DNA of 64,000 nt from NCBI RefSeq assembly GCF_003008695.1, contig NZ_PXZT01000008.1:1-64000 (forward strand). The letters run 5' to 3'. Below are positions 1 through 64,000 of this stretch, one piece after another (position 1 is the stretch's first letter; the number at the start of each line of letters is the position of its first letter). The notes below the pieces were generated by a model that saw only the letters and a list, made by a program, of their open reading frames with translations, did not search any database and had not been told where the DNA came from. This DNA is from Trichococcus alkaliphilus. GTDB taxonomy: Bacteria; Bacillota; Bacilli; Lactobacillales; Aerococcaceae. The position numbers were made by a program, and so were the translations under genes.

Positions 1-177
1 ATTTTTGTTAATCCTTTTATGTTATCTAAGCTACTTTTTCAGCAGCCTCAAAGTACTTTGGCGGGCTATTTCAGTCCAAACAACAGTCATAAAACCCGCC
101 GAAACCACTTTGACGGGGAATCTCGCCACGAACTCGAATCCCAGAGACAAACAGATAACAATACCATTAAACAAAAG

Positions 178-215
178 AAACGGAGCAGTCTCATTTCGAG
201 GCAGCTCCGTTTTTT
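178..215 (-). terminator. Terminator of AraC-1
   Basis: An imperfect hairpin (CGGAG arms around a GAG/CTC inner stem) overlaps the stop codon of the minus-strand AraC gene. A T-rich stretch follows on both sides, so it may also stop transcripts entering from the left edge. Bases 1-177 hold no gene I can support. Confidence 0.6.
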
Positions 216-1162
216 CGCACTTCTGAGGGCAAACAATGGAATCTGTTTTTATAGCACGTATAGAAATAGGTCTTGTTCGAGAAGCCGACTTCGGTCAGGA
301 TCGTCTGGATCGGGATTTCGGTGGATTCGATGAGCAGGTTGGCCTTCAGCAGCCGCTTTTCGTTCAACAGTTCCGTGAATGTCTGGCCGCTGCGCTTTTT
401 GATCATGTTGCTCAAGTAATTCTTGTTGAAGTTCAGCCGTTTGGAGGCAGCATCCAGGGTCAGCGTCGTGAACTCGGAATCAATCAGCTGGAGGACCTCG
501 TAAAAGGGGTCCTTTTTGCTGAACGTTTCGCTGTACTCGTGCGGAAGCGAGCGCGCTAATTCGTAAAGCAGGATCGGCAGGTAGCTGCTGATGATCTTTC
601 CGGAAAAGACCTTCGGGAAGAAATATTCGTCGGCCATATTGTTGATGATCTGCTTGATGTGCTCATTCTGTTCATTGCGGAACAAAATAAAATTCGCGGC
701 GTTCGTGTCCAGCGGGTTGTTCGTCAGCAGGATTTTGTAGAGGATGCTGTCGTTGTGGTTCATGTTCATCAGCCAGTTGATCGAGATGCTTTTGTTGTTG
801 AAAAGGATGTTCAAAAGCAGGTCGTTCTTGCCGAGCGCCTCGATGGAATGCTCGCTGCCGGTGTCCATAAGCAGGATATCGCCTTCCCTCAACAGGTAAG
901 GGACTCCGTTGATGATCTGGCGGCATTCGCCCTTGACGATGTAGTTGAGCTCGAGGAATTGGTGCGAGTGCTCCGGATAGGCGGCATAGCGGTTGTGTTT
1001 GCTGATGTAGATATCCTTGTTTTCGAAAAACAGATGCTCCTTGATCTTTGGCACCCGGATCACTTCCCCCTCCAGCTCCGGCAGATCGGGCACAAATTTA
1101 TGCCGCTTTTTCTGTTCCTTTTCGATGACAGATTCCTGCGATAACAGCGCAATCAGATCCAT
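191..1162 (-). CDS. AraC-family transcriptional regulator (AraC-1), divergent from rhaB
   Basis: This 323-residue protein has a charged N-terminal extension of about 45 residues, a cupin-type sensing domain (roughly 50-140, with a PEHSHQFLELNY stretch) and a C-terminal AraC double helix-turn-helix (about 225-320, NFNKNYLSNMIKK). It probably activates the divergent rhamnose operon in response to rhamnose or a rhamnoside, but the ligand is an inference from context. I chose the ATG at 1162 because AGGAGGTG lies 5 bases upstream; an ATG ten codons further out has no such site. It is one of three paralogues in the window, with 21604-22602 and 25207-26211, and each lies next to a promoter of the same design. 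Confidence 0.9.
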   Translation of the reverse strand: MDLIALLSQESVIEKEQKKRHKFVPDLPELEGEVIRVPKIKEHLFFENKDIYISKHNRYAAYPEHSHQFLELNYIVKGECRQIINGVPYLLREGDILLMDTGSEHSIEALGKNDLLLNILFNNKSISINWLMNMNHNDSILYKILLTNNPLDTNAANFILFRNEQNEHIKQIINNMADEYFFPKVFSGKIISSYLPILLYELARSLPHEYSETFSKKDPFYEVLQLIDSEFTTLTLDAASKRLNFNKNYLSNMIKKRSGQTFTELLNEKRLLKANLLIESTEIPIQTILTEVGFSNKTYFYTCYKNRFHCLPSEVRKNGAASK

Positions 1163-1172
1163 TTGGACACCT

Positions 1173-1249
1173 CCTGTATATTTGGTACTCACAACTCATT
1201 CAGTGACATTGTAGCATAAATCCAGAAGTTGTTTAATAGTAATGTAAAC
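1173..1249 (+). promoter_or_regulatory. rhaB promoter with shared AraC-type operator (P1)
   Basis: CCTGTATATTTGG (from 1173) is followed 34 bp later by CATTGT (1207). The -35 is TTGTAG (1209-1214), then a 17-bp spacer, -10 TTTAAT (1232-1237), five bases and TGTAAAC (1243-1249). The same spacing is found at 22661-22737 and 26205-26281. The promoter lies between the divergent AraC-1 and rhaB. TGTAAAC runs on into AATTACA, giving an imperfect cre-like dyad. Confidence 0.75.
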
Positions 1250-1279
1250 AATTACAAGGTGGAGGTGTGAAACAAGTAT

Positions 1280-2728
1280 ATGAAGTACTATACGATGATA
1301 GATATCGGCGCCTCCAGCGGGCGGATCATGCTGGCGGAAATAGATAATAAACAATTGGCGTTGCAGGAAGTGCACCGTTTCAAAAATGGCTTCAGCCGCA
1401 TCGACGGATCGGACAGATGGGATATCGAAACCATTTTCCAGGAAATCCTGACGGGACTATCCAAACTGAAGGCACTCGGCGTGACGGAATGCCATCTCGG
1501 GATCGATACATGGGCGGTCGACTACTGCCTGATCGGAACGGACGGCCAATTGCTGCAGCTGCCGATCAGTTACCGGGACGAACGCACGAAAAATACGATG
1601 GAAAAAGTGGCACAAGTGATCGGCAAAGAGACGATCTACGCCAAAACGGGCATCCAGTTCCTGAACTTCAATACATTGTATCAACTGTATGAAGAGGACA
1701 AGGACTTGTTGGCCAGGACGGACAAAATACTGATGATACCGGATTATCTGGCATATCGGTTGACCGGTGAGATGGTCGGAGAAGTGACGAACGTGTCCTC
1801 TTCGCAGATGCTGAATCTCGAAACCGGCGAGTTCGATAACGACTTGCTTGAACTTGTCGGCATCCCGAGAGCGAAGTTTCCGGAACTGGTTGTGCCAGGA
1901 ACGAAAATCGGCGATGTGAAGGCTGATCTGATGGAAAGCTATGATTTGCCCAAAATCGAAGTGATCGCTGCGGCGACGCATGATACGGCATCCGCCATCG
2001 TCGGCGTGCCGGCGCTGGGCGGGAAATGGGCCTACCTCAGCAGCGGAACCTGGTCATTGATCGGTGTCGAAAACGACGCACCGATCAACGGCCGTCCCGC
2101 CTACGAAGCGAACTTCACGAATGAGTGGGGCGCTTACGGGACCTATCGTTTCCTGAAGAACATCACCGGCATGTGGTTCGTGCAGGAAATCGCGCGCAAC
2201 CTGGATTACCGCCACTCCTACGGTGAAATGGCGCAGATGGCTTACGCGGTTGAACCGTTCCTGCAGTATGTCGATCTGAACGATCCGCGCTTCCTCAATC
2301 CGGCAAACATGATTGAGGAAATCCAAGCCTACTGCCGCGAACGGGGCGAAATCGTTCCGGAAACAACCGGTGAATTGGTGATGTGCGTGTACAGCAATCT
2401 GGCCTTGGCCTATGCGCATGAACTGAAGAAAGTCGAAGCATTAACGAAGGAAACGATTGATGTGTTGCACATCGTCGGCGGCGGAGCGAACGTCAAACTC
2501 CTGAATCAGCTGACAGCCGATGTCACCGGGAAGTTGGTCGTTGCCGGACCTACCGAAGGCACCGCAATCGGAAACCTGATCGTGCAGATGATCGCAGCTG
2601 GAGAATTTGCTGACCTGGCGGAAGCCAGAACTTGGCTGAGAAGTCAGATCCACGTTGAAGAATATCCACCAAACCCGATCGCAGACCGGGAGCACTTAAA
2701 AAAATACGAAGAAAAGATTGGAGTATAG
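1280..2728 (+). CDS. rhaB: L-rhamnulokinase
   Basis: This 482-residue FGGY-family sugar kinase phosphorylates L-rhamnulose to L-rhamnulose-1-phosphate in the cytoplasm. The N-terminal phosphate-binding loop (DIGASSGRIMLAE, from residue 8) is typical of RhaB. Further FGGY landmarks are DTWAVDY near residue 76, the ATHDTASA segment, and a C-terminal HIVGGGANVKLLNQ adenosine-binding motif. Length matches the family. It is the first gene of rhaB-rhaA-rhaD, with a GGAGGTG ribosome-binding site. The following rhaA start lies only 4 bases after its stop, which suggests translational coupling. The shared AraC-type promoter lies upstream. Confidence 0.96.
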   Translation: MKYYTMIDIGASSGRIMLAEIDNKQLALQEVHRFKNGFSRIDGSDRWDIETIFQEILTGLSKLKALGVTECHLGIDTWAVDYCLIGTDGQLLQLPISYRDERTKNTMEKVAQVIGKETIYAKTGIQFLNFNTLYQLYEEDKDLLARTDKILMIPDYLAYRLTGEMVGEVTNVSSSQMLNLETGEFDNDLLELVGIPRAKFPELVVPGTKIGDVKADLMESYDLPKIEVIAAATHDTASAIVGVPALGGKWAYLSSGTWSLIGVENDAPINGRPAYEANFTNEWGAYGTYRFLKNITGMWFVQEIARNLDYRHSYGEMAQMAYAVEPFLQYVDLNDPRFLNPANMIEEIQAYCRERGEIVPETTGELVMCVYSNLALAYAHELKKVEALTKETIDVLHIVGGGANVKLLNQLTADVTGKLVVAGPTEGTAIGNLIVQMIAAGEFADLAEARTWLRSQIHVEEYPPNPIADREHLKKYEEKIGV

Positions 2729-2732
2729 ACAG

Positions 2733-3989
2733 ATGACAAAACCTATTGAAGAAGCATACACTTTAGCAAAACAAAAATACGCCGCCATCGGTGTGGATAC
2801 AGATGCAGTACTTGAAAAACTGAGCCAAATCAAGGTTTCATTGCAATGCTGGCAAGGGGACGATGTATTGGGATTCATGTTCCCTGATCAAGCCTTGACC
2901 GGCGGGATTTCCGTCAGCGGCAACTACCCAGGCAAAGCAACGACACCAGCACAACTGCGTGCCGATTTGGATAAAGCTTTGAGCCTGATCCCCGGTAACC
3001 ATAAAGTGAATCTGCATGCCATCTATGTGGATACAGACGAAAAAATCGACTTGGATCAGATCGAACCGAAGCACTACGGAAAATGGGTGCAATGGGCAAA
3101 AGAAAAAGGTCTTGGATTGGATTTCAACCCTACCTGCTTCTCACATCCAAAATCGACAGACGGCACGTTGTCCAGCAGCGACCCTGAAACACAAGCATTC
3201 TGGATCGAGCACGTGAAACGCAGTCGTAAAGTGGCCGCTTACTTCGGCGAAGAACTGAACCAAACTTGCGTAAACAACATCTGGATCCCGGATGGCTACA
3301 AAGACAATCCAATCGACAAAATGTCTCCGCGTGTACGCCTGCGCGATGCGTTGGATCAATGTTTGGAAGAGAAATTCGATGATGCGCACATGTTGGACGC
3401 AGTCGAAGGAAAACTCTTCGGCATCGGTGCTGAAAGCTTCACGACCGGTTCCAACGATTTCTACCTGTCTTACGCATTAACAAGGGACATCTTGTGGACA
3501 ATTGATGCGGGACATTTCCACCCAACCGAGGATGTTTCCGATAAATTCACGGCCTTCCTGCCTTTCGGCAAAGGTTTGATGCTGCACGTGAGCCGTCCGA
3601 TTCGTTGGGATTCCGATCACGTGGTCATCTTGGATGAAGCGACTACCCGCATCGGCGAAACATTGGTGCGCAACGACTTGTTGGACAAAACGTTCATCGG
3701 CATGGACTTCTTCGATGCAACAATCAACCGTGTCGCAGCCATGGTCATCGGCGCGCGCAGCACCTTGAAATCCTTGTTGTTGGGTATGTTGAGCCCGATC
3801 GAAACATTGAAGGATGCCGAAAGCACTGGCGACTTCACAACACGTTTGGCTGTCACGGAAGAAATGAAATCTTATCCATTCGGCGCTGTCTGGGAATTCT
3901 ATTGCCAACAACAAAATGTTCCGGCTGGTACGGAATGGCTGACTGAAGTAAAAAACTACGAACAAAAAATTCTGACGGAACGTAAATAA
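2733..3989 (+). CDS. rhaA: L-rhamnose isomerase
   Basis: This 418-residue metal-dependent isomerase converts L-rhamnose to L-rhamnulose. Its sequence follows known RhaA proteins closely (SLQCWQGDDVLGF near the N-terminus, NPTCFSHPKS, NNIWIPDGYKD, TIDAGHFHPTE, with metal-binding Glu/Asp/His residues). A TTG at 2718 would add five residues, but ATG at 2733 has GGAG about 9 bases upstream and gives the usual N-terminus, so I prefer it. It is the second gene of the operon, 16 bases before rhaD. Confidence 0.96.
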   Translation: MTKPIEEAYTLAKQKYAAIGVDTDAVLEKLSQIKVSLQCWQGDDVLGFMFPDQALTGGISVSGNYPGKATTPAQLRADLDKALSLIPGNHKVNLHAIYVDTDEKIDLDQIEPKHYGKWVQWAKEKGLGLDFNPTCFSHPKSTDGTLSSSDPETQAFWIEHVKRSRKVAAYFGEELNQTCVNNIWIPDGYKDNPIDKMSPRVRLRDALDQCLEEKFDDAHMLDAVEGKLFGIGAESFTTGSNDFYLSYALTRDILWTIDAGHFHPTEDVSDKFTAFLPFGKGLMLHVSRPIRWDSDHVVILDEATTRIGETLVRNDLLDKTFIGMDFFDATINRVAAMVIGARSTLKSLLLGMLSPIETLKDAESTGDFTTRLAVTEEMKSYPFGAVWEFYCQQQNVPAGTEWLTEVKNYEQKILTERK

Positions 3990-4005
3990 GGGGGAAACCA
4001 TCAAA

Positions 4006-4821
4006 ATGAAAAACATTTTAGAAGCACCATTCATCAAAGAAGTCATGCTGTTGACGGACGTCATGTACAAATTCGGCTGGCACGAAAGAAACAGCGGCAA
4101 CTTGTCCTACTTGCTGAAAGAAGAGGAAATCACGGAATATCTGGATCTTAACGAAGTGAAACGCAACATTCCGATCGCTTTCGACGGAAAAGCTTTGGCC
4201 GGGAAATATTTCTTGGTCACCGGAACAGGTAAATTCTTCAAAAACGTCATCCATGACCCGGCTGATGTCTTGGGAATCCTGAAAGTGACTGCGGAAGGCA
4301 ACAGTGTAGACCTGTTATGGGGATACGAAAATGGAGCGGCTCCTACAAGCGAATTGCCTGCTCATTTGATGTCACACATTTCGCGCTTGTCGGTCGATCC
4401 TGAAAACCGTGTCGTTTACCACTGCCACGCCACTAACCTGTTGGCGATGTCATTCTCTTGCGAGTTGGATGAAAGAAGCTTCACGCGCATCCTTTGGAAA
4501 ATGTGTACTGAGTCATTGGTCGTGTTCCCTGAAGGCGTGGGCATCCTGCCTTGGTTGATGCCTGGAACGAACGAAATTGGCGAAGCAACTGCTGAGAAAA
4601 TGAAGGAGTACCGTCTGATCGTATGGCCGCACCATGGTTTGTATGCAGCCGGAAAAGATTTGGAAGAGTGCTTCGGTTTGGTCGAAACTGCTGAAAAATC
4701 AGCTACAGTATACACGCTTGTACAATCACAAGGCGGCATCAGACAGGAAATCACTGATGAGCAATTAAGCAATCTGGGCAAACGTTTCTCTGTAACCCCA
4801 AGAGCGGGTTACTTGAAATAA
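4006..4821 (+). CDS. rhaD: L-rhamnulose-1-phosphate aldolase
   Basis: This 271-residue class II aldolase splits L-rhamnulose-1-phosphate into DHAP and L-lactaldehyde. Visible landmarks are NLSYLL near residue 31, the zinc-site histidines in VVYHCHATN (about residue 140) and WPHHGLYAAG near 205. The AAGGGGG ribosome-binding site is close to the ATG. The stop codon TAA at 4819-4821 is directly followed by the left end of a TnpB element. That element now separates rhaD from fucO, which would otherwise start about 30 bases downstream. Confidence 0.95.
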   Translation: MKNILEAPFIKEVMLLTDVMYKFGWHERNSGNLSYLLKEEEITEYLDLNEVKRNIPIAFDGKALAGKYFLVTGTGKFFKNVIHDPADVLGILKVTAEGNSVDLLWGYENGAAPTSELPAHLMSHISRLSVDPENRVVYHCHATNLLAMSFSCELDERSFTRILWKMCTESLVVFPEGVGILPWLMPGTNEIGEATAEKMKEYRLIVWPHHGLYAAGKDLEECFGLVETAEKSATVYTLVQSQGGIRQEITDEQLSNLGKRFSVTPRAGYLK

Positions 4822-6165
4822 GTGCTGCCGCAATTTCGTGACTTCAGTCATGAGTTAGGCAGCACGGTCTGGTTTCATTCTTTTTGTTTTGTGAACGCAT
4901 GTTCGTAGGTGTATAATGAAGCCAAAGAGGTGCGTATCATGCTAAAAGCCTATCAGTTCCGCTTGTATCCCAATCAGGAACAGAAAATTTATTTCGCCAA
5001 TTGTTTTGGCTCCGCACGGTTCATCTTCAATCAGATGTTGGCTAACCGAAAAGAAATTTACGAAACCTATAAAGATGACAGAGAACTGCTGAAAGCCATC
5101 AATCCGAGGACCTATACTTCCTTCAAAGAAGAATTTCCGTTCCTGAAAGAAGTGGACAACCTGGCTTTGGCGAATGCCGGCCAAAACCTGAATAAGGCCT
5201 ACCAGAATTTCTTCCGCGACAAGTCTGTCGGTTTTCCGAAATTCAAAGCCAAGCACAAATCAAAAGCATCCTACACCACCAACAACCAGGGCGGAACCAT
5301 CCGCATCGAAAACGGAAAAATCAGACTGCCGAAGATTGGTTTCGTCACAATCAAACAGCACCGGGATTTTGATGGGCTAATCAAATCCTGCACGATTTCG
5401 ATGAACAAGGCCGGCAACTACTTCATTTCTATTTTGGTGGAACAAGAAACGCCTGAATGGCTACCGGCGGAACATAAGATCGGCATCGATCTTGGCCTTT
5501 CCGATTTTGCCGTCACCACAAATGATGCGGGCAACATCGAAAAACACCCGAATCCAAAGTGTTTGCGGAAATCCGAAAAGAAAGTCAAGAAAGCCCAACG
5601 CGCCTTGTCCCGCAAGCAAAAAGGCAGCAAGAACCGTGAAAAGGCACGCTTAGTACTTGCCAAAAAACACGAAAAGATTGCGAACCAACGCAAGGACTTC
5701 CTGCACAAACTCTCCAACCGGATCACAGACGAAAACCAAGTCATCGTGATCGAGACGTTGCGGAGCTCCAATCTGATGAAGAACCACAGACTTGCGAAAG
5801 CAATCGGGGATGTCAGTTGGTTCGAATTCAGCCGACAGTTGGCGTACAAAGCGGAATGGAAAGGCCGAACGCTCATCAAGGCGGACAGGTTCTATCCGTC
5901 CAGCCAAATTTGTTCCGCTTGTGGACACCGCGACGGCAAGAAGGCTTTGCATATCCGTGATTGGACCTGTCCGAACTGCGGCACAACCCATGACCGGGAC
6001 ATCAATGCCAGCAAGAACCTCTTGGCTTTGGCCAAGTAAAAAAACCACTGAGGCAGGGACTGCCTTTTGAGCCTACTCCATATCCATTCCCGCTGTCTGT
6101 AAAGACATCCGCAGGCAAGGAAGGAGGTCGTAGGAAGCTCGCGACTTGAGTCGTAAGTAGTTCAC
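4822..6165 (+). mobile_element. IS200/IS605-type solo TnpB element (IS1341-like)
   Basis: The element carries tnpB but no tnpA. The left end has an 8-bp inverted repeat, GTGCTGCC (4822-4829) and GGCAGCAC (4858-4865), enclosing a TGACT..AGTCA hairpin. The right end has GAAGCTCGCGACTTGAGTCG followed by TAAGTAGTTCAC ending near 6165; a small hairpin before GTAGTTCAC is the usual right end of this group. Removing 4822-6165 would join the rhaD stop to the fucO leader. The left boundary is less certain than the right, and the target motif cannot be assigned from one copy. Confidence 0.75.
4939..6039 (+). CDS. tnpB: TnpB, RNA-guided nuclease of an IS605-group element
   Basis: This 366-residue TnpB has a basic N-terminal domain (MLKAYQFRLYPN, the N-terminal helix-turn-helix region) and a split RuvC nuclease. 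The RuvC residues are intact: Asp184 in GIDLGLSDFAVTT, Glu272 in VIETLRSSN and Asp354 in DRDINASKNLL. Between the last two lies a CxxC...CxxC zinc finger (CSACG and CPNCG). The start was chosen at the ATG giving MLKAYQF; an upstream in-frame start at 4909 lacks family similarity. The gene appears undamaged, so an active nuclease is likely. No TnpA is in the window, so mobility would need a helper in trans. Confidence 0.93.
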   Translation: MLKAYQFRLYPNQEQKIYFANCFGSARFIFNQMLANRKEIYETYKDDRELLKAINPRTYTSFKEEFPFLKEVDNLALANAGQNLNKAYQNFFRDKSVGFPKFKAKHKSKASYTTNNQGGTIRIENGKIRLPKIGFVTIKQHRDFDGLIKSCTISMNKAGNYFISILVEQETPEWLPAEHKIGIDLGLSDFAVTTNDAGNIEKHPNPKCLRKSEKKVKKAQRALSRKQKGSKNREKARLVLAKKHEKIANQRKDFLHKLSNRITDENQVIVIETLRSSNLMKNHRLAKAIGDVSWFEFSRQLAYKAEWKGRTLIKADRFYPSSQICSACGHRDGKKALHIRDWTCPNCGTTHDRDINASKNLLALAK

Positions 6166-6185
6166 CATCTAATCTTATCAAAAGG
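6040..6185 (+). ncRNA. Probable omega RNA (reRNA) of the TnpB element with its guide
   Basis: In this family the guide RNA is made from the 3' end of tnpB plus the right end of the element and runs into flanking DNA. Here the non-coding stretch after tnpB holds hairpins (GGCAG/CTGCC at 6052-6064; CGACT/AGTCG at 6142-6153). The flank that would serve as guide is CATCTAATCTTATCAAAAGG (6166-6185), which reaches the fucO ribosome-binding site. The 5' boundary is not determinable and probably lies inside tnpB. Presence and ends are inferred from family knowledge. Confidence 0.5.
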
Positions 6186-6197
6186 GGATAACGCAAA

Positions 6198-7355
6198 ATG
6201 GCAACTTTTTATGTACCAGCAACAAACCTTATCGGAATAGGCTGCATCAAGGAATTAGGCAGCAATGTGAAGGATCTTGGCTACAAGAAAGCTTTGTTCG
6301 TTACGGATAACTTCTTGGCCAAAAGCGAAATGATTGACGTTGTCTTGGCAGAATTGGACAAAGCCGCTATCGATTATGTGATTTATGTGGATGTCGATCC
6401 GAACCCGACCTGCAAAAACGTGAATGAAGGCGTGGCTATGGCGCAAGCGGAAAACTGCGACTTCATCATTTCCTTCGGCGGCGGTTCTCCGCAGGATGCA
6501 GCGAGCGCTATCAGCATCATCCTGACGAACGGCGGCAAACCGCAGGATTACGAAGGTTTGCATAAATCGGCAAAGGCCGGCTTACCGGTTGTGGCAATCA
6601 ACACGACTGCCGGAACATCCGCTGAAATCACGATCAACTACGTCATCACCGACGAAGATCGCAAAGTGAAGATGGTTATGGTCGACAAAAACAGCTTGGC
6701 GAAGATTTCCGTGAACGACCCTGAATTGATGCTGACGATGCCGAAATCATTGACTGCGGCGACCGGGATGGATGCTTTGACGCATGCGATCGAATCGATG
6801 GTAACGCCTGGCGCTTACCCTGTGACCGAAGTCTTGGCTTCCGGAGCGATCGAATTGATCCGCGAATACTTGCCGAAAGCTGTAGAAAACGGAACTGACT
6901 TGGATGCGCGCGACAAAATGGTCAACGCCATCTTCTTGGGCGGAATGGCATTCAACAATGCCGGCCTTGGTTATGTGCATTCGATGGCTCACCAATTGGG
7001 TGCCGTCTACCACTTGCCGCACGGTGTCTGCTGTGCGATGCTGTTGCCGATCGTGGAAGCTGAAAATGCTAAATTTGCACCTGAACGTTTCCGCAAAGTA
7101 GCGAAAGCATTAGGATTGGCAGTGACAGCTGACGTATCCGATCAAGCCTGCGCAGACTACACGGTCGAAGAAATCAAACGTTTGTCCAAAGTTGTCGGTA
7201 TTCCAACATCATTGAATGAGCTGGGCATCAAGGAAGAGGAATTCGATTATGACTACCTGTCCAAAAATGCCATGATCGATGCCTGCGCACCAGGAAACCC
7301 ATTCACTCCGACATTAGAAGAAACGATTGCGATGTACAAAAAATTGTTCCAATAA
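6198..7355 (+). CDS. fucO: Lactaldehyde reductase (L-1,2-propanediol oxidoreductase)
   Basis: This 385-residue iron-dependent (group III) alcohol dehydrogenase most likely reduces the L-lactaldehyde made by RhaD to L-1,2-propanediol, regenerating NAD+. Visible are the NAD-binding stretch SFGGGSPQDAASA (about residues 94-106), the metal-binding histidines in DALTHAIES and in GYVHSMAHQLGAVYHLPHGVC (quoted here only as landmarks), and the INTTAGTSAE segment. The start has AAGGGG upstream. It is the last gene of the rhamnose operon, followed by a terminator at 7434-7473. The TnpB element upstream might alter its expression. Confidence 0.9.
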   Translation: MATFYVPATNLIGIGCIKELGSNVKDLGYKKALFVTDNFLAKSEMIDVVLAELDKAAIDYVIYVDVDPNPTCKNVNEGVAMAQAENCDFIISFGGGSPQDAASAISIILTNGGKPQDYEGLHKSAKAGLPVVAINTTAGTSAEITINYVITDEDRKVKMVMVDKNSLAKISVNDPELMLTMPKSLTAATGMDALTHAIESMVTPGAYPVTEVLASGAIELIREYLPKAVENGTDLDARDKMVNAIFLGGMAFNNAGLGYVHSMAHQLGAVYHLPHGVCCAMLLPIVEAENAKFAPERFRKVAKALGLAVTADVSDQACADYTVEEIKRLSKVVGIPTSLNELGIKEEEFDYDYLSKNAMIDACAPGNPFTPTLEETIAMYKKLFQ

Positions 7356-7433
7356 TCCAAACCTGAGCTAAAAAACAACTTTTTCAAAAATTTCAGATAA
7401 TCCGAATTTGTCCAAAATAAGGTTATCCATACT

Positions 7434-7473
7434 AAAGAAGAGCCATCTCGATTTTTGAGGCGGCTCTTCTTTG
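7434..7473 (+). terminator. Terminator of the rhamnose operon
   Basis: The arms AAAGAAGAGCC and GGCTCTTCTTT enclose an 18-base loop region. The T-run is short, but this is the only strong hairpin after fucO. Confidence 0.65.
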
Positions 7474-7533
7474 CTGTGCCAAAAGACGGTTATAGAACTG
7501 GATGTCGGTTGTTGAGGATGCCATGAATAGCAA

Positions 7534-7690
7534 ACAGCCGACAGAAGCTCGAACTCTAGGCTGTTCGTACCACGAAGCGCTCGGAACAGTCGACAAAAGT
7601 CGGATCTCTCAACATTTCGCGAAGTGAAACGCTCGAAACAGCCGACAAAACCTGGCTCAACTCCGGCTAATCTGGATTGGCCCACTTACT
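7534..7690. repeat. Tandem 52-bp degenerate repeat (type R2), 3 units
   Basis: ACAGYCGACARAA begins at 7534, 7586 and 7638, an exact 52-bp period. The units also share a CGAAG..CGCTCGRA block just before each ACAG. A more degenerate unit may start near 7482. The region lies between the fucO terminator and metE and contains no gene. Function is unknown. Confidence 0.6.
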
Positions 7691-7894
7691 CATATAGCAT
7701 AAATCTATAACTGCGTATATTTATTAAGTGTTATCCTATATCCATTTTCCATGGCATACTGGAGCAACCTTCTGATAGAAGCTGATCAGCAACTATCGGG
7801 ACAGCGGTAAGACATCATGTTCGCAGTTTTCCCTGATGACTGGGAAGGGACTTGAAATAGCAGGAACCAAAAAAATGAAATGGAGGAATTCAAA
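7691..7894 (+). promoter_or_regulatory. metE upstream region, no recognised riboswitch
   Basis: This completes the gene-free stretch 7356-7894. It is AT-rich near 7690-7745 and then has small potential hairpins (for example CTTCTGATAGAAG near 7770). I see no T-box AGGGTGG element and no SAM-riboswitch core. Methionine control of metE is expected from the pathway, but no site can be named. Confidence 0.3.
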
Positions 7895-10171
7895 ATGAAC
7901 AGTTCACTAATCGGTTTTCCAAGAGTAGGCAAAGGGCGCGAGTTGAAGTTCGCATCCGAAAAATATTTCAGAAAAGAAATTTCAGTAGAAGAGTTGGAGA
8001 AAGTCGCAAAGGGTCTTAAGATAATGCACTGGAATCTGCAGCAGGCTGCCGGCATCACCCATATCCCTTCGAATGATTTTTCATATTACGACAACTTGCT
8101 GGATGTGACTGTCTTGTTGAATGCGCTGCCCAACAGCTACAGACAGCTGGGCTTGAACGAGCGCGACACTTATTTCGCGGCTGCGCGCGGCTACCAGGGC
8201 GAAGCCGGCGACGTCAAAGCGTTGGCGATGAAGAAATGGTTCAACACCAATTATCATTATTTGGTTCCTGAGCTGTCCGACGACACCGAAATCAAATTGG
8301 CGGGCGACAAGCCTTTCGCCGAGTATGAAGAAGCAAAAGAAATCGGCGTGCTGACCAAACCGGTCATCATCGGCGGATTCACTTTCCTGAAACTGGCCAA
8401 ATATAAAGGTTCCAAAACAATAAATGATTTTGCCGACCAAGTGGCAAATGCCTACATCGCAATACTCGACCGGTTCAATGAGCAAGGCGTGGCGTGGGTG
8501 CAGTTCGATGAACCGAGCTTGGTCACCGATCTGTCCGATGAAGATGTGGCGTTGTTTGCTTCCCTGTACGAAAAGGTGCTGGCACATAAGGGCAACGTAA
8601 AAGTATTGTTGCAGACATACTTCGGGGATATCAGGGACAGCTACGAAGAAGTGATCGGGCTGGACTTCGATGGCATCGGCCTTGACTTCATCGAAGGCAA
8701 GCAAACGGTGGAACTTTTGGAAAGACATGGCTTTCCGGCTGATAAAACTTTGTTTGCCGGCGTCCTGAACGGGAAAAACATCTGGAAGAGCGACTACAAA
8801 AAGGTCATCGACTTGGTCAATGGGCTGGAAAAGTACAGCAACGACATCGTCATCAGCACTTCGTGTTCATTGCTGCATGTTCCCTACACGCTGGAAAATG
8901 AGACGAGCTTGCCTGATGAAGTATCCCAGTATTTCGCGTTCGCGAAGGAAAGACTGCAGGAAATCAAGGAACTGACGGAATTGATCGGAACTTCCGGATA
9001 TGAAGAGCTGGAAGCCTATCTTGCGAATCAGCAAGTCTTTTCAGCGGACCGGGTCTATGAAGACAAGCACGTGCAAGCGTCCGTAGCAAGCTTGACAGAA
9101 AGAGATTTTGTCAGAAACGTTCCGAGAAAAAAACGGAGAGCGATCCAAAAGGAGAAACTGCAACTGGGTCTGTTGCCGACAACGACGATTGGTTCCTTCC
9201 CGCAGACGAGGGAAGTCAAGCAGAACCGCAGCAAGTACCGCAAAGGCGCGATCTCAAAAGCCGAATATGATGAAAACATCAAAGGATTCATCAAAGAATG
9301 CATCGATCTGCAGGAGGAACTGGGGCTGGATGTGCTGGTCCACGGCGAATCCGAGCGCAATGACATGGTTGAATTCTTCGGTGAAAACCTGGCAGGATAC
9401 GTATTTACCGAAAAAGCCTGGGTACAGTCCTACGGAACAAGATGCGTCAAGCCACCGATCATCTTCGGTGATATCCGACGCGAAAACCCGATTACCGTGT
9501 TCTATTCGAAATATGCGCAGAGTCTTTCCGACAAACCGGTCAAAGGGATGCTGACAGGTCCGGTGACGATCCTGAACTGGTCGTTCCCACGTGAGGACAT
9601 TTCGCTGAGGGAGATGGCTTTCCAGATCGGTCTGGCGATCCGCGAAGAGGTTCTCGATTTGGAGGAAGCGGGCATCAAAATCATCCAGATCGATGAAGCG
9701 GCTCTGAAGGAGAAGTTACCAATCCGCAGAGAAGAATGGGCGAGCGAGTACCTTGATTGGGCGATTCCGGCATTCCGCCTTTGCCACAGTGGTGTGAGGC
9801 CGGAGACGCAGGTGCATACGCATATGTGCTACAGCGAATTCGAGGAGATCGTAAAGGATATCGACAACATGGATGCGGATGTCATTTCCTTCGAAGCCTC
9901 CCGTTCCAAACTGACGATCATCGATGCCTTGAAGGCTAACAAATTCGAAACGGAAGTCGGACCGGGCGTATATGACATCCACTCGCCGCGCGTGCCTAGT
10001 GTCGAAGAAATGGTGGCGGTATTGAAGAACGCGCTGACGAAGATAGATGAAGAAAACCTATGGATCAATCCGGATTGCGGACTGAAAACCAGAGGCATCA
10101 AAGAAACGAAAGAAAGTCTGGCCAATCTTGTGGCGGCGGCGAAAATCATCAAAGACGCAGTTTTGGTCTGA
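7895..10171 (+). CDS. metE: Cobalamin-independent methionine synthase
   Basis: This 758-residue enzyme transfers a methyl group from 5-methyltetrahydropteroyl-triglutamate to homocysteine. The N-terminal folate-binding half begins SLIGFPRVGKGRELKF. The C-terminal half holds the zinc ligands: His and Cys in HTHMCYSEF and the last Cys in NPDCGLKTRG. TTTIGSFPQTREV marks the start of the catalytic domain near residue 430. ATG at 7895 is preferred over an in-frame start at 7880 because GGAGG lies 9 bases before it. It is followed after 16 bases by metF, so the two form an operon that makes and uses methyltetrahydrofolate. Confidence 0.96.
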   Translation: MNSSLIGFPRVGKGRELKFASEKYFRKEISVEELEKVAKGLKIMHWNLQQAAGITHIPSNDFSYYDNLLDVTVLLNALPNSYRQLGLNERDTYFAAARGYQGEAGDVKALAMKKWFNTNYHYLVPELSDDTEIKLAGDKPFAEYEEAKEIGVLTKPVIIGGFTFLKLAKYKGSKTINDFADQVANAYIAILDRFNEQGVAWVQFDEPSLVTDLSDEDVALFASLYEKVLAHKGNVKVLLQTYFGDIRDSYEEVIGLDFDGIGLDFIEGKQTVELLERHGFPADKTLFAGVLNGKNIWKSDYKKVIDLVNGLEKYSNDIVISTSCSLLHVPYTLENETSLPDEVSQYFAFAKERLQEIKELTELIGTSGYEELEAYLANQQVFSADRVYEDKHVQASVASLTERDFVRNVPRKKRRAIQKEKLQLGLLPTTTIGSFPQTREVKQNRSKYRKGAISKAEYDENIKGFIKECIDLQEELGLDVLVHGESERNDMVEFFGENLAGYVFTEKAWVQSYGTRCVKPPIIFGDIRRENPITVFYSKYAQSLSDKPVKGMLTGPVTILNWSFPREDISLREMAFQIGLAIREEVLDLEEAGIKIIQIDEAALKEKLPIRREEWASEYLDWAIPAFRLCHSGVRPETQVHTHMCYSEFEEIVKDIDNMDADVISFEASRSKLTIIDALKANKFETEVGPGVYDIHSPRVPSVEEMVAVLKNALTKIDEENLWINPDCGLKTRGIKETKESLANLVAAAKIIKDAVLV

Positions 10172-10187
10172 AAAGAGGTGAAGGCTG

Positions 10188-11048
10188 ATGAAAATAGAAT
10201 CCAAATTCCAAAAGAAAAAACCGGTGCTTTCCTTCGAAATTTTTCCGCCGAAGCGCGATAAAGCGATCCAGAACATCGACGAGACACTGGCGATCCTGAG
10301 CGAACTGAACCCTGATTTCATCAGCGTCACTTTCGGCGCCGGCGGAAGCCATACGAATAACCAGACCGTCGCCTTGGCAAAACGGATCAAGCATCAATTC
10401 GGTATCGATCCGCTCGTGCATCTGACTTGTCTGAATTCCTCGAAATTCGAAATCTGCGAGCTGTTGGAAGAACTGAAGGACGCGGATATCGACAGCATCC
10501 TGGCCTTGCGCGGGGATGTCAATCCGGAGGTGGAAGCAAAGAAGGATTTCCGATATGCCAGCGATTTGGTGAAATTCATCAGGCAATACGGCGACTTTTC
10601 CATCAGCGGCGCCTGTTATCCGGAATGCCATACGGAATCGAAGAACAAAGTCGAGGATATCGCCCATCTGAAGGAGAAAGTGGATAGCGGGGTGCAACAT
10701 CTGATTTCCCAGCTTTTCTTCGACAACAATGTCTTCTACTCCTTCCAGGAGCATATCCAGATTGCCGGCATGCAGGTGCCGGTCGAGGCGGGCATCATGC
10801 CTGTCATCAATAAAGCGCAGATCGAAAGGATGGTGACGCTCTGCGGGGCCTCCTTGCCGGAAAAATTTTCCCGAGTGATGCACAAATACGAAGACAACAA
10901 AGAGGCCCTTTTCGATGCCGGCATGGCCTATGCGATCAATCAGATTGTCGATTTGTTGGCGCATGATGTGGATGGCATCCATATCTACACGATGAACAAT
11001 CCAATCGTCGCAAAAAGGATCTGCGACGGGATCAAAAATTTGATCTGA
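10188..11048 (+). CDS. metF: 5,10-methylenetetrahydrofolate reductase
   Basis: This 286-residue flavoprotein reduces methylene-THF to methyl-THF, the donor for MetE encoded just upstream. Family landmarks are SFEIFPPKRDKAI at the N-terminus (catalytic Glu), SVTFGAGGS (about residues 46-54), LALRGD and SGACYPECH. The ribosome-binding site is AGAGGTG. Length is normal. No gene follows on this strand before the shared terminator; an R1 repeat array lies immediately downstream. Confidence 0.95.
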   Translation: MKIESKFQKKKPVLSFEIFPPKRDKAIQNIDETLAILSELNPDFISVTFGAGGSHTNNQTVALAKRIKHQFGIDPLVHLTCLNSSKFEICELLEELKDADIDSILALRGDVNPEVEAKKDFRYASDLVKFIRQYGDFSISGACYPECHTESKNKVEDIAHLKEKVDSGVQHLISQLFFDNNVFYSFQEHIQIAGMQVPVEAGIMPVINKAQIERMVTLCGASLPEKFSRVMHKYEDNKEALFDAGMAYAINQIVDLLAHDVDGIHIYTMNNPIVAKRICDGIKNLI

Positions 11049-11055
11049 ATGCGAA

Positions 11056-11230
11056 TTCGTCGGGCGCCGCTTATCGGAGTAGGGCGGCCTGCGCGTCGTC
11101 CTGTTCCGGCGAGGGATCGCTCCCCGGAGGACGACGGTGACTTGCAGGCTCACCTCCGACGAGCACCGTCTTATCGGAGGACAGATCTTAAATGTGGGCC
11201 GACCTCCGGCGAAGCCTCCGTTCGCCGGAG
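11056..11230 (-). repeat. Intergenic palindromic repeat array R1, copy A (4 units)
   Basis: Four imperfect palindromes of 24-27 bases sit at 11204-11230, 11154-11179, 11104-11129 and 11056-11079. Read on the minus strand they begin CTCCGG or CTCCGATAAG and end in CCGGAG-like arms, 50-51 bp apart. The first unit and the bases after it (a GTCGGCCCACATT tail) match copies B (43031) and C (50380) almost base for base. Confidence 0.75.
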
Positions 11231-11270
11231 GAGGCATCTCATCCCGCCGCATTTATCAGATTTTTTCAGA

Positions 11271-11314
11271 AAAAAGAGAGCTCCCGCCATTTCCGGCGGG
11301 AGCTCTCTTTTTTT
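11271..11314. terminator. Bidirectional terminator between metF and the helicase gene
   Basis: The arms AAAAAGAGAGCTCCCGCC and GGCGGGAGCTCTCTTTTT are perfect, with A and T runs at both ends. It serves both the metEF operon and the convergent helicase gene. Confidence 0.95.
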
Positions 11315-11315
11315 C

Positions 11316-12599
11316 TTAGTTACTTTGTGTATTTTTTTTGGTCTGGAAACGCGGTCTTTGTGCGGCTTTTTGGCCGCCTCTTGGACCTTGCTGGTTTTTG
11401 ACGCGGGTTCCGTTACTGCGCGCGGCAACCGGTTTTTTCGGTTGCGGTGCAGCTGCCTTCGTGCCTTCTTTCAACAGGAAAGGCTGATCTGTTACGACCG
11501 GAACTTTTCTCTGGATAAGTTTTTCTATGTCACGCAACAAAGATGCTTCGGTTTCATCACAGAATGAGATGGCTTTTCCGCCGCGTCCTGCGCGTCCTGT
11601 ACGGCCGATACGGTGAACATAGGTTTCCGGAACTTCAGGCAAATCAAACAGAATAACATGCGAAAGTTCAGGCACATCGATACCACGGGCTGCAATATCT
11701 GTCGCTACAAGAACGCTGGTTTTTTTGGTCTTGAAGTTTTCCAAAGCTCGTTGACGCGCGGTCTGGGATTTGTTTCCGTGGATCGCTTCGGCTGAAAGGC
11801 CTGCTTGCAAAAGCTTTTTGACGATCTTGTTGGCGCCATGCTTCGTTCTTGAGAAGACAAGGGATCGCTCCATTGAATCTTCCTTCAACAGGTGGATAAG
11901 CAGGTCGGTTTTGTCGGTCTTGGCTACAGGGTAAACGCTCTGGTGGATGATTTCCACAGTCGAGGAAACCGGAGTGACTTCGACTTTCACCGGATTTGAC
12001 AAAATAGTGCCGGCAAGTTTTTCGATCTCATTCGGCATAGTGGCCGAGAAGAACATGCTCTGACGTTTCTTAGGCAATTCGCGGATAATGCGGCGTACAT
12101 CATGCAGCATCCCCATGTCCAACATCATATCCGCTTCATCCAAAACAAAGAAATCTACTTGATTCAGTTTGATGTATCCTTGTCCGATAAGATCCAACAG
12201 TCTGCCTGGTGTCGCGACCAGGATATCCGTTCCGCGTTTCAGCGCGGCTGTCTGAGGATTCTGGGAAACACCACCGAAAATGACTTGAATCTTCAATGGA
12301 AGGTATTTAGCGTAAATTTGGAAGCTTTCCCCGATTTGCAGGGCAAGTTCACGGGTAGGAGCAAGGATCAGCGCTTTGATGGCGCCTTTTCCAGCGGTTT
12401 CTTGTTCCGTCAGGTTCTGAAGAATCGGTAGGGCAAAGGCAGCGGTCTTACCGGTACCAGTTTGGGCACACCCCAACAAATCCTTGTTGTTCATCAGATG
12501 CGGAATGGCATCTTCTTGGATGGGCGTAGCTTTCGTGTAGCCAGCTTCTTTCAGTGCGCGCAATAGGTGCTGGTTTAATTCTAGTTCTTTAAATAACAA
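11316..12599 (-). CDS. DEAD-box ATP-dependent RNA helicase
   Basis: This 427-residue helicase unwinds structured RNA, as in ribosome assembly, mRNA decay or cold growth. All core motifs are present: Q motif (TPIQEDAIP), Walker A (AQTGTGKT), DEAD, SAT, the ARGID segment and HRIGRTGRAG. A basic, Gln/Arg-rich tail of about 55 residues follows, resembling RhlE/CshA-type RNA-binding tails. The start is probably the TTG at 12599, with AAGGAG 5 bases upstream, giving the family N-terminus (M)LFKELELN. An ATG six codons earlier has no ribosome-binding site and itself spans that AAGGAG. Confidence 0.93.
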   Translation of the reverse strand: MLFKELELNQHLLRALKEAGYTKATPIQEDAIPHLMNNKDLLGCAQTGTGKTAAFALPILQNLTEQETAGKGAIKALILAPTRELALQIGESFQIYAKYLPLKIQVIFGGVSQNPQTAALKRGTDILVATPGRLLDLIGQGYIKLNQVDFFVLDEADMMLDMGMLHDVRRIIRELPKKRQSMFFSATMPNEIEKLAGTILSNPVKVEVTPVSSTVEIIHQSVYPVAKTDKTDLLIHLLKEDSMERSLVFSRTKHGANKIVKKLLQAGLSAEAIHGNKSQTARQRALENFKTKKTSVLVATDIAARGIDVPELSHVILFDLPEVPETYVHRIGRTGRAGRGGKAISFCDETEASLLRDIEKLIQRKVPVVTDQPFLLKEGTKAAAPQPKKPVAARSNGTRVKNQQGPRGGQKAAQRPRFQTKKNTQSN

Positions 12600-12843
12600 A
12601 TGGTTCTCCTTCAGCATGTTCTACATGCATTTGATTTTAGTGGGTATGTTTCGGGTCAGGCCAGTTTGGGAAAGAGAGTGGGACTCTCGTTTGCCAAATT
12701 CCTCACCGCGAAACGTTATATAGGTTCTCTGAGCAACAGCGTGACTGGCCTACTATATCACAAATGGAAGCAAAAGTCATAGCATTCCGCTTTTGGGTGG
12801 AATAATAAGGGTGCAAACAAGGCACGAAAGAGTAGTCAAACCC

Positions 12844-12876
12844 GAAAAAAGCCCGCCAAAATCAATTTGGCGGGCT
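12844..12876 (-). terminator. Terminator of the RpiR-type regulator
   Basis: GCCCGCC and GGCGGGC arms (12851-12875) are followed on the minus strand by a run of six T. Confidence 0.9.
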
Positions 12877-12913
12877 AGCATATAGAATTTTCGTCAGAAT
12901 CCCTCGACAGGTC

Positions 12914-13771
12914 CTAGAGCAGTTCCCATTTCTTCGCCGCTTCTGATTTGCGCTTGAGGCTGTTGAGGTTTTTTGTGTATTCGCGCGCGTAGAGAATCGA
13001 GAACAGCGTATCCAGGATGTATTCGAAGGATATCTGCGATGAGAAGGTGCCGACTTTGAAGAAGTCGAACTCATCATAAGGCACCTCGATCACAAGGTCG
13101 CACAGCTTGCTTGTTGGTTGCTCCGTATTTGCGGTCAGCAGGATGCAAGGTATCTTCATGGAATTCAAATATTTGATGATTTTTCTGTGGGTCGCTGAAT
13201 TGCCGCCGTAGCTGATGAACAGGGCACAATCATTCTTACCCATGCTTAATGTATTCCAGGCCGCTTCGCCGTATTCGTCGGCGATGACCAAATGCTTGTT
13301 GATCTTGATGAATTTATTCTGGTAGCTGCGGGCGCGGATCTGGGAATCGCCTGTCGCGAAAAGAAAGATCTTATCCGCCTTTTGCAGCAAATCAGCCGCT
13401 TTGTTCAGTTTGTCCTTTTCCAGTTTCACCAAGGTTTTTCTGATCGTTTCGATCGTGAGGTCGGCCATTTTTTTGGCGATGTCCATCGAGCCGTCCATCG
13501 GCAGGAACGGGAAGTTGGGATCGACGTTTGTGGGCGTGTGTTTGCTGCTTTGGATTTCATGGATCAGCGCCACCTTGAAGCTCCGATAGCCTGAAAAACC
13601 CAGTTTCTGGCTCAGTCGGATGATCGCTGAATGGGAAGTGAATGTATTTTCTGCAAGCTGTTGGATCACCATATCGGGCACATCATCCAAGTTTGTCAAA
13701 ATGTAATCAGCGATTCTATGCTCGGTGTCCGTAAAACTTTCTTTCAATTTCAATTTTTTCAGCAAACTCAT
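12914..13771 (-). CDS. RpiR/MurR-family transcriptional regulator with SIS domain
   Basis: This 285-residue regulator has an N-terminal RpiR helix-turn-helix (about 1-75, FTSHSAIIRLSQKLGFSGYRSFK) and a sugar-phosphate-binding SIS domain (about 110-240, IFLFATGDSQIRARSY and ALFISYGGNSATHRKII). It is divergent from the oxidoreductase-PTS operon at 14046 and probably controls it in response to a phosphosugar. The ATG at 13771 has GGAGGG upstream. A longer reading frame to 13870 lacks family similarity. A perfect inverted repeat at 13909-13925 in the shared upstream region is a candidate operator. Confidence 0.9.
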   Translation of the reverse strand: MSLLKKLKLKESFTDTEHRIADYILTNLDDVPDMVIQQLAENTFTSHSAIIRLSQKLGFSGYRSFKVALIHEIQSSKHTPTNVDPNFPFLPMDGSMDIAKKMADLTIETIRKTLVKLEKDKLNKAADLLQKADKIFLFATGDSQIRARSYQNKFIKINKHLVIADEYGEAAWNTLSMGKNDCALFISYGGNSATHRKIIKYLNSMKIPCILLTANTEQPTSKLCDLVIEVPYDEFDFFKVGTFSSQISFEYILDTLFSILYAREYTKNLNSLKRKSEAAKKWELL

Positions 13772-13908
13772 CCTGTTCCCTCCATATATGTAATGTATCC
13801 AGCAACGATTCGATCCGCTTGTCCGATCCGGCATTTCCTTCAATATAAGCAATAAACCCGGAAAAGGCAACTGCGAACAGTGAATGGCAAAGGGTATTCA
13901 CATGCGCG

Positions 13909-14012
13909 CTGAACATTATGTTCAGTGTTTTACAAACAATTCGGACTTGCATTGAACAGCAGGTCCTATCTGGTGTAAAAGCGTTTTCGTTGAAGTTATT
14001 ATTCCCTATAAT
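13909..14012 (+). promoter_or_regulatory. Divergent control region: dyad operator, cre site, sigma-A promoter
   Basis: CTGAACAT-T-ATGTTCAG (13909-13925) is a perfect 8-bp inverted repeat, a plausible RpiR operator. GTAAAAGCGTTTTCGT (13975-13990) matches the CcpA cre consensus at 14 of 16 positions. It overlaps a -35-like TTTTCG (13984-13989), which is 17 bp from a perfect TATAAT (14007-14012). The downstream operon is thus probably under catabolite repression. Confidence 0.7.
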
Positions 14013-14045
14013 GAGGCCATGCAAGAGAAATGGAGGAATTATCTT

Positions 14046-15062
14046 ATGTTAACAATCGCTTATATCGGCGGCGGGAAAAGCGCCCACCGTTATCACATGC
14101 CCTTCTCCCTGAAAAACGAAAACATCCGCGTCAAGACAATCTTTTCTCCAGTACAAAATGATGCTTGGGAAAAAGTGCCAGGAGTTCTTTACACAGACAA
14201 TATTGAAGACATCTGGAACGATGATGAAGTCCAATTGGTCGTGGTGTCCACGCCATCCGACTTCCATTATCAATATGGGAAAATGGCCCTGGAAAAAGGC
14301 AAAAACGCGCTGGTTGAAAAACCTTTCACGAACACATCCGCAGAAGCCAAAGAACTGTTTGCCTTGGCGAAAGAAAAAAATCTCTTTATCCAGTGCTACC
14401 AAAACCGCAGATTCGACTCTGACTTCCTGACTGTCCAAAAAGTTATCGAGAGCGGCGTGTTGGGGGATATCTTGGAAGTCGAAATGCACTACGACTACTT
14501 CAGACCGGAAATTCCGGAGTCCATCACAAGCTTCTCTAAGATCAACAGCTACCTGTATGGGCATGGCTGCCATACAATCGATCAGGTCTTGTCCTACTTC
14601 GGCAATCCGGAAAGCATCACGTATGATGTCAGACAGCTTTTGGGCAAAGGCCGCTTCAACGATTACTTCGATTTGGACTTCTTCTATGATACGAAGAAAA
14701 TTTCCGTCAAATCCAGCTATTTCCACCTGAAAGAACGTCCAAGTTTTATCGTCACCGGGAAAAAGGGCTCATTCGTCAAGCAGACCAAGGATCGTCAAGA
14801 GGAGCACTTGAAAGTATTCCATATGCCTTCGAATGCTGATTTCGGGATCGATTTGCCGGAACATTACGGCATCCTAACTTATATGGATGATGCGGGCCGT
14901 TACCACGAAGAAAAAGTCGTTTCCGAAGTTGGAGATTACGGCCGGATCTATGCCGGTGTCTATGAGTCGATTGTGAACGGAAAAGAAAAGATCGTCAAAG
15001 ATGAAGAGACCATCCGCCAGATTGAAATTCTTGAAGAAGGCATCAACACGATTAAGGAATAA
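14046..15062 (+). CDS. Gfo/Idh/MocA-family NAD(P)-dependent oxidoreductase (YhhX-like)
   Basis: This 338-residue protein has an N-terminal Rossmann domain (IAYIGGGKSAHRYH, an atypical GxGxxxxxH start) and the conserved EKP motif (NALVEKPFTNT, about residues 93-103). A C-terminal alpha/beta domain with HGCHTIDQVLSYFG near residue 175 may supply the catalytic His/Asp. The family oxidises or reduces sugars, sugar acids and inositols; the substrate here is unknown. GGAGG precedes the ATG at 14046. It is first in an operon with a PTS EIIC gene and a second oxidoreductase of the same family. Confidence 0.85.
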   Translation: MLTIAYIGGGKSAHRYHMPFSLKNENIRVKTIFSPVQNDAWEKVPGVLYTDNIEDIWNDDEVQLVVVSTPSDFHYQYGKMALEKGKNALVEKPFTNTSAEAKELFALAKEKNLFIQCYQNRRFDSDFLTVQKVIESGVLGDILEVEMHYDYFRPEIPESITSFSKINSYLYGHGCHTIDQVLSYFGNPESITYDVRQLLGKGRFNDYFDLDFFYDTKKISVKSSYFHLKERPSFIVTGKKGSFVKQTKDRQEEHLKVFHMPSNADFGIDLPEHYGILTYMDDAGRYHEEKVVSEVGDYGRIYAGVYESIVNGKEKIVKDEETIRQIEILEEGINTIKE

Positions 15063-15081
15063 TATTAGGAGGTTATAAAAA

Positions 15082-16404
15082 ATGGAGAACTTATTAAATG
15101 TCCTTGAGGAAAAATTGACTCCCATAGCCGTGAAATTGGAACAAAACCGCTATTTGAGCGCTGTAAAGAACAGCTTTATGTCAGCGATGCCGCTTTTGAT
15201 CATCGGGTCTTTCTTTATCCTATTAGCTTACTTGCCGATTAACGCTTATACCGAATTCATGCTGAACACGTTCGGAGCCGATTGGCAACGGATGTTCACA
15301 ATCCCCAACAACATTTCCATGAGCATGATGACCATTTACGTTGTAGTCGGGATAGGTAATGAATTAGCTAAATCGTACGGATTGGACAGTATGGCCGGCA
15401 TCTTTGCGGCAATGGCATCCTTTTTCGTAGTCACACCGATGCACGCTTTTGCAGAGGAAGGCTTGGGAATCGGGATTCCATTAGGGAACTTGGGAGCTGC
15501 CGGATTATTTGTTGGCATCCTGGTTGCAATCGTTGCAGTCGAAATCATGCGATTTACCGACAAAATGGGTTGGAAAATCAAAATGCCCGATTCGGTTCCA
15601 CAAAACGTATCGAAGTCCTTCTCATCCTTGATTCCGGTTGCTCTGGTCATCATTTTCTTCAACTTCGTGCGCATAGGCTTTGAGCAGACCAGCTACGGCG
15701 ACGTACAGACGTTCATTTTTAACAACTTGCAGACACCATTGACTGCACTGGGCAGCACTTTGCCGGCGACTATCGTTGTGCTCATTATTGAAGGTGTCCT
15801 CTGGTCATTTGGTTTGCATGGTGCGAATATCGTCGGCAGTGTGATGCAACCGATCTGGTTGACGCTGACTGCCGAAAATGCTGCAGCGGTGGCCGCAGGA
15901 CAGGTAATACCGAATATCGTGAACTATCAATTCTACAGCAATTTCGTCAAAGTCGGCGGCTCTGGTGCCACATTCGGTCTCTGCTTGTTGCTCTTATTCG
16001 CAGCCAAATCGAAGCAATTCAGAGCATTGGGCAAATTGTCGATTGGTCCGGAAATCTTTACGATCAATGAATCGATCATTTTCGGTATGCCGATTGTCCT
16101 GAATCCGATCATGATCGTGCCATTCCTTTTGGCACCGCTTGTCTTGAGTACCGTTGCTTATTTCTCCATGAGCACTGGCCTCGTGCCATATACAAATGGA
16201 GTGAATATCCCCTGGACCACTCCACCAGTCATTTCAGGCTTCCTGGTTTCGGGCTGGAGAGGGGCTGTGCTGAACATCGTGCAGATCGCACTTTCAGCTG
16301 CCATCTACTTCCCATTCTTCAAAATAGCTGATAATTTGGCTGTCAAACAGGAACTGGAAAATGAAGAAGAGCAACAGCATCAAATGGAAGCTGTTGAAGC
16401 ATAG
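15082..16404 (+). CDS. PTS cellobiose/lichenan-type EIIC permease
   Basis: This 440-residue membrane protein of the lactose/cellobiose PTS family begins NLLNVLEEKLTPIAVKLEQN, typical of CelB-type EIIC. It has about ten membrane segments and the conserved NESIIFGMPIVLNP substrate-site loop (about residues 330-343). It should carry a beta-glucoside or related disaccharide with phosphorylation, but no EIIA or EIIB gene is nearby, so it must borrow them or work without phosphorylation. GGAGG precedes the ATG. It lies 19 bases after the first Gfo/Idh/MocA gene and 55 before the second. Confidence 0.9.
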   Translation: MENLLNVLEEKLTPIAVKLEQNRYLSAVKNSFMSAMPLLIIGSFFILLAYLPINAYTEFMLNTFGADWQRMFTIPNNISMSMMTIYVVVGIGNELAKSYGLDSMAGIFAAMASFFVVTPMHAFAEEGLGIGIPLGNLGAAGLFVGILVAIVAVEIMRFTDKMGWKIKMPDSVPQNVSKSFSSLIPVALVIIFFNFVRIGFEQTSYGDVQTFIFNNLQTPLTALGSTLPATIVVLIIEGVLWSFGLHGANIVGSVMQPIWLTLTAENAAAVAAGQVIPNIVNYQFYSNFVKVGGSGATFGLCLLLLFAAKSKQFRALGKLSIGPEIFTINESIIFGMPIVLNPIMIVPFLLAPLVLSTVAYFSMSTGLVPYTNGVNIPWTTPPVISGFLVSGWRGAVLNIVQIALSAAIYFPFFKIADNLAVKQELENEEEQQHQMEAVEA

Positions 16405-16459
16405 AAATTCAATAAAATATTAATTGGAATACAAAGAATCGAAAAAGGGGTCATACATT

Positions 16460-17437
16460 ATGAAGCTTGCAATACTAGGATCAGGACAAATCGTCATGGA
16501 TTTTCTGACGATGGCGAAGGACTTGCCGGATACGGAATTGGTCAGCATGTTCGGCATCGAAGCGGAACGCGTGAAAATGGAGGGCCTGGCAAACACATAC
16601 GGCATCGGGAAAGTGTTTACGGACTACGAAGAGGTCCTGAATGATCCGGAGTGCGACACCATCTATGTGGGACTGCCCAATCATCTGCACTACACATTTA
16701 CGAAGAAAGCTTTAGAGAACGGTAAACATGTGATCTGCGAAAAACCATTCACGATCAAGTCGGCTGAATTGATCGAACTGAAAGAACTAGCAGAAAGCAA
16801 AAAACTGATCCTGGTTGAAGCGATCACGACAAGATATCTGTCCAACTACTTGGCGATCAAGGAGCAAATCCCGCAATTGGGGGATCTGAAGATCATCGAA
16901 TGCAACTACTCGCAGTATTCATCCAGATACGATGCCTTCAAGAAAGGGGAAGTACTGCCTGCCTTCAGTCCGAAAGCGGGCGGCGGAGCCTTGATGGACA
17001 TCAATATCTACAATATCCATTTTGTCGTCGGGATTCTGGGTAAACCTGACTCGGTGAAGTACCTTGCGAATGTCGAGCGAGGGATCGATACATCCGGAAT
17101 TCTGCTGTTGGATTACCCAGGCTGCAAAGTGGTCTGCATCGGGGCGAAGGATTCAGCTGCACCGATAAGATCCATGATTCAGGGCGATAAAGGGTCCGTT
17201 GTGCTGAATGGCCCGCCGAATCTCTGCAACTCCTTTGATGTAAACATGAACGGGCAGGGGAGTCAATCGATGGACAAGAAAGTCCACCCGCACCGGATGT
17301 ATGAGGAATTCCGCGAATTTGCGCGGATGATCGACGAAATGGATCTTGCGAAAGCCAAGGATATGCTTGAACAAAGCCAAGTCGTGATGGAAATCGCCGA
17401 AGAAGCGCTAGCAGGAGCCGGGATCGTTTTAGGATGA
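16460..17437 (+). CDS. Gfo/Idh/MocA-family oxidoreductase (second in operon)
   Basis: This 325-residue protein has a Rossmann start (KLAILGSGQIVMDFL), the EKP motif (HVICEKPFTIKS) and a GGGALMDINIYNIHFV segment carrying likely catalytic residues. It resembles dihydrodiol dehydrogenase-like members, but the substrate is not predictable. The ATG at 16460 has AAAAAGGGG upstream; a start at 16424 is unlikely. It is only distantly similar to the first oxidoreductase of the same operon. A clear terminator ends the operon at 17460-17489. Confidence 0.87.
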   Translation: MKLAILGSGQIVMDFLTMAKDLPDTELVSMFGIEAERVKMEGLANTYGIGKVFTDYEEVLNDPECDTIYVGLPNHLHYTFTKKALENGKHVICEKPFTIKSAELIELKELAESKKLILVEAITTRYLSNYLAIKEQIPQLGDLKIIECNYSQYSSRYDAFKKGEVLPAFSPKAGGGALMDINIYNIHFVVGILGKPDSVKYLANVERGIDTSGILLLDYPGCKVVCIGAKDSAAPIRSMIQGDKGSVVLNGPPNLCNSFDVNMNGQGSQSMDKKVHPHRMYEEFREFARMIDEMDLAKAKDMLEQSQVVMEIAEEALAGAGIVLG

Positions 17438-17459
17438 TAAAAAATTAAATAAAAAAAGG

Positions 17460-17489
17460 AAACTGCCGGGGTTCTTCCGGCAGTTTTTT
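17460..17489 (+). terminator. Terminator of the RpiR-controlled operon
   Basis: ACTGCCGG and CCGGCAGT arms are followed by TTTTTT. Confidence 0.92.
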
Positions 17490-17508
17490 ATGGAAAGGTA
17501 AATGCATA

Positions 17509-17955
17509 ATGGACAAAGTCGAGGTATTGGAACAGGAAAAGACACTGCAATTTGAAGCCTTTACGCATGAAATGGGTTTGGAAATCGCGCTGCGCGTCAT
17601 AAACAAGGTCAAGGACCAAGCACCAAAGTCTGTAGGCATAAGAATCGTACACAATGACTTATTGATCCTGCATTACTTGATGGACGGCAGAAAAGAGAGC
17701 CCTTGGTTGAACCGGAAGGAAAAGACTGTATTGGATAGCGGGCACAGTTCGCTCTATACCTTCCTTTTTATGGATGAAGTACCTGAATACAAAGAGTGGG
17801 AGAGAAGCGAAGAATACGCCATCTGCGGCGGCGGCTTTCCGATCATCGAAGATGGACAAGTCACAGGTGTCATCTGCGTTTCCGGATTGGAACATCTGGA
17901 GGACCACAGATTGATCGTCGAATCGATGGAAGAAGTGTTGGCCGCGCAATATTAA
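17509..17955 (+). CDS. UPF0303 (heme-degrading-domain-like) protein
   Basis: This 148-residue protein belongs to the UPF0303 family of the GlcG/HbpS-like fold. The conserved end is CGGGFPIIEDGQVTGVICVSGLEHLEDH, given here as landmark residues about 104-131. No enzymatic role is established for most members, and despite the domain name heme degradation should not be assumed. A short spacer after the terminator of the oxidoreductase operon holds its GGAAAGG ribosome-binding site. Its position suggests a link to that sugar pathway, which is inference only. Confidence 0.8.
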   Translation: MDKVEVLEQEKTLQFEAFTHEMGLEIALRVINKVKDQAPKSVGIRIVHNDLLILHYLMDGRKESPWLNRKEKTVLDSGHSSLYTFLFMDEVPEYKEWERSEEYAICGGGFPIIEDGQVTGVICVSGLEHLEDHRLIVESMEEVLAAQY

Positions 17956-17989
17956 GGCTGTTGTTGACGGATATGAGAATAATCAATAA

Positions 17990-18038
17990 GACCGCACTGA
18001 AATGGAGAATGAACTCCATTTCGGTGCGGTCTATTTTT
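17990..18038. terminator. Terminator between UPF0303 and the RpiB-like gene
   Basis: A long, nearly perfect hairpin (GACCGCA..GAAATGGAG with CTCCATTTC..TGCGGTC) is followed by TATTTTTA. It faces the convergent RpiB-like gene and may serve both. Confidence 0.88.
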
Positions 18039-18085
18039 AATCAAACATTTTTTCTTTGAACAGCGGGAATTCAACTCGTCAATGA

Positions 18086-18562
18086 CTAGTCCTGGATTTC
18101 ATCCAATCTTTTCAGATGCTTTTCGGCAATCTTTTTCACTTTGTCAACGCGGTTCGTGTATTTTTCGATATCGCTGAGGTAATCGGTCGTCATCCAAGCC
18201 GTCACGATTTCAAGTGCCAGCGCCGAACCAATGATCTTTCCGCCAAGGCAGAGGACATTCGTGTCGGAGTGGGAACGCGCCAGTTTCGCGCAGAAAGGAT
18301 CCTGGCAGACCGCTGCATAGACGCCGTAGATTTTGTTGGCGATCATGGCGCTGCCGTAACCGACGCCATCCACAAAGATGCCGCGGTCGGCTTTTCCTTC
18401 CGCCACAGCCAGGGAGGCAGGGTAAACAAAATCGGACAGGTCACAAGGTTCTTCGTTGTAAGGTCCGAAGTCGAGCACTTCATGGCCTTCCTTTTCGAGT
18501 AAAGCTTTGACTTCTTCTTTCAATGCGAAGCCGGCATGGTCGCTGGAAACGGCAATTTTCAT
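18086..18562 (-). CDS. RpiB/LacA/LacB-family sugar-phosphate isomerase, atypical active site
   Basis: This 158-residue protein starts KIAVSSDHAGFALKEEVKALL, the signature of ribose-5-phosphate isomerase B and galactose-6-phosphate isomerase subunits. It keeps the anion-hole glycines (DGVGYGSAMIANK) and His98 in ARSHSDTN. The position that is the catalytic cysteine in E. coli-type RpiB is Asp65 here (FVDGVG instead of xICGTG). The true substrate may therefore be another aldose phosphate. GGAGGG precedes the start. It is monocistronic and convergent with the UPF0303 gene. Confidence 0.85.
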   Translation of the reverse strand: MKIAVSSDHAGFALKEEVKALLEKEGHEVLDFGPYNEEPCDLSDFVYPASLAVAEGKADRGIFVDGVGYGSAMIANKIYGVYAAVCQDPFCAKLARSHSDTNVLCLGGKIIGSALALEIVTAWMTTDYLSDIEKYTNRVDKVKKIAEKHLKRLDEIQD

Positions 18563-18705
18563 TTAAATCCCTCCATTATCTGTCATCATTCAACCAAAGT
18601 ATAAGCCAAATGGCGGGAGTAGTACAGACTGAGTTTACAGATCAAGGCACCTCCAAATTTTGAATAAATACATAATATGCATTTAGAGCATTTTTGTATA
18701 TGTTT

Positions 18706-18751
18706 TTGATGTAGTTTTACAGATTTATTTTGATTATAGTAAGCGTATACT
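18706..18751 (+). promoter_or_regulatory. Promoter and palindromic operator of GH78-1
   Basis: A -35 TTGATG (18706-18711), a 17-bp spacer and -10 TTTGAT (18729-18734) are followed by AGTAAGCGTATACT (18738-18751), a cre-like or LacI-type near-palindrome. The CCTGT operator found upstream of the other rhamnoside operons is absent here. Confidence 0.5.
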
Positions 18752-18773
18752 AAAAAACAAGGCGGGGAAACGC

Positions 18774-21521
18774 ATGGAAATCATGGATATAAAATTTAAT
18801 GGCATTGTGGAACCTATCGGGTATCATTTTGAGCCATTGATTGTCAGTTGGGCGATCGACAACGGGTTAGGGAAAATGCAAAAAGAGGCAAGTCTCCAGG
18901 TAGCTGCCGATCACGAATTCAAGGATATTGTGCTTGAGAAAAATGGTGATTTGGACAGTTCAGGGGAAACGTTGACGCTTCGGTTGAAGCCCAGAACACG
19001 CTATTATGTGCAGATTCGTGTAACTGCTGAAGATGGTGAATTGGCTGAATCGACAAGCTTTTTTGAGACAGGAAAAATGGATGAAGCCTGGGACGCTGAG
19101 TGGATCGGGCCGAAGGTGCAGGAAGAAATCCATCCGATTCTGTTCAAGGATTTCGAGCTGAGCCATCAAGTGAAGGAAGCCCGCCTGTATATCAGTGGGG
19201 TTGGGCTTTACGAAGCAAGCCTGAACGGAAAGAAGATCGGAAATGATGTGCTGGCGCCGTTCGTCAACAACTACGAAGCTTTCATCCAAATCCAAACGTA
19301 TGACGTAACAGAAGCCTTGGAGCAAAGCAATCAGCTGGCGATCATGTTGGGAAACGGCTGGTACAAAGGGAGATTCGGCCTAAGCGGCGAGAATGCTTAT
19401 TTCGGGGACAAATTTGCGGCAATCGCTGAACTGGTTGTGAGTTACGAAAACGGGACGGAAGAGCGGATCGCGACGGATCTCAGCTGGAAAGCGACGTTGA
19501 GCGATATCACGAACAGCGGTATCTATGATGGCGAAACGATCGACCGGACACTTGATAAAGCGGGGCGCAGTGATGAGGTGGCGATCGTCGGCATTCCAAA
19601 AGAAAAATTGAAGGACCGCGTAAGCCCGGGGTTGAGCATTCATGAAGTAGTGCCTTTGAAGGAAGTCATCAAGACCCCGAATGGCGAGACGGTCCTTGAT
19701 TTCGGGCAGAACTTTGCCGGCTGGCTAGCGTTTGATGCCGATTTTCCGGAAGGGACCGAGGTGCACTTTGAATTCGGGGAAATACTGCAGCAAGGCAATT
19801 TTTATAATGAGAATTACGGCACTGCCACAGCAGGCTTCCGTTACATTTCCAATGGAACAGCCGAAACGGTTCACCCGCATTTCACTTACTTTGGCTTCCG
19901 ATATGCGCGTGTGACGGGCTGGCCGGCAGACAAGCAAATAGCCGTGCGCGGGTTGGCCATCTATTCCGATATGACGCGAACAGGCATCATCGAAACGGGC
20001 AATGCTAAAGTGAATCAACTGTATTCAAACTCGCTTTGGGGGCTCAAATCAAACTTCCTCGATATGCCGACCGATTGTCCGCAAAGGGCTGAGCGTTTGG
20101 GCTGGACCGGGGACGCGCAAGTATTTGCCCCGACAGCAAGTTATCATATGGACACGCGCGCTTTTTACCGTAAATATCTGATCGATATGCGTACGGAACA
20201 GGAAAAGCTGTCGGGAAGCATCCCAAATTATATGCCGGCGATGGCTACTCAAGGTGGCGCAGCTGTCTGGGGAGATGCAGCGACGTTCATTCCTAAAGCT
20301 TTATGGACTGCCTATGGGAACAAGGAAGAAGTCGGGCAGTACTACCCGCTGATGAAAGACTGGGTGGATTGGACCGGTTCTAAAATCGAAAAAGCGCATG
20401 GTTCGAAAACGGAGCTCAATGCCGGTGGATTCCAGTTCGGGGATTGGCTGGCTTTGGATGGTGCGACTCCTTCATCATTCAAAGGAAGCACTGACGATAC
20501 GTTTATTGCTTCAGCTTATTATTATGAAAGTCTGTGCATCGTCGCGGACGTCGCAGCTTTGATTGGGAATGAGTCTGACGCGGCTTATTATCGCGGCCTC
20601 AGCGAACAAGTCCGGGAGCGGATCTTGTTCGAGTATGTGACCCCATCCGGACGCTTGTCCATCGACACCCAATCGGGGTACATCATTGCTTTGAAGTTCA
20701 AACTATTCCGTGAGCGCGGAGTGGTCATTGAGCAGCTGAAAACCCGGTTGAAAAAAGATCTGTATAAAATCAAATCCGGTTTCGTGGGGACTCCGATTTT
20801 TTGCCAAGTGCTGTCGGAGAATGGCATGGTCGATCTGGCCTATGAGTTCCTGCTCAATGAAGGCTTTCCGGGCTGGTTGTATGCGGTGAATCTTGGCGCG
20901 ACGACAATCTGGGAGCGCTGGAACAGCGTAATGCCTGATGGCACCATGAATCCTGCAGGCATGAATTCCCTGAACCACTACAGTTACGGATCTGTCATCG
21001 AGTTTGTCTATAAATACGTGGTGGGCATCCAACCGTTGGAAGCCGGTTTCCGTACCGCAAGATTAGCGCCCAATCCAAATGTAAAATTGGGATATGCCCG
21101 CGGAAGCTATCAGTCAGCTGCCGGCAGATTCGTCAGCGAATGGAAGATACTTAAAAATGGCGAACTGAGCTGCTATTTCGAAGTGCCTTTTGGCGCGCAG
21201 GCTGAAATCGTGTTGCCATACTCCGATCAGGAACCGATCAAAGTGGCGTCAGGCATTTACGAGTACACTTACCAACCGACAAAGGATCTGAGCGTGCTTT
21301 ATGATTCGGATACACGCCTTTCGACCATCAAGAACGAGAACAAGGAGCTGTTCGAAGAAATTTTGGGCATCCATGAACGCATCAGAGGCTTCATGGCATT
21401 TGCCGATGAAGAACAGCAGAACCTCTCATTGAAGCAACTTTCAAAATTATTTTACACTGGCATAACTGCAGAGATGGTAGCCGAGGCCGAAGGTATAATG
21501 AAAAAATCAAATCGCATCTGA
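18774..21521 (+). CDS. GH78 alpha-L-rhamnosidase (GH78-1)
   Basis: This 915-residue inverting glycosidase releases terminal L-rhamnose. It shows the usual order of N-terminal beta domains (about 1-330), an (alpha/alpha)6 catalytic barrel (about 390-740) and a C-terminal beta domain. The probable general acid is Glu440 in QRAERLGWTGD and the general base Glu714 in TTIWERW. The residue before Glu440 is Ala where most GH78 enzymes, including GH78-2 here, have Asp. There is no signal peptide, so the enzyme should act on imported rhamnosides. Its promoter differs from the other rhamnoside operons. The last about 60 residues form an extra helical tail. Confidence 0.93.
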   Translation: MEIMDIKFNGIVEPIGYHFEPLIVSWAIDNGLGKMQKEASLQVAADHEFKDIVLEKNGDLDSSGETLTLRLKPRTRYYVQIRVTAEDGELAESTSFFETGKMDEAWDAEWIGPKVQEEIHPILFKDFELSHQVKEARLYISGVGLYEASLNGKKIGNDVLAPFVNNYEAFIQIQTYDVTEALEQSNQLAIMLGNGWYKGRFGLSGENAYFGDKFAAIAELVVSYENGTEERIATDLSWKATLSDITNSGIYDGETIDRTLDKAGRSDEVAIVGIPKEKLKDRVSPGLSIHEVVPLKEVIKTPNGETVLDFGQNFAGWLAFDADFPEGTEVHFEFGEILQQGNFYNENYGTATAGFRYISNGTAETVHPHFTYFGFRYARVTGWPADKQIAVRGLAIYSDMTRTGIIETGNAKVNQLYSNSLWGLKSNFLDMPTDCPQRAERLGWTGDAQVFAPTASYHMDTRAFYRKYLIDMRTEQEKLSGSIPNYMPAMATQGGAAVWGDAATFIPKALWTAYGNKEEVGQYYPLMKDWVDWTGSKIEKAHGSKTELNAGGFQFGDWLALDGATPSSFKGSTDDTFIASAYYYESLCIVADVAALIGNESDAAYYRGLSEQVRERILFEYVTPSGRLSIDTQSGYIIALKFKLFRERGVVIEQLKTRLKKDLYKIKSGFVGTPIFCQVLSENGMVDLAYEFLLNEGFPGWLYAVNLGATTIWERWNSVMPDGTMNPAGMNSLNHYSYGSVIEFVYKYVVGIQPLEAGFRTARLAPNPNVKLGYARGSYQSAAGRFVSEWKILKNGELSCYFEVPFGAQAEIVLPYSDQEPIKVASGIYEYTYQPTKDLSVLYDSDTRLSTIKNENKELFEEILGIHERIRGFMAFADEEQQNLSLKQLSKLFYTGITAEMVAEAEGIMKKSNRI

Positions 21522-21524
21522 CAC

Positions 21525-21557
21525 AAAAAGCAAAGGCCCAAAAGCCTTTGCTTTTTT
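21525..21557 (+). terminator. Terminator of GH78-1
   Basis: AAAAGCAAAGGC and GCCTTTGCTTTTTT arms with a short loop. It lies directly before the ribosome-binding region of AraC-2. Confidence 0.9.
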
Positions 21558-21603
21558 GGAGGGAGTTGATAAAATGGGCATGAAGAACAGAGGAGTGAAA
21601 AAA

Positions 21604-22602
21604 ATGTCCGCAGCACAAGATGTTCTGGAAAACTTGCTGGAAGAAACACCGCTTGAAGTTGAAATGAAAACCATGACGGCGGAACAAATAACCGCTAAAT
21701 TCCAAAATCAAGCGGCAACAGCCGGCTATCTGCTTGATTTCCATTTGTCTGATGAGGATTTTTTTGTGGACCATCAAATCTTCATGAACCGGCATGCCCG
21801 CTATTTTGCCATGCCCACCCATTCGCATGCATTTCTCGAGCTGAATTACCTTCTGCAAGGGCAATGCACCCAGTGGATCGGTCAGGAAAAAATCCAGATG
21901 AAGCAGGGCGATTTGCTGATGATCGATCCGGGAACCGGCCATTCCATCGATAAACTCGGTGAACAGGACATCCTGATCAACATCTTGATCAAATCGGACG
22001 CCATCAACACGAAGGTACTCCAAAGGATGGCCCAGCGGCACAGTTTGATCACTGATTTTTTGTTGACAGTAGGCAAAAAAAATAGCCGTCACCGGCCCTA
22101 TCTGCATTTCAGCACGGCCGATAATCAGCGGATCAGCAATTGCCTGTCCTATTTGCTTACCGATTATTTTGGAGGGGAAACGCCTAAATTCGAGAAAGTG
22201 GAGCTTTGGTTATTGGTTATCCTGGCTGAACTGGAGGATATCATGTCAAGCGAAGCCGGGGAACTCCCTTTCAACAAGAAGGTGATCGATGCCCTGGAGA
22301 TCATCGACAGTGAATATGCCAGCATCACGCTGGAAGGCCTGGGGAAAAAGTTGAATTTCAACAAAAATTACCTCAGCAATCTGCTGAAGCAAGAAACGGG
22401 TCTGACCTTCAAAGAGTGGGTCACGAAACGAAGACTGCAAAAGTCCTACGATCTGCTGATCGGGACCGACAAACCTATCGAAAAAATCGTTGCAGAGCTT
22501 GGCATCACCAGCCCGAGTTATTTCTTCAAGATATTCAAGAATGAGTACGGAGAGACACCAAATCATATAAGGAAAAAAATGCACCGAAACAAAAAGCTAT
22601 GA
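21604..22602 (+). CDS. AraC-family transcriptional regulator (AraC-2)
   Basis: This 332-residue paralogue of AraC-1 and AraC-3 has an N-terminal extension (about 1-55), a cupin domain (MPTHSHAFLELNYLLQG, about 75-150) and a C-terminal AraC double helix-turn-helix (about 230-330, NFNKNYLSNLLKQETG). I prefer the ATG at 21604, with AGGAG 8 bases upstream, over earlier ATGs at 21574 and 21580, of which the first also has a GGAGGG site. It lies just after GH78-1 and immediately before the pgmB-GH3 promoter that carries the shared operator, its likely target. Confidence 0.9.
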   Translation: MSAAQDVLENLLEETPLEVEMKTMTAEQITAKFQNQAATAGYLLDFHLSDEDFFVDHQIFMNRHARYFAMPTHSHAFLELNYLLQGQCTQWIGQEKIQMKQGDLLMIDPGTGHSIDKLGEQDILINILIKSDAINTKVLQRMAQRHSLITDFLLTVGKKNSRHRPYLHFSTADNQRISNCLSYLLTDYFGGETPKFEKVELWLLVILAELEDIMSSEAGELPFNKKVIDALEIIDSEYASITLEGLGKKLNFNKNYLSNLLKQETGLTFKEWVTKRRLQKSYDLLIGTDKPIEKIVAELGITSPSYFFKIFKNEYGETPNHIRKKMHRNKKL

Positions 22603-22621
22603 GAAATTTCATGGCTTTTTT
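22591..22621 (+). terminator. Terminator of AraC-2
   Basis: AAAAAGCTATGA pairs imperfectly with TTCATGGCTTTTTT. It overlaps the end of the coding region. Confidence 0.75.
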
Positions 22622-22660
22622 GATTGGATTATTCGAAAACTTTCAGTCAAACAAGAACGA

Positions 22661-22737
22661 CCTGTGATTTGGACAGTAGCCGCTTTGGTTCTGCCATTGT
22701 TCGGGATGCTCTGATTCGGTAGGATGAAGGTGTAAAC
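22661..22737 (+). promoter_or_regulatory. pgmB-GH3 promoter with shared AraC-type operator (P3)
   Basis: CCTGTGATTTGG begins at 22661 and CATTGT at 22695, again 34 bp apart. The -35 is TTGTTC (22697-22702), the spacer 17 bp, -10 TAGGAT (22720-22725), then five bases and TGTAAAC (22731-22737). Every distance equals that of the rhaB and symporter promoters, although the sequence between the elements differs. Confidence 0.75.
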
Positions 22738-22763
22738 TAGGATTCTTCGAATGGAGCAGACAA

Positions 22764-23447
22764 ATGAGCGAAATAAAAGGATTGGTATTTGATTTGGACG
22801 GTGTCATCACCGATACAGCGGAACGGCATTATCTGGCATGGAAAGGGATAGCGGATCGATTGGGGATCGCGATCGACCGCGAATGGAACGAGCGCCTCAA
22901 AGGCATCAGCAGAACGGAATCCTTGGAACTGATATTGGCCGAGGATCCGACCCTTCTCCTTGATGGGGAAGAAAAAGAACAGCTGTTGGAAGAAAAAAAT
23001 GCGCATTATCTGGAGTTGATTGCGGAAATCACAGCAGCGGACATCCTGCCCGGGATTCCGGAACTTCTGGAAGAGGCCAAAAGCATAGGCTACCGCATGG
23101 CGATCGCCTCCGCCAGCAAAAATGCGCCGCTCATTCTGGAAAGGCTGGGTCTCTCGGCTGCCTTCGATGCCATCTTCGACCCGGAAGCTTTGACCTACAA
23201 CAAGCCGCATCCGGAGATCTTTGAAAGGGCGGCTCAGGCTTTGAGTCTGGAAACACACGCATGCATCGGCTTCGAAGATTCGTTGGCGGGCATCGAAGGG
23301 ATCAAACGGTCCGGTATGCCTGCCGTCGCCATCGGCATCCCAGCTTTTGGCGAGTGGCTCCCCGACATTGAAGTGACGGCTACAAAAGAATTAAACCTGA
23401 AAGAAATTGTGCGCGAAGTGACGATGAAGGAGCGTGTTGAAGGATGA
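22764..23447 (+). CDS. pgmB: Beta-phosphoglucomutase
   Basis: This 227-residue HAD-superfamily enzyme converts beta-D-glucose-1-phosphate to glucose-6-phosphate. The nucleophile is Asp9 and the acid/base Asp11 in FDLDGVITDTAERHYLAW, a beta-PGM-specific start. Further signs are the cap segment RLKGISRTESLELIL, IASASKNAP (HAD motif II, Ser) and IGFEDSLAGIEGI (motif IV). It is first in a two-gene operon: the GH3 gene starts inside its stop codon (ATGA overlap). That coupling suggests the GH3 enzyme supplies its substrate. No classical GH65 or GH94 phosphorylase is in the window. Confidence 0.94.
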   Translation: MSEIKGLVFDLDGVITDTAERHYLAWKGIADRLGIAIDREWNERLKGISRTESLELILAEDPTLLLDGEEKEQLLEEKNAHYLELIAEITAADILPGIPELLEEAKSIGYRMAIASASKNAPLILERLGLSAAFDAIFDPEALTYNKPHPEIFERAAQALSLETHACIGFEDSLAGIEGIKRSGMPAVAIGIPAFGEWLPDIEVTATKELNLKEIVREVTMKERVEG

Positions 23448-25123
23448 TCGATTTGAAGGGGAATCCTTTTTATCTGAAGGATGAACAAATAGCATGGGTA
23501 AACCGGACGTTGGCAAGCTTGACGTTGGATGAAAAAGTGGGGCAGCTGTTCTGCCCAATCGGCATGTTCACGGATGAAAAGGCGCTGTTTGACTTGGCTG
23601 TGAACAAAAAAATCGGCGGCTTGCTGTTCCGTCCTGGAAAAGGCGAAGAAGTGCAGGAAGCGCACCGCTATCTGCAACAACAGGCCAAGATTCCTTTGCT
23701 GATTGCAGCCAACTTGGAAGCGGGGGGTACAGGAAGCGCCGTTGACGGTACGCGCATCGGCAATCCGATGTTGTTGGCGGCTGGTCAGGATGCCGAATTT
23801 GGGCACCATCTCGGTGAAGTCTGCGCCAAGGAAGGTTCGGCGGTGGGCGTGAACTGGGCCTTCGCGCCGGTCGTGGACATCGATTACAATTTCCACAACC
23901 CGATCACGAATATACGCACGTACGGCAGCGATCCCGATACCGTCCTGAACTATGCGCAAGGATTCGTTGAAGGCGTGCAGAAAAACGGGGTGGCGGCTTC
24001 AATCAAGCACTTCCCCGGTGACGGCATCGACTTCCGCGATCAGCATCTGGTGACTACTGTCAACTCTTTGCCGCTTAAGGAATGGCGAAATACATACGGG
24101 AAAGTCTACTCGGGCCTGATTGAAGCAGGTGCGCTTTCGGTTATGATCGGCCATATCGCCTTGCCTGCTGTACAGAAATCAGAAGAAGATGCTTTTCTGC
24201 CGGCTACCTTATCTCCAGCCATTATGCAGGAACTATTGCGCAAGGAACTAGGATTCAACGGCGTCATCACAAGCGATGCGACGCCGATGGTCGGATTTTG
24301 CGCGGCGATGGAGCGGAGTTTGGCCGTCCCGACGGCGATTGCTGCCGGGTGCGATATCTTCTTATTCAACAAAGACTTGGAGGAGGATATCCGTTTCATG
24401 AAGGAAGGGATTGCGAACGGCATCCTGACATCAGAACGCATCGATGAAGCCGTCACCCGCATTCTGGCGATGAAGGCAGCCTTGCGCTTGCCAGAAAAAC
24501 AAGCGGAAGCAAGGTTGGTTCCGGAAAAAGAGGAACTGGCTGTCCTGCAAGCGGAACAACACGTCCAGTGGGCTACAGAATCCGCCGACAAAGGCATCAC
24601 CCTAGTTAAGGATACAGCCGGCAACCTGCCATTGCGCCCAGAAGCGACACCGCGTCTGTTGCTGCAACTGATCGGTCCATATGAAGAGTCGAACCGCCAG
24701 ATCTTTTTAAAAGTGCTGCCACTTTTGGAAAAAGAAGGCTTCATTGTGACGCTTTATCAGCCGGAAGATTTCACGACCGGATTCGAGACCGTTTCCCAGT
24801 TCCGTTCAAAATATGATGCTGTCCTCTATCTGGCCAATGTCGAAAACCGCAGCAACGCCACAACGACAAGAATCAACTGGTACACCTTCTTCGGTCTGGG
24901 AAACAATATCCCGTGGTTTGTCGATGAAGTACCGACCATATTCGCTAGCCTGGCCAATCCCTACCATCTGATGGATGTGCCGATGGTGAAGACCTACATC
25001 AATGCCTACGACAATCACCAGGTGGTCATCGAAGCGCTCGTAGCCAAGCTTCTGGGCAAGAGCGATTTCAAGGGTGTGAGTCCGATCGATCCTTATTGCG
25101 GGCTGATGGATGCCCGCAGATAG
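23444..25123 (+). CDS. GH3 family enzyme with His/Asp dyad (beta-glucosidase, beta-N-acetylglucosaminidase or phosphorylase)
   Basis: This 559-residue two-domain GH3 protein carries the NagZ-type signature KHFPGDGxxxxDxH at residues 188-201, with Asp199 and His201 as the acid/base dyad. The probable nucleophile is Asp278 in VITSDATPM. GH3 enzymes with this dyad have been shown in one case (Cellulomonas fimi Nag3) to work as retaining beta-glycoside phosphorylases. Coupling to pgmB through a 4-base overlap makes phosphorolysis to beta-glucose-1-phosphate attractive here. Hydrolysis of GlcNAc or glucose beta-linkages remains possible. There is no signal peptide, so action is cytoplasmic. A terminator follows. 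Confidence 0.88.
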   Translation: MIDLKGNPFYLKDEQIAWVNRTLASLTLDEKVGQLFCPIGMFTDEKALFDLAVNKKIGGLLFRPGKGEEVQEAHRYLQQQAKIPLLIAANLEAGGTGSAVDGTRIGNPMLLAAGQDAEFGHHLGEVCAKEGSAVGVNWAFAPVVDIDYNFHNPITNIRTYGSDPDTVLNYAQGFVEGVQKNGVAASIKHFPGDGIDFRDQHLVTTVNSLPLKEWRNTYGKVYSGLIEAGALSVMIGHIALPAVQKSEEDAFLPATLSPAIMQELLRKELGFNGVITSDATPMVGFCAAMERSLAVPTAIAAGCDIFLFNKDLEEDIRFMKEGIANGILTSERIDEAVTRILAMKAALRLPEKQAEARLVPEKEELAVLQAEQHVQWATESADKGITLVKDTAGNLPLRPEATPRLLLQLIGPYEESNRQIFLKVLPLLEKEGFIVTLYQPEDFTTGFETVSQFRSKYDAVLYLANVENRSNATTTRINWYTFFGLGNNIPWFVDEVPTIFASLANPYHLMDVPMVKTYINAYDNHQVVIEALVAKLLGKSDFKGVSPIDPYCGLMDARR

Positions 25124-25133
25124 ATTTTTTAGC

Positions 25134-25163
25134 GCCCAACCAGATGAGTCCGGTTGGGTTTTT
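25134..25163 (+). terminator. Terminator of pgmB-GH3
   Basis: CCCAACC and GGTTGGG arms are followed by TTTTT. Confidence 0.88.
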
Positions 25164-25206
25164 CTGTATAATGGTGGGTGAGATAATATTAGAGAGGAGC
25201 GACAAA

Positions 25207-26211
25207 ATGTTTGAACTGGACCGTTTTTTAAGGGAAGAAACCAAAGTCGAAAAAGAGCAGCGGAAGTCCGGGTTCAATGTGACCGATCCGGATATCCTCG
25301 ACGAACTGATTTTGAGTGGGAGTAAGTTCCGCTTGAATGGCGATTTCCTTCTGAGTGAGGAAATGTTCTTCAAAAAAGGCGACGTCAATATCCGTAAGCA
25401 TAATCGCTATTCCGATATGCCCTTGCACCACCATCAGTTCTTGGAATTGAACTATATGTATTCCGGATCTTGCACCCAGGAAGTCAGCGGTGAAAAAATC
25501 GTCCTCAACGAAGGGGACATCATCATGCTGGATCGGGGCAGTTCGCACTCCTTCCAAGCGTTGGGAGAAAACGACATCCTCATCAATGTCCTGTTGAAAG
25601 TGGAGACGATCAATACAAAAATCCTTCAGCAACTCGTGCGTAAACGCGGTGTATTGACTGAGTTTCTGGTGTTGGCAAGCCAACGCACCCATGAAGAGGA
25701 TCAGTTTTTGGTCTTCCGGACGGGAGAAAATACAAAAGTCCAAACCTTCATGCATTACATCCTGGAGGAATACTACGGCGGAGCTGAACCGAAGATAGAA
25801 GTGATCCACCTCTATCTTCCGTTGCTGTTCATGGAACTGGCGCGCACGTTCGAAGAAGAGACAAAAGGGCAGCAACGCCACCAGAATCAGGTTGTAACGG
25901 AAGCACTGGCGATCATCGAAAAGGATTATCGCACGCTTTCTTTGGAAATGCTGGCGCAACAATTGGGATTCAACAAAAATTATCTGGGGAATCTAATCAA
26001 AAAAGAGACGGGGGACACTTTCAAGCAATTGCTGCAGCGCCAACGCATGCTGCACGCACATCATCTGCTGGTCTTTTCAAATTATTCGATGGAGGAAATA
26101 TCCGAGGAAATCGGCTACCTGGACACGAGCTATTTCTTCCGGTCCTTCAAAAAAACGCACGGCAAGACGCCGGGGCAGGTCCGCGAGGAAGCGTTGCACC
26201 GGGACCTGTAG
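25207..26211 (+). CDS. AraC-family transcriptional regulator (AraC-3)
   Basis: This 334-residue third paralogue has a charged N-terminus (MFELDRFLREETKVEKEQRK, similar to AraC-1), a cupin domain with MPLHHHQFLELNY and a C-terminal AraC helix-turn-helix (FNKNYLGNLIKKETGDTF). The ATG at 25207 has GAGAGGAG upstream; a longer frame from 25096 runs through the upstream terminator and is rejected. The operator CCTGTAGTTTG of the next promoter overlaps its stop codon. It is therefore placed to control the symporter and GH78-2, and possibly the other rhamnoside operons. Confidence 0.9.
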   Translation: MFELDRFLREETKVEKEQRKSGFNVTDPDILDELILSGSKFRLNGDFLLSEEMFFKKGDVNIRKHNRYSDMPLHHHQFLELNYMYSGSCTQEVSGEKIVLNEGDIIMLDRGSSHSFQALGENDILINVLLKVETINTKILQQLVRKRGVLTEFLVLASQRTHEEDQFLVFRTGENTKVQTFMHYILEEYYGGAEPKIEVIHLYLPLLFMELARTFEEETKGQQRHQNQVVTEALAIIEKDYRTLSLEMLAQQLGFNKNYLGNLIKKETGDTFKQLLQRQRMLHAHHLLVFSNYSMEEISEEIGYLDTSYFFRSFKKTHGKTPGQVREEALHRDL

Positions 26212-26281
26212 TTTGACCACTTTGTTCTGTTCATGCGACATTGTAAGCCTTTGCAGAAAGCGGTTTAATAAGAGTGTAAAC
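26205..26281 (+). promoter_or_regulatory. Symporter-GH78-2 promoter with shared AraC-type operator (P2)
   Basis: CCTGTAGTTTG begins at 26205 inside the end of AraC-3 and CATTGT at 26239 (34 bp). The -35 is TTGTAA (26241-26246), the spacer 17 bp, -10 TTTAAT (26264-26269), then five bases and TGTAAAC (26275-26281). It shares GACATTGTA and GTTTAATA with the rhaB promoter. Confidence 0.78.
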
Positions 26282-26307
26282 AAAGCAGAACAAAGGAGAG
26301 AATAATT

Positions 26308-27684
26308 ATGGCAACTGAAACAAGAATTTTGGACCAAGCAGATGAAAATAAGCTGCCGCTGAGCGAGAAGCTGACGTTCGGTTTTGGGAATCTGGCGGCC
26401 AATCTGATGCTTACGACGGCCAGTTCCTTCATCACTTATTACTATACCGATGTGGTCGGCCTGAGCGCAGTCATCGTCGGGAACATCCTCTTGTGGGCGC
26501 GAATTTTTGATGGCGCTTCTGATTTGGCGATGGGTGCGATCGTCGACAAGACGCGTTCGAAACACGGAAAAGCCAGGCCTTGGATTTTATGGATGGCGAT
26601 CCCTTATGCGTTTGCAATGATACTCTTATTCACTTCTCCGGATTTCCTGGGATCGACTGGTAAAGCCATCTATGCTTTTGTTACTTATGTGATTGCTTTG
26701 GCCGGTGTCTACACGGCGACGATGGTTCCCTATAACGCAATGATCGGTACTACGACCTCGAACCCTGTCGATCGCGGCAACCTATCGACATCCCGGACCC
26801 TGGCTGGATTTGTGGGGGCGATGGGAGTGACTGCAGTAGTTCTTCCGGTCGTCAACTTCTTTGGTGGTGATAAGCAGGCTTGGACGTGGATGGCAGCTGT
26901 TTTCGGTGTGATCTCGACAGTGCTGTTGCTGATCCTGTTCAAAAATTCGAAGGAACGCGTCATCGAGTCTACTGTAGCTTTCGAAAAGGTGCCGTTGAAA
27001 ACAAACATCCAGGCGTTGTTGCAGAATAAATACTGGATAATCATGATCTTGTATATGCTGATCAGTTTCATCAGTTCCGGTTTGCAAGGCATCAACATTT
27101 TCTATGCCCAATGGATTTTGGGGGATCCTGCGAAGGTGGCGGTGATCGGAATTCTGTCCTTCATGCCGATTGCGATAGGGGCAGTATTCATGCCGATACT
27201 GCTGAGCAAATTCAGCAAAAAGACGATCACTTTGGCCGGAGGCATCGTGATGATGGTTGGCTTACTGATCATCGCGGCGTTCCCGGAAAACTTTACGATG
27301 ATCATGGTTGGTTTGATTATCCGCGGACTCGGCATCGCGCCGGGAGCTGTTGCAGGCTTCGCCATGCTGGGTGACGTTGCCGATTACGGCGAATGGAAAA
27401 CGGGCATCCGCAGTGAAGGCTTGATTTTCTCGGCAGGAACGTTTGCCGAAAAAGTCGGCTCCGGAGTGGGCGGTCTGATTCTGGGTGTCGTTCTGGGACT
27501 TGGCGGCTATGTGTCACAAGGGGCAATGCAATCCGCGGAAGCTTTATTCGCAATCAAGGCGATCTTCGCATACATACCGATCGCGTTCACAGCAATCTGC
27601 ATTTTGTTGATCCTGTTCTATGACTTGGACAAAAAACTTCCTGAAATTGCGGAAGACTTGAAAGCGAAACGAGTGAACGGATAA
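26308..27684 (+). CDS. GPH-family sugar:cation symporter
   Basis: This 458-residue transporter of the glycoside-pentoside-hexuronide family has 12 predicted membrane segments. Family signs are LSEKLTFGFGNLAANLML at the N-terminus, FDGASDLAMGAIVDKTRSKHGKARPWILW (given here as landmark, about residues 68-96) and a DVADYGEWKTG motif after TM10. By context it should import rhamnose or a rhamnosyl glycoside with H+ or Na+. It lacks the PTS EIIA-like domain that some GPH members carry. AAAGGAG precedes the ATG. GH78-2 follows 55 bases later, past a hairpin. Confidence 0.92.
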   Translation: MATETRILDQADENKLPLSEKLTFGFGNLAANLMLTTASSFITYYYTDVVGLSAVIVGNILLWARIFDGASDLAMGAIVDKTRSKHGKARPWILWMAIPYAFAMILLFTSPDFLGSTGKAIYAFVTYVIALAGVYTATMVPYNAMIGTTTSNPVDRGNLSTSRTLAGFVGAMGVTAVVLPVVNFFGGDKQAWTWMAAVFGVISTVLLLILFKNSKERVIESTVAFEKVPLKTNIQALLQNKYWIIMILYMLISFISSGLQGINIFYAQWILGDPAKVAVIGILSFMPIAIGAVFMPILLSKFSKKTITLAGGIVMMVGLLIIAAFPENFTMIMVGLIIRGLGIAPGAVAGFAMLGDVADYGEWKTGIRSEGLIFSAGTFAEKVGSGVGGLILGVVLGLGGYVSQGAMQSAEALFAIKAIFAYIPIAFTAICILLILFYDLDKKLPEIAEDLKAKRVNG

Positions 27685-27689
27685 TGTTA

Positions 27690-27721
27690 CAGGCTGCCGT
27701 ATCATAGGCAGCCTATTTTTT
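27690..27721 (+). terminator. Intra-operon terminator between symporter and GH78-2
   Basis: AGGCTGCC and GGCAGCCT arms are followed by ATTTTTTT. No new promoter is evident before GH78-2, so this probably lowers rather than stops expression of the glycosidase. Confidence 0.85.
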
Positions 27722-27739
27722 AAGACAGGAGCACACACA

Positions 27740-30604
27740 ATGAATATATATAATCTGAAAACCAATCACATCCTGAATCCCATCGGCTTTTTGATGGACA
27801 CAGTGACATTATCGTGGATAATTGACGCACCGTTTGAGGAAGAACTGCAGGGGACCCGTGTCCTCATCGCGCTGGATGAGAACTTTGAAGAAGTCATCCA
27901 CGACAGCGGGATGCATAGCGATTTGGATCCGCTGTGCTATCAACCGAAAATCAATCTTCTGCCGCGCACACGCTACTTCTGGAAAGTGACCGTGAAGAAC
28001 GCTGGCGGAGCTGAACATTCTTCTGCAGTCCAGTTCTTCGAGACGGCGAAGGAAGAGGAACAATGGACCGGGAAATGGATCGAACCTGCCCGTCAGTTGG
28101 AACGGATGCCGCTTGTGCGGAAACAGTTCACTTTGTCTTCAAAACCGATCCGCAAGGCGCGCGTTTATGCGACAGGATTGGGCATTTATGAACTGTACCT
28201 GAACGGAGAAAAAATCGGCGACGAATATTTGGCTCCCGGTTTCCATTCCTATGATTTTTGGCAGCAATACCAGACGTACAATGTGACTGCTGCCCTTAAA
28301 GCGGACGGCAACGCCATCGGCTTCATGCTGGGGGACGGATGGTACAAAGGCCGCTTCGGTTTCGACGGCGGATACGAAGACTTGTACGGGGACCAGTTCC
28401 GTCTGATTGCGGAATGCATCGTCACCTATGAGGATGGAACGGAAGAAATCATCGCCAGCGATGATTCGTGGGAAGTCGCGGAGGGACCACTTGTCTCCAG
28501 CAGCATCTACGACGGGGAATTCTATGACGCGAACCTTGAAATCGATGGATGGAATGAATACAGTGAAGCAGAAGCAGACGCCCGTTGGGAAGCGATGCAA
28601 CTGAGCGACGCAAACAGGGAAAAACTTCAAGCGCGATTGAGTGTTCCTGTCAAAATCGTGGATGCCTTCGTTCCGGAATTGATCCTGACGCCGGCAGGGG
28701 AACAGGTACTGGACTTCAAACAGAACATGACCGGATGGGTCACCTTCACCTCGGATGTGCCAAAAGGAACAATCATCACCTATGAAGTCGGCGAAGTGCT
28801 GCAGGAAGACAACTTCTACCGCGATAATCTGCGCACGGCGGAAGCGAAATTCACCTACATCAGCAACGGAAAGACTGCAGAAGTGCGTCCGTACTTCACT
28901 TTCTACGGCTTCCGCTACGCCAAAATAACCGGTGTTGATCTTTTGAACCAGGATTTCGGCTTCAAGGGGTATGTATTGCAGAGCGAACTGGAAGAGACGA
29001 GCGGCATGATCACAGCCAATCCGGATGTGAACCAATTGCTGAAGAATGCGCTTTGGGGGCAAAAAGGCAATTTCCTGGATGTGCCGACGGATTGCCCGCA
29101 ACGGGATGAGCGCATGGGCTGGACAGGCGATGCGCAGATTTTTGCCCGCACAGCCAGCTATAATATGCATACACCGGCTTTCTACAAAAAATTCATGCAC
29201 GATCTGCGTCTAGAGCAAAAAGCGCTCAATGGATCCGTTCCATTTGTGGTTCCGCAGATCAAACCGAAAGATGATGCCGGTTTTGTGACCGGTGCCGGAG
29301 CCGCGGCCTGGTCGGATGCGGCGACGGTCATTCCATGGGTACTCTATGAGCAGTACGGGGATCGTTCCTTGCTGAAGGAACAATATCAAACCATGAAGGA
29401 TTGGGTGGACTATATCGTTCGCGAAGATATGAAATCCGGAGGCAAACGCCTTTGGACGACCGGCTTCCAGTTCGGCGACTGGTTGGCGTTGGACGGGGAC
29501 AATCCGCACTCGCCGATGGGGGGCACTGATACGTCGCTGGTTGCATCCGTGTACTACTATCATTCGGTTTCCTTGCTGGCGCGGGCCGCTGAGGTTTTGG
29601 GAAATGCGCATGATGCGTTGGCGTACACCAAATTGGCTGGGGAAGTGAAAAAAGCCATCCAAAACGAATACTTGACCACCACGGGACGCTTGGCGGTAAC
29701 GACCCAGACTGCCTACATCCTGTTCCACTACTTCGATCTCTGCCCGGAGACGTTCAAAGAGCGGATGACGAAAGACTTCTATGATAAAGTCATATCCAGC
29801 GGTGTACACCTGCAGACCGGGTTCGTCGGGACGCCGTATTTTGCGGAAGCTTTGAGCAAGAACGGGATGAACGAATTGGCGTATGGTTTGTTGCTGAATG
29901 AGGACTATCCGAGCTGGTTGTTCGCGGTTAAAATGGGTGCGACCACCATCTGGGAACGCTGGAACTCGATTCTACCGGACGGGAAAATCTCCGGAACGGA
30001 TATGAACTCATTGAACCACTATGCTTATGGATCGATTGTGGAGTGGTTGTACCGTTGCGTCCTGGGCATCCAGGCAGACAGCGAGCAGCCAGGATACAAA
30101 CATTTCTTCCTGACGCCGCAACCAAGTGCGCAGTTGGGCAAAGCGGAAGGCTATTACCACTCCGTTTCCGGCCGTATCGAAAGCGCGTGGGAACTATTGG
30201 CGGACGGACAATTGGATTTCGTATTCCGCGTGCCTTTCGGGACGACCGCAACCATCACCCTGCCGGATCTGTCGCTTGCAGAAGCGCAGAAAACGAAGTG
30301 GCTCGAAGCTGCGATCGCTGCTGAGGATGGGGTAACAGTAACTGTCATAGCAGGTGAATACCGCGTCACGTACATGCCGACCCGGAACTATCGCCCTGAA
30401 GTCACAACCGAGTTGTCTTTCCGCGAGTTGCTGGAGTACACACCGGCCCGAAAAGTGATCTTCGAACAGTTGCCGATGATGCGCAACAACGATATCGCCT
30501 TGCAGTATCTGGATGTGCCGTTGGAGACATTTAAGGAGTTGCCGATCCTTTCCAATTTTGTCAGCGAACAAGCGTTGGAACGGATGAATGCGTCTTTTGC
30601 CTGA
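27740..30604 (+). CDS. GH78 alpha-L-rhamnosidase (GH78-2)
   Basis: This 954-residue enzyme is a paralogue of GH78-1 with the same domain order: N-terminal beta domains (about 1-350), an (alpha/alpha)6 barrel (about 405-770) and a C-terminal beta domain. The motif QRDERMGWTGD places the general acid at Glu457. The general base is Glu739 in TTIWERW. No signal peptide is present, so substrates must be imported, presumably by the symporter encoded just upstream. It differs from GH78-1 in having the usual Asp before the acid Glu and an insert near residue 520. Aglycone or linkage preference cannot be told from sequence. Confidence 0.94.
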   Translation: MNIYNLKTNHILNPIGFLMDTVTLSWIIDAPFEEELQGTRVLIALDENFEEVIHDSGMHSDLDPLCYQPKINLLPRTRYFWKVTVKNAGGAEHSSAVQFFETAKEEEQWTGKWIEPARQLERMPLVRKQFTLSSKPIRKARVYATGLGIYELYLNGEKIGDEYLAPGFHSYDFWQQYQTYNVTAALKADGNAIGFMLGDGWYKGRFGFDGGYEDLYGDQFRLIAECIVTYEDGTEEIIASDDSWEVAEGPLVSSSIYDGEFYDANLEIDGWNEYSEAEADARWEAMQLSDANREKLQARLSVPVKIVDAFVPELILTPAGEQVLDFKQNMTGWVTFTSDVPKGTIITYEVGEVLQEDNFYRDNLRTAEAKFTYISNGKTAEVRPYFTFYGFRYAKITGVDLLNQDFGFKGYVLQSELEETSGMITANPDVNQLLKNALWGQKGNFLDVPTDCPQRDERMGWTGDAQIFARTASYNMHTPAFYKKFMHDLRLEQKALNGSVPFVVPQIKPKDDAGFVTGAGAAAWSDAATVIPWVLYEQYGDRSLLKEQYQTMKDWVDYIVREDMKSGGKRLWTTGFQFGDWLALDGDNPHSPMGGTDTSLVASVYYYHSVSLLARAAEVLGNAHDALAYTKLAGEVKKAIQNEYLTTTGRLAVTTQTAYILFHYFDLCPETFKERMTKDFYDKVISSGVHLQTGFVGTPYFAEALSKNGMNELAYGLLLNEDYPSWLFAVKMGATTIWERWNSILPDGKISGTDMNSLNHYAYGSIVEWLYRCVLGIQADSEQPGYKHFFLTPQPSAQLGKAEGYYHSVSGRIESAWELLADGQLDFVFRVPFGTTATITLPDLSLAEAQKTKWLEAAIAAEDGVTVTVIAGEYRVTYMPTRNYRPEVTTELSFRELLEYTPARKVIFEQLPMMRNNDIALQYLDVPLETFKELPILSNFVSEQALERMNASFA

Positions 30605-30671
30605 ATGCTCGGATAGTTTGGAAGCACAAAATTTTTACTGATTATAGATGATTTGCAGGGTGTTTAATTGA

Positions 30672-30711
30672 AAAGAAGAGGCCATCTGATTAAACCGAGG
30701 TGGCCTCTTTT
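30672..30711 (+). terminator. Terminator of the symporter-GH78-2 operon
   Basis: AAGAGGCCA and TGGCCTCTT arms are flanked by A and T tracts. The rest of the 319-base gap 30605-30923 holds only the promoter at 30813 and no gene I can support. Confidence 0.85.
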
Positions 30712-30812
30712 GTCGCGTACATAAGCGTGAGTAAATCTGACATGAACATTCAATCGAAGACAAAGGTGATTAACATGTGTGAGGTTTCCTTACTCAAAAG
30801 GATAGGAGAAGT

Positions 30813-30841
30813 TTGAATTTCTGGAAAAACTGCTCTAATAT
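30813..30841 (+). promoter_or_regulatory. Sigma-A promoter of the hydroxyacid dehydrogenase gene
   Basis: -35 TTGAAT, a 17-bp spacer and -10 TAATAT lie 83 bases before the start codon. A stem TAGAAGTTTTCAC..AAG in the leader is weak. Confidence 0.55.
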
Positions 30842-30923
30842 TCATTTATAGCAAATTTAATGTTAGAAGTTTTCACAAAAAGTTATTCAAGTGTGGAACT
30901 TTATCAATAAAGGAGGAAAACAA

Positions 30924-31928
30924 ATGAAGGCAGTCATACTTCAAAACTGGCGTCCGGATTCTTCGAATTATAATTTCCAAAATCTTTTGAATGCGTGGGA
31001 AGGGATAACCGATATACCGGAGATAACCAGCTATCGGGTCGAAATCGTCCATGATTCTTCCTTCGAGTCGTATGACCAGGCCATCGGCGATGCCGAAATC
31101 GTCATCGGCTTTTTCATCACCGAAGAGAATTTCAATGAGGAATTATTCGTCCGCCATCCAAATATCCGCTACTTGGCTACGTTGTCCCACGGCTATGCCG
31201 AGATGGATAAGGCTTTGACGCAGAAGTATGGTGTGACCGTGACGAATACCATCTATGGTGCGGAAGCGATAGCCGAATTCACGTTAGGGCTATTGTTCGA
31301 TATCTGCAAAAATGTTCAAACGAACAGCGACATCGTTAAAAATACAGATTGGACGGATCCGCAGCCCGGCAGTTGGTTCATTCCCGCCACAAGGCAACTG
31401 GAAATCAGCGGCAAAACGATCGGCATTATCGGATTGGGGAACATCGGCTTCCAGTTGGCCCGCAAGTCCGATGCTTTGGGGATGCATGTCCTCGGCTACA
31501 GCCGCACTTATAAAGAAGGTCTGGCGTATCAGTTCATTGAGCAAGTTTCCCTGGAACAGTTGTTGGAGGAGTCGGACATCATATCGATCAACACGCCTTT
31601 GACAAGCCAAACCTATCATTTGATCGATTCTGCGGCTATCGATCAGATGAAGCATGGTGTGATCCTTTTGAACACGGCCCGCGGAGAGATCATCGACGAG
31701 TTGGCGTTGACCGAAGCGTTGAAATCAGGAAAAATCTATGCGGCCGGCTTGGATGTCCTCTCGGAAGAACCGCCCACAAAAAATATCGAACTGTTCCAGT
31801 TGGATAACGTCAAGATCACCCAACATATCGCATGGGGTTCGCAGGAAACCAACTTGCGTGCCATCGAGATTGCCTTGGAAAATCTGGTCAACTACCTTGA
31901 GGATCAACCGACGAGCGTCATCAGCTGA
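30924..31928 (+). CDS. D-2-hydroxyacid dehydrogenase (NAD-binding)
   Basis: This 334-residue member of the D-isomer 2-hydroxyacid dehydrogenase family has the NAD-binding GLGNIGFQLARK (about residues 165-176) and the usual catalytic trio region: Arg in LLNTARGEIIDE, Glu in LSEEPP, and His in ITQHIAWG. Substrates could be a 2-ketoacid, hydroxypyruvate or glyoxylate. The start at 30924 has AAGGAGG, so the longer frame from 30891 is rejected. It stands alone between two terminators, next to the amidohydrolase gene, and its role is unknown. Confidence 0.88.
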   Translation: MKAVILQNWRPDSSNYNFQNLLNAWEGITDIPEITSYRVEIVHDSSFESYDQAIGDAEIVIGFFITEENFNEELFVRHPNIRYLATLSHGYAEMDKALTQKYGVTVTNTIYGAEAIAEFTLGLLFDICKNVQTNSDIVKNTDWTDPQPGSWFIPATRQLEISGKTIGIIGLGNIGFQLARKSDALGMHVLGYSRTYKEGLAYQFIEQVSLEQLLEESDIISINTPLTSQTYHLIDSAAIDQMKHGVILLNTARGEIIDELALTEALKSGKIYAAGLDVLSEEPPTKNIELFQLDNVKITQHIAWGSQETNLRAIEIALENLVNYLEDQPTSVIS

Positions 31929-31946
31929 ATCGGTAAAATTTTGGAA

Positions 31947-31984
31947 AAAGTTCTTTCCGGCAGGATTTGGAAAGAACTTTTTTT
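31947..31984 (+). terminator. Terminator of the hydroxyacid dehydrogenase gene
   Basis: AAAGTTCTTTCC and GGAAAGAACTTT arms are followed by TTTT. Confidence 0.9.
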
Positions 31985-32007
31985 GCAATTCAAAGCTATC
32001 TTGTGAT

Positions 32008-32036
32008 TTGATTCTGGTTAAAGAATTGGATACTAT
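32008..32036 (+). promoter_or_regulatory. Promoter of the amidohydrolase gene
   Basis: TTGATT, a 17-bp spacer and TACTAT lie about 60 bases upstream of the start codon. Confidence 0.6.
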
Positions 32037-32097
32037 TAAGTTGGGGACGCACTGACTAAATGCTAGCGCCGACCAAAAGAGGAGGCTAAAAAAATAT

Positions 32098-32853
32098 ATG
32101 GATATATTTGATGCGCATTTTCATATTATCGATCCTAGATTCCCATTATTTGCAAATGAAGGCTTTTTGCCGGATCCTTATCGTTTTTCTGATTATGAAG
32201 CCAGCCTGACTTCGTTAGACATCAACTGCGTAGGCGGCGCCATTGTTTCCGGATCTTTCCAAGGCTATGATCAAAGCTATCTGATTGAGACACTGAAGAA
32301 TATCCCAGACAGCTTTGTAGGCGTTGCACAAGTCCCAGCAGTCATTTCTGACATGGAACTGGATTATCTAAATGAACAAAGAGTGCGTGCTGTTCGCTTT
32401 AATCTCTTTAGAGGAATGGCGGGTCAAAACTTCGATGAAATGTTGGTGCTTTCGAAGCGGGTTTTCGAGAACTTTGGCTGGCATACAGAAATTTATATGG
32501 ATGCCAGAAATATTGAAGACCTTTACCCATTCCTAAGCAGAATTCCCAAGCTCGTAATCGATCATCTAGGAATGAACCAGGTTGAAAGCGATAAAATTCG
32601 ATTACTGGTCGAGACCGGGACAATTTTTAAGGCAACCGGCTTTGGCAGAATCAATATGGACCCTATTCCTGTCATGAAAGAAATGCTTGCAATCAATCCG
32701 GGAAGTGTCATCTTTGGGACCGACCTTCCAGGAACGCGGGCAAGAAGGCCTATTTTGCGTTCGGATATTGAGTTGATTGAATCCAATTTTACAGAAAAAG
32801 AGAGCCAGCTGATTTTTAAGGAAACTGCTGAAAAACTTTACCTTCATCACTGA
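32098..32853 (+). CDS. Amidohydrolase-2 family TIM-barrel metal-dependent hydrolase
   Basis: This 251-residue protein has the N-terminal metal motif DAHFHIID (residues 5-12), a later His in VIDHLG and an Asp in FGTDLPG. These match the COG3618-type lactonase and dicarboxylate hydrolase group, which includes fucono- and rhamnono-lactonases. A lactonase role is possible but not shown, since no sugar dehydrogenase of that pathway is adjacent. GAGGAGG precedes the ATG. Codon use is somewhat more AT-rich than in neighbouring genes. Confidence 0.8.
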   Translation: MDIFDAHFHIIDPRFPLFANEGFLPDPYRFSDYEASLTSLDINCVGGAIVSGSFQGYDQSYLIETLKNIPDSFVGVAQVPAVISDMELDYLNEQRVRAVRFNLFRGMAGQNFDEMLVLSKRVFENFGWHTEIYMDARNIEDLYPFLSRIPKLVIDHLGMNQVESDKIRLLVETGTIFKATGFGRINMDPIPVMKEMLAINPGSVIFGTDLPGTRARRPILRSDIELIESNFTEKESQLIFKETAEKLYLHH

Positions 32854-32956
32854 ATGTCAAAACATAACAAAAGCCTTGTGCTGATATAATGGAACTGTAG
32901 AGAAATTCGTTGCTGACGCGCTGGAATGCTTTTTCTGAACGGATGGGGGATGCGAT

Positions 32957-33697
32957 ATGCAAGTCGATTGGGCCACAATGAGCGGCAACTATGCGAATTT
33001 TGCCGGGATACTTGCCGGGTTTGTGTTCAGCGGCATTTTCTTGCTTCTTGAGGACGAGAAAAGGGACGCATCCGAGGTCATCAGCATCCTTTTTGTCGGA
33101 TTTTTTGGGCTGGTGCTCACAGCCTTTTTGTTTTCGAACATCAGCGGGATGGAAGCGGAGGCGCTTGATCAAGACCGAATACGGATGGTGAGCTTTCATA
33201 TGGTGATAGCCAGCATCATCTTCTCGATCGCGATCATGCAAATGTTCCTGAGCCTTGTTTTCATATTCATCCTTTATCAACTGCCGGAGCAGGTCATCAG
33301 TCTGGGGAAAACGATCTATTACGGCTCTTCCCTTATCGCAACGATGTTTGTGATAAGAACGATTCCGGCTCTGTATACTGACGAGACTATCTTGTCAACG
33401 CTACCCCGAAATTTGTATCTTGCGGTAGCTATTACAGCGGTATTTTCGTTTATCCTCAGCAGACTTTTCAGGAGGAAACTGGATGCCCTGTTCGAACGCT
33501 ACTTCATCATGATCATAACCGCCACCTTCCTGTTCATGCTGCTGCTCGTTGTCCTTTACAACACACAGCTCCACCTGAAGGATATTCCCGTTATCGTTGA
33601 CCAGATTATCATGGGGATGTTCACAATCAACATGATGATCAACAACTTCAGTATCAACCATGAATACCGGATGATGCAGTTTCAAGGTGAAAAATGA
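32957..33697 (+). CDS. Uncharacterised multi-pass membrane protein
   Basis: This 246-residue protein was not recognised. Hydrophobic segments at about 13-32, 43-63, 80-110, 118-135, 150-168, 184-205 and 210-228 suggest seven membrane spans with short loops. No catalytic or binding motif is evident. A GGGGG-containing ribosome-binding site precedes the ATG. It lies between the amidohydrolase and the ula regulator and probably forms its own unit. No terminator was found just after it. Confidence 0.7.
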   Translation: MQVDWATMSGNYANFAGILAGFVFSGIFLLLEDEKRDASEVISILFVGFFGLVLTAFLFSNISGMEAEALDQDRIRMVSFHMVIASIIFSIAIMQMFLSLVFIFILYQLPEQVISLGKTIYYGSSLIATMFVIRTIPALYTDETILSTLPRNLYLAVAITAVFSFILSRLFRRKLDALFERYFIMIITATFLFMLLLVVLYNTQLHLKDIPVIVDQIIMGMFTINMMINNFSINHEYRMMQFQGEK

Positions 33698-33780
33698 GCG
33701 TTTTATGTCCGTTTGGTGATTTTTATTTTGATTTTCCGATTGTTTCGAGTACAATGTAAGAAAAGGATTGGGGTGAAAGT

Positions 33781-34593
33781 ATGAAGTCAAGTCAAGGGAT
33801 CGTATACAAGAGAAGGCAGCACATCTTGAAGGCTCTTCAAGAAAAGAAAGTAGTGTTAGTGGAAGATTTGGCGAAGGAACTGGATGTCTCGGAAATCACC
33901 GTCAGACGTGATCTGCAGAGTTTTGACGATCAGCATCTGATCGAACGCTTTTATGGAGGCGCACGTTTGCTGGAGGGATCTTTTCAAAAAGAAGAGTACC
34001 CGGCAGTCAAGCCACATCGTTCAAAAAAACAGGAAATCGCTAAGTTGGCTGCCACCTTGGTCCATGATCATGATATGATCTTCATCAATTCGGGATCGAC
34101 CGCATTCCTCTTGCTCAACTATCTGTCGGACCGGAATGTCACCATCATAACGAACAACGGCCGGGCAATCTTCAGAAATCCGTCCTCGAAAGCGGAAATC
34201 GTGCTGTCGGGCGGAGAAATATACGAAAAGAAAAAATCACTCGTTGGGGATTTCGCCTTGTACACCTTCTCAAAGGTGACGGCAAATATCTGTTTTCTGG
34301 GTGTGGGTGGCATCAACGAAAAAGGGATCACGACCTATGCCTTGCCGGAAACGGCAGTCAACAGATTGATTTTGGAGCGGACGAACGGGCCGCGCATCGT
34401 AGTGGCGGAAGGCAGCAAAGTGGGACGGGAACAAAATTTTTCCACCGCCAGCATCAGCCTCATCACACATCTGGTCACTGACCGCTCTGCGGATAAAGAG
34501 GAGATCCAGAAGATCGAAGCTAAGGGCGTCAAGGTACTGTATGTTACCGAAGTCAACGTCAACGGTGAGAACGAAATCAGCATCGAAGAGTGA
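33781..34593 (+). CDS. ulaR: DeoR-family regulator, probable ascorbate (ula) repressor
   Basis: This 270-residue regulator has an N-terminal DeoR helix-turn-helix (about 6-60, VEDLAKELDVSEITVRRDLQ) and a DeoR sensor domain (about 75-235, INSGSTAFLLLNYL, GGEIYEKKKSLVGD, FLGVGGINEKG). It lies directly upstream of the ula operon in the same direction and is ended by its own terminator. The effector is probably L-ascorbate-6-phosphate, as in E. coli. The paired GTTCAT..ATGAAC dyads downstream are its likely operators. The gene name rests on context as much as on sequence. Confidence 0.8.
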   Translation: MKSSQGIVYKRRQHILKALQEKKVVLVEDLAKELDVSEITVRRDLQSFDDQHLIERFYGGARLLEGSFQKEEYPAVKPHRSKKQEIAKLAATLVHDHDMIFINSGSTAFLLLNYLSDRNVTIITNNGRAIFRNPSSKAEIVLSGGEIYEKKKSLVGDFALYTFSKVTANICFLGVGGINEKGITTYALPETAVNRLILERTNGPRIVVAEGSKVGREQNFSTASISLITHLVTDRSADKEEIQKIEAKGVKVLYVTEVNVNGENEISIEE

Positions 34594-34614
34594 ATATAAT
34601 AGAATACAAATACA

Positions 34615-34661
34615 GCGACAAAATACGACGGGGATCCTCGTCAGTGTTTTGTCGCTTTTTT
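34615..34661 (+). terminator. Terminator of ulaR
   Basis: GCGACAAAA pairs with TTTTGTCGC around an inner GACG/CGTC stem, followed by TTTTTT. Confidence 0.88.
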
Positions 34662-34693
34662 ATTGGAATCGGCATACACGCCTTTATGGAAGC

Positions 34694-34887
34694 GATCATA
34701 AAGAAGAATCCTGATGTACGAATCGTTCATAACCTATGAAACGATCATAAAAATAAGCTAAAGATTGTTTGTTTAGGACCTATTGCGACTGAAAGCGTTT
34801 TATTGTATGATTACTTCATCGAAAGAAATGTTCATTGTATGAACGTTTTAAGATCGGTGTACATAAAATAAGAAAAAGTGATCATAA
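34694..34887 (+). promoter_or_regulatory. ula operon control region: promoter, cre, paired operators
   Basis: The -35 TTGCGA (34783-34788), 17-bp spacer and -10 TATGAT (34806-34811) form the promoter. CTGAAAGCGTTTTATT (34789-34804), a good cre site, fills the spacer, so CcpA should block it. Dyads lie on both sides: CGTTCATAACCTATGAAACG (34724-34743) and GTTCATTGTATGAAC (34830-34844). GATCATAA is repeated at 34694, 34743 and 34880. This explains most of the 319-base gap 34594-34912. Confidence 0.72.
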
Positions 34888-34912
34888 CGATTACGCAGAA
34901 GGAGAATGACGA

Positions 34913-35977
34913 ATGGCTAATGTTAATGAGATTACAAAAGAATCTTGGGTATTGAGTACCTTTCCTGAATGGGGCACTTGGCTTAATGAAGAAATCGAAG
35001 ACACAGTGGTTGCAGAAAATACATTCGCAATGTGGTGGCTAGGCTGTACAGGCATTTGGTTGAAATCACATGAATCGACAAATATCCTTTGTGATTTGTG
35101 GTGCGGCACAGGCAAACAATCCCACGGCAGCGGCAAGATGAAGGACGGCCACCAAATGCAGCGCATGAGCGGCGTTCAAAATATGCAGCCTAACCTCAGA
35201 GCACAGCCTTTTGTCATTGATCCTTTCGCAGTGAAGAACGTGGATGCATTGGTCGTTACGCATATCCATTCCGATCACTTGGACATCAACACAGCAGCGG
35301 CTGTTCTGAAAAACTCGAGCGACGCGGTTAAATTCGTAGGACCGCAAGCGGTTGTGGATACTTGGATCGGCTGGGGAGTTCCTGAAGAGAAATGCGTAGT
35401 CGTGAAACCGGGAGACAGCGTCAAAATCAAAGACATCGAGATTGTCGCGCTGGAAGCATTCGACCGCACAGCTTTGGTTACGGCTTCTGAAGGAGAAATT
35501 TTAAGAGGGAAGATGCCGCAGGACATGGATTTGATCGCAGTGAACTACTTGTTCAAAACTTCAGGCGGAAACTTGTATCACGCAGGCGATTCCCATTACT
35601 GCAACTATTTCGCAAAACACGGAAACGATCACCAAGTGGATGTCTGCTTAGGGGCATTCGGCGAAAACCCACGCGGAATCACCGACAAGGTCACTTCAGT
35701 GGACATGCTGAGAATGGCAGAATCTTTGAACGCGAAAGTAGTTATCCCGGTCCACTATGACATCTGGTCGAACTTCCAGGCGGATCCTAAAGAACTGATT
35801 GAACTGTGGAAATTCAAAAAAGACCGTCTTCAATACGGATTCAAGCCATACATCTGGCAAGTCGGCGGCAAATTCGTCTATCCGAATGACAAAGACAAAA
35901 TGGAGTTCAATTTCAACCGCGGATTTGACGATGTGTTCAGCGTCGAAAATGATTTGCCTTTCACTTCATTCCTATAA
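34913..35977 (+). CDS. ulaG: L-ascorbate-6-phosphate lactonase
   Basis: This 354-residue metallo-beta-lactamase-fold enzyme opens L-ascorbate-6-phosphate to 3-keto-L-gulonate-6-phosphate. The metal motif is [11 protein letters not shown] (about residues 112-122), with further ligands in [16 protein letters not shown] and IPVHYDIW. The long N-terminal segment [19 protein letters not shown] is typical of UlaG. It is first in the operon, preceded by GAAGGAG, and followed by the three PTS genes. Confidence 0.95.
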
Positions 35978-36004
35978 GAACAAGCACCTAAGAGGAGAGA
36001 TCAT

Positions 36005-36472
36005 ATGTTAGATGAAGTCATCAAAAATCAAAGGTATTCTTTCCACGAGGGATTCGATAGTTGGCAAGACAGCATCCGTGCTGCTTGTCAACCTCTTATC
36101 GAAGAAGGCGCCATCGAGAGCGCTTATCCCGAGTACATCATCGAAAACGTCAACGAATTCGGACCTTACATCGTCATCGCGCCGGATATCTGCATCCCGC
36201 ATGCACAAGAAGGTAAGGGCGTAAATGAAACCGCTATCTGCTTCATGCGTACGAAAGTGCCTGTGAACTTCGGGCCGGCAGCCGAGTACGAGGCAAGCAT
36301 CTTCTTCGTCCTGGCATCGACGGACAATGAGAAACATCTGGCGAACCTATCCACCCTTGTGACGTTGCTGTCTGATGAAAGTGTTGTGGATGCCTTTATT
36401 CAAGCTAACTCTGTCGCTGATTTAGAAAAAATTATGGAAATCGAGGGTGAATATCTTGGAACTACTAATTAG
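36005..36472 (+). CDS. ulaC: Ascorbate-specific PTS EIIA component
   Basis: This 155-residue EIIA of the mannitol/fructose-like superfamily passes phosphate from HPr to UlaB. The phosphorylated residue is probably His66 in ICIPHAQEG. The N-terminal segment SWQDSIRAACQPLIEEGAI is typical. AGAGGAG precedes the ATG. Its end overlaps the start of ulaA by 17 bases when the TTG start of ulaA is used, which points to translational coupling. Confidence 0.92.
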   Translation: MLDEVIKNQRYSFHEGFDSWQDSIRAACQPLIEEGAIESAYPEYIIENVNEFGPYIVIAPDICIPHAQEGKGVNETAICFMRTKVPVNFGPAAEYEASIFFVLASTDNEKHLANLSTLVTLLSDESVVDAFIQANSVADLEKIMEIEGEYLGTTN

Positions 36473-37940
36473 TGTATGGACATTCTTTCAAGTTAATATC
36501 TTAACGCAACCTGCTTTTTTCCTTGGTATTATCGTATTCGTCGGCTATTTGTTGTTGGGCAGACCCGTATATGACGCTCTTGCCGGATTCATCAAGGCAA
36601 CCGTCGGATATTTAGTCTTAAATGTAGCGGCTGGCGGTTTAGTCGGAAATTTCCGTCCGATCCTGGCAGGTTTAAAAGAACGTTTCAACTTATCGGCAGT
36701 CGTAATCGATCCTTATTTTGGACAAACGGCTGCGCAACAAGCGATTGAAGGAGCCGGACGTTCCTTCAGCCTCATGGTTATCGTGTTACTTATCGCTTTC
36801 ATGGTGAATATTGTTTTAGTCATTTTCCGTAAATATACCAAAGTCCGGACCGTGTTCATCACCGGCCATATCATGGTGCAACAGTCCTCCACTGCTTTAT
36901 GGCTTGTCTTGTTCGCTTTTCCTGAATTGCAGGATGCGGGCGTAATCATCATGTTGGGCCTTTTGTTGGGAACGTATTGGTCAGTCTTCTCTAATCTGAC
37001 TGTAGAAGCAACGCAAGATTTGACTGAAGGCGGCGGCTTTGCCATCGGTCATCAGCAAATGTTCGGTGTCTGGTTGACCGATAAATTTGCAGGGAAATTC
37101 AGCAAAAACAGCAAAAAATTAGAAGACGTCACGCTGCCAGGGTTCCTTTCCATCTTCAAAGAAAGCGTCGTTTCTACAAGCATTCTGATGTTCCTGTTCT
37201 TCGGCATCATCATGGGTATCCTCGGGAAAGATCTGATGATGACCATCGATGCTACTTATACAGGCGAACGTAACTACATATTCTACATCCTTGAAAAATC
37301 GTTGTACTTCGCAGTCTATCTGCAAATTTTACAATTGGGTGTCCGCATGTTCGTATCAGAATTGACGGAATCCTTCCAAGGGATCTCCAACAAACTGTTG
37401 CCTGGTTCCATGCCGGCAATCGACTGTGCGGCAACTTATGGATTCGGTCCAGGAAACGCCGTCACATTCGGCTTCCTGTTCGGAGCTTTGGGACAATTCT
37501 TGGCGATCATCGGCTTGGTGGTATTCAAGAGCCCTGTGTTGGTCATCACCGGATTCGTACCTGTATTCTTTGACAATGCAACCTTTGCTGTATACGCAAA
37601 CCACAAAGGCGGCATGAAAGCCGCAATGATCATCCCATTCATTTCTGGTGTCATTCAAGTAATCGGTGGCGGTTTGGCTGCCTACATCTTCCAGCTTTCC
37701 CAATTCGGCGGCTGGCATGGTAACTTCGACTGGGATACTTTATGGTTAGGATACGGAGTCATCATGAAATACGGCGGATATGCCGGTGTCGCTGCACTTG
37801 TCATCGGGATGCTGTTGATACCGCAATTGCAATACCGCAAAAACAAAAAACACTACTTCATGATCGCAGAAGATTATGAGCAATACAAAGAAGAAATCGA
37901 AGCTGAAAACCAAACTGAATTCAGCGCAGAAATAGCTTAA
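36456..37940 (+). CDS. ulaA: Ascorbate-specific PTS EIIC permease
   Basis: This 494-residue permease of the L-ascorbate PTS family has 11 or so membrane segments and conserved loops (GNFRPILAGLKERF, GFAIGHQQMFGVW, GSMPAIDCAATYGFGPGNAV near residue 310). It imports L-ascorbate as the 6-phosphate with UlaB and UlaC. I prefer the TTG at 36456 (GAGGG 8 bases upstream, giving MELLISVW like other UlaA) to the GTG at 36447. The order C-A-B differs from the E. coli order A-B-C. Confidence 0.93.
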   Translation: MELLISVWTFFQVNILTQPAFFLGIIVFVGYLLLGRPVYDALAGFIKATVGYLVLNVAAGGLVGNFRPILAGLKERFNLSAVVIDPYFGQTAAQQAIEGAGRSFSLMVIVLLIAFMVNIVLVIFRKYTKVRTVFITGHIMVQQSSTALWLVLFAFPELQDAGVIIMLGLLLGTYWSVFSNLTVEATQDLTEGGGFAIGHQQMFGVWLTDKFAGKFSKNSKKLEDVTLPGFLSIFKESVVSTSILMFLFFGIIMGILGKDLMMTIDATYTGERNYIFYILEKSLYFAVYLQILQLGVRMFVSELTESFQGISNKLLPGSMPAIDCAATYGFGPGNAVTFGFLFGALGQFLAIIGLVVFKSPVLVITGFVPVFFDNATFAVYANHKGGMKAAMIIPFISGVIQVIGGGLAAYIFQLSQFGGWHGNFDWDTLWLGYGVIMKYGGYAGVAALVIGMLLIPQLQYRKNKKHYFMIAEDYEQYKEEIEAENQTEFSAEIA

Positions 37941-37982
37941 ATGAAAAACCAAGATCAGGATATATAATAGGAGGAATTGATT

Positions 37983-38270
37983 ATGAAAGTACTAGCTGCA
38001 TGTGGAAGTGGAATGGGTTCAAGCCAAATCATCAAAATGAAAATTACGAATGTCTTCAAAAAATTGAACATCCCTTTGGAAATCCACCATTGTGCGGTTT
38101 CCGAAGCAAAAACTTTGGCACCGAGCTACGATGTGGTTGTTTGCTCGAACTCACTCTTGGACGTATTCAAAAATGTGGATCAAAGCAAAACGAAAATCAT
38201 CGGGTTGAAAAATCTCTTATCCGAAAAAGAGATTGAAGAAAAAGTCCGCGAAATCGTCTTGGGCGAATAG
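37983..38270 (+). CDS. ulaB: Ascorbate-specific PTS EIIB component
   Basis: This 95-residue EIIB has its phosphocysteine at Cys7 in [11 protein letters not shown]. Length and the downstream VVCSN segment match the family. The ATG at 37983 has GGAGG upstream; an ATG two codons earlier is less well placed. It lies 42 bases after ulaA and 11 before ulaF. Confidence 0.94.
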
Positions 38271-38281
38271 GCGGTGCTCCC

Positions 38282-39010
38282 ATGACATATACTGAATTGA
38301 AAAAAAGAGTGCTGGAAGCTAACCTGCAGTTGCCTGAATACGGGCTGGTGAAATTTACCTGGGGCAATGTTTCCGAAATAGACCGTGAAAAACAAATCAT
38401 AGCAATCAAACCATCCGGGGTTGAATATGCTGATATGACTTTTGAAGACATCGTTATCGTCGATATGGACGGAACTGTAGTGGAAGGCAGCCTGAAACCC
38501 TCTTCGGATTTGGATACGCATCTTGAACTCTACAGAAACTTCAAGGATATCGGTGGCGTGGTTCATACGCACTCTCCTTGGGCAACCACCTTGGCGCAAG
38601 GGGGAGCAGCGATTCCGGCCTACGGAACTACGCAAGGGGATTACTTCTACGGAACGATCCCTTGCACCCGCCGGATGACGAGTGAAGAAATCGCGGGATC
38701 CTACGAACTGGAAACAGGCAAGGTGATAGTAGAAACATTTGCAGCCATCGATGAGAATCAAGTTCCGGGCGTGCTGGTCCACAGCCATGGCCCTTTCGCT
38801 TGGGGGAAGGATGCCTTTGAGGCGGTCCACAATATGGTCGTCATGGAAGAAGTTGCCATGATGTCTTGGCGCAACCGTGTTATGAATCCAGGGATCGAAA
38901 GTATGCAGCAAGAACTGTTGGACAAACATTTTCTTCGAAAACACGGTCCGGGAGCCTACTACGGACAGGTCAAGGAGGAGCAACATGACTTACACGTTAG
39001 GAATCTATGA
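38282..39010 (+). CDS. ulaF: L-ribulose-5-phosphate 4-epimerase
   Basis: This 242-residue class II aldolase/epimerase converts L-ribulose-5-phosphate to D-xylulose-5-phosphate, the last specific step of the ula pathway. Landmarks are [20 protein letters not shown], zinc histidines in [15 protein letters not shown] (about 90-104) and [11 protein letters not shown] near 170. AraD could be an alternative name, but the ula context favours UlaF. The next gene starts 26 bases before its end. Confidence 0.93.
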
Positions 39011-39827
39011 AAAATCGATGCCGGGCAATCTGAGCTGGAAGGAAAAGCTGTCGGTTGCGAAAAATGCCGGCTATGATTTTTTGGAAATGAGTGTCGATGA
39101 AACCGACGAAAAACTGGCACGGATCGAATGGAGCAAACAAGAGCGGAAAGAACTTCTGGATGCCATGTATGAAGTCGGACTGCCGATCCGCTCCATGTGT
39201 CTCAGCGGCCATCGGAAATATCCGCTAGGTTCGCATGACCCGCTCATCCGTGAAAAAAGCTTGGAGATCATGGAAAAAGCCATCGATCTGGCGGATGATT
39301 TGGGAATACGCATCATCCAATTGGCAGGCTACGATGTCTATTATGAAGACGGTGATCAGCAGACCAAGGAATACTTCATCGAAAATCTGCAGAAAGCCGT
39401 CGATATGGCGAGCAAAAAAGGCATTCTGTTGGGGTTCGAGACGATGGAAACGCCGTTCATGAACACCGTTGAGAAGGCGATGGAATATGTGGACATCATC
39501 CAATCGCCGTATCTGCAAGTCTACCCGGACACAGGGAACTTGAAGAATGCTTCCTTGTCCTGCACGAACTCCGTCTGTGAAGATATCCAAACGGGCAGGG
39601 GACATATGGTTGCAGCACATCTGAAGGAAACAATCCCGGGTCATTTCCGTGAAATCCCCTTCGGTACGGGACATGTATCTTTCGAAGAAACGATCAAAAC
39701 GATGTGGAAAGAAGGCGTCCGCCGCTTTGTTGCCGAATTCTGGTATACCGGTCAAGAAAATTGGCTGGAAGACATCCAGTTCGCCCACACCTTCTTAAGA
39801 GGGAAATTTCAAAAAGTTGGCCATTAA
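38985..39827 (+). CDS. ulaE: L-ribulose-5-phosphate 3-epimerase (L-xylulose-5-phosphate 3-epimerase)
   Basis: This 280-residue TIM-barrel enzyme interconverts L-xylulose-5-phosphate and L-ribulose-5-phosphate. Typical segments are [18 protein letters not shown] at the N-terminus, [25 protein letters not shown] and a C-terminal [11 protein letters not shown] followed by [10 protein letters not shown]. The start has AAGGAGGAG and overlaps ulaF by 26 bases in another frame, an unusually long but plausible overlap. A strong terminator follows, separating it from transketolase. Confidence 0.93.
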
Positions 39828-39835
39828 TTGAGTTT

Positions 39836-39868
39836 GGTTGAAGGTCAAATGACCTTCAACCATTTTTT
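39836..39868 (+). terminator. Terminator after ulaE
   Basis: GGTTGAAGGTCA and TGACCTTCAACC arms are perfect, with a two-base loop and ATTTTTTAG after. Confidence 0.93.
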
Positions 39869-39891
39869 AGGAAGAGAGGATATATGGAAAT

Positions 39892-41904
39892 ATGCAAAAT
39901 ACATTTGATCAAATCGACGAGTTGGCGGTAAATACCGTACGCACACTTAGCATTGAGGCAGTACAGAAAGCCAATTCAGGGCATCCCGGATTACCGATGG
40001 GAGCAGCGCCAATGGCCTATGCTTTATGGACAAAGCATTTAAAAGTCAATCCAAAAAACAGCAAATGGGTAGACCGTGACCGTTTCGTCCTATCTGCTGG
40101 ACACGGGTCCTCCTTGTTGTACAGCTTATTGCATTTAGCTGGCTTCGCTATAAGCATGGATGACGTGAAGAACTTCCGCCAATTCGGCAGCAAAACACCT
40201 GGACACCCGGAAGTGCATGACACAGACGGCGTGGAAGCAACGACTGGTCCTTTGGGCCAAGGGATCGCGAATGCAGTCGGTTTCGCGATGGCTGAAGCGC
40301 ATTTGGCTGCTACTTACAACAAAGAGAATTTCCCGGTTGTGGATCACTATACGTACTTCCTGAACGGCGACGGCGATCTGATGGAAGGCATCTCCCACGA
40401 AGCAGCCAGCTTGGCTGGCCACTTGAAATTGGGCAAACTGATCGGTTTGTATGACTCCAACGACATTTCCCTTGACGGCCCGACATCGAAATCATTCACT
40501 GAAGATGTGGCTGCCCGTTTCGAAGCGTACGGTTGGCAACATATCTTGGTGAAGGACGGCAATGATCTGGAAGCCATCTCCAAAGCCATCGAAGAAGCGA
40601 AAGCTGAAACCGAAAAACCAACTTTGATCGAAATCAAAACCATCATTGGCTTTGGAGCTCCTGACGCAGGAACGCACAAAGTGCATGGTGCTCCCCTGGG
40701 AGCGGAAGGCGTTGCTTTCGCGAAAGCGGCTTATGGCTGTTCGGAAGAAGCTTTCTGTGTGCCTACTGAAGTGGCAGCCCGTTTCGACGAAACAACGGTT
40801 GCAGAAGGCCAGCAGGCTGAAGCGGCTTGGACAGCGATGTTCGATGACTATAAAGCAGCTTATCCGGAATTGGCTCACACATTCGAAACGGCGATGGCAG
40901 GCAAATTGCCTGAAGGCTGGCAAGGCAAATTGCCGACTTATGAAGTGGGCAGCGCAGCCAAAGCAAGCCGTGTAACCAGTGCTGAAGCGATTCAAGCATT
41001 GAGTGAAGCCGTACCTTTCTTCTGGGGTGGTTCTGCGGACTTATCGTCCTCAAACAACACAATGATCAAAGAAGCATCCGATTTTGAGCCGGGCAACTAT
41101 GCCGGACGCAACATCTGGTACGGTGTGCGTGAATTCGCGATGGCCGCCATCATGAACGGAATCATTCTGCATGGCGGAACCAGAACGTATGTAGGAACAT
41201 TCTTCGTCTTCACTGACTACTTGCGCCCAGCGATGCGTTTGGCTGCCATTTCGCACTTGCCAGGCACTTACGTGATGACGCATGACTCAATCGCGGTCGG
41301 CGAAGACGGCCCGACGCATGAGCCAGTGGAACACTTGTCCAGCTACCGCGGCATGCCGAACTTGACGGTTCTGCGTCCGGCCGACGGCAACGAAGTCAGT
41401 GCAGCATGGGAAATCGCAGTGTCTTCAGCGGACAAACCAACGATGTTGGTGCTGACGCGCCAAAACTTGCCTGTTTTGGAAGGCACAAAAGAAATGGCCC
41501 GCGAAGGCGTGAAGAAGGGTGCTTACGTGCTTTCTCCACAACAAGGCGAAACGCCTGCCGGCATCCTGATCGCAACCGGTTCGGAAGTGAACTTGGCTGT
41601 GGAAGCGCAGCAACAATTGCGTGAAGCCGGAGTGGACGTCTCTGTTGTCTCCATGCCGAGTTTCGATCTGTTCGAAGCGCAGGATGCAGCCTACAAAGAG
41701 ACTGTCTTGCCTGGCGCAGTCCGCAACCGCATGTCCATCGAAACGGGCACGACCTTCGGTTGGGAACGCTATGTCGGTCTTGACGGACTGGCTTACGGCA
41801 TCGATACTTACGGCGCAAGCGGCAACGGGAACACGGTGATGGCTGAGTTTGGCTTTACGACCGAAAAAGTGGTTGCGGCCTATCAAGCGAAGTTCGTAAA
41901 TTAA
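39892..41904 (+). CDS. tkt: Transketolase
   Basis: This 670-residue TPP-dependent enzyme moves two-carbon units between pentose and other sugar phosphates. It begins [21 protein letters not shown] and has the TPP motif [32 protein letters not shown] around residue 160 (given as landmark only), with [14 protein letters not shown] near 465. Lying after the ula genes, it would process the xylulose-5-phosphate they produce. It may be expressed by read-through of the terminator before it. AGAGAGG lies about 10 bases before the ATG. Confidence 0.95.
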
Positions 41905-41955
41905 GCTGATTATAGACGCACTTGAGCGAGGCTAATGATGAAGGGAGCAAAAATG

Positions 41956-42984
41956 ATGAAAATAACCAAGAAGAAATTGGATGATATGTATCGCAGTTAT
42001 TGCGCCAGTTACATCACGATTGGCGGCGAAACGTGCGCGTTGATCGCGAGCGAAGAGGAAGGCTACCCTTGCTACATGTACTCAGGCAAGGATTTCGAAA
42101 AAAAAGAAACCGTTTGGGAAAAGGGCGGTGGCTGCATGTCCATCATCCCTATCCCGAACAAAAGCAATGAATTTCTGGCCATCGTCGATTTTTACCTGAA
42201 GGTCAGCCCAAGCAAAGCAAAAGTCGTCTGGGGCAAGTATGATCCCGAGACCGGCTGGGAAATCAAGGATGTGCTTTACCTGCCTTATCTGCACCGTTTC
42301 GACATCTATGATGTGGATGGCGTGAACTACTTTGTCGGCGCCACGATAGCGGATGACAAGGATTTCAAAGACGATTGGTCGAGATCAGGCAGCATCTATT
42401 ATGGTGTCCTGCCGGAAGACCCTACCGAAGGCGTCGAGCTGAAGGTTTTAGGGAAAGGCTATTTCCGCAACCATGGTTACTACAAGGACTATGAAGGCGA
42501 CAAACCGGTCGGCTACTTTACAAGTAATCAAGGGATCATCAAAGTGACGCCTTTTGCTGATAAAGAATGGGAAATCGAGCAGATTTTGGACACTCCGATC
42601 GGCGAAGTTGCATTATTTGATATCGACTCGGACGGGGAAAAAGAAATGATCACGATCGAGCCTTTCCATGGCGACAGCATCAAAATCTACAAAAAGACGG
42701 CATCCGGATACGAAGCGGTCTATGAATATCCGCATAAAATCGATTTCGCCCATACATTGGTGGGCACGACACTAAGGGGCGTTCCTAGTTTTGTCGGAGG
42801 CATCCGCCGCGAAAACTGCGACCTGTTCTACATTCAATATGTGGACGGGGAGTTTAAAACCGAAATCGTCGACAAGGGCTGCGGCCCATCCAATATCATG
42901 GTTGTGAACGAGGCGGATCGGGACATCATCGTAGCCGCCAACCATACAGGCAACGAAGCCGCGATTTATATAGTGGAAGATTGA
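41956..42984 (+). CDS. Uncharacterised FG-GAP/VCBS-like protein
   Basis: This 342-residue protein has no signal peptide or membrane span. Its DIDSDGEKEMI (about residue 215-226) resembles the calcium loop of FG-GAP/VCBS beta-propeller repeats. Spaced Gly/Asp-rich strands (FDIYDVDGVNYFVGATI, YFTSNQGIIKVTPF) would fit a propeller. I do not recognise a catalytic motif. Several ATGs lie near the start; 41956 is 8 bases after GGGAG. It lies 51 bases after tkt without a terminator, so it is probably the last gene of that unit. A role in pentose or ascorbate metabolism is a guess from context. Confidence 0.75.
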   Translation: MKITKKKLDDMYRSYCASYITIGGETCALIASEEEGYPCYMYSGKDFEKKETVWEKGGGCMSIIPIPNKSNEFLAIVDFYLKVSPSKAKVVWGKYDPETGWEIKDVLYLPYLHRFDIYDVDGVNYFVGATIADDKDFKDDWSRSGSIYYGVLPEDPTEGVELKVLGKGYFRNHGYYKDYEGDKPVGYFTSNQGIIKVTPFADKEWEIEQILDTPIGEVALFDIDSDGEKEMITIEPFHGDSIKIYKKTASGYEAVYEYPHKIDFAHTLVGTTLRGVPSFVGGIRRENCDLFYIQYVDGEFKTEIVDKGCGPSNIMVVNEADRDIIVAANHTGNEAAIYIVED

Positions 42985-43030
42985 TGCGACGGGAATTTTC
43001 GTCTGGCGGACATCTGACTGTAGTGTTCTC

Positions 43031-43159
43031 CTCCGGTGAACGGAGGCTTCGCCGAAGTTCGGCCAACATTATTGGTTGTGATCTCCGGCGAGGTCCGCTT
43101 CGCAGGAGCTGAGGCCGGTTCTGAATAGTGTCCTCCCGTGGGCAGCCGCCTCTCCGGAG
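43031..43159 (+). repeat. Intergenic palindromic repeat array R1, copy B (3 units)
   Basis: Imperfect palindromes lie at 43031-43057, 43083-43108 and 43133-43159, each beginning CTCCSG and ending CGGAG-like, 52 and 50 bp apart. After unit 1 comes TTCGGCCAACATT, nearly identical to copies A and C. A degenerate half-unit may lie at 43195. With the terminator at 43234 this fills the 301-base gap 42985-43285. Confidence 0.75.
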
Positions 43160-43233
43160 CTTGATGTCCGGCAATCTAGATTTCCTCCGACTAACGGCCA
43201 CCGCTAATTTTTTTCACTAATACAATAAAATCC

Positions 43234-43279
43234 AAAAAAGAATGTTCGGCCCCATTTTCAAGGCCGGACATTCTTTTTT
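43234..43279. terminator. Terminator shared by the repeat region and the cupin gene
   Basis: AAAAAAGAATGT.CGGCC and GGCCG.ACATTCTTTTTT form a strong stem usable from both strands. Confidence 0.9.
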
Positions 43280-43285
43280 GTGCAA

Positions 43286-43699
43286 TTATTGGTGCAGTCT
43301 CTCATACAACTCATCAGCAACGGGTTCCAGCCATTCGGGCTTTCCGGCGGTGATGGCGATGTGCTCGAACCAACTATCCTTGGCGGCACCGTGCCAATGT
43401 TTCACGCCGTCATGGGTAACGATGACATCCCCGGGTTTCAATGCTTGGGCAGGCTTGCCGTCTTCCTGATACCAACCCTCTCCGCCTGTGACCAACAGGA
43501 TTTGGTAGCCGTCGTGATGGATATGCCAATTGTTGCGGCAACCCGGTTCAAAGGTCACATTGCCGACGCCAACAGCCACTTCTGGGTCCGCAACCAGTGA
43601 ATTAAAATAGCTTTGACCGACAAAGTACTGCGCGTAAGCTGTATTTTTATCACCGATTGGGAAAATGACGCCTTTTTTTACTTCTTCGTTTTTTGACAT
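43286..43699 (-). CDS. Cupin-domain protein
   Basis: This 137-residue single-domain cupin has both cupin motifs: NWHIHHDGYQILLVTGG (about residues 56-72, with metal-binding His) and PGDVIVTHDGVKHWHGA (about 89-105). It resembles small cupins found next to carboxymuconolactone decarboxylase-like genes, and such a gene lies just upstream on the same strand. A redox or quinone-related role is possible but unproven. GGAGG precedes the start. Confidence 0.87.
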   Translation of the reverse strand: MSKNEEVKKGVIFPIGDKNTAYAQYFVGQSYFNSLVADPEVAVGVGNVTFEPGCRNNWHIHHDGYQILLVTGGEGWYQEDGKPAQALKPGDVIVTHDGVKHWHGAAKDSWFEHIAITAGKPEWLEPVADELYERLHQ

Positions 43700-43718
43700 A
43701 AATTATTCCTCCTATAAA

Positions 43719-44036
43719 TTAATCTTTGTATATTTCTTTGGCGATGTTGAAAGCGGACCAAGCTTTTGGCCAGCCGACATAGAACGCGAGCTGGGTTATG
43801 ATTTCCACAATCTCATCTTTTGTCACGCTGTTTTCCTTGGCTTTGCTTAAATGGAACGGAAGCTGTTCAAAGTTTCCGCCTGTGATCAACGCTGTGACTG
43901 TGACGATGGAACGATCGCGCGGCGCGAATTCCTTATCCCGCGACCAGACTTGCCCAAACAGGACATCGTCATTCAATTCAGCAAATTTTGGCGCAAAATC
44001 GCCTAATAAATCTCTTCCTGCTGTAACTTTTGCCAT
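43719..44036 (-). CDS. Carboxymuconolactone decarboxylase family (AhpD-like) protein
   Basis: This 105-residue protein contains the CMD domain (DRSIVTVTALITGGNFEQLPFHLSKA, used here as landmark, about 42-67). It lacks the CxxC peroxidase motif of true AhpD, so alkylhydroperoxidase activity is unlikely. It is first in a two-gene operon with the cupin gene, 19 bases apart, with an AAGGAG site. The promoter at 44066-44096 is of the MerR-controlled type, pointing to induction by a stress or electrophile. Confidence 0.87.
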   Translation of the reverse strand: MAKVTAGRDLLGDFAPKFAELNDDVLFGQVWSRDKEFAPRDRSIVTVTALITGGNFEQLPFHLSKAKENSVTKDEIVEIITQLAFYVGWPKAWSAFNIAKEIYKD

Positions 44037-44065
44037 AAAATCATCTCCTTACGAATGTTAAATTC

Positions 44066-44096
44066 AGCATACTCCCTAGAGTGCACTTTAAGTCAA
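44066..44096 (-). promoter_or_regulatory. MerR-type promoter of the AhpD-like/cupin operon
   Basis: On the minus strand, -35 TTGACT (44096-44091) and -10 TATGCT (44071-44066) are 19 bp apart, longer than the normal 17. The spacer holds a dyad centred on AGTGCACT. This is the layout bent into shape by MerR-family activators. No merR gene is in the window. Confidence 0.65.
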
Positions 44097-44338
44097 GGGC
44101 GAACGCAACATTTTTTTGCTGTTCTACATTTAGAGAATCGGGGAAGCACATGGCCTGTTCAATTTGAGCATTCTCTGAAAAGGGTAGAAAATTCGGGCTT
44201 GATTTAAGAGCTTCTATTCGATTGCTTGTTATATATTAGTGTACAATGAGAGTATTCTATCTTAGTGATAGAGCTAGCTGAATTCTATTACTTTTTTTTG
44301 GTACGGCAGGATGTATAGAAATTTGAAAGAGGTGGCCT
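44097..44338 (+). other. Gap before the DUF1295 gene
   Basis: Together with the promoter at 44066 this is the 302-base gap 44037-44338. It is AT-rich with possible -10 boxes such as TACAAT near 44241, but no promoter I would commit to. No coding sequence was seen. Confidence 0.3.
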
Positions 44339-45214
44339 ATGGATAAGAAAAGAATTGTAATTTATACGCTATTATTTATAGCAACATTAGCAATAGCGAC
44401 ACAAGGATTCACGAATACAGGTTTGGACGGACTGCTTGTCCCGTTAATTTTTACCTTTGCTTACTTTACGATCATTTTTATTATCGCAACAGTAATCAAA
44501 AACAATTCAATTGTCGATATTGGTTGGGGGATGGGGTTTGTTGTGGGGAGTTGGCTTACACTGCTTGTGACTGAAAATCCCACAGTTCTATCGTATGCTA
44601 TCGTTGGATTCATTAGTGTGTGGGGCCTTAGGTTGTCACTCCGTTTATTAAAAAGAAATTATGGAAAACCCGAAGATTTCAGATACGCACAGTGGCGTGA
44701 AGAGTGGGGTGATAAAGTAGTCATCACCGCCTTTTTTAGAGTGTTTGTAGTTCAGGGTATCATTAACTTTATTGTTGGATCTGCAAGCTATGTGGTAATC
44801 AAATACAACGAATTTAGTTTTGATTCAGCTCACCGCTATTCCGTTTATGCTGCATTATTCATTGCGCTGGTAGGACTGTTCTTTGAAGTAGTTGGTGATG
44901 AACAACTAAGACGACACATCAATAAAAAAACACATTCACTTCTGCAATCAGGATTATGGTCAGTCACACGTCATCCAAACTATTTTGGTGAAATCCTGAT
45001 TTGGATTGGATTATATGCTAGTGGTATTACGTTGTTCTTCACTGATTCCATCAACCCTTATTATTATATGTTATTAGTCATCTCGCCTATTTTAATGAGT
45101 ACCGTATTAATCAAAGTATCAACTCCATTACTGGAGAAAAATATGGAGAAATACGATGGATGGGAAGAATACACCAAAAGAGTTCCAATGCTTTTTCCTT
45201 TCATAAAAAAATAA
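44339..45214 (+). CDS. DUF1295-family membrane protein (steroid 5-alpha-reductase-like)
   Basis: This 291-residue protein has about seven membrane segments and the DUF1295 C-terminal signature: LLQSGLWSVTRHPNYFGEILIWIGLY (landmark, about residues 201-226), like isoprenylcysteine methyltransferases and 5-alpha reductases. Substrate is unknown. Bases 44339-48006 are clearly more AT-rich than the flanks, a sign of separate origin. GAGGTGG precedes the ATG. A bidirectional terminator separates it from the convergent SGNH gene. Confidence 0.87.
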   Translation: MDKKRIVIYTLLFIATLAIATQGFTNTGLDGLLVPLIFTFAYFTIIFIIATVIKNNSIVDIGWGMGFVVGSWLTLLVTENPTVLSYAIVGFISVWGLRLSLRLLKRNYGKPEDFRYAQWREEWGDKVVITAFFRVFVVQGIINFIVGSASYVVIKYNEFSFDSAHRYSVYAALFIALVGLFFEVVGDEQLRRHINKKTHSLLQSGLWSVTRHPNYFGEILIWIGLYASGITLFFTDSINPYYYMLLVISPILMSTVLIKVSTPLLEKNMEKYDGWEEYTKRVPMLFPFIKK

Positions 45215-45261
45215 GAAAAATGGTTCCGTTTATCAGAAAGCTGATGATGGAACCATTTTTC
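45215..45261. terminator. Bidirectional terminator, DUF1295 / SGNH hydrolase
   Basis: AAAAATGGTTCC and GGAACCATTTTT arms around a 21-base middle with AGAAAGCT. A and T tracts on both sides serve both convergent genes. Confidence 0.9.
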
Positions 45262-45268
45262 TCTTTCT

Positions 45269-46057
45269 CTAGTTTAATATCCGATCCAATTCTTCTGCTA
45301 TCATTTGATACCCTGAACCATTTGGATGAAATTCATCTGGAGAGAGATAGTCGGTTAAATGGTATTTAAACAAATCATAAGTCGGTACATAGGCAAATTT
45401 AACATCTGAATCGACAATTAGGCTCGTTTCATAGTTCCAGTCTAAAAGAAATCTGGTTTTTTCTGGATCCTCTTTGCTGTATGGATCGTATAAACCGATC
45501 AACGCTAACTGTACATCTGGATTTATATCTCTGATTTCTTTTATGATAAGTTCTAGATTTTCTTTGTAGTTTTTGAGCGCTTCTTCAAATGCAAGCGTTA
45601 AAGAGACCCTGTCTTCATAGTCTAAACGATTTAAATCATTTCCTCCAATTGAAATAATAATCAAATTTGCCTTTGAAATACTAGCTTTATTTTCTGCACT
45701 TTTAATCAACGTTACGAGTTCATTACTTTCATAGCTTGGTACTGAAATATTTATGCTGGTTTTTTCGTTTCCATCCTTTTCATCAATTAAATTGAGGTAT
45801 CTTTTTCCTATACCTAAATTTTCTTCATCCCCTATTCCAAATCCTATTGAGTCGCCAAGAATGAGTATGTCAGAAGATGCTGCTGACATACTCTCTCCTT
45901 CTTCTGGTTTATTGGTTGAGCTTTCTAGCTGTTGTTCTGTAGGAACGCTTTCTTCACTCTTACTTAAAACTATAGAGGCAATAAAACCTGATATAAATAC
46001 AATCGATAAAGCTATTGAAATAAATAATAATAGCGGCCATATTACTTTTTTATACAT
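45269..46057 (-). CDS. Membrane-anchored SGNH/GDSL hydrolase
   Basis: This 262-residue protein has an N-terminal membrane anchor (about residues 8-32), a Ser/Glu-rich linker and an extracellular SGNH hydrolase domain. Block I is LILGDSIGFG (Ser nucleophile), block III SIGGNDLN and block V DEFHPNGSGY with the catalytic Asp and His. It may be a lipase or esterase acting on the cell surface. It is the last gene of a minus-strand, AT-rich unit after an ABC permease and ATPase, 23 bases downstream of the permease. Confidence 0.88.
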   Translation of the reverse strand: MYKKVIWPLLLFISIALSIVFISGFIASIVLSKSEESVPTEQQLESSTNKPEEGESMSAASSDILILGDSIGFGIGDEENLGIGKRYLNLIDEKDGNEKTSINISVPSYESNELVTLIKSAENKASISKANLIIISIGGNDLNRLDYEDRVSLTLAFEEALKNYKENLELIIKEIRDINPDVQLALIGLYDPYSKEDPEKTRFLLDWNYETSLIVDSDVKFAYVPTYDLFKYHLTDYLSPDEFHPNGSGYQMIAEELDRILN

Positions 46058-46080
46058 AGTTATTCTCCTTAATAGTCCAT

Positions 46081-47082
46081 TTAAACGAGGACATCTTTAC
46101 GATTAAATACTACAAAACTTATTATCAATGATAATACAGCCCAAGCACTTAATGTAAGAATAGAAAAGTTTAAACTCATTCCTTCAATAGGCTGATAGGA
46201 TCCAGTTAAATAGCGAGTAAGATCTAAATTGGTCACAAAAAAATATTTGACTAATTTCCATTCAGATAAGAAAAACTGTAAAAATTGCCCGCCAATCAGA
46301 GATGCCATCAATATACCTATAGCTGACGAACTATTATCAACTAGTACTGAAATCATCAGGGTTATCGAGGCTATTATGATAGACACGAACCACAACAGCG
46401 AATATATCAATAAAGTGTATTGAAACCGAGAAATCAATATCGTTGAATCTGAATTTAATTTACCCTCAACCAAACGAAAACCAGTTACTATAGGTTCACT
46501 AAATCCCCATTGTTGAAAAAACAAATAGGATACTAAAGTAGATAAGACAGCAATGATAAACACTAAAATTGTAGTCATAAGTATGAGCGCCAAATACTTA
46601 CTGAATAATATTTTCCATCTAGGTACTGCTCTCGTGAGTAAAATTTTAATCGTTTTTTTAGAGAATTCATTTGAAACTAAATCTGCAGCTAAAATTACAA
46701 TGAGAAGCGGTATAAATAGTGTAATCCCTTGTTCTACAAATTGAACATTAAATTTGGAAGCTGTTGGCGTTATAGGATTGATATCGTTCTTAATAAAATA
46801 ATTCAATTGCTGAATTTCTCTATCGATGGATGCTCTGACTTCTTCTGGTATGAATTCATTATTGCTCCGTTCTTCAAGATCATCAAGCCGTTGAGTAGCA
46901 AGGCCTTTCCAATCGTATGCTACACCGCCAGATTCCGCTTCAAATTTTTGTATATTATTATCATAAGAATATTTTTGTCCATATGAAAGCAAACTCACAA
47001 AAATTAAAAGTAACATAACGATCAGGAGCATTTTTTTCTTTAATAAAATTTTTATTATCTCATTTTGTGTTAACGAAATCAT
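46081..47082 (-). CDS. ABC-2 type transporter permease
   Basis: This 333-residue membrane protein has an N-terminal span (about 17-37), a large extracellular segment (about 40-105) and a cluster of five spans towards the C-terminus, as in BcrB/NatB-like ABC-2 permeases. The segment FSKKTIKILLTRAVPRWKILFSKYLAL is the conserved cytoplasmic coupling region. It pairs with the ATPase encoded 12 bases upstream. The exported substrate could be a peptide, an antibiotic or an ion; none is indicated. Confidence 0.87.
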   Translation of the reverse strand: MISLTQNEIIKILLKKKMLLIVMLLLIFVSLLSYGQKYSYDNNIQKFEAESGGVAYDWKGLATQRLDDLEERSNNEFIPEEVRASIDREIQQLNYFIKNDINPITPTASKFNVQFVEQGITLFIPLLIVILAADLVSNEFSKKTIKILLTRAVPRWKILFSKYLALILMTTILVFIIAVLSTLVSYLFFQQWGFSEPIVTGFRLVEGKLNSDSTILISRFQYTLLIYSLLWFVSIIIASITLMISVLVDNSSSAIGILMASLIGGQFLQFFLSEWKLVKYFFVTNLDLTRYLTGSYQPIEGMSLNFSILTLSAWAVLSLIISFVVFNRKDVLV

Positions 47083-47094
47083 GCTATCCCACCT

Positions 47095-48006
47095 TTATCC
47101 GATTTTATGTTTATCTGTAAGGGTTAAAAATAAATCTTCTAACGTTCTCTTTTTATTTTCAACATATTTGATCTCTATTCCCGAATAAATGAAAGCTTTA
47201 TTTATTTCTGAGAGCCTTCCCACGTCAGCTAATGCGGTTACATTTTTTGCATCAATTGTTGAATCGAGGGTGAACTTATTTTTAAGGACGGATTGAGCCT
47301 TTTTGGGATCATTTACTGTCCAAACAACTTCACCAGTAGCTAAAACCTCATCAATTGATGCATTTCTAATAATACTTCCGTTATCTATAATACTGACTCG
47401 GTCGCACATCAATTGAACCTCACTAATTATATGCGAAGAAATCAACACAGAAATGCCTTTTTCTTTAGCTAATGTTTTTATGATTTCTCTAAACTCATGT
47501 ATGCCTTGAGGATCCAGTCCGTTTGTAGGTTCATCTAAAATCAATAGTTTTGGTTTGTGGATCAGTGCTTGCGCTAAACCGATTCTTTGTTTCATCCCCA
47601 TTGAATAAACATCAACTTTATCATGAATACGATTTCCCATACCGACTAATTCTACAGCTTCATCGATATCTTTTTTAGTGACACCCTTTGACATACTACC
47701 TAATATTTCAAGATTCCTATACCCGCTCATATAATCATAAAGATCAGGACCTTCAATGATGCACCCTACATTAGACATAGCTTTTACATAGTCTTTTTTT
47801 ATGGAATACCCACAGATTTTTATATCTCCGGAAGTAGGCTTTGATAAGCCTACGATCATCCTTAAAGTTGTTGTTTTTCCAGATCCATTAGGTCCTAGAA
47901 AACCTAATATTTCTCCCTTTTTAATATCAAAACTGACATCTTTTATAATGAGCTTTTTCTTGATTCGTTTGGTTACATTTGAAACTTTCAGCACCGATGT
48001 ATCCAT
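47095..48006 (-). CDS. ABC transporter ATP-binding protein (BcrA/NatA-like)
   Basis: This 303-residue ATPase has Walker A GPNGSGKTT, a signature loop YSMGMKQRIGLA in place of the usual LSGGQ, Walker B LLILDEPTNGLDPQG and an H-loop in LISSHI. A C-terminal domain of about 80 residues follows, as in bacitracin- or lantibiotic-resistance exporters. The start at 48006 has AAAGAGG upstream; the longer frame from 48042 is rejected. With the permease it forms a complete exporter of AT-rich composition, probably acquired. Confidence 0.9.
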   Translation of the reverse strand: MDTSVLKVSNVTKRIKKKLIIKDVSFDIKKGEILGFLGPNGSGKTTTLRMIVGLSKPTSGDIKICGYSIKKDYVKAMSNVGCIIEGPDLYDYMSGYRNLEILGSMSKGVTKKDIDEAVELVGMGNRIHDKVDVYSMGMKQRIGLAQALIHKPKLLILDEPTNGLDPQGIHEFREIIKTLAKEKGISVLISSHIISEVQLMCDRVSIIDNGSIIRNASIDEVLATGEVVWTVNDPKKAQSVLKNKFTLDSTIDAKNVTALADVGRLSEINKAFIYSGIEIKYVENKKRTLEDLFLTLTDKHKIG

Positions 48007-48243
48007 AGTAGACCTCTTTTCAAAGATTGTTTTACTTCTCATAAGAAATTACCAAAAGAATGGATTATTATATCTTTCCTAATAGCACAAGCTAGCAGTG
48101 AATCAAAAAGATTGAGTGATAAGTATTGTCGGATTTTACTGGCGCTAAGCTGATTGCGTAGATTGTTACTGAATAAAGTATACAATATATGAGGAAAAAT
48201 ACCCCTCTGCAAGCTATCGGTTGACTCAAATTGATTTTGTCGC

Positions 48244-48274
48244 TTGACTTAACGTCAAGGTTAAGGTGTACGCT
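48244..48274 (+). promoter_or_regulatory. MerR-type promoter of the DUF3737-aminotransferase operon
   Basis: -35 TTGACT (48244-48249) and -10 TACGCT (48269-48274) are 19 bp apart. CTTGAC-TTAAC-GTCAAG is an inverted repeat that overlaps the -35. This layout fits MerR-family activation. No merR gene is in the window. Confidence 0.6.
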
Positions 48275-48300
48275 CTGTATGTATCAGAGAGGGGTAATGA

Positions 48301-49167
48301 ATGATGGAACATCTTAATCAACAGCTATTCACCGGGGAACGGGCTCTATTCAAAGGAAAAGACCTGCAGATCAGCCATTCAGTTTTTGCGGACGGAGAGT
48401 CTCCGTTGAAGGAAAGCAGCAACATCGGACTCGATAACACGATCTTCCGCTGGAAATATCCATTGTGGTATGCGCGGAACATCCAGGCAAACAACATCAC
48501 TTTAGTGGAAACTGCGCGTTCCGGGATTTGGTATACGCAGGGCATCACCATCACCAACAGCATGATCCAAGCGCCCAAGACATTCAGGAGAGCCACCGAT
48601 ATCACACTGGAACGTGTGGAACTGCCAAATGCCCAAGAGACGTTGTGGAACTGCAACGATATCACGCTGAAACACGTAAACGCAGCAGGCGACTATTTTG
48701 CGATGAACAGCGAAAACATCCAAATCGAGCACTTTACGTTGTCGGGCAACTACGCCTTTGACGGTGCCAAGAATATCGAGATTTCGCATGCCAAATTGCT
48801 TTCAAAAGATGCTTTCTGGAACTGCGAGAATGTGGTCGTAAGGGATTCGACGATCATCGGCGAATATCTGGGTTGGAATTCGAAAAACATCACCTTCATC
48901 GACTGCATCATCGAGAGCAACCAAGGCATGTGCTATATGGAAAACGTGAAGATGGAGAATTGCACGATCATCAACACGGATCTGGCGTTCGAATATTCGA
49001 CGGTCGACGTTCAAGCGAACAGCCGCATCGACAGTGTCAAGAATCCGATCAGCGGTATGATAGCTGCTACGGGAATCGGCGAACTGATTCTGGATGATCC
49101 GGAAATCGCGTCCGAGAACACCAAATACCAGCTTGCGGAGGGCCGGGAATATGCCATTCGATTTTGA
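48301..49167 (+). CDS. DUF3737 family protein (right-handed beta-helix)
   Basis: This 288-residue protein of the DUF3737 family consists of short repeated strands (LFKGKDLQISHSVF, ITITNSMI, ITLERVEL, ITLKHVNA, IQIEHFTL and so on), as in a right-handed parallel beta-helix. No enzymatic residues are known. Two ATGs at 48301 and 48304 follow GAGAGGGG and both are possible. The aminotransferase gene overlaps its end by 17 bases, so the two are co-translated. The MerR-type promoter suggests stress induction. Confidence 0.87.
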   Translation: MMEHLNQQLFTGERALFKGKDLQISHSVFADGESPLKESSNIGLDNTIFRWKYPLWYARNIQANNITLVETARSGIWYTQGITITNSMIQAPKTFRRATDITLERVELPNAQETLWNCNDITLKHVNAAGDYFAMNSENIQIEHFTLSGNYAFDGAKNIEISHAKLLSKDAFWNCENVVVRDSTIIGEYLGWNSKNITFIDCIIESNQGMCYMENVKMENCTIINTDLAFEYSTVDVQANSRIDSVKNPISGMIAATGIGELILDDPEIASENTKYQLAEGREYAIRF

Positions 49168-50326
49168 TCAAATCATCGACAGACGGAACACCAACTCTTA
49201 TAAGTGGGACGTCAAAGCGGACGAGCTGCCGATGTGGGTGGCGGACATGGACTTCGGGACGGCGCCTGCTGTCATCGACGCCATCGAAAAGCGTCTGCGG
49301 CAAGGCGTTTTCGGCTATAATACCGTTCCGGACAGTTTTCGGGAGAGCATCATCCGTTGGTGGCAGAGGCGGCATCAATTTACGATGGAAAAAGAATGGA
49401 TTCTCTATTGCATAGGCGTCGTCCCGGCCATCTCTTCGATCATTCGGAAAATGACGGAAATAGGCGATGACATTGTCGTTCTTTCGCCGGTCTACAACAT
49501 CTTTTACAATTCCATACTGAACAACGGTCGGAAAGTCTTGGCGAGCGAATTGCGCTATGAAGACGGAAGCTATGCCATCGATTTCGTGGTTCTGGAAGAA
49601 AAACTATCCCGCAGTACGACTTCGCTGTTCATTTTCTGCAATCCGCACAATCCGATCGGAAAAGTCTGGGATCGGCCGACGCTGGAACGGATCGCCGAAC
49701 TGTGCATCAAGCATGATGTGCTGGTCGTAAGCGACGAAATCCATTGCGATCTGATGCATATCGACCACGCGTACATCCCCTTTGCCTCCGTTTCCGAGGA
49801 AATTGCTGACCGGACAATCACGTGCATTGCGCCGACAAAAGCATTCAATCTTGCCGGGCTGCAGACTGCGGCGATCGTCATCCCGAATCCTGAAATCAGA
49901 AAACTGGTGGACAGAGGGATCAACACGGATGAAGTGGCGGAGCCCAATACCTTCGCAATCCAAGCGGCTGAAGCGGCTTTCGGCGAAGGGGAGGAATGGC
50001 TGGAAGAACTGCGGGAATATTTGGAACAGAACAGACAATTTTTGGTCGGTTCTTTGAAGGAACTTGTTCCCGAAGTCCATGTGATCGAGGCTGAGGCAAC
50101 CTATCTGGCCTGGATCGATTGCTCAGAGATAACGGAGGACACGAAGGAGTTGTGCGCGTTCATCAGGGAGAAAACCGGACTGTATCTTTCCGCAGGGGAT
50201 ATCTTCGGCGGCAACGGTTCGCGTTTTGTTCGCTGGAATTACGCCTGCCCGAAAGCACTCTTGGGTGACGGCATCCAACGGTTTGTTGAAGGAGTAGCGT
50301 TGTACCAAAAGGACAGATGCCGTTGA
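49151..50326 (+). CDS. MalY/PatB-family pyridoxal-phosphate aminotransferase or cystathionine beta-lyase
   Basis: This 391-residue class I/II PLP enzyme begins FDQIIDRRNTNSYKWD, the MalY/PatB signature. It has WVADMDF (about 28-34), ISSIIRKMTEIGDDI, FCNPHNPIG, VVSDEIHCDL and the PLP lysine Lys230 in APTKAFNLAG. The likely reaction is C-S beta-lyase activity on cystathionine, or aminotransfer. The start at 49151 has GGAGG upstream and lies inside the DUF3737 gene; the frame from 49094 is longer but lacks family similarity. The R1 repeat copy C follows. Confidence 0.9.
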   Translation: MPFDFDQIIDRRNTNSYKWDVKADELPMWVADMDFGTAPAVIDAIEKRLRQGVFGYNTVPDSFRESIIRWWQRRHQFTMEKEWILYCIGVVPAISSIIRKMTEIGDDIVVLSPVYNIFYNSILNNGRKVLASELRYEDGSYAIDFVVLEEKLSRSTTSLFIFCNPHNPIGKVWDRPTLERIAELCIKHDVLVVSDEIHCDLMHIDHAYIPFASVSEEIADRTITCIAPTKAFNLAGLQTAAIVIPNPEIRKLVDRGINTDEVAEPNTFAIQAAEAAFGEGEEWLEELREYLEQNRQFLVGSLKELVPEVHVIEAEATYLAWIDCSEITEDTKELCAFIREKTGLYLSAGDIFGGNGSRFVRWNYACPKALLGDGIQRFVEGVALYQKDRCR

Positions 50327-50379
50327 GGACAACTGTTCCTATAGACACCTGAACCCGCAATCGTCAGCACACTGCTTTT

Positions 50380-50508
50380 CTCCGGTGAACACAGGCTTCG
50401 CCGGAGTTCGGCCCACATTCTGGGGTGTGTTCTCCTGCGAGAATTTCTTTATCGGAGTTGAGGTCAAGTGTTGCCGGTGTCCTCCGGCTAGCGGATCGCT
50501 CATCGGAG
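50380..50508 (+). repeat. Intergenic palindromic repeat array R1, copy C (3 units)
   Basis: Units lie at 50380-50406, 50432-50457 and 50482-50508, with offsets 0, 52 and 102, exactly those of copy B. Unit 1 with its tail reads CTCCGGTGAAC..GCTTCGCCGGAG then TTCGGCCCACATT, near-identical to copies A and B. A degenerate fourth unit may lie at 50552-50574. The rest of the 369-base gap 50327-50695 has nothing else I can name. Confidence 0.75.
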
Positions 50509-50695
50509 GAAGGGACGCAAGCTGCGGCGCCATGCAGGGTGCGTCCTTGTCCTGTTTCGGTTTTACGGCCGGAGCTTGATGTGAGATACTTGAACCGAAG
50601 CGATTGCAGCCCCGCTGTGCTGAAAAAACGGCTCTGTAATCGGAAGACGACTCGGCAGGATTAAAGCCGAATCAAGGGATAGGAGAGTATTGACT

Positions 50696-51577
50696 ATGGA
50701 GTTGCGCGTTCTGAATTATTTTTTGACAGTGGTTTATGAAGAGAACATCACTAGTGCCGCTGAAAAGTTGCACATCACCCAGCCGACCTTGTCGCGCCAA
50801 CTGATGCAGTTGGAAGAGGAATTAGGCGTTTCTTTGTTCCGGCGCGGCAAAAAGAAAATCACGTTGACCAGCGAAGGATTGCTGCTGAAAAGACGGGCGG
50901 AGGAAATCCTCGATCTGACCAGCAGGACCGAACTGGAGCTGAAGGAGCAGAAAACGCTCATGAACGGCGAAATCGCCATCGGTGGTGGAGAAACGCAGTC
51001 CATGCGCGTTTTGGCTGATTTCATCAAAGCTTTCAGCACGGAATATCCGCAAGTGACGTACAAATTGTACAGTGCCGATGCCGATGACATCAAGGATCGG
51101 GTCAATAAAGGGCTGTTGGACATCTGCCTGCTGACGGAGCCGGTTGATGTCGATAAATATGATTTCATCCGGATTCCCCAGAAAGAACGCTGGGGTGTCA
51201 TCATGCGGAAGGACAGTCCGCTGGCGCAGAAGCGCTCCATTGCACCTGAGGATCTGTTGGCTTATCCGATCCTGATTCCGGGGAGAGCATTGGTCCAGAA
51301 CGAACTGGACAATTGGTTCGGCGACGCCTACGGGGCCTTGCATATCATCGGGCGCTACAATCTGATCTACAATGCGGCCATCCTGGTGGAAGCGGGTGTC
51401 GGGTTTGCGTTATGTCTGGAAAAACTTGTCCCGGTCAGTGAGGAAACCGAGCTTTGCTTCCGGACCTTGGCGCCTGCCTTGGAGACAGGCGTGGTCATCG
51501 CCTGGAAAAAGAATCAGATTTTCCCGCCGGCAGTGGCTAAATTCATCGAGCTTCTTAAGAATGCCTTCAGAGCATGA
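50696..51577 (+). CDS. LysR-family transcriptional regulator
   Basis: This 293-residue regulator has the LysR helix-turn-helix (about 1-60, LRVLNYFLTVVYEENITSAAEKL, HITQPTLSRQLMQLE) and a substrate-binding domain (about 90-290). It is followed 112 bases later by an MFS transporter on the same strand, a common regulator-exporter pairing. The ATG at 50696 is preferred to the TTG two codons earlier. The effector is unknown. Confidence 0.9.
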   Translation: MELRVLNYFLTVVYEENITSAAEKLHITQPTLSRQLMQLEEELGVSLFRRGKKKITLTSEGLLLKRRAEEILDLTSRTELELKEQKTLMNGEIAIGGGETQSMRVLADFIKAFSTEYPQVTYKLYSADADDIKDRVNKGLLDICLLTEPVDVDKYDFIRIPQKERWGVIMRKDSPLAQKRSIAPEDLLAYPILIPGRALVQNELDNWFGDAYGALHIIGRYNLIYNAAILVEAGVGFALCLEKLVPVSEETELCFRTLAPALETGVVIAWKKNQIFPPAVAKFIELLKNAFRA

Positions 51578-51689
51578 TCAATCATGCGAAAAAACTATTA
51601 TCTTTTTCTACGGTTGCGTTTTAAACTGGTATTAAGAAAAATGATGTATGCATTATAGGCATGGATATTCAGAAAGGAAGATCATCAGT

Positions 51690-52886
51690 ATGGATATGAG
51701 GACACTCAAGAAGCTTGCGCTGTTGTCCAGCTCATTTGTTGTTGTTTCCGGTGGAGCCATCGCGGTGAATGTACCCGCCATCGCCCGGGATTTTCCGGAA
51801 ATCCCGTTGCCGTTGGTGGAATCTTTGACAACGATGCCTTCCCTGTTCTTGATCGTTTCGGTTCTGCTCAGCCACGCCATCGCAAGGAAAGTCGGCTATA
51901 AGAGGACGGTTCTTGTCGGGCTGGCCACGGTTCTGGTTTCAGGCTTGGTTCCGGTATTTGTGCATCATTTCTGGATCATTTTTCTTTCCAGGGCACTCTT
52001 CGGATTCGGGATCGGACTTTTCAATTCGCTCCTGGTCAGTTTTATCCGGCATTCTTATGAGGGGGCCGAGAGGGCGACGATGATCGGGCTGCAGAGCGCC
52101 TTCGAAGGCATCGGCGGGATGACCATTTCCTTCCTTGTGGGGCAGCTGCTGAAGATCGACTGGCAAACTTCCTTTTGGGTCTACTTAGCGGCTCTGCCGG
52201 CGATGCTTCTGTTCGCGGCCTTGGTTCCGGATATCCCGGCTGAACCGGCTGACGTTTCCAGTCAGCCACAGCAAACGGATCCTTTGAGTACACGCAGCAA
52301 GGCGATGGACAAGGCGGTTTTCGCCTACCTGACCCTGCTCGTTGTGGCGGTGATGTTCTATATGACAATCACGGTCCGGGTCACGCCGCTCATGCTGGCG
52401 AACGGTTACGGCGATGCTACGAACGGAAGCTATATCCTTTCCCTGATTGGCATCGGTGCAATGACGGCCGGTTTTTTGTTCGGAAAAGTTTTTGGGGCTG
52501 TCGGGAAATATACTTTGCCGCTTGCCTTGTTCGGGATGGGAATGGCTCTTGTGACGATCGGGCTCTCGGACACTGTCTGGCTGACCGGTTTGGCTGCTGC
52601 ATTCTGCGGCTTCTCCTTCCGTACTTTCATCCCTTATCTCTTCAACAAAGTCAACAGCTCGGCGTCGGGGAACGCGAATGCCGCCACGTCGTTGCTGCTG
52701 GTCGGATTCAATATCGGCGCAGCCTTTTCCCCTTACGGTATCGTTCTGGTGGAGCGCCTGTTCCGGCTGGCTTCAGAACGGGGGATTTTTTTCCTGGAAG
52801 GGGCACTGCTGCTGGGCGGCGGTATCCTCGGTGGCGGCTATCATTTTCTGGCGAAGCATGCTGAAACGAGTGCGGAGGAAGTGTGA
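51690..52886 (+). CDS. MFS transporter
   Basis: This 398-residue protein has 12 predicted spans and a central hydrophilic loop (about 187-215). ATIGLQSAF and SRALFGFGIGLFNS resemble the YxxxQ/MFS motif regions of drug or metabolite exporters. It probably exports a small molecule under control of the adjacent LysR protein. GAAAGGAAG precedes the ATG at 51690; a longer frame from 51648 is unlikely. Confidence 0.85.
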   Translation: MDMRTLKKLALLSSSFVVVSGGAIAVNVPAIARDFPEIPLPLVESLTTMPSLFLIVSVLLSHAIARKVGYKRTVLVGLATVLVSGLVPVFVHHFWIIFLSRALFGFGIGLFNSLLVSFIRHSYEGAERATMIGLQSAFEGIGGMTISFLVGQLLKIDWQTSFWVYLAALPAMLLFAALVPDIPAEPADVSSQPQQTDPLSTRSKAMDKAVFAYLTLLVVAVMFYMTITVRVTPLMLANGYGDATNGSYILSLIGIGAMTAGFLFGKVFGAVGKYTLPLALFGMGMALVTIGLSDTVWLTGLAAAFCGFSFRTFIPYLFNKVNSSASGNANAATSLLLVGFNIGAAFSPYGIVLVERLFRLASERGIFFLEGALLLGGGILGGGYHFLAKHAETSAEEV

Positions 52887-53054
52887 GCAGCTAAGTTTCG
52901 GCGCAACATTGATCTCAATGAAGCGCTGAAACATGGTCCTTGCTGGTCCTGCTTAGCGAATTGTGTTATTTTGGAGATGTGAACGTATTCATTTTGCGAA
53001 AAAAAAAACTGAGACTGCATGAAAAAGCTAGACAATTTTAAGGAGGAAAAGAAA

Positions 53055-53858
53055 ATGGCAACACACAAACAAGCCGTTCCACCACCTACCGTATTTTTTG
53101 GAGAAGAAGCTTTTCAACCGATCGACCACACGGAAGTCCGCTGGCTGGGCAGCGGCGGGATGTTCGTGAACACCCGCGGCACCTGCATCATGATGGATCC
53201 GATGCTGAAGGACTTCGATATGCCGCTTTTGATCGACATGCCGATTGCGCCTGAAAATATCCCGCATCTGGATGCTGTGCTGATTACGCACTGCGACAAT
53301 GACCATTACAGCGTGCCATCACTGCACGCGATGGAGCATGTCTCCAAGGCATTCCACGGGCCGCATTATGTGGCAGAACTGATGCAGGCGGAAGGGTTTC
53401 CGGCAAACGGGCATGATATCGGGGACACGTTCGAAGTTGGCCCTGCAAAAATAACGCTGACGCCGGCGGACCATGCTTGGCAGAATGAAAAAGCAAAATA
53501 CAATTACCGGGTATTCCGGTTGGAGGATTACTGCGGCTTTTGGATTGAGACGCCGGATGGGATCATCTGGGCACCGGGCGATTCCCGTTTGATGAAGGAG
53601 CACCTGGAGATGCCGCAGCCGGATGCGATCCTCTTTGACTTTTCCGACAACGAGTGGCATATCGGATTGGAAGGGGCGATCCAAATGGCGAACACTTATC
53701 CTGAAGCGCATCTGATCCTATGCCATTGGGGCACGGTGGATGCACCTGATCTGAACGTTTTCAACGCCGATCCGCAATCCTTGTACGACCGGGTGGTTAA
53801 TCCGGAAAGGATCCATGCTTATGCTCCAGGGCAGCCATTCAGCCTGAAAAAATCCTAA
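53055..53858 (+). CDS. Metallo-beta-lactamase-fold hydrolase (UlaG-like)
   Basis: This 267-residue MBL-fold protein has the metal motif LITHCDNDHYS (about residues 77-87), in which the second His of HxHxDH is Asp (HCDNDH), plus His residues in PADHAW and ILCHWG. It resembles the YtnP/UlaG-like group of cytoplasmic hydrolases. Substrate is unknown. The start at 53055 has AAGGAGG; an in-frame ATG 12 codons earlier is rejected. The following phosphatase gene is 18 bases away, so they are probably co-expressed. Confidence 0.87.
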   Translation: MATHKQAVPPPTVFFGEEAFQPIDHTEVRWLGSGGMFVNTRGTCIMMDPMLKDFDMPLLIDMPIAPENIPHLDAVLITHCDNDHYSVPSLHAMEHVSKAFHGPHYVAELMQAEGFPANGHDIGDTFEVGPAKITLTPADHAWQNEKAKYNYRVFRLEDYCGFWIETPDGIIWAPGDSRLMKEHLEMPQPDAILFDFSDNEWHIGLEGAIQMANTYPEAHLILCHWGTVDAPDLNVFNADPQSLYDRVVNPERIHAYAPGQPFSLKKS

Positions 53859-53876
53859 ATGATGGGAGATTTGCGG

Positions 53877-54446
53877 ATGAAACGATTATATTTGGTCCGT
53901 CACGGGGAAACCTTGTTCAATATTCAAGGAAAGATTCAGGGATGGAGCGACTCACCTTTGACGCAACGGGGCATCAAACAGGCTCAGGCTGTGCGGGATT
54001 ATTTCGAATCGGAAGGCATCAGCTTCGATCATGCATACAGTTCGACATCGGAAAGGGCGAGCGATACGTTGGAACTGATTACCGACATGCCCTATGCCCG
54101 TCTGAAAGGCTTGAAGGAGGTCAATTACGGCTTCTTCGAAGGGGAGCGGGAGATGCTCAAACCGAAGGAACCACAGGAAATCGTGTCATTCTTTGTGCCG
54201 TTCGGCGGGGAAAATACGAATGATGTGGCGGAACGGATGGCACAGACACTGACCGAAGTGATGGAGCAGGATGATCATACGAACGTTTTGGCAGTTTCGC
54301 ACAGTGGCGCCTGCTACAACTTTCTGAAGCTTTGGCAAGACCCGGCGGAGGAGTTGGCGAAGGGATTCCCGAACGGGAGCATCTTCGTTTACGGATACAA
54401 AGAGAAGGTATTCCAATTGGAGGAAGTAATCCGGCCGGTTTTATAG
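53877..54446 (+). CDS. Histidine phosphatase family protein
   Basis: This 189-residue phosphoglycerate-mutase-like phosphatase has the phospho-histidine motif LVRHGETLFN (residues 5-14), a conserved Arg in STSERASDTL and the second His in LAVSHSGACYN. It lacks the insert of glycolytic mutases and is more likely a general phosphatase (GpmB/CobC type). The start at 53877 has GGGAG upstream; a frame from 53859 is possible. Confidence 0.88.
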   Translation: MKRLYLVRHGETLFNIQGKIQGWSDSPLTQRGIKQAQAVRDYFESEGISFDHAYSSTSERASDTLELITDMPYARLKGLKEVNYGFFEGEREMLKPKEPQEIVSFFVPFGGENTNDVAERMAQTLTEVMEQDDHTNVLAVSHSGACYNFLKLWQDPAEELAKGFPNGSIFVYGYKEKVFQLEEVIRPVL

Positions 54447-54487
54447 CGCAATAAGACTGTACGTTTAAGAGGAACGGAGGAAAAAAG

Positions 54488-55468
54488 ATGGAGTATGTAA
54501 AATTCGGCAACACAGGGATGGACGTATCACGAATCTGTTTGGGCTGCATGAGCTTCGGGGATCCGGATACATGGCTGCACAAATGGGCGTTGAATGAAGA
54601 AGAAAGCAGACCAATCATCAAACGCGCTTTGGAGTTGGGCATCAATTTCTTTGATACAGCGAATGTCTACTCGCTAGGAAAAAGCGAAGAAATCCTCGGA
54701 CGTGCCATCAAAGACTTTGCGAAGCGTGACGAGGTGGTCATCGCGACGAAGGTACACGGCCAGATGCATGAGGGCCCGAACGGTTCCGGGCTGTCCCGCA
54801 AGTCCATCCTGAGCGAAATCGACAACAGCCTGAAGCGCCTGGATATGGATTATGTGGATCTCTACATCATCCACCGTTGGGACTACAATACACCGATCGA
54901 GGAAACGATGGAAGCCCTGCATGATGTGGTGAAATCCGGGAAGGCTCGTTACATCGGAGCTTCCGCGATGTATGCATGGCAATTCCAAAAAGCGCTGCAC
55001 GTAGCGGAAAAGAACGGCTGGACGCGCTTCGTGTCGATGCAGGACCATCTGAACCTGCTTTACCGTGAAGAGGAGCGGGAAATGCTGCCGCTTTGCAGGG
55101 AAGAAAAAATCGCTGTGACCCCGTACAGTCCGATGGCATCAGGCCGATTGACACGCGACTGGTCGGAGACGTCCAAGCGGATGGAAACGGACAATGTGGC
55201 GCGTTCGAAGTATGATGCCACTGCCGATAAGGACCGGATCATCGTCGAACGGTTGGCGCAAGTAGCCGCCGACAGAGGTGTTTCCCGCGTCGAAATCGCC
55301 TTGGCTTGGCTCCTGCAGAAGGAACCGGTCGTAGCGCCGATCATCGGAGCGACCAAACTAGAACATCTGGAAAAACCGGTGGAAGCCGTATCTCTCAAGC
55401 TGACCGATGCCGAAGTCGCCTTTCTGGAAGAACCGTATGTCCCGCATTTGATTGTCGGGCATAACTGA
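54488..55468 (+). CDS. Aldo/keto reductase
   Basis: This 326-residue NADPH-dependent AKR of the YajO/Tas-like group has the catalytic tetrad region: Asp in FFDTANVYSLG, Tyr in the same segment, Lys in VIATKVHG and His in YIIHRWD. KPVEAVSLKLT marks the end of the cofactor-binding part. It reduces aldehydes or ketones; the physiological substrate is unknown. AACGGAGG precedes the ATG. It follows the phosphatase by 41 bases. Confidence 0.92.
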   Translation: MEYVKFGNTGMDVSRICLGCMSFGDPDTWLHKWALNEEESRPIIKRALELGINFFDTANVYSLGKSEEILGRAIKDFAKRDEVVIATKVHGQMHEGPNGSGLSRKSILSEIDNSLKRLDMDYVDLYIIHRWDYNTPIEETMEALHDVVKSGKARYIGASAMYAWQFQKALHVAEKNGWTRFVSMQDHLNLLYREEEREMLPLCREEKIAVTPYSPMASGRLTRDWSETSKRMETDNVARSKYDATADKDRIIVERLAQVAADRGVSRVEIALAWLLQKEPVVAPIIGATKLEHLEKPVEAVSLKLTDAEVAFLEEPYVPHLIVGHN

Positions 55469-55618
55469 GGCATTTCGGCATGCGGAAAAATCATCCTTGA
55501 GACTGATTCATATACTTTAAATAAGCAGTATACTTTGTTCACGATAACCGGACGAGGCATAGAGCTATGTGTGTCTATAGAATGGTTGTCCAAATCAATC
55601 AGCAAAGGAAAATGCAAA

Positions 55619-55900
55619 ATGAAAGTAAAAAAGAAAATCAGTCTGACACCTTTTAGTAAAGTCAAGTCACTTATACTTTCCCTGTTCGATTCCAAAGTCG
55701 ACGGCAAGAAAAAATGGCTGGTGTTGGGGATCATTCTTTATATCATCAGTCCAATCGACATTATCCCGGATTTTATCCCGATGGCCGGTTATGCGGATGA
55801 TGTGCTGTTGCCGATCCTGTTTTTGGTCGCTGAAAAATTATTGAGCGACGGAGCGATTGAAGAAAAAGAACGCCCAATCAAAGAAGCCAAAAAAATATAA
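55619..55900 (+). CDS. YkvA family (DUF1232) protein
   Basis: This 93-residue protein has the DUF1232 core: a membrane segment with LYIISPIDIIPDFIPMAGYADD (landmark, about 42-63) followed by a second span. Members are small integral membrane proteins of unknown function. The start is taken at the ATG 55619 before KVKKKISL. A longer frame from 55535 would add 28 residues without similarity. A terminator follows. Confidence 0.85.
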   Translation: MKVKKKISLTPFSKVKSLILSLFDSKVDGKKKWLVLGIILYIISPIDIIPDFIPMAGYADDVLLPILFLVAEKLLSDGAIEEKERPIKEAKKI

Positions 55901-55915
55901 TTCATGGATTTTCTG

Positions 55916-55956
55916 GCCCCGTTCCTCGCCTAAATGGCAAAGGAGCGGGGCTTTTT
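55916..55956 (+). terminator. Terminator of the YkvA-type gene
   Basis: GCCCCG.TCCT pairs with AGGA.CGGGGC and is followed by TTTTT. Confidence 0.9.
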
Positions 55957-56060
55957 CGCGTTTTGTACCTTGAGCACCCGGTTGGACGTGGCTTCTGCAT
56001 TCCTTTAGAATAATCATATGGATTCAATATAAGCTATTCTGAAGGCGAGGAAAACAATAA

Positions 56061-56810
56061 ATGAATGAAACAATCGAGCGCATCATGGCGCATCGCACGG
56101 TAAGGGATTTTGAAGACAGGGCATTGAGCCCTGAACAGATAGAAACGATTGTCCGCAGCGCCCAGGCGGCTTCCACATCGAGTTTTGTGCAGGCTTATTC
56201 CATCATCGGAGTAACAGATCCTGACAAAAAACGCGAATTGGCGAAAATCGCACGCAACCAACATTTTGTTGCCGAGAACGGCCATTTCTTCGTATTTTGC
56301 GCCGACTTGCATCGCCACGATGTGATCGGAAAAATGGAAGGGAAGGATGTTGCAGCCTCGCTCGAGAGCACTGAAAAATTCATGGTCAGTGTGGTTGATG
56401 CATCCCTTGCGGCCCAAAATGCCGCTCTGGCCGCTGAAGCGATGGGTCTCGGGATCTGTTACGTCGGAGGCTTGCGGAATGACCTTGAAAAAGTCAGCGA
56501 ACTCCTGAAGATTCCCGATAAAGTGATCCCGCTCTTCGGACTGGCTGTTGGGTACCCAGCCAGCGTCAACGATCAGAAGCCGCGCTTGCCTTTCGAGCAT
56601 ATTTATCATGAAAATGAGTATCAACAGAATAAGGCAGTCTATAAGGAACAACTGGAGAAGTACAACGAAGAAATCCAAGAGTACTATCGGTCGCGGACTG
56701 AAGGCGAACGCTGCGATACGTGGACCGGACAGATGGCAGAGATGCTCTCCCATCCGCAACGCATGTACATGCATGATTTCGTCAAAAAGCAAGGGATGAA
56801 CAAACATTGA
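56061..56810 (+). CDS. Oxygen-insensitive NADPH nitroreductase (NfsA/FRP-type)
   Basis: This 249-residue flavin enzyme begins TIERIMAHRTVRDFEDRALS, the typical FMN-binding HRTxRxF start. It continues with QAASTSSFVQAYSIIGV (about 35-51) and GLGICYVGGLRNDLEKV (about 132-148). Such enzymes reduce nitroaromatics, quinones or flavins. Length fits the NfsA group. The ATG is preceded by AAGGCGAGG. It stands alone. Confidence 0.92.
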   Translation: MNETIERIMAHRTVRDFEDRALSPEQIETIVRSAQAASTSSFVQAYSIIGVTDPDKKRELAKIARNQHFVAENGHFFVFCADLHRHDVIGKMEGKDVAASLESTEKFMVSVVDASLAAQNAALAAEAMGLGICYVGGLRNDLEKVSELLKIPDKVIPLFGLAVGYPASVNDQKPRLPFEHIYHENEYQQNKAVYKEQLEKYNEEIQEYYRSRTEGERCDTWTGQMAEMLSHPQRMYMHDFVKKQGMNKH

Positions 56811-56917
56811 CTGTTTTGAGCTTTGCAGAAGTGAATTCCGTATTTTGAAACACTCAACTGGAATTTAGTTTTTCAAATAACATTTCACCTTAGCTTATCA
56901 TGAATTAATCTTTTCTC

Positions 56918-56946
56918 TTGCATCGAACGGATATTCGTGTTATAGT
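56918..56946 (+). promoter_or_regulatory. Promoter of a candidate small RNA
   Basis: -35 TTGCAT (56918-56923), a 17-bp spacer and -10 TATAGT (56941-56946). No good coding sequence follows before a terminator. Confidence 0.6.
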
Positions 56947-56952
56947 TACCTT

Positions 56953-57158
56953 TCAACGTCCAAGAACATATGCAACTGATATGTATGGAACCATGGCTTT
57001 TCTCTATTCTGCAGCGGATGCTGCAGGCAAACGGAACCAAAAATAAGCGAAGTTAAATTTATATGTAGCGCCACACTGTGGTGCCCGCAACATGAATTTC
57101 CAAGATTTAGATTTGATAGTGAAAAAGCCGCGATTCCTGTACAGGAATACCTTTTTCT
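56953..57158 (+). ncRNA. Candidate small RNA of about 205 nt
   Basis: A good promoter at 56918 is followed by non-coding sequence with a CTGCAG..CTGCAG hairpin near 57010. It ends at a terminator-like stem ATTCCTGTACAGGAAT (57133-57148) flanked by AAAAAG and CTTTTT. The only reading frame inside (ATG at 56970, 28 codons) has no clear ribosome-binding site. This is the main content of the 492-base gap 56811-57302. I recognise no known RNA family. Confidence 0.45.
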
Positions 57159-57182
57159 TTCTTATGATAATAAGTAGAGACG

Positions 57183-57209
57183 GAAAGGTACTCAATTGAG
57201 TGCCTTTTT
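57183..57209. terminator. Second terminator after the candidate small RNA
   Basis: AGGTACTCAATTGAGTGCCT forms a near-perfect palindrome with T-rich flank on the plus strand and A-rich flank on the other. Confidence 0.7.
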
Positions 57210-57302
57210 GATTTCTCTGAATACAGAAAAAAAGGATATATGAGGGGGTTGAAAGATAGTAGCGTACGCATATGGTTACGCTAAAGAAGGAGCAAGAAAT
57301 AT

Positions 57303-57434
57303 ATGAAGAACATCGTCTATACGAATTCGCAGAACGTGACTATTGAAATATCATGGGAAGCGTATTACAAAGAGATCGACATGCGCAAACAAGAGCGTTT
57401 GAAGAAAAAACAAGCGCAGACAAGCGGCAAATAA
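57303..57434 (+). CDS. Small basic protein, 43 residues
   Basis: The frame runs from ATG at 57303 to TAA at 57432-57434, with AAGGAG 8 bases upstream. The product starts MKNIVYTNSQNVTIEISWEA and ends in a Lys/Arg/Gln-rich helix (RKQERLKKKQAQ). I do not recognise a family. A hairpin GCTCTCC/GGAGAGC at about 57443-57462 and a T-run near 57523-57531 follow. The good ribosome-binding site and codon use suggest it is real. Confidence 0.6.
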   Translation: MKNIVYTNSQNVTIEISWEAYYKEIDMRKQERLKKKQAQTSGK

Positions 57435-57695
57435 GGTCTAAGCGGCTCTCCATGATCGGAGAGCTGCAAATCAAAAAGTTCGGGATCCCTAACTCACAAT
57501 TGATGAGTCAGCGGCTTCCGGGCTTTTTTTTTCATGTTTCCGTTTCCTGAAGGATTCGGGTTTCTGTATCCTAATATTGCGTGCGGTTCGGACAATAATT
57601 TCCAGTTATTCCTATCGGTTTCATGGTATCATCATTGGAAGATGCCTTACTAGAGGCGCAGTGAAAAATATCAGATTAGAAGAAGGAATATAACA

Positions 57696-58913
57696 ATGGA
57701 TGAAAAGAAATCAGCGGTTTATCAAGAAATACTGTTTTACGGAATTGCGGCAATCCTGATGGGTATTCTGGTGGGGGCCTTGGATGCTTTGTTTGGCGAA
57801 GTCCTCATTCTGATCACTCAGTTCCGCGGGCGGCACATCGCAGGATTGTTGCCGTTCCTCGCAATTGCTGGCTTGGTGATCGTCTATGTCTACCAAAAAT
57901 TCGGCAAAAACAGCAACAAGGGAATGGGGTTAATCTTTTCCGCGGGGAACAAGCAGGATGAAGAAATACCGAAACGGCTGATTCCACTAGTCATTGGTGG
58001 CACTTGGCTGACCCATCTATTCGGCGGCAGCGCTGGCCGAGAGGGTGTAGCCGTGCAGATCGGTGCGACCGTCGGCTATACCTTCGGGAAAAAATTCCCT
58101 TTCCAAGATTCAAAAAAAATCCTATTGGTTGCTGGGATGGCGGCCGGGTTTGCGGGCTTGTTCCAGACACCGATTGCGGCGACCTTTTTCGCTTTGGAGG
58201 TGCTGATGGTCGGCATGATCGAATACCGCGCGCTTTTCCCCGCAGCGTTAAGCGCCTTTGTGGCTTCCTATACCTCGCATTTGCTCGGGTTGGAAAAATT
58301 TTCGGTGAACTTGAATGTGGCTGTGCCGGTCGATTTGTCTTTTGCTGGAAAGATTGTCCTCTTGGGCATCGTCTTCGGCGCTGTCGGCGGGTTGTTCGCC
58401 AAGTTGCTGAAGAACACGAAAGGCTGGATGGCTCAAAAGATAGCTGATCCTTACAGAAGGATTTTCGTGGTGGGCGTGCTGCTGACCATCGCGATGTTTG
58501 CTTTGCATATGGGGCGCTACTCGGGCTTGGGCACCAATCTGATCAGCGCCAGTTTTGATGAAGGCACAATCTACGGTTACGACTGGTTGCTGAAGCTGGT
58601 GCTGACGATCGTGACTCTGGCAGCGGGATTCCAGGGCGGGGAAGTCACGCCGTTGTTCTCGATTGGCGCAAGCTTGGGCTATTGGTTGGCTCCGTTGTTC
58701 GGCTTGCCGCCGGAATTTGTGGCCGCTTTGGGATACGCAAGCGTCTTCTCATCCGCGACGAACACCTTCATCGCGCCCGTCTTCATAGGCGCCGAGGTCT
58801 TCGGATATGACACGTTGCCGTATTTTTTTGCGATCGTGTCGGTCGCCTACGTGTTCAATAGCGGGCATTCCATCTATGCGCAGGAAAAATCCGAGAGCGA
58901 TTATTTGCAATAG
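57696..58913 (+). CDS. CLC-family anion channel/antiporter, probably fluoride-type
   Basis: This 405-residue CLC protein has the gating-glutamate motif GREGVAVQIG (Glu116) and GGEVTPLFSIGASLG near residue 313. The segment that is GSGIPE in chloride-type CLCs reads NKGMGLIF here, with Met77 in place of the selectivity serine. CLC-F fluoride/proton antiporters carry such a methionine and are of this short length. I therefore lean to fluoride export, with chloride/proton exchange as the alternative. No fluoride riboswitch was seen in 57435-57695. Confidence 0.87.
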   Translation: MDEKKSAVYQEILFYGIAAILMGILVGALDALFGEVLILITQFRGRHIAGLLPFLAIAGLVIVYVYQKFGKNSNKGMGLIFSAGNKQDEEIPKRLIPLVIGGTWLTHLFGGSAGREGVAVQIGATVGYTFGKKFPFQDSKKILLVAGMAAGFAGLFQTPIAATFFALEVLMVGMIEYRALFPAALSAFVASYTSHLLGLEKFSVNLNVAVPVDLSFAGKIVLLGIVFGAVGGLFAKLLKNTKGWMAQKIADPYRRIFVVGVLLTIAMFALHMGRYSGLGTNLISASFDEGTIYGYDWLLKLVLTIVTLAAGFQGGEVTPLFSIGASLGYWLAPLFGLPPEFVAALGYASVFSSATNTFIAPVFIGAEVFGYDTLPYFFAIVSVAYVFNSGHSIYAQEKSESDYLQ

Positions 58914-58953
58914 TCAGTCGGAAAAATCAGGGTTGCCTATGCTTTCGATGCAG

Positions 58954-58981
58954 GCTGTCTCTAAAATGAGACAGTCTTTTT
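58954..58981 (+). terminator. Terminator of the CLC gene
   Basis: GCTGTCTC and GAGACAG arms are followed by TCTTTTT. Confidence 0.88.
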
Positions 58982-59160
58982 GCATTTTTTAATGCAATGC
59001 AGTTCCGCGATTCCCACACGCAATTTCAGTTTCTCGAACCCCCCTGATCCGCTAAAATTAGCTTTTCGCATCTGACGAAATTATAATGGTCTATGAAGAG
59101 ATTTTCTTCAGCAGCACCCAGATCAGAATCAAAAAAATCCAAATAGAACGGAGAATAAGC

Positions 59161-59532
59161 ATGGGCATCGGAGCATTTTCCCTCAGTTTGACGGTCAAGG
59201 ACATACATGTATCAAAGGCATTTTACGAAAAATTGGGCTTCAGCACATTCGGCGGGGACATCGATCAGAATTGGCTGATCATGAAGAACGAGGATTGCAT
59301 CATCGGGCTGTTCCAGGGTATGTTCGAGAAAAACATGCTGACGTTCAATCCCGGCTGGAACAGCGATGCGGAAGAAGTGAATTCGTTCAAGGACGTCCGT
59401 GAGCTGCAGGAGGAATTGCGGGGAAAAGGCATCACTTTTGTTTCGGAAGCCGATCCTGATACGAAAGGGCCCGCGAGCTTCATCATTGAGGATCCCGACG
59501 GCAATCCGATTCTCGTCGACCAGCACAGATGA
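59161..59532 (+). CDS. VOC (glyoxalase/bleomycin-resistance) family protein, first
   Basis: This 123-residue VOC-fold protein has two beta-alpha-beta-beta-beta halves: SLTVKDIHVSKAFYEKLGFS (landmark, residues about 9-28) and a second half ending IIEDPDGNPILVDQH. Members include lyases, dioxygenases and antibiotic-binding proteins, so no function can be given. The start at 59161 has CGGAG upstream. A second VOC gene follows 90 bases later. Confidence 0.87.
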   Translation: MGIGAFSLSLTVKDIHVSKAFYEKLGFSTFGGDIDQNWLIMKNEDCIIGLFQGMFEKNMLTFNPGWNSDAEEVNSFKDVRELQEELRGKGITFVSEADPDTKGPASFIIEDPDGNPILVDQHR

Positions 59533-59622
59533 CTTTCCTTTTGCGCGAACGCCTTTGCCAATTGCACGCTACATAAGCCAGTTGCAGCAACTGATTTGCG
59601 AAAAATAGGAGGTCATCGCGTT

Positions 59623-60018
59623 ATGGGAAGAGTCATTCATTTTGAGATTCACGTGGACAATATGGAGAGGGCAAAGCTTTTCTATGGCGATGTTTTCGGA
59701 TGGACGTTCGAAGATTGGACCGCATATGTAGGTGCGCCTTATTTTGGGGCAATCACGGGCGATACGAGCGAACCGGGCATCAACGGTGCTTTGATGCAGC
59801 GCCAAAGTCCTCCGCCTGAAAGCGATCAAGCTTTGAACGCCTTTGTCTGCACGATGGGGACCGAAGATTACGATGCGACCGAAGCGCTGATTCTGGAGAA
59901 GGGCGGTAAAGTCTCGATACCGAAGAATGCGCTGACCGGGATGGCTTGGCAGGGGTACTACTTCGATACGGAAGGGAATCTGTTCGGAATCCATCAGCCG
60001 GACCTGAATGCAAAATAA
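59623..60018 (+). CDS. VOC (glyoxalase) family protein, second
   Basis: This 131-residue VOC protein begins RVIHFEIHVDNMERAKLFYGD and continues with VFGWTFEDW. It ends GYYFDTEGNLFGIHQPD, like the small lyase-like VOC proteins common in Firmicutes. AGGAGG precedes the ATG at 59623. It is only distantly similar to the first VOC protein. A strong terminator follows. Confidence 0.88.
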   Translation: MGRVIHFEIHVDNMERAKLFYGDVFGWTFEDWTAYVGAPYFGAITGDTSEPGINGALMQRQSPPPESDQALNAFVCTMGTEDYDATEALILEKGGKVSIPKNALTGMAWQGYYFDTEGNLFGIHQPDLNAK

Positions 60019-60040
60019 CCATTACCCATTACAATAAAAT

Positions 60041-60089
60041 AAGGAGCCGGGCGCTAGATCCAATTAGGATTTAGCACCCGGCTCCTTTT
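60041..60089. terminator. Bidirectional terminator, VOC / ECF S component
   Basis: AAGGAGCCGGG and CCCGGCTCCTT arms, extended by GCTA/TAGC, with T-rich ends on both strands. Confidence 0.93.
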
Positions 60090-60096
60090 CAATTCA

Positions 60097-60633
60097 TTAC
60101 CTTGCAGTGATGTTCATCTTTTTCAGGATTGCCGACAGTGGCAATGAAATCGCTATTCCGACTGCATTCTGGACGAGGTTTCCGGGAATCGAAGCGAACG
60201 GTGTGATGGCATTTCCGTAAAGAATCCATTCGCACAGATAATAACCGACCAGCATGATGGGAACCGAAAGCAGTGTGGCCAAAAGGTTCACGGCAAAGCT
60301 GTTCCCTTGGCGGCCCTTCGACCATGCCAGTTTTCCGACCAGATAGCCTTGCAACCCGCGTGTAACCAACGTGAAGGGAGCCCACAAAACCCAACCGGCC
60401 ATGAGGTCGAAGATGGCCATGCCGACCGCTCCGGCGATGGCGCCTTTTTTCGGCCCGAACAGGATAGATGCGAGGAAGAGCATCGCAGTGCCGAGGTGGA
60501 TCAATCCGCCGTTTGCCGTGATAGGCAATTTGATGTTCAGGAAGACTGTCGCAACGAATACGAGCGCAATCAGGATTGCGGTCAGAACCAAATCATAAGT
60601 GCGTGTGTTTGAATAACCTTGTGCTTTTTGCAT
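60097..60633 (-). CDS. ECF transporter S component
   Basis: This 178-residue membrane protein has six predicted spans and is typical of substrate-binding S subunits of ECF vitamin transporters (LTAILIALVFVATVFLNIKLP, GGLIHLGTAMLFLASILFGP, WAPFTLVTRGLQGYLVGKL as landmarks). It resembles the HmpT/PdxU-type group, so a pyrimidine or vitamin B6 compound is a likely ligand. The energising EcfA and EcfT subunits are not in the window, as expected for group II ECF transporters. It lies 11 bases after a class V aminotransferase gene on the same strand. Confidence 0.87.
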   Translation of the reverse strand: MQKAQGYSNTRTYDLVLTAILIALVFVATVFLNIKLPITANGGLIHLGTAMLFLASILFGPKKGAIAGAVGMAIFDLMAGWVLWAPFTLVTRGLQGYLVGKLAWSKGRQGNSFAVNLLATLLSVPIMLVGYYLCEWILYGNAITPFASIPGNLVQNAVGIAISLPLSAILKKMNITAR

Positions 60634-60644
60634 AGTGAAGCCTC

Positions 60645-61796
60645 CTATTTGTTTTCTTTATAGCTTTTGATGAACAGCTGGGCCAAATCGCCTTTTCTTG
60701 CGAAGCCCAGATCGCACAGGCCATTGTCGATGATGGCCAAAACATAGACAAGTTTGTCCAAGAAGGCATTTTCACCCATATGGCCGATGCGCAGGATCAC
60801 GTCTGCATATTGCGCCAACGAAGTGGCGACAAGCAGATCGTAGTGTTCGCTGAGGTGCTCCTGCAGGCGAAGGGCGCCGATTTCGTCAGGTATCCGGATG
60901 GCGGTGACGGTATTGGAACGGTCGGAATCCAGGAACAACTCCAATCCGTATGCTTGAGCGGCATCGCGCACGGCGGAAGCGATCCTGTCATGGCGTGCGA
61001 AGACTGTCTCGACGCCTTCCTCGAGGATGTTGTCCAAAGCGGCATCGAGCGCCGCAACATCGCCCGCAGAAGTCGTGTAAGGCAAGTATTCTTTTTCCGC
61101 GTACCCTTTGAAGACCTGTAGATTGGCATAAAAGGAAGCGATAGGCGTTTTGCGGTTGTCCATCGCTTTTTGGGCGTCTTCACTGACGGAAACGATGGCC
61201 AGTCCAACCGGGGCCGAAATGGCTTTTTGCGTTCCGCCGCAACAGATATCGATTTTGTTTTCATCCACATTGATCGGCTCGCCGACCATTCCTGCGACGG
61301 AATCGACCACCGTCAGAATGCCATATTCCTTCAGTAAAGGACATAACTCAGCCACGTTGTTCAGTACCGATGTCGGCGTGTCGCAATGAACCAAGGTGGC
61401 ATATTTGAAGTCAGAATCCTGCTCCAGAAAGGAGCGGACCGCTTCGGTAGAGATGCCACTGTGGCGATCGAAACTCAGGACGACTGGCACGCCACCATAG
61501 ATGCTGACGAAATCCTTGAAGCCTTCGCCATAGATGCCGTTGTCCAGCACGAGCACGCGATCGCCGGGTTCCGTCAGACTCGCACAAGCGGCCTCAAGAG
61601 CCAGAATCCCTTCGCCGGCAAGCAACAGGACCTCATTCGTGGTGCCCATGATTTGCCCCATTTTTTGGCTGACCTCCCGGTAATAGCGGACGAACGTTTT
61701 GTCAAAGTCGCTGTTGTTGGTTCTTTTTGCGCGGGCCAAACGCACATTTTCGCGCACCTCTGTCGGACCCGGGGCGTAATTCGGTTGGTATCTCAT
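60645..61796 (-). CDS. Class V PLP-dependent aminotransferase (alanine-glyoxylate type)
   Basis: This 383-residue fold-type I aminotransferase begins NYAPGPTEVRENV and has a cofactor-binding GEGILALEAA, LVHCDTPTSVLNNV and the PLP lysine Lys191 in CCGGTQKAIS. The family includes serine-pyruvate, alanine-glyoxylate, ureidoglycine-glyoxylate and pyridoxamine-pyruvate aminotransferases. Its operon with an ECF S component makes a salvage role possible, for example in vitamin B6 metabolism, but purine or serine metabolism cannot be excluded. AAGGAGG precedes the start. Confidence 0.9.
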   Translation of the reverse strand: MRYQPNYAPGPTEVRENVRLARAKRTNNSDFDKTFVRYYREVSQKMGQIMGTTNEVLLLAGEGILALEAACASLTEPGDRVLVLDNGIYGEGFKDFVSIYGGVPVVLSFDRHSGISTEAVRSFLEQDSDFKYATLVHCDTPTSVLNNVAELCPLLKEYGILTVVDSVAGMVGEPINVDENKIDICCGGTQKAISAPVGLAIVSVSEDAQKAMDNRKTPIASFYANLQVFKGYAEKEYLPYTTSAGDVAALDAALDNILEEGVETVFARHDRIASAVRDAAQAYGLELFLDSDRSNTVTAIRIPDEIGALRLQEHLSEHYDLLVATSLAQYADVILRIGHMGENAFLDKLVYVLAIIDNGLCDLGFARKGDLAQLFIKSYKENK

Positions 61797-62100
61797 CAGG
61801 ATGTCCTCCTTATCGTTTGGTATATTGCTGATAATTTTAGCAAATGAAAAGGGCTATGAAACCGTCCAATCCGACATAAAATGAGGGGTCCAATTTGGCC
61901 AGAAATGGCTTTACGCATGCGTTTTGCAAATGTTAACGCAACCAATTTTGGGTTGCGTAAGTTTTCCCGCAAATATCTTGTTTTTTTTCGGGGATTGGAG
62001 GACTCCCAGAAGCTTATACTGTGGGAAAGGACAGGCAAAGAGGCCTGTCGATCAGCTTACAGCAAACGCTGCGAAACCAAGTACAGTGAGGAGCACTCCG

Positions 62101-62814
62101 ATGCAAGGCATTAGCGAGATTCAAAAAGACCTATCATCCTATACATTGAAAAATCTTGCCATATTCGCAATGTTTTTCGATCATATCTTTGCGGTATTTG
62201 TGCCGCAGGACAGCCTTGAAGGTGTGGCGCTGCGGATAGCGGGGCGGATCGCCGCACCGATCATGTGCTATATGATTGCGGAAGGCTATCATTACACATC
62301 CGATTTGAAAAAATATATCTTGCGGTTAATGCTGTTTGCCGCAGTCTCGCATTTTCCGTATGTCTGGTATTTCGGCCTCCCGTGGTGGCAAGCCACGAGC
62401 GTCATCTGGGGATTGGCGCTGGGGTTGGTTGCATTGGCAGCGGCAAAACGGGAGGACTGGTCCCTTCCGCTTAAAGCAACAATCGTTTTGCTGTGCTGTC
62501 TGTTGGCGGTCCCGGCTGATTGGAATTATGTAGCGGTCTTGTGGATCCTGTTTTTTGGATTGTTCAGGGGACAAACCGAAAAGCAGCTGCTGAGCTTTGC
62601 AGTGATAGGGACTTTATTCCACATCATCCCTTCCATCAGCGCAATCGGTTGGACGCAATCCTACCAAGTCGGTATTTTTCTGGCGGTACCGCTGCTGCTT
62701 TTCTACAAAGGCCGTCAAGGGAAGAAATCCAACGTGATGAAATGGGGCTTCTATGCTTTCTATCCGTTCCATCTGTTGCTGTTGGAACTAGTAAAAATGA
62801 TCGTATCCGCGTAA
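62101..62814 (+). CDS. TraX-family membrane protein
   Basis: This 237-residue membrane protein has the TraX start LKNLAIFAMFFDHIFAVF, then GRIAAPIMCYMIAEGYHYTSDLKKYILRL (landmark, about 49-77) and seven or eight spans. TraX acetylates F pilin; chromosomal homologues in Firmicutes are probably acyltransferases of unknown target. The start at 62101 has GAGGAG upstream. The lipoprotein gene follows 17 bases later. Confidence 0.88.
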   Translation: MQGISEIQKDLSSYTLKNLAIFAMFFDHIFAVFVPQDSLEGVALRIAGRIAAPIMCYMIAEGYHYTSDLKKYILRLMLFAAVSHFPYVWYFGLPWWQATSVIWGLALGLVALAAAKREDWSLPLKATIVLLCCLLAVPADWNYVAVLWILFFGLFRGQTEKQLLSFAVIGTLFHIIPSISAIGWTQSYQVGIFLAVPLLLFYKGRQGKKSNVMKWGFYAFYPFHLLLLELVKMIVSA

Positions 62815-62831
62815 TGGAGGACTGCATATAA

Positions 62832-64000
62832 ATGAAAATCAATAAAAATTGGCCCCGCGCTGTCATCGGCATCCTGATGGTTGCTGTGCTGTCCGCTTGC
62901 TCCGGCTCGGATGAACAGACGGAAACAGAGGAGTCGGAGAGCACTCCGACAAGTTCGGCTGTCGAAGCGGTGGCTTCAAAAGAAGCGGCTGTGGTCCAGC
63001 CGGAAGAGCCGGAACCGTTGGTGTATGAAGGAAATCTGGAACTTCCCGTCAACGGGGCGACCGGCTATGCTTCGGTCCGGATGGATCTGAAGGCGACTGC
63101 CGATGCCGGGTCCGAGACGGTTGTTGCCTTGGAGGCGGGGACCGCTCTTGAGGTGCTCGAGGAAGTGGGCGATTGGTGGTATGTCCAGACCGCAACGGAA
63201 TCCGGCTGGGTGCAACATCTTTATTGTTTCATCAACCTTCCGGACGTGATCCCTTCCATCATTTATGACAATACGAACACATACGCATCCAAGTTCATTT
63301 CTTCCGGAAAAGCGATCCCTGGCATAACGGGTCAGGCGCTTTATGACGGGAAAGCATACAATATGCGGCTGGAGAAAGTGTCCGATATCGTGCCGGTGCT
63401 TTACAGCATGTCAAAGAAAATCCATCTGGCGCAACAAGCCGCCTTGGCGGAGGGGAACACCTTGGTCATCTATGAGGGGTATCGCCCTTATTCCGTCCAA
63501 CAGATGACGGTGGCTGCTTTGACGAATCTGGCTGCAGCCGATCCTGAAGTGATGGCCGGGATCAATACCTATCCTTGGGACACCAATTGGTTCATCGCGA
63601 CAAGCGTTTCAAATCATCAGATGGGCTATGCCATCGATGTCACTCTGGCGAAAATAACGGAACAGCAGGAAATCGTCATCGGCGATTATGCCGCGACTGC
63701 CATTACGGGCTACACGGAATACTCGATGCCCACAACCATCCATGAATTGAGCATGGCTTCGGCTACGTTCACCGGACCGGTCAAATCCAGTTCCCCGACC
63801 GCTTGGGTCCAAGCCACTTTGGCTGATACGATGAATGAGGCGGCCATCCTCCTGCAGCGCTACAGCACGGATGCCGGCCTTACTCCCTTGGCTTCGGAAT
63901 GGTGGCATTTCAATGATCTCGATGCGCGTTTCGCCACCGAGGAAAACAGCAGCAAAGGCGAATACCTTTTGGATGCAACCATGAGCGAGGCTCCGGAATC
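62832..64000 (+). CDS. Lipoprotein with SH3-like domain and D-Ala-D-Ala dipeptidase (M15/VanX-type) domain, partial
   Basis: At least 389 residues, cut by the window end. A signal peptide with lipobox LSAC (Cys23) is followed by a Glu/Ser-rich linker and an SH3-like domain (about 60-130, ending ESGWVQHLYCF). An M15 zinc peptidase domain comes next: YEGYRPYSVQQ, the metal motif SNHQMGYAIDV and EWWHFNDLD. Such enzymes cleave D-Ala-D-Ala or trim peptidoglycan peptides at the cell surface. No vanH or vanA homologue is near, so housekeeping wall metabolism is more likely than glycopeptide resistance. Confidence 0.88.
   Translation, partial: MKINKNWPRAVIGILMVAVLSACSGSDEQTETEESESTPTSSAVEAVASKEAAVVQPEEPEPLVYEGNLELPVNGATGYASVRMDLKATADAGSETVVALEAGTALEVLEEVGDWWYVQTATESGWVQHLYCFINLPDVIPSIIYDNTNTYASKFISSGKAIPGITGQALYDGKAYNMRLEKVSDIVPVLYSMSKKIHLAQQAALAEGNTLVIYEGYRPYSVQQMTVAALTNLAAADPEVMAGINTYPWDTNWFIATSVSNHQMGYAIDVTLAKITEQQEIVIGDYAATAITGYTEYSMPTTIHELSMASATFTGPVKSSSPTAWVQATLADTMNEAAILLQRYSTDAGLTPLASEWWHFNDLDARFATEENSSKGEYLLDATMSEAPE

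Follow-up and report, generated by a model that had tools for sequence, protein, structure and literature searches.

A GH3 protein of Trichococcus alkaliphilus predicted to be a BglX-type beta-glucoside phosphorylase is encoded in overlap with beta-phosphoglucomutase, a pairing that recurs in four bacterial phyla

The stretch of Trichococcus alkaliphilus DNA that was analysed (the window, 64,000 nucleotides) contains two overlapping genes on the forward strand: pgmB (22764..23447, 227 aa), encoding a beta-phosphoglucomutase, and a gene for a GH3 protein (23444..25123, 559 aa) that groups with the beta-glucoside phosphorylase BglX/BglP. GH3 genes of this group are found next to pgmB in bacteria of four phyla. 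We infer that the GH3 protein is probably a cytoplasmic, retaining phosphorylase of the BglX/BglP type that would feed PgmB with beta-glucose-1-phosphate, and that its substrate would probably be the GH78 product of a rhamnosyl-glucoside imported by a GPH-family symporter.

The stop codon of pgmB and the start codon of the GH3 gene share the sequence ATGA (23444..23447, forward strand), and it is likely that the two genes are translationally coupled through this overlap. The first-pass annotation had called the two genes fused by overlap: the overlap is there, but the products are two proteins from two separate open reading frames. PgmB scores above the equivalog cut-off of the NCBIfam model TIGR01990 (238.6 versus 189.4 bits) and its closest solved structures are those of L. 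lactis beta-PGM (5olw/1lvh, E 3e-50). When the window pgmB is aligned with 38 of 40 cluster members (alignment A2, covering 26 of the 31 loci with adjacent pgmB described below), nine positions are invariant across the 39 sequences (Asp10, Asp12, Thr18, His22, Arg50, Ser116, Lys147, Glu171 and Asp172); these presumably have the catalytic roles of their counterparts in L. lactis beta-PGM. A function as general HAD phosphatase was rejected: TIGR01990 matched all 39 A2 sequences at E 0.001, and of the 31 adjacent pgmBs, those scored singly (30, all except L120) were without exception above the TIGR01990 cut-off, the lowest at 216.5 bits.

The GH3 protein matches PF00933 (Pfam, 226.5 bits). Its nearest solved protein is the beta-glucoside phosphorylase BglX (AUG44408.1; 5VQD, 5VQE), with 48% identity: 5VQD was matched with 523.8 bits over residues 7-558, compared to 161.6 bits for the second-best solved structure, YbbD. 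An AlphaFold2 model built from an alignment of 33 sequences (pLDDT 94.6) resembles 5vqe with a TM of 0.93 (Z 57.6, rmsd 1.7 over 544 residues), and YbbD is next in the structure comparison (Z 50.2, rmsd 3.1). The likeness to BglX extends to full-length homology, the fold, the dyad region (KHFPGDG...RDQH) and the nucleophile Asp. The acid/base dyad Asp199 and His201, flanking Gln200, is encoded at 24038..24046 (motif KHFPGDGIDFRDQH) and the expected nucleophile Asp278 at 24275..24277, both on the forward strand; the first-pass annotation had read dyad and nucleophile from the protein, and alignments confirm them. In the proteins of the BglX group (defined below; best 80 of 564 loci), Asp199, Gln200 and His201 are each present in 72 of 72 members and Asp278 in 71 of 72, the exception being L106 with a gap at position 278. 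Position 200 is Gln in BglX as well and Ser in the aligned YbbD sequence. Macdonald's 2018 work reportedly found that an active-site Gln favours glucose over GlcNAc, and we tentatively take Gln200 to be this Gln. In an NCBIfam scan of the GH3 protein none of the models reached its cut-off, including the NagZ-type N-acetylglucosaminidase model NF003740 (122.2 versus 207 bits).

The dyad by itself is no proof of phosphorolysis. The available part of a review (PMC8950772) names Nag3 and BglP as the only characterised GH3 phosphorylases and describes the His/Asp acid/base as letting phosphate into the active site of these enzymes. In the accessible text of another study (PMC6572805), LpqI, a GH3 protein with the dyad, showed no detectable difference under the phosphate conditions of Nag3, and a second dyad GH3 is cited as being without phosphorolysis. 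The dyad, taken in the first-pass annotation as a pointer to phosphorolysis, is thus present but not enough, and the argument rests on the grouping with BglX and on the genome context. The same annotation had offered Nag3 of Cellulomonas fimi as precedent. A GH3 phosphorylase precedent does exist, as Nag3 is a His/Asp-type GH3 with reported phosphorolysis (PMC8950772, in the part available); however, Nag3, likened here by description, is a hexosaminide-directed GlcNAc phosphorylase, unlike the window protein, and the closest characterised relative in the structure search is BglX. The N-acetylglucosaminidases NagZ, YbbD and LpqI are likewise GH3 proteins with an Asp-His dyad, but they are hydrolases of GlcNAc glycosides, and YbbD reaches 162 bits only and has Asp-Ser-His.

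The adjacency of dyad GH3 and pgmB, for which the first-pass annotation had proposed a genome survey, was examined in one genome per species. At least 591 pattern matches were obtained, 564 were confirmed and the best 80 of these 564 were retained; since they were picked by similarity to the query alignment, the sample leans to the query and is not random. The gene pgmB was called with a profile from four pgmBs at 150 bits or more, and was considered adjacent when on the same strand with at most 300 bp separating the two stop-to-stop frames. When three long outgroup rows were included, a quick tree of 101 rows, with SH-aLRT as its only support measure, gave three groups whose order at the root is not settled: one of 26 rows, one of 31 containing the window protein and one of 41 containing 5VQD. 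In the unrooted tree without outgroup (98 rows), the window protein and BglX are together on a side of 72 rows versus 26 (SH-aLRT 99); on this unrooted split, the 72 rows (31+41) were named BglX group and the 26 rows sister group. The counts out of 63 BglX-group and 16 sister-group loci given below leave aside L134, which carries both groups, as well as L003-L056 and L137-L146.

Among the 63 BglX-group loci (best 80 of 564), 31 have pgmB adjacent to the GH3 gene, eight have it further off, 15 have none in the flank and nine are undecidable because of contig ends. L011 and L015, marked NONE in the outgroup tree on the basis of 1.5 kb flanks, have pgmB 3.2-3.3 kb away in larger flanks; no pgmB is present in the flank of L096, the locus closest to BglX (65%). 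Adjacent pgmB is mostly downstream of GH3 (25/31) and otherwise upstream (6/31). The loci with adjacent pgmB span four phyla. On the BglX-group tree (52 rows), the adjacent/absent state changes at least ten times, and the pairing is therefore no single frozen accident. Hosts include Lachnospiraceae, Oscillospiraceae, Paenibacillus, Neobacillus, a Vibrio, a Treponema MAG and an Acholeplasmatales MAG. By setting, they are unrelated bacteria of gut, sludge and soil.

The module is rare in an even draw across phyla: at E 1e-130, with at most four candidates scored per genome, 2 of 299 genomes were positive (G000 and G129), both with pgmB beside GH3. In G129, bPGM (C13:35801-36358) adjoins GH3 (C13:36389-38074). 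The family of G129, picked since G129 had matched, was also sampled: of 151 genomes, seven from three genera were positive, and pgmB stands beside GH3 in all seven. Closer to the window, an orthologue of the GH3 protein (89-100% identity) is found in 8 of 13 genus genomes searched, T. alkaliphilus included, with pgmB adjacent in 8/8, and 31 of 76 genomes of the window's family have a GH3 of BglX or sister type at E 1e-80. The proposal of the first-pass annotation, that phosphorolysis by the GH3 protein would provide PgmB with beta-glucose-1-phosphate, gains support from the grouping with BglX/BglP together with the pairing across phyla, as far as sequence comparison can tell.

The surroundings of the gene pair suggest a substrate. 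The gene order is GH78, AraC, pgmB, GH3, AraC, GPH symporter, GH78, all on the forward strand: a GH78 alpha-L-rhamnosidase (18774..21521; PF17389 with 357 bits, PF08531, PF05592) and an AraC-family regulator with cupin domain (21556..22602; PF12833, PF07883) precede pgmB, and the GH3 gene is followed by a second AraC-family regulator (25207..26211; PF12833; the listed open reading frame runs from TTG 25096 and has an in-frame ATG at 25207), a GPH-family cation:glycoside symporter that is the likely importer (26308..27684; TIGR00792 with 352 bits, cut-off 231.35) and a second GH78 alpha-L-rhamnosidase (27740..30604; PF17389 with 395 bits). Domain matches identify an L-rhamnose catabolism region at 1280..7355 of the same strand, consisting of an FGGY kinase (1280-2728), RhaA (2718-3989), a class II aldolase (4006-4821) and an Fe-ADH (6198-7355); a TnpB/OrfB-type gene (4909-6039) separates the last two. 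From gene order, kinase, aldolase and Fe-ADH are presumably rhamnulokinase, RhaD and lactaldehyde reductase, respectively. A promoter and terminator scan of 18500-30900 gave no excess over shuffles (13 versus a mean of 12.8 and 14 versus a mean of 13.8). A crude hydropathy scan of four proteins (both GH78 copies, PgmB and GH3) showed no strong hydrophobic stretch at any N-terminus, consistent with a route within the cytoplasm.

Along this route, the GPH symporter would import a rhamnosyl-glucoside and the two GH78 enzymes would strip the rhamnose, leaving a beta-glucoside; the freed rhamnose would enter the RhaA pathway at 1280-7355. Asp278 would then attack the glucoside, resulting in a covalent alpha-linked glucosyl-enzyme, while the Asp199/His201 dyad would protonate the leaving aglycone. 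Being a dyad and no bare carboxylate, it would admit phosphate to the intermediate, and the product would be beta-D-glucose-1-phosphate, which PgmB could turn into glucose-6-phosphate without a kinase. Compared to hydrolysis followed by glucokinase, one ATP per glucose would be saved.

It is possible, with a modest probability, that the GH3 protein is a phosphorylase for a disaccharide or cello-oligosaccharide rather than for the GH78 product, and that the rhamnosidases are mere neighbours. GH78, counted with two GH78 clusters, is present in 28 of the 63 BglX-group loci compared to 0 of the 16 sister-group loci (best 80 of 564); it was not found in 35 of the 63, so there must be substrates of other classes besides rhamnosyl-glucosides. 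A gene for a PTS EIIC (15082-16404; PF02378) is also present in the window, and the PF02378 PTS EIIC family takes in cellobiose permeases. BglP itself phosphorolyses cello-oligosaccharides according to the available part of the review, where the table entry gives aryl glucosides (PMC8950772). Against this reading stand the 28 loci with GH78, the fact that the two GH78 genes of the window flank the pair, and a second cluster of GH78, BglX-type GH3 and pgmB on contig C25 of the same genome. In that cluster the pgmB at C25:85288 clusters with GH78 and the other BglX-type GH3 follows 13 kb on; in the related genome G060, pgmB is 407 bp away from the counterpart of this second GH3. A beta-glucoside left by GH78 remains the probable substrate of the predicted phosphorylase in T. 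alkaliphilus.

A pgmB gene could also serve another phosphorylase. GH65 is the other source of beta-glucose-1-phosphate known to us, and the maltose, trehalose and kojibiose phosphorylases of GH65 resemble the system described here in that a phosphorylase forming beta-glucose-1-phosphate is encoded beside pgmB. GH65 enzymes invert alpha-glucosides, however, whereas the window enzyme is predicted to be of the retaining GH3 type and to act on beta-glucosides. In a Pfam scan of 40 window proteins, this GH3 was the only match to a glycoside phosphorylase family, consistent with the first reading, which had seen no classical phosphorylase in the window. T. alkaliphilus has three pgmB genes (in the window, beside GH65 at C25:45398, and at C25:85288) and two GH65 genes, on C25 and C17. 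The first-pass annotation had considered that its reading would fall if the adjacency were confined to this lineage and an unrelated phosphorylase were present elsewhere in the regulon: the pairing extends across phyla, neither GH65 gene is on the window contig, and the one on C25 has its own pgmB (pair at C25:45398-47373), while the one on C17 is near a contig end and is without pgmB beside it. With a profile from four GH65 genes and flanks of up to 8 kb (shorter at contig ends), GH65 as hidden partner was rejected, as it is present in 0 of the 31 pgmB-adjacent loci; it occurs in 2 of the 63 BglX-group loci (L106 and L112; best 80 of 564), and the distant pgmB of L106 is directly behind the GH65 open reading frame and belongs to that GH65.

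Even where pgmB is missing from the flank, the genome mostly encodes the enzyme: of 14 genomes, representing 14 of the 15 loci without flank pgmB (L093 was left out), 12 hold a bPGM above the cut-off, the misses being L082 and L104. For comparison, a bPGM above the cut-off is encoded in 17 of 101 phylum genomes (Fisher 5.5e-7, with groups unmatched for lineage) and in 3 of 14 controls.

It is improbable that the GH3 protein is mainly a hydrolase, either beta-glucosidase or N-acetylglucosaminidase, that retains the dyad, and that pgmB works with a different phosphorylase of the organism. The nearest characterised enzyme is a phosphorylase, and Gln200, where YbbD has Ser, argues against a GlcNAc enzyme if the role ascribed to this Gln holds. 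The genome does hold two GH65 genes of which one only (C25:45398) has pgmB beside it, but this one has its own adjacent pgmB, and the pairing is found in four phyla with GH65 in none of the 31 adjacent loci (best 80 of 564). That LpqI is a dyad GH3 and a hydrolase (PMC6572805, in the part available) speaks for this reading. Chance adjacency within a crowded sugar-catabolism region, where sugar genes cluster generally, is rejected by the survey and has next to no probability: the genes are adjacent in 31 of 63 loci (best 80 of 564) and in 7/7 cases of the further draw, the state changes at least ten times on the BglX-group tree, and a sister-group copy adjoins pgmB in no more than three loci, where it always stands next to a BglX-group GH3-pgmB pair.

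The sister group has Asp199 and His201 in 26/26 and Gln200 in 22/26 proteins (best 80 of 564 loci); four BglX-group residues (Tyr462, Ser470, Asn471 and Tyr507) are mostly absent. Sister-group loci often have hexuronate genes (UxaC, UxuA, KDPG aldolase, PfkB kinase): 11 of the 16 loci have UxaC or UxuA, and eight of the 16 encode a HAD protein about 300 aa long. The gap between HAD and GH3 is -9 to 78 bp (stop-to-stop frames) in nine loci (L024, L026, L027, L032, L035, L115, L117, L133 and L135), the HAD gene overlaps GH3 in L062, and it is 923 to 5502 bp from GH3 in L049, L081, L090, L111, L121, L124 and L125. L026 and L027 are near copies. In L062, L081 and L090, pgmB has a BglX-group GH3 on one side and a sister-group GH3 on the other, and the complete row in L062 is GH3-pgmB-GH3-HAD. 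The HAD protein has no PDB sequence match at 0.01, and NCBIfam gave no match at 0.01 for three members. Its AlphaFold2 model (pLDDT 88.5) indicates no one reaction, as many HAD phosphatases and beta-PGMs are close (Z 19.6 to about 17 among the best 50 listed). The structure 7qea of SN243 is, by its PDB title, a GH3 structure with glucuronide ligand, and glucuronide use thus has precedent in GH3. We tentatively suggest that the dyad GH3s of the BglX superclade might be general beta-glycoside phosphorylases, each with its own HAD protein: the BglX group with beta-PGM for glucose, frequently once rhamnose has been removed, and the sister group as a possible beta-glucuronide phosphorylase with an undescribed HAD (DSDGxAxDxMxxK) that might clear glucuronate-1-phosphate.

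GH3 beta-glucoside phosphorylases (2018) and phosphorylase-PgmB operons are known already, separately. A coupling of GH3 phosphorylase and pgmB, with or without GH78, was not described in any of the open-access matches listed, as judged by title and start of abstract; Macdonald 2018 is outside these matches and may mention pgmB. The earlier remark that this coupling is little described thus stands for the pairing with pgmB but not for the GH3 beta-glucoside phosphorylases as such, which are published. BglP stems from a metagenomic clone (PMC8950772, in the part available), whereas the window gene is linked to pgmB, to GH78 genes and to the gene for a likely GPH importer.

It is disputed whether GH3 enzymes with a His/Asp dyad work as phosphorylases in vivo, and to our knowledge no pathway is known for BglP. 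The pairing with a consumer of beta-glucose-1-phosphate across phyla points to a likely physiological role for BglX-type enzymes and makes this role directly testable by genetics. Anaerobic bacteria of gut, rumen and sludge might use such a pair to break down plant rhamnosyl-glucosides at a saving of ATP, and genome context offers a simple rule by which GH3 phosphorylases and hydrolases can be told apart.

In the rhamnose cluster of the window, an IS605 OrfB/TnpB-type gene (4909-6039; PF01385, PF07282) separates the class II aldolase gene from the Fe-ADH gene. The window also has a PTS EIIC gene (PF02378) flanked by two Gfo/Idh/MocA oxidoreductase genes (14019-17437). By Pfam matches, it further has genes for an UlaG-like lactonase, a PTS EIIC-GAT permease, a xylose-isomerase-like protein and a transketolase (34913-41904), which may form an ascorbate or pentose PTS operon.

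Many of the surveyed beta-phosphoglucomutases encoded beside a GH3 carry the motif DLDGVI[VC][SF]TDxYHY (for example at loci L085, L083 and L067), and the GH3-linked enzymes with this motif may form a subgroup of their own; the GH65-linked pgmB of the T. alkaliphilus genome has DLDGVITDTAKFHF instead. At locus L106, the GH3 of the BglX group (7986-9548) shows an alignment gap where the nucleophile Asp278 is expected and is possibly a decayed GH3; two GH65 ORFs are found near it.

Both types of GH3-HAD pair adjoin in Gemmiger formicilis (L062, 7734-12986), with four consecutive genes in the order BglX-group GH3, pgmB, sister-group GH3 and second HAD. Sister-group dyad GH3s, present also at L133, L124, L125, L117 and other survey loci, are often accompanied by hexuronate genes and a HAD of about 300 amino acids; this HAD belongs to an undescribed subfamily. 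The T. alkaliphilus genome has three sister-group copies, L035 (C18:205470-207155), L034 (C18:233610-235361) and L036 (C3:45120-46844), and only at L035 are the hexuronate genes and the HAD seen. Sister-group GH3, hexuronate genes and HAD together are a possible beta-glucuronide phosphorylase system.
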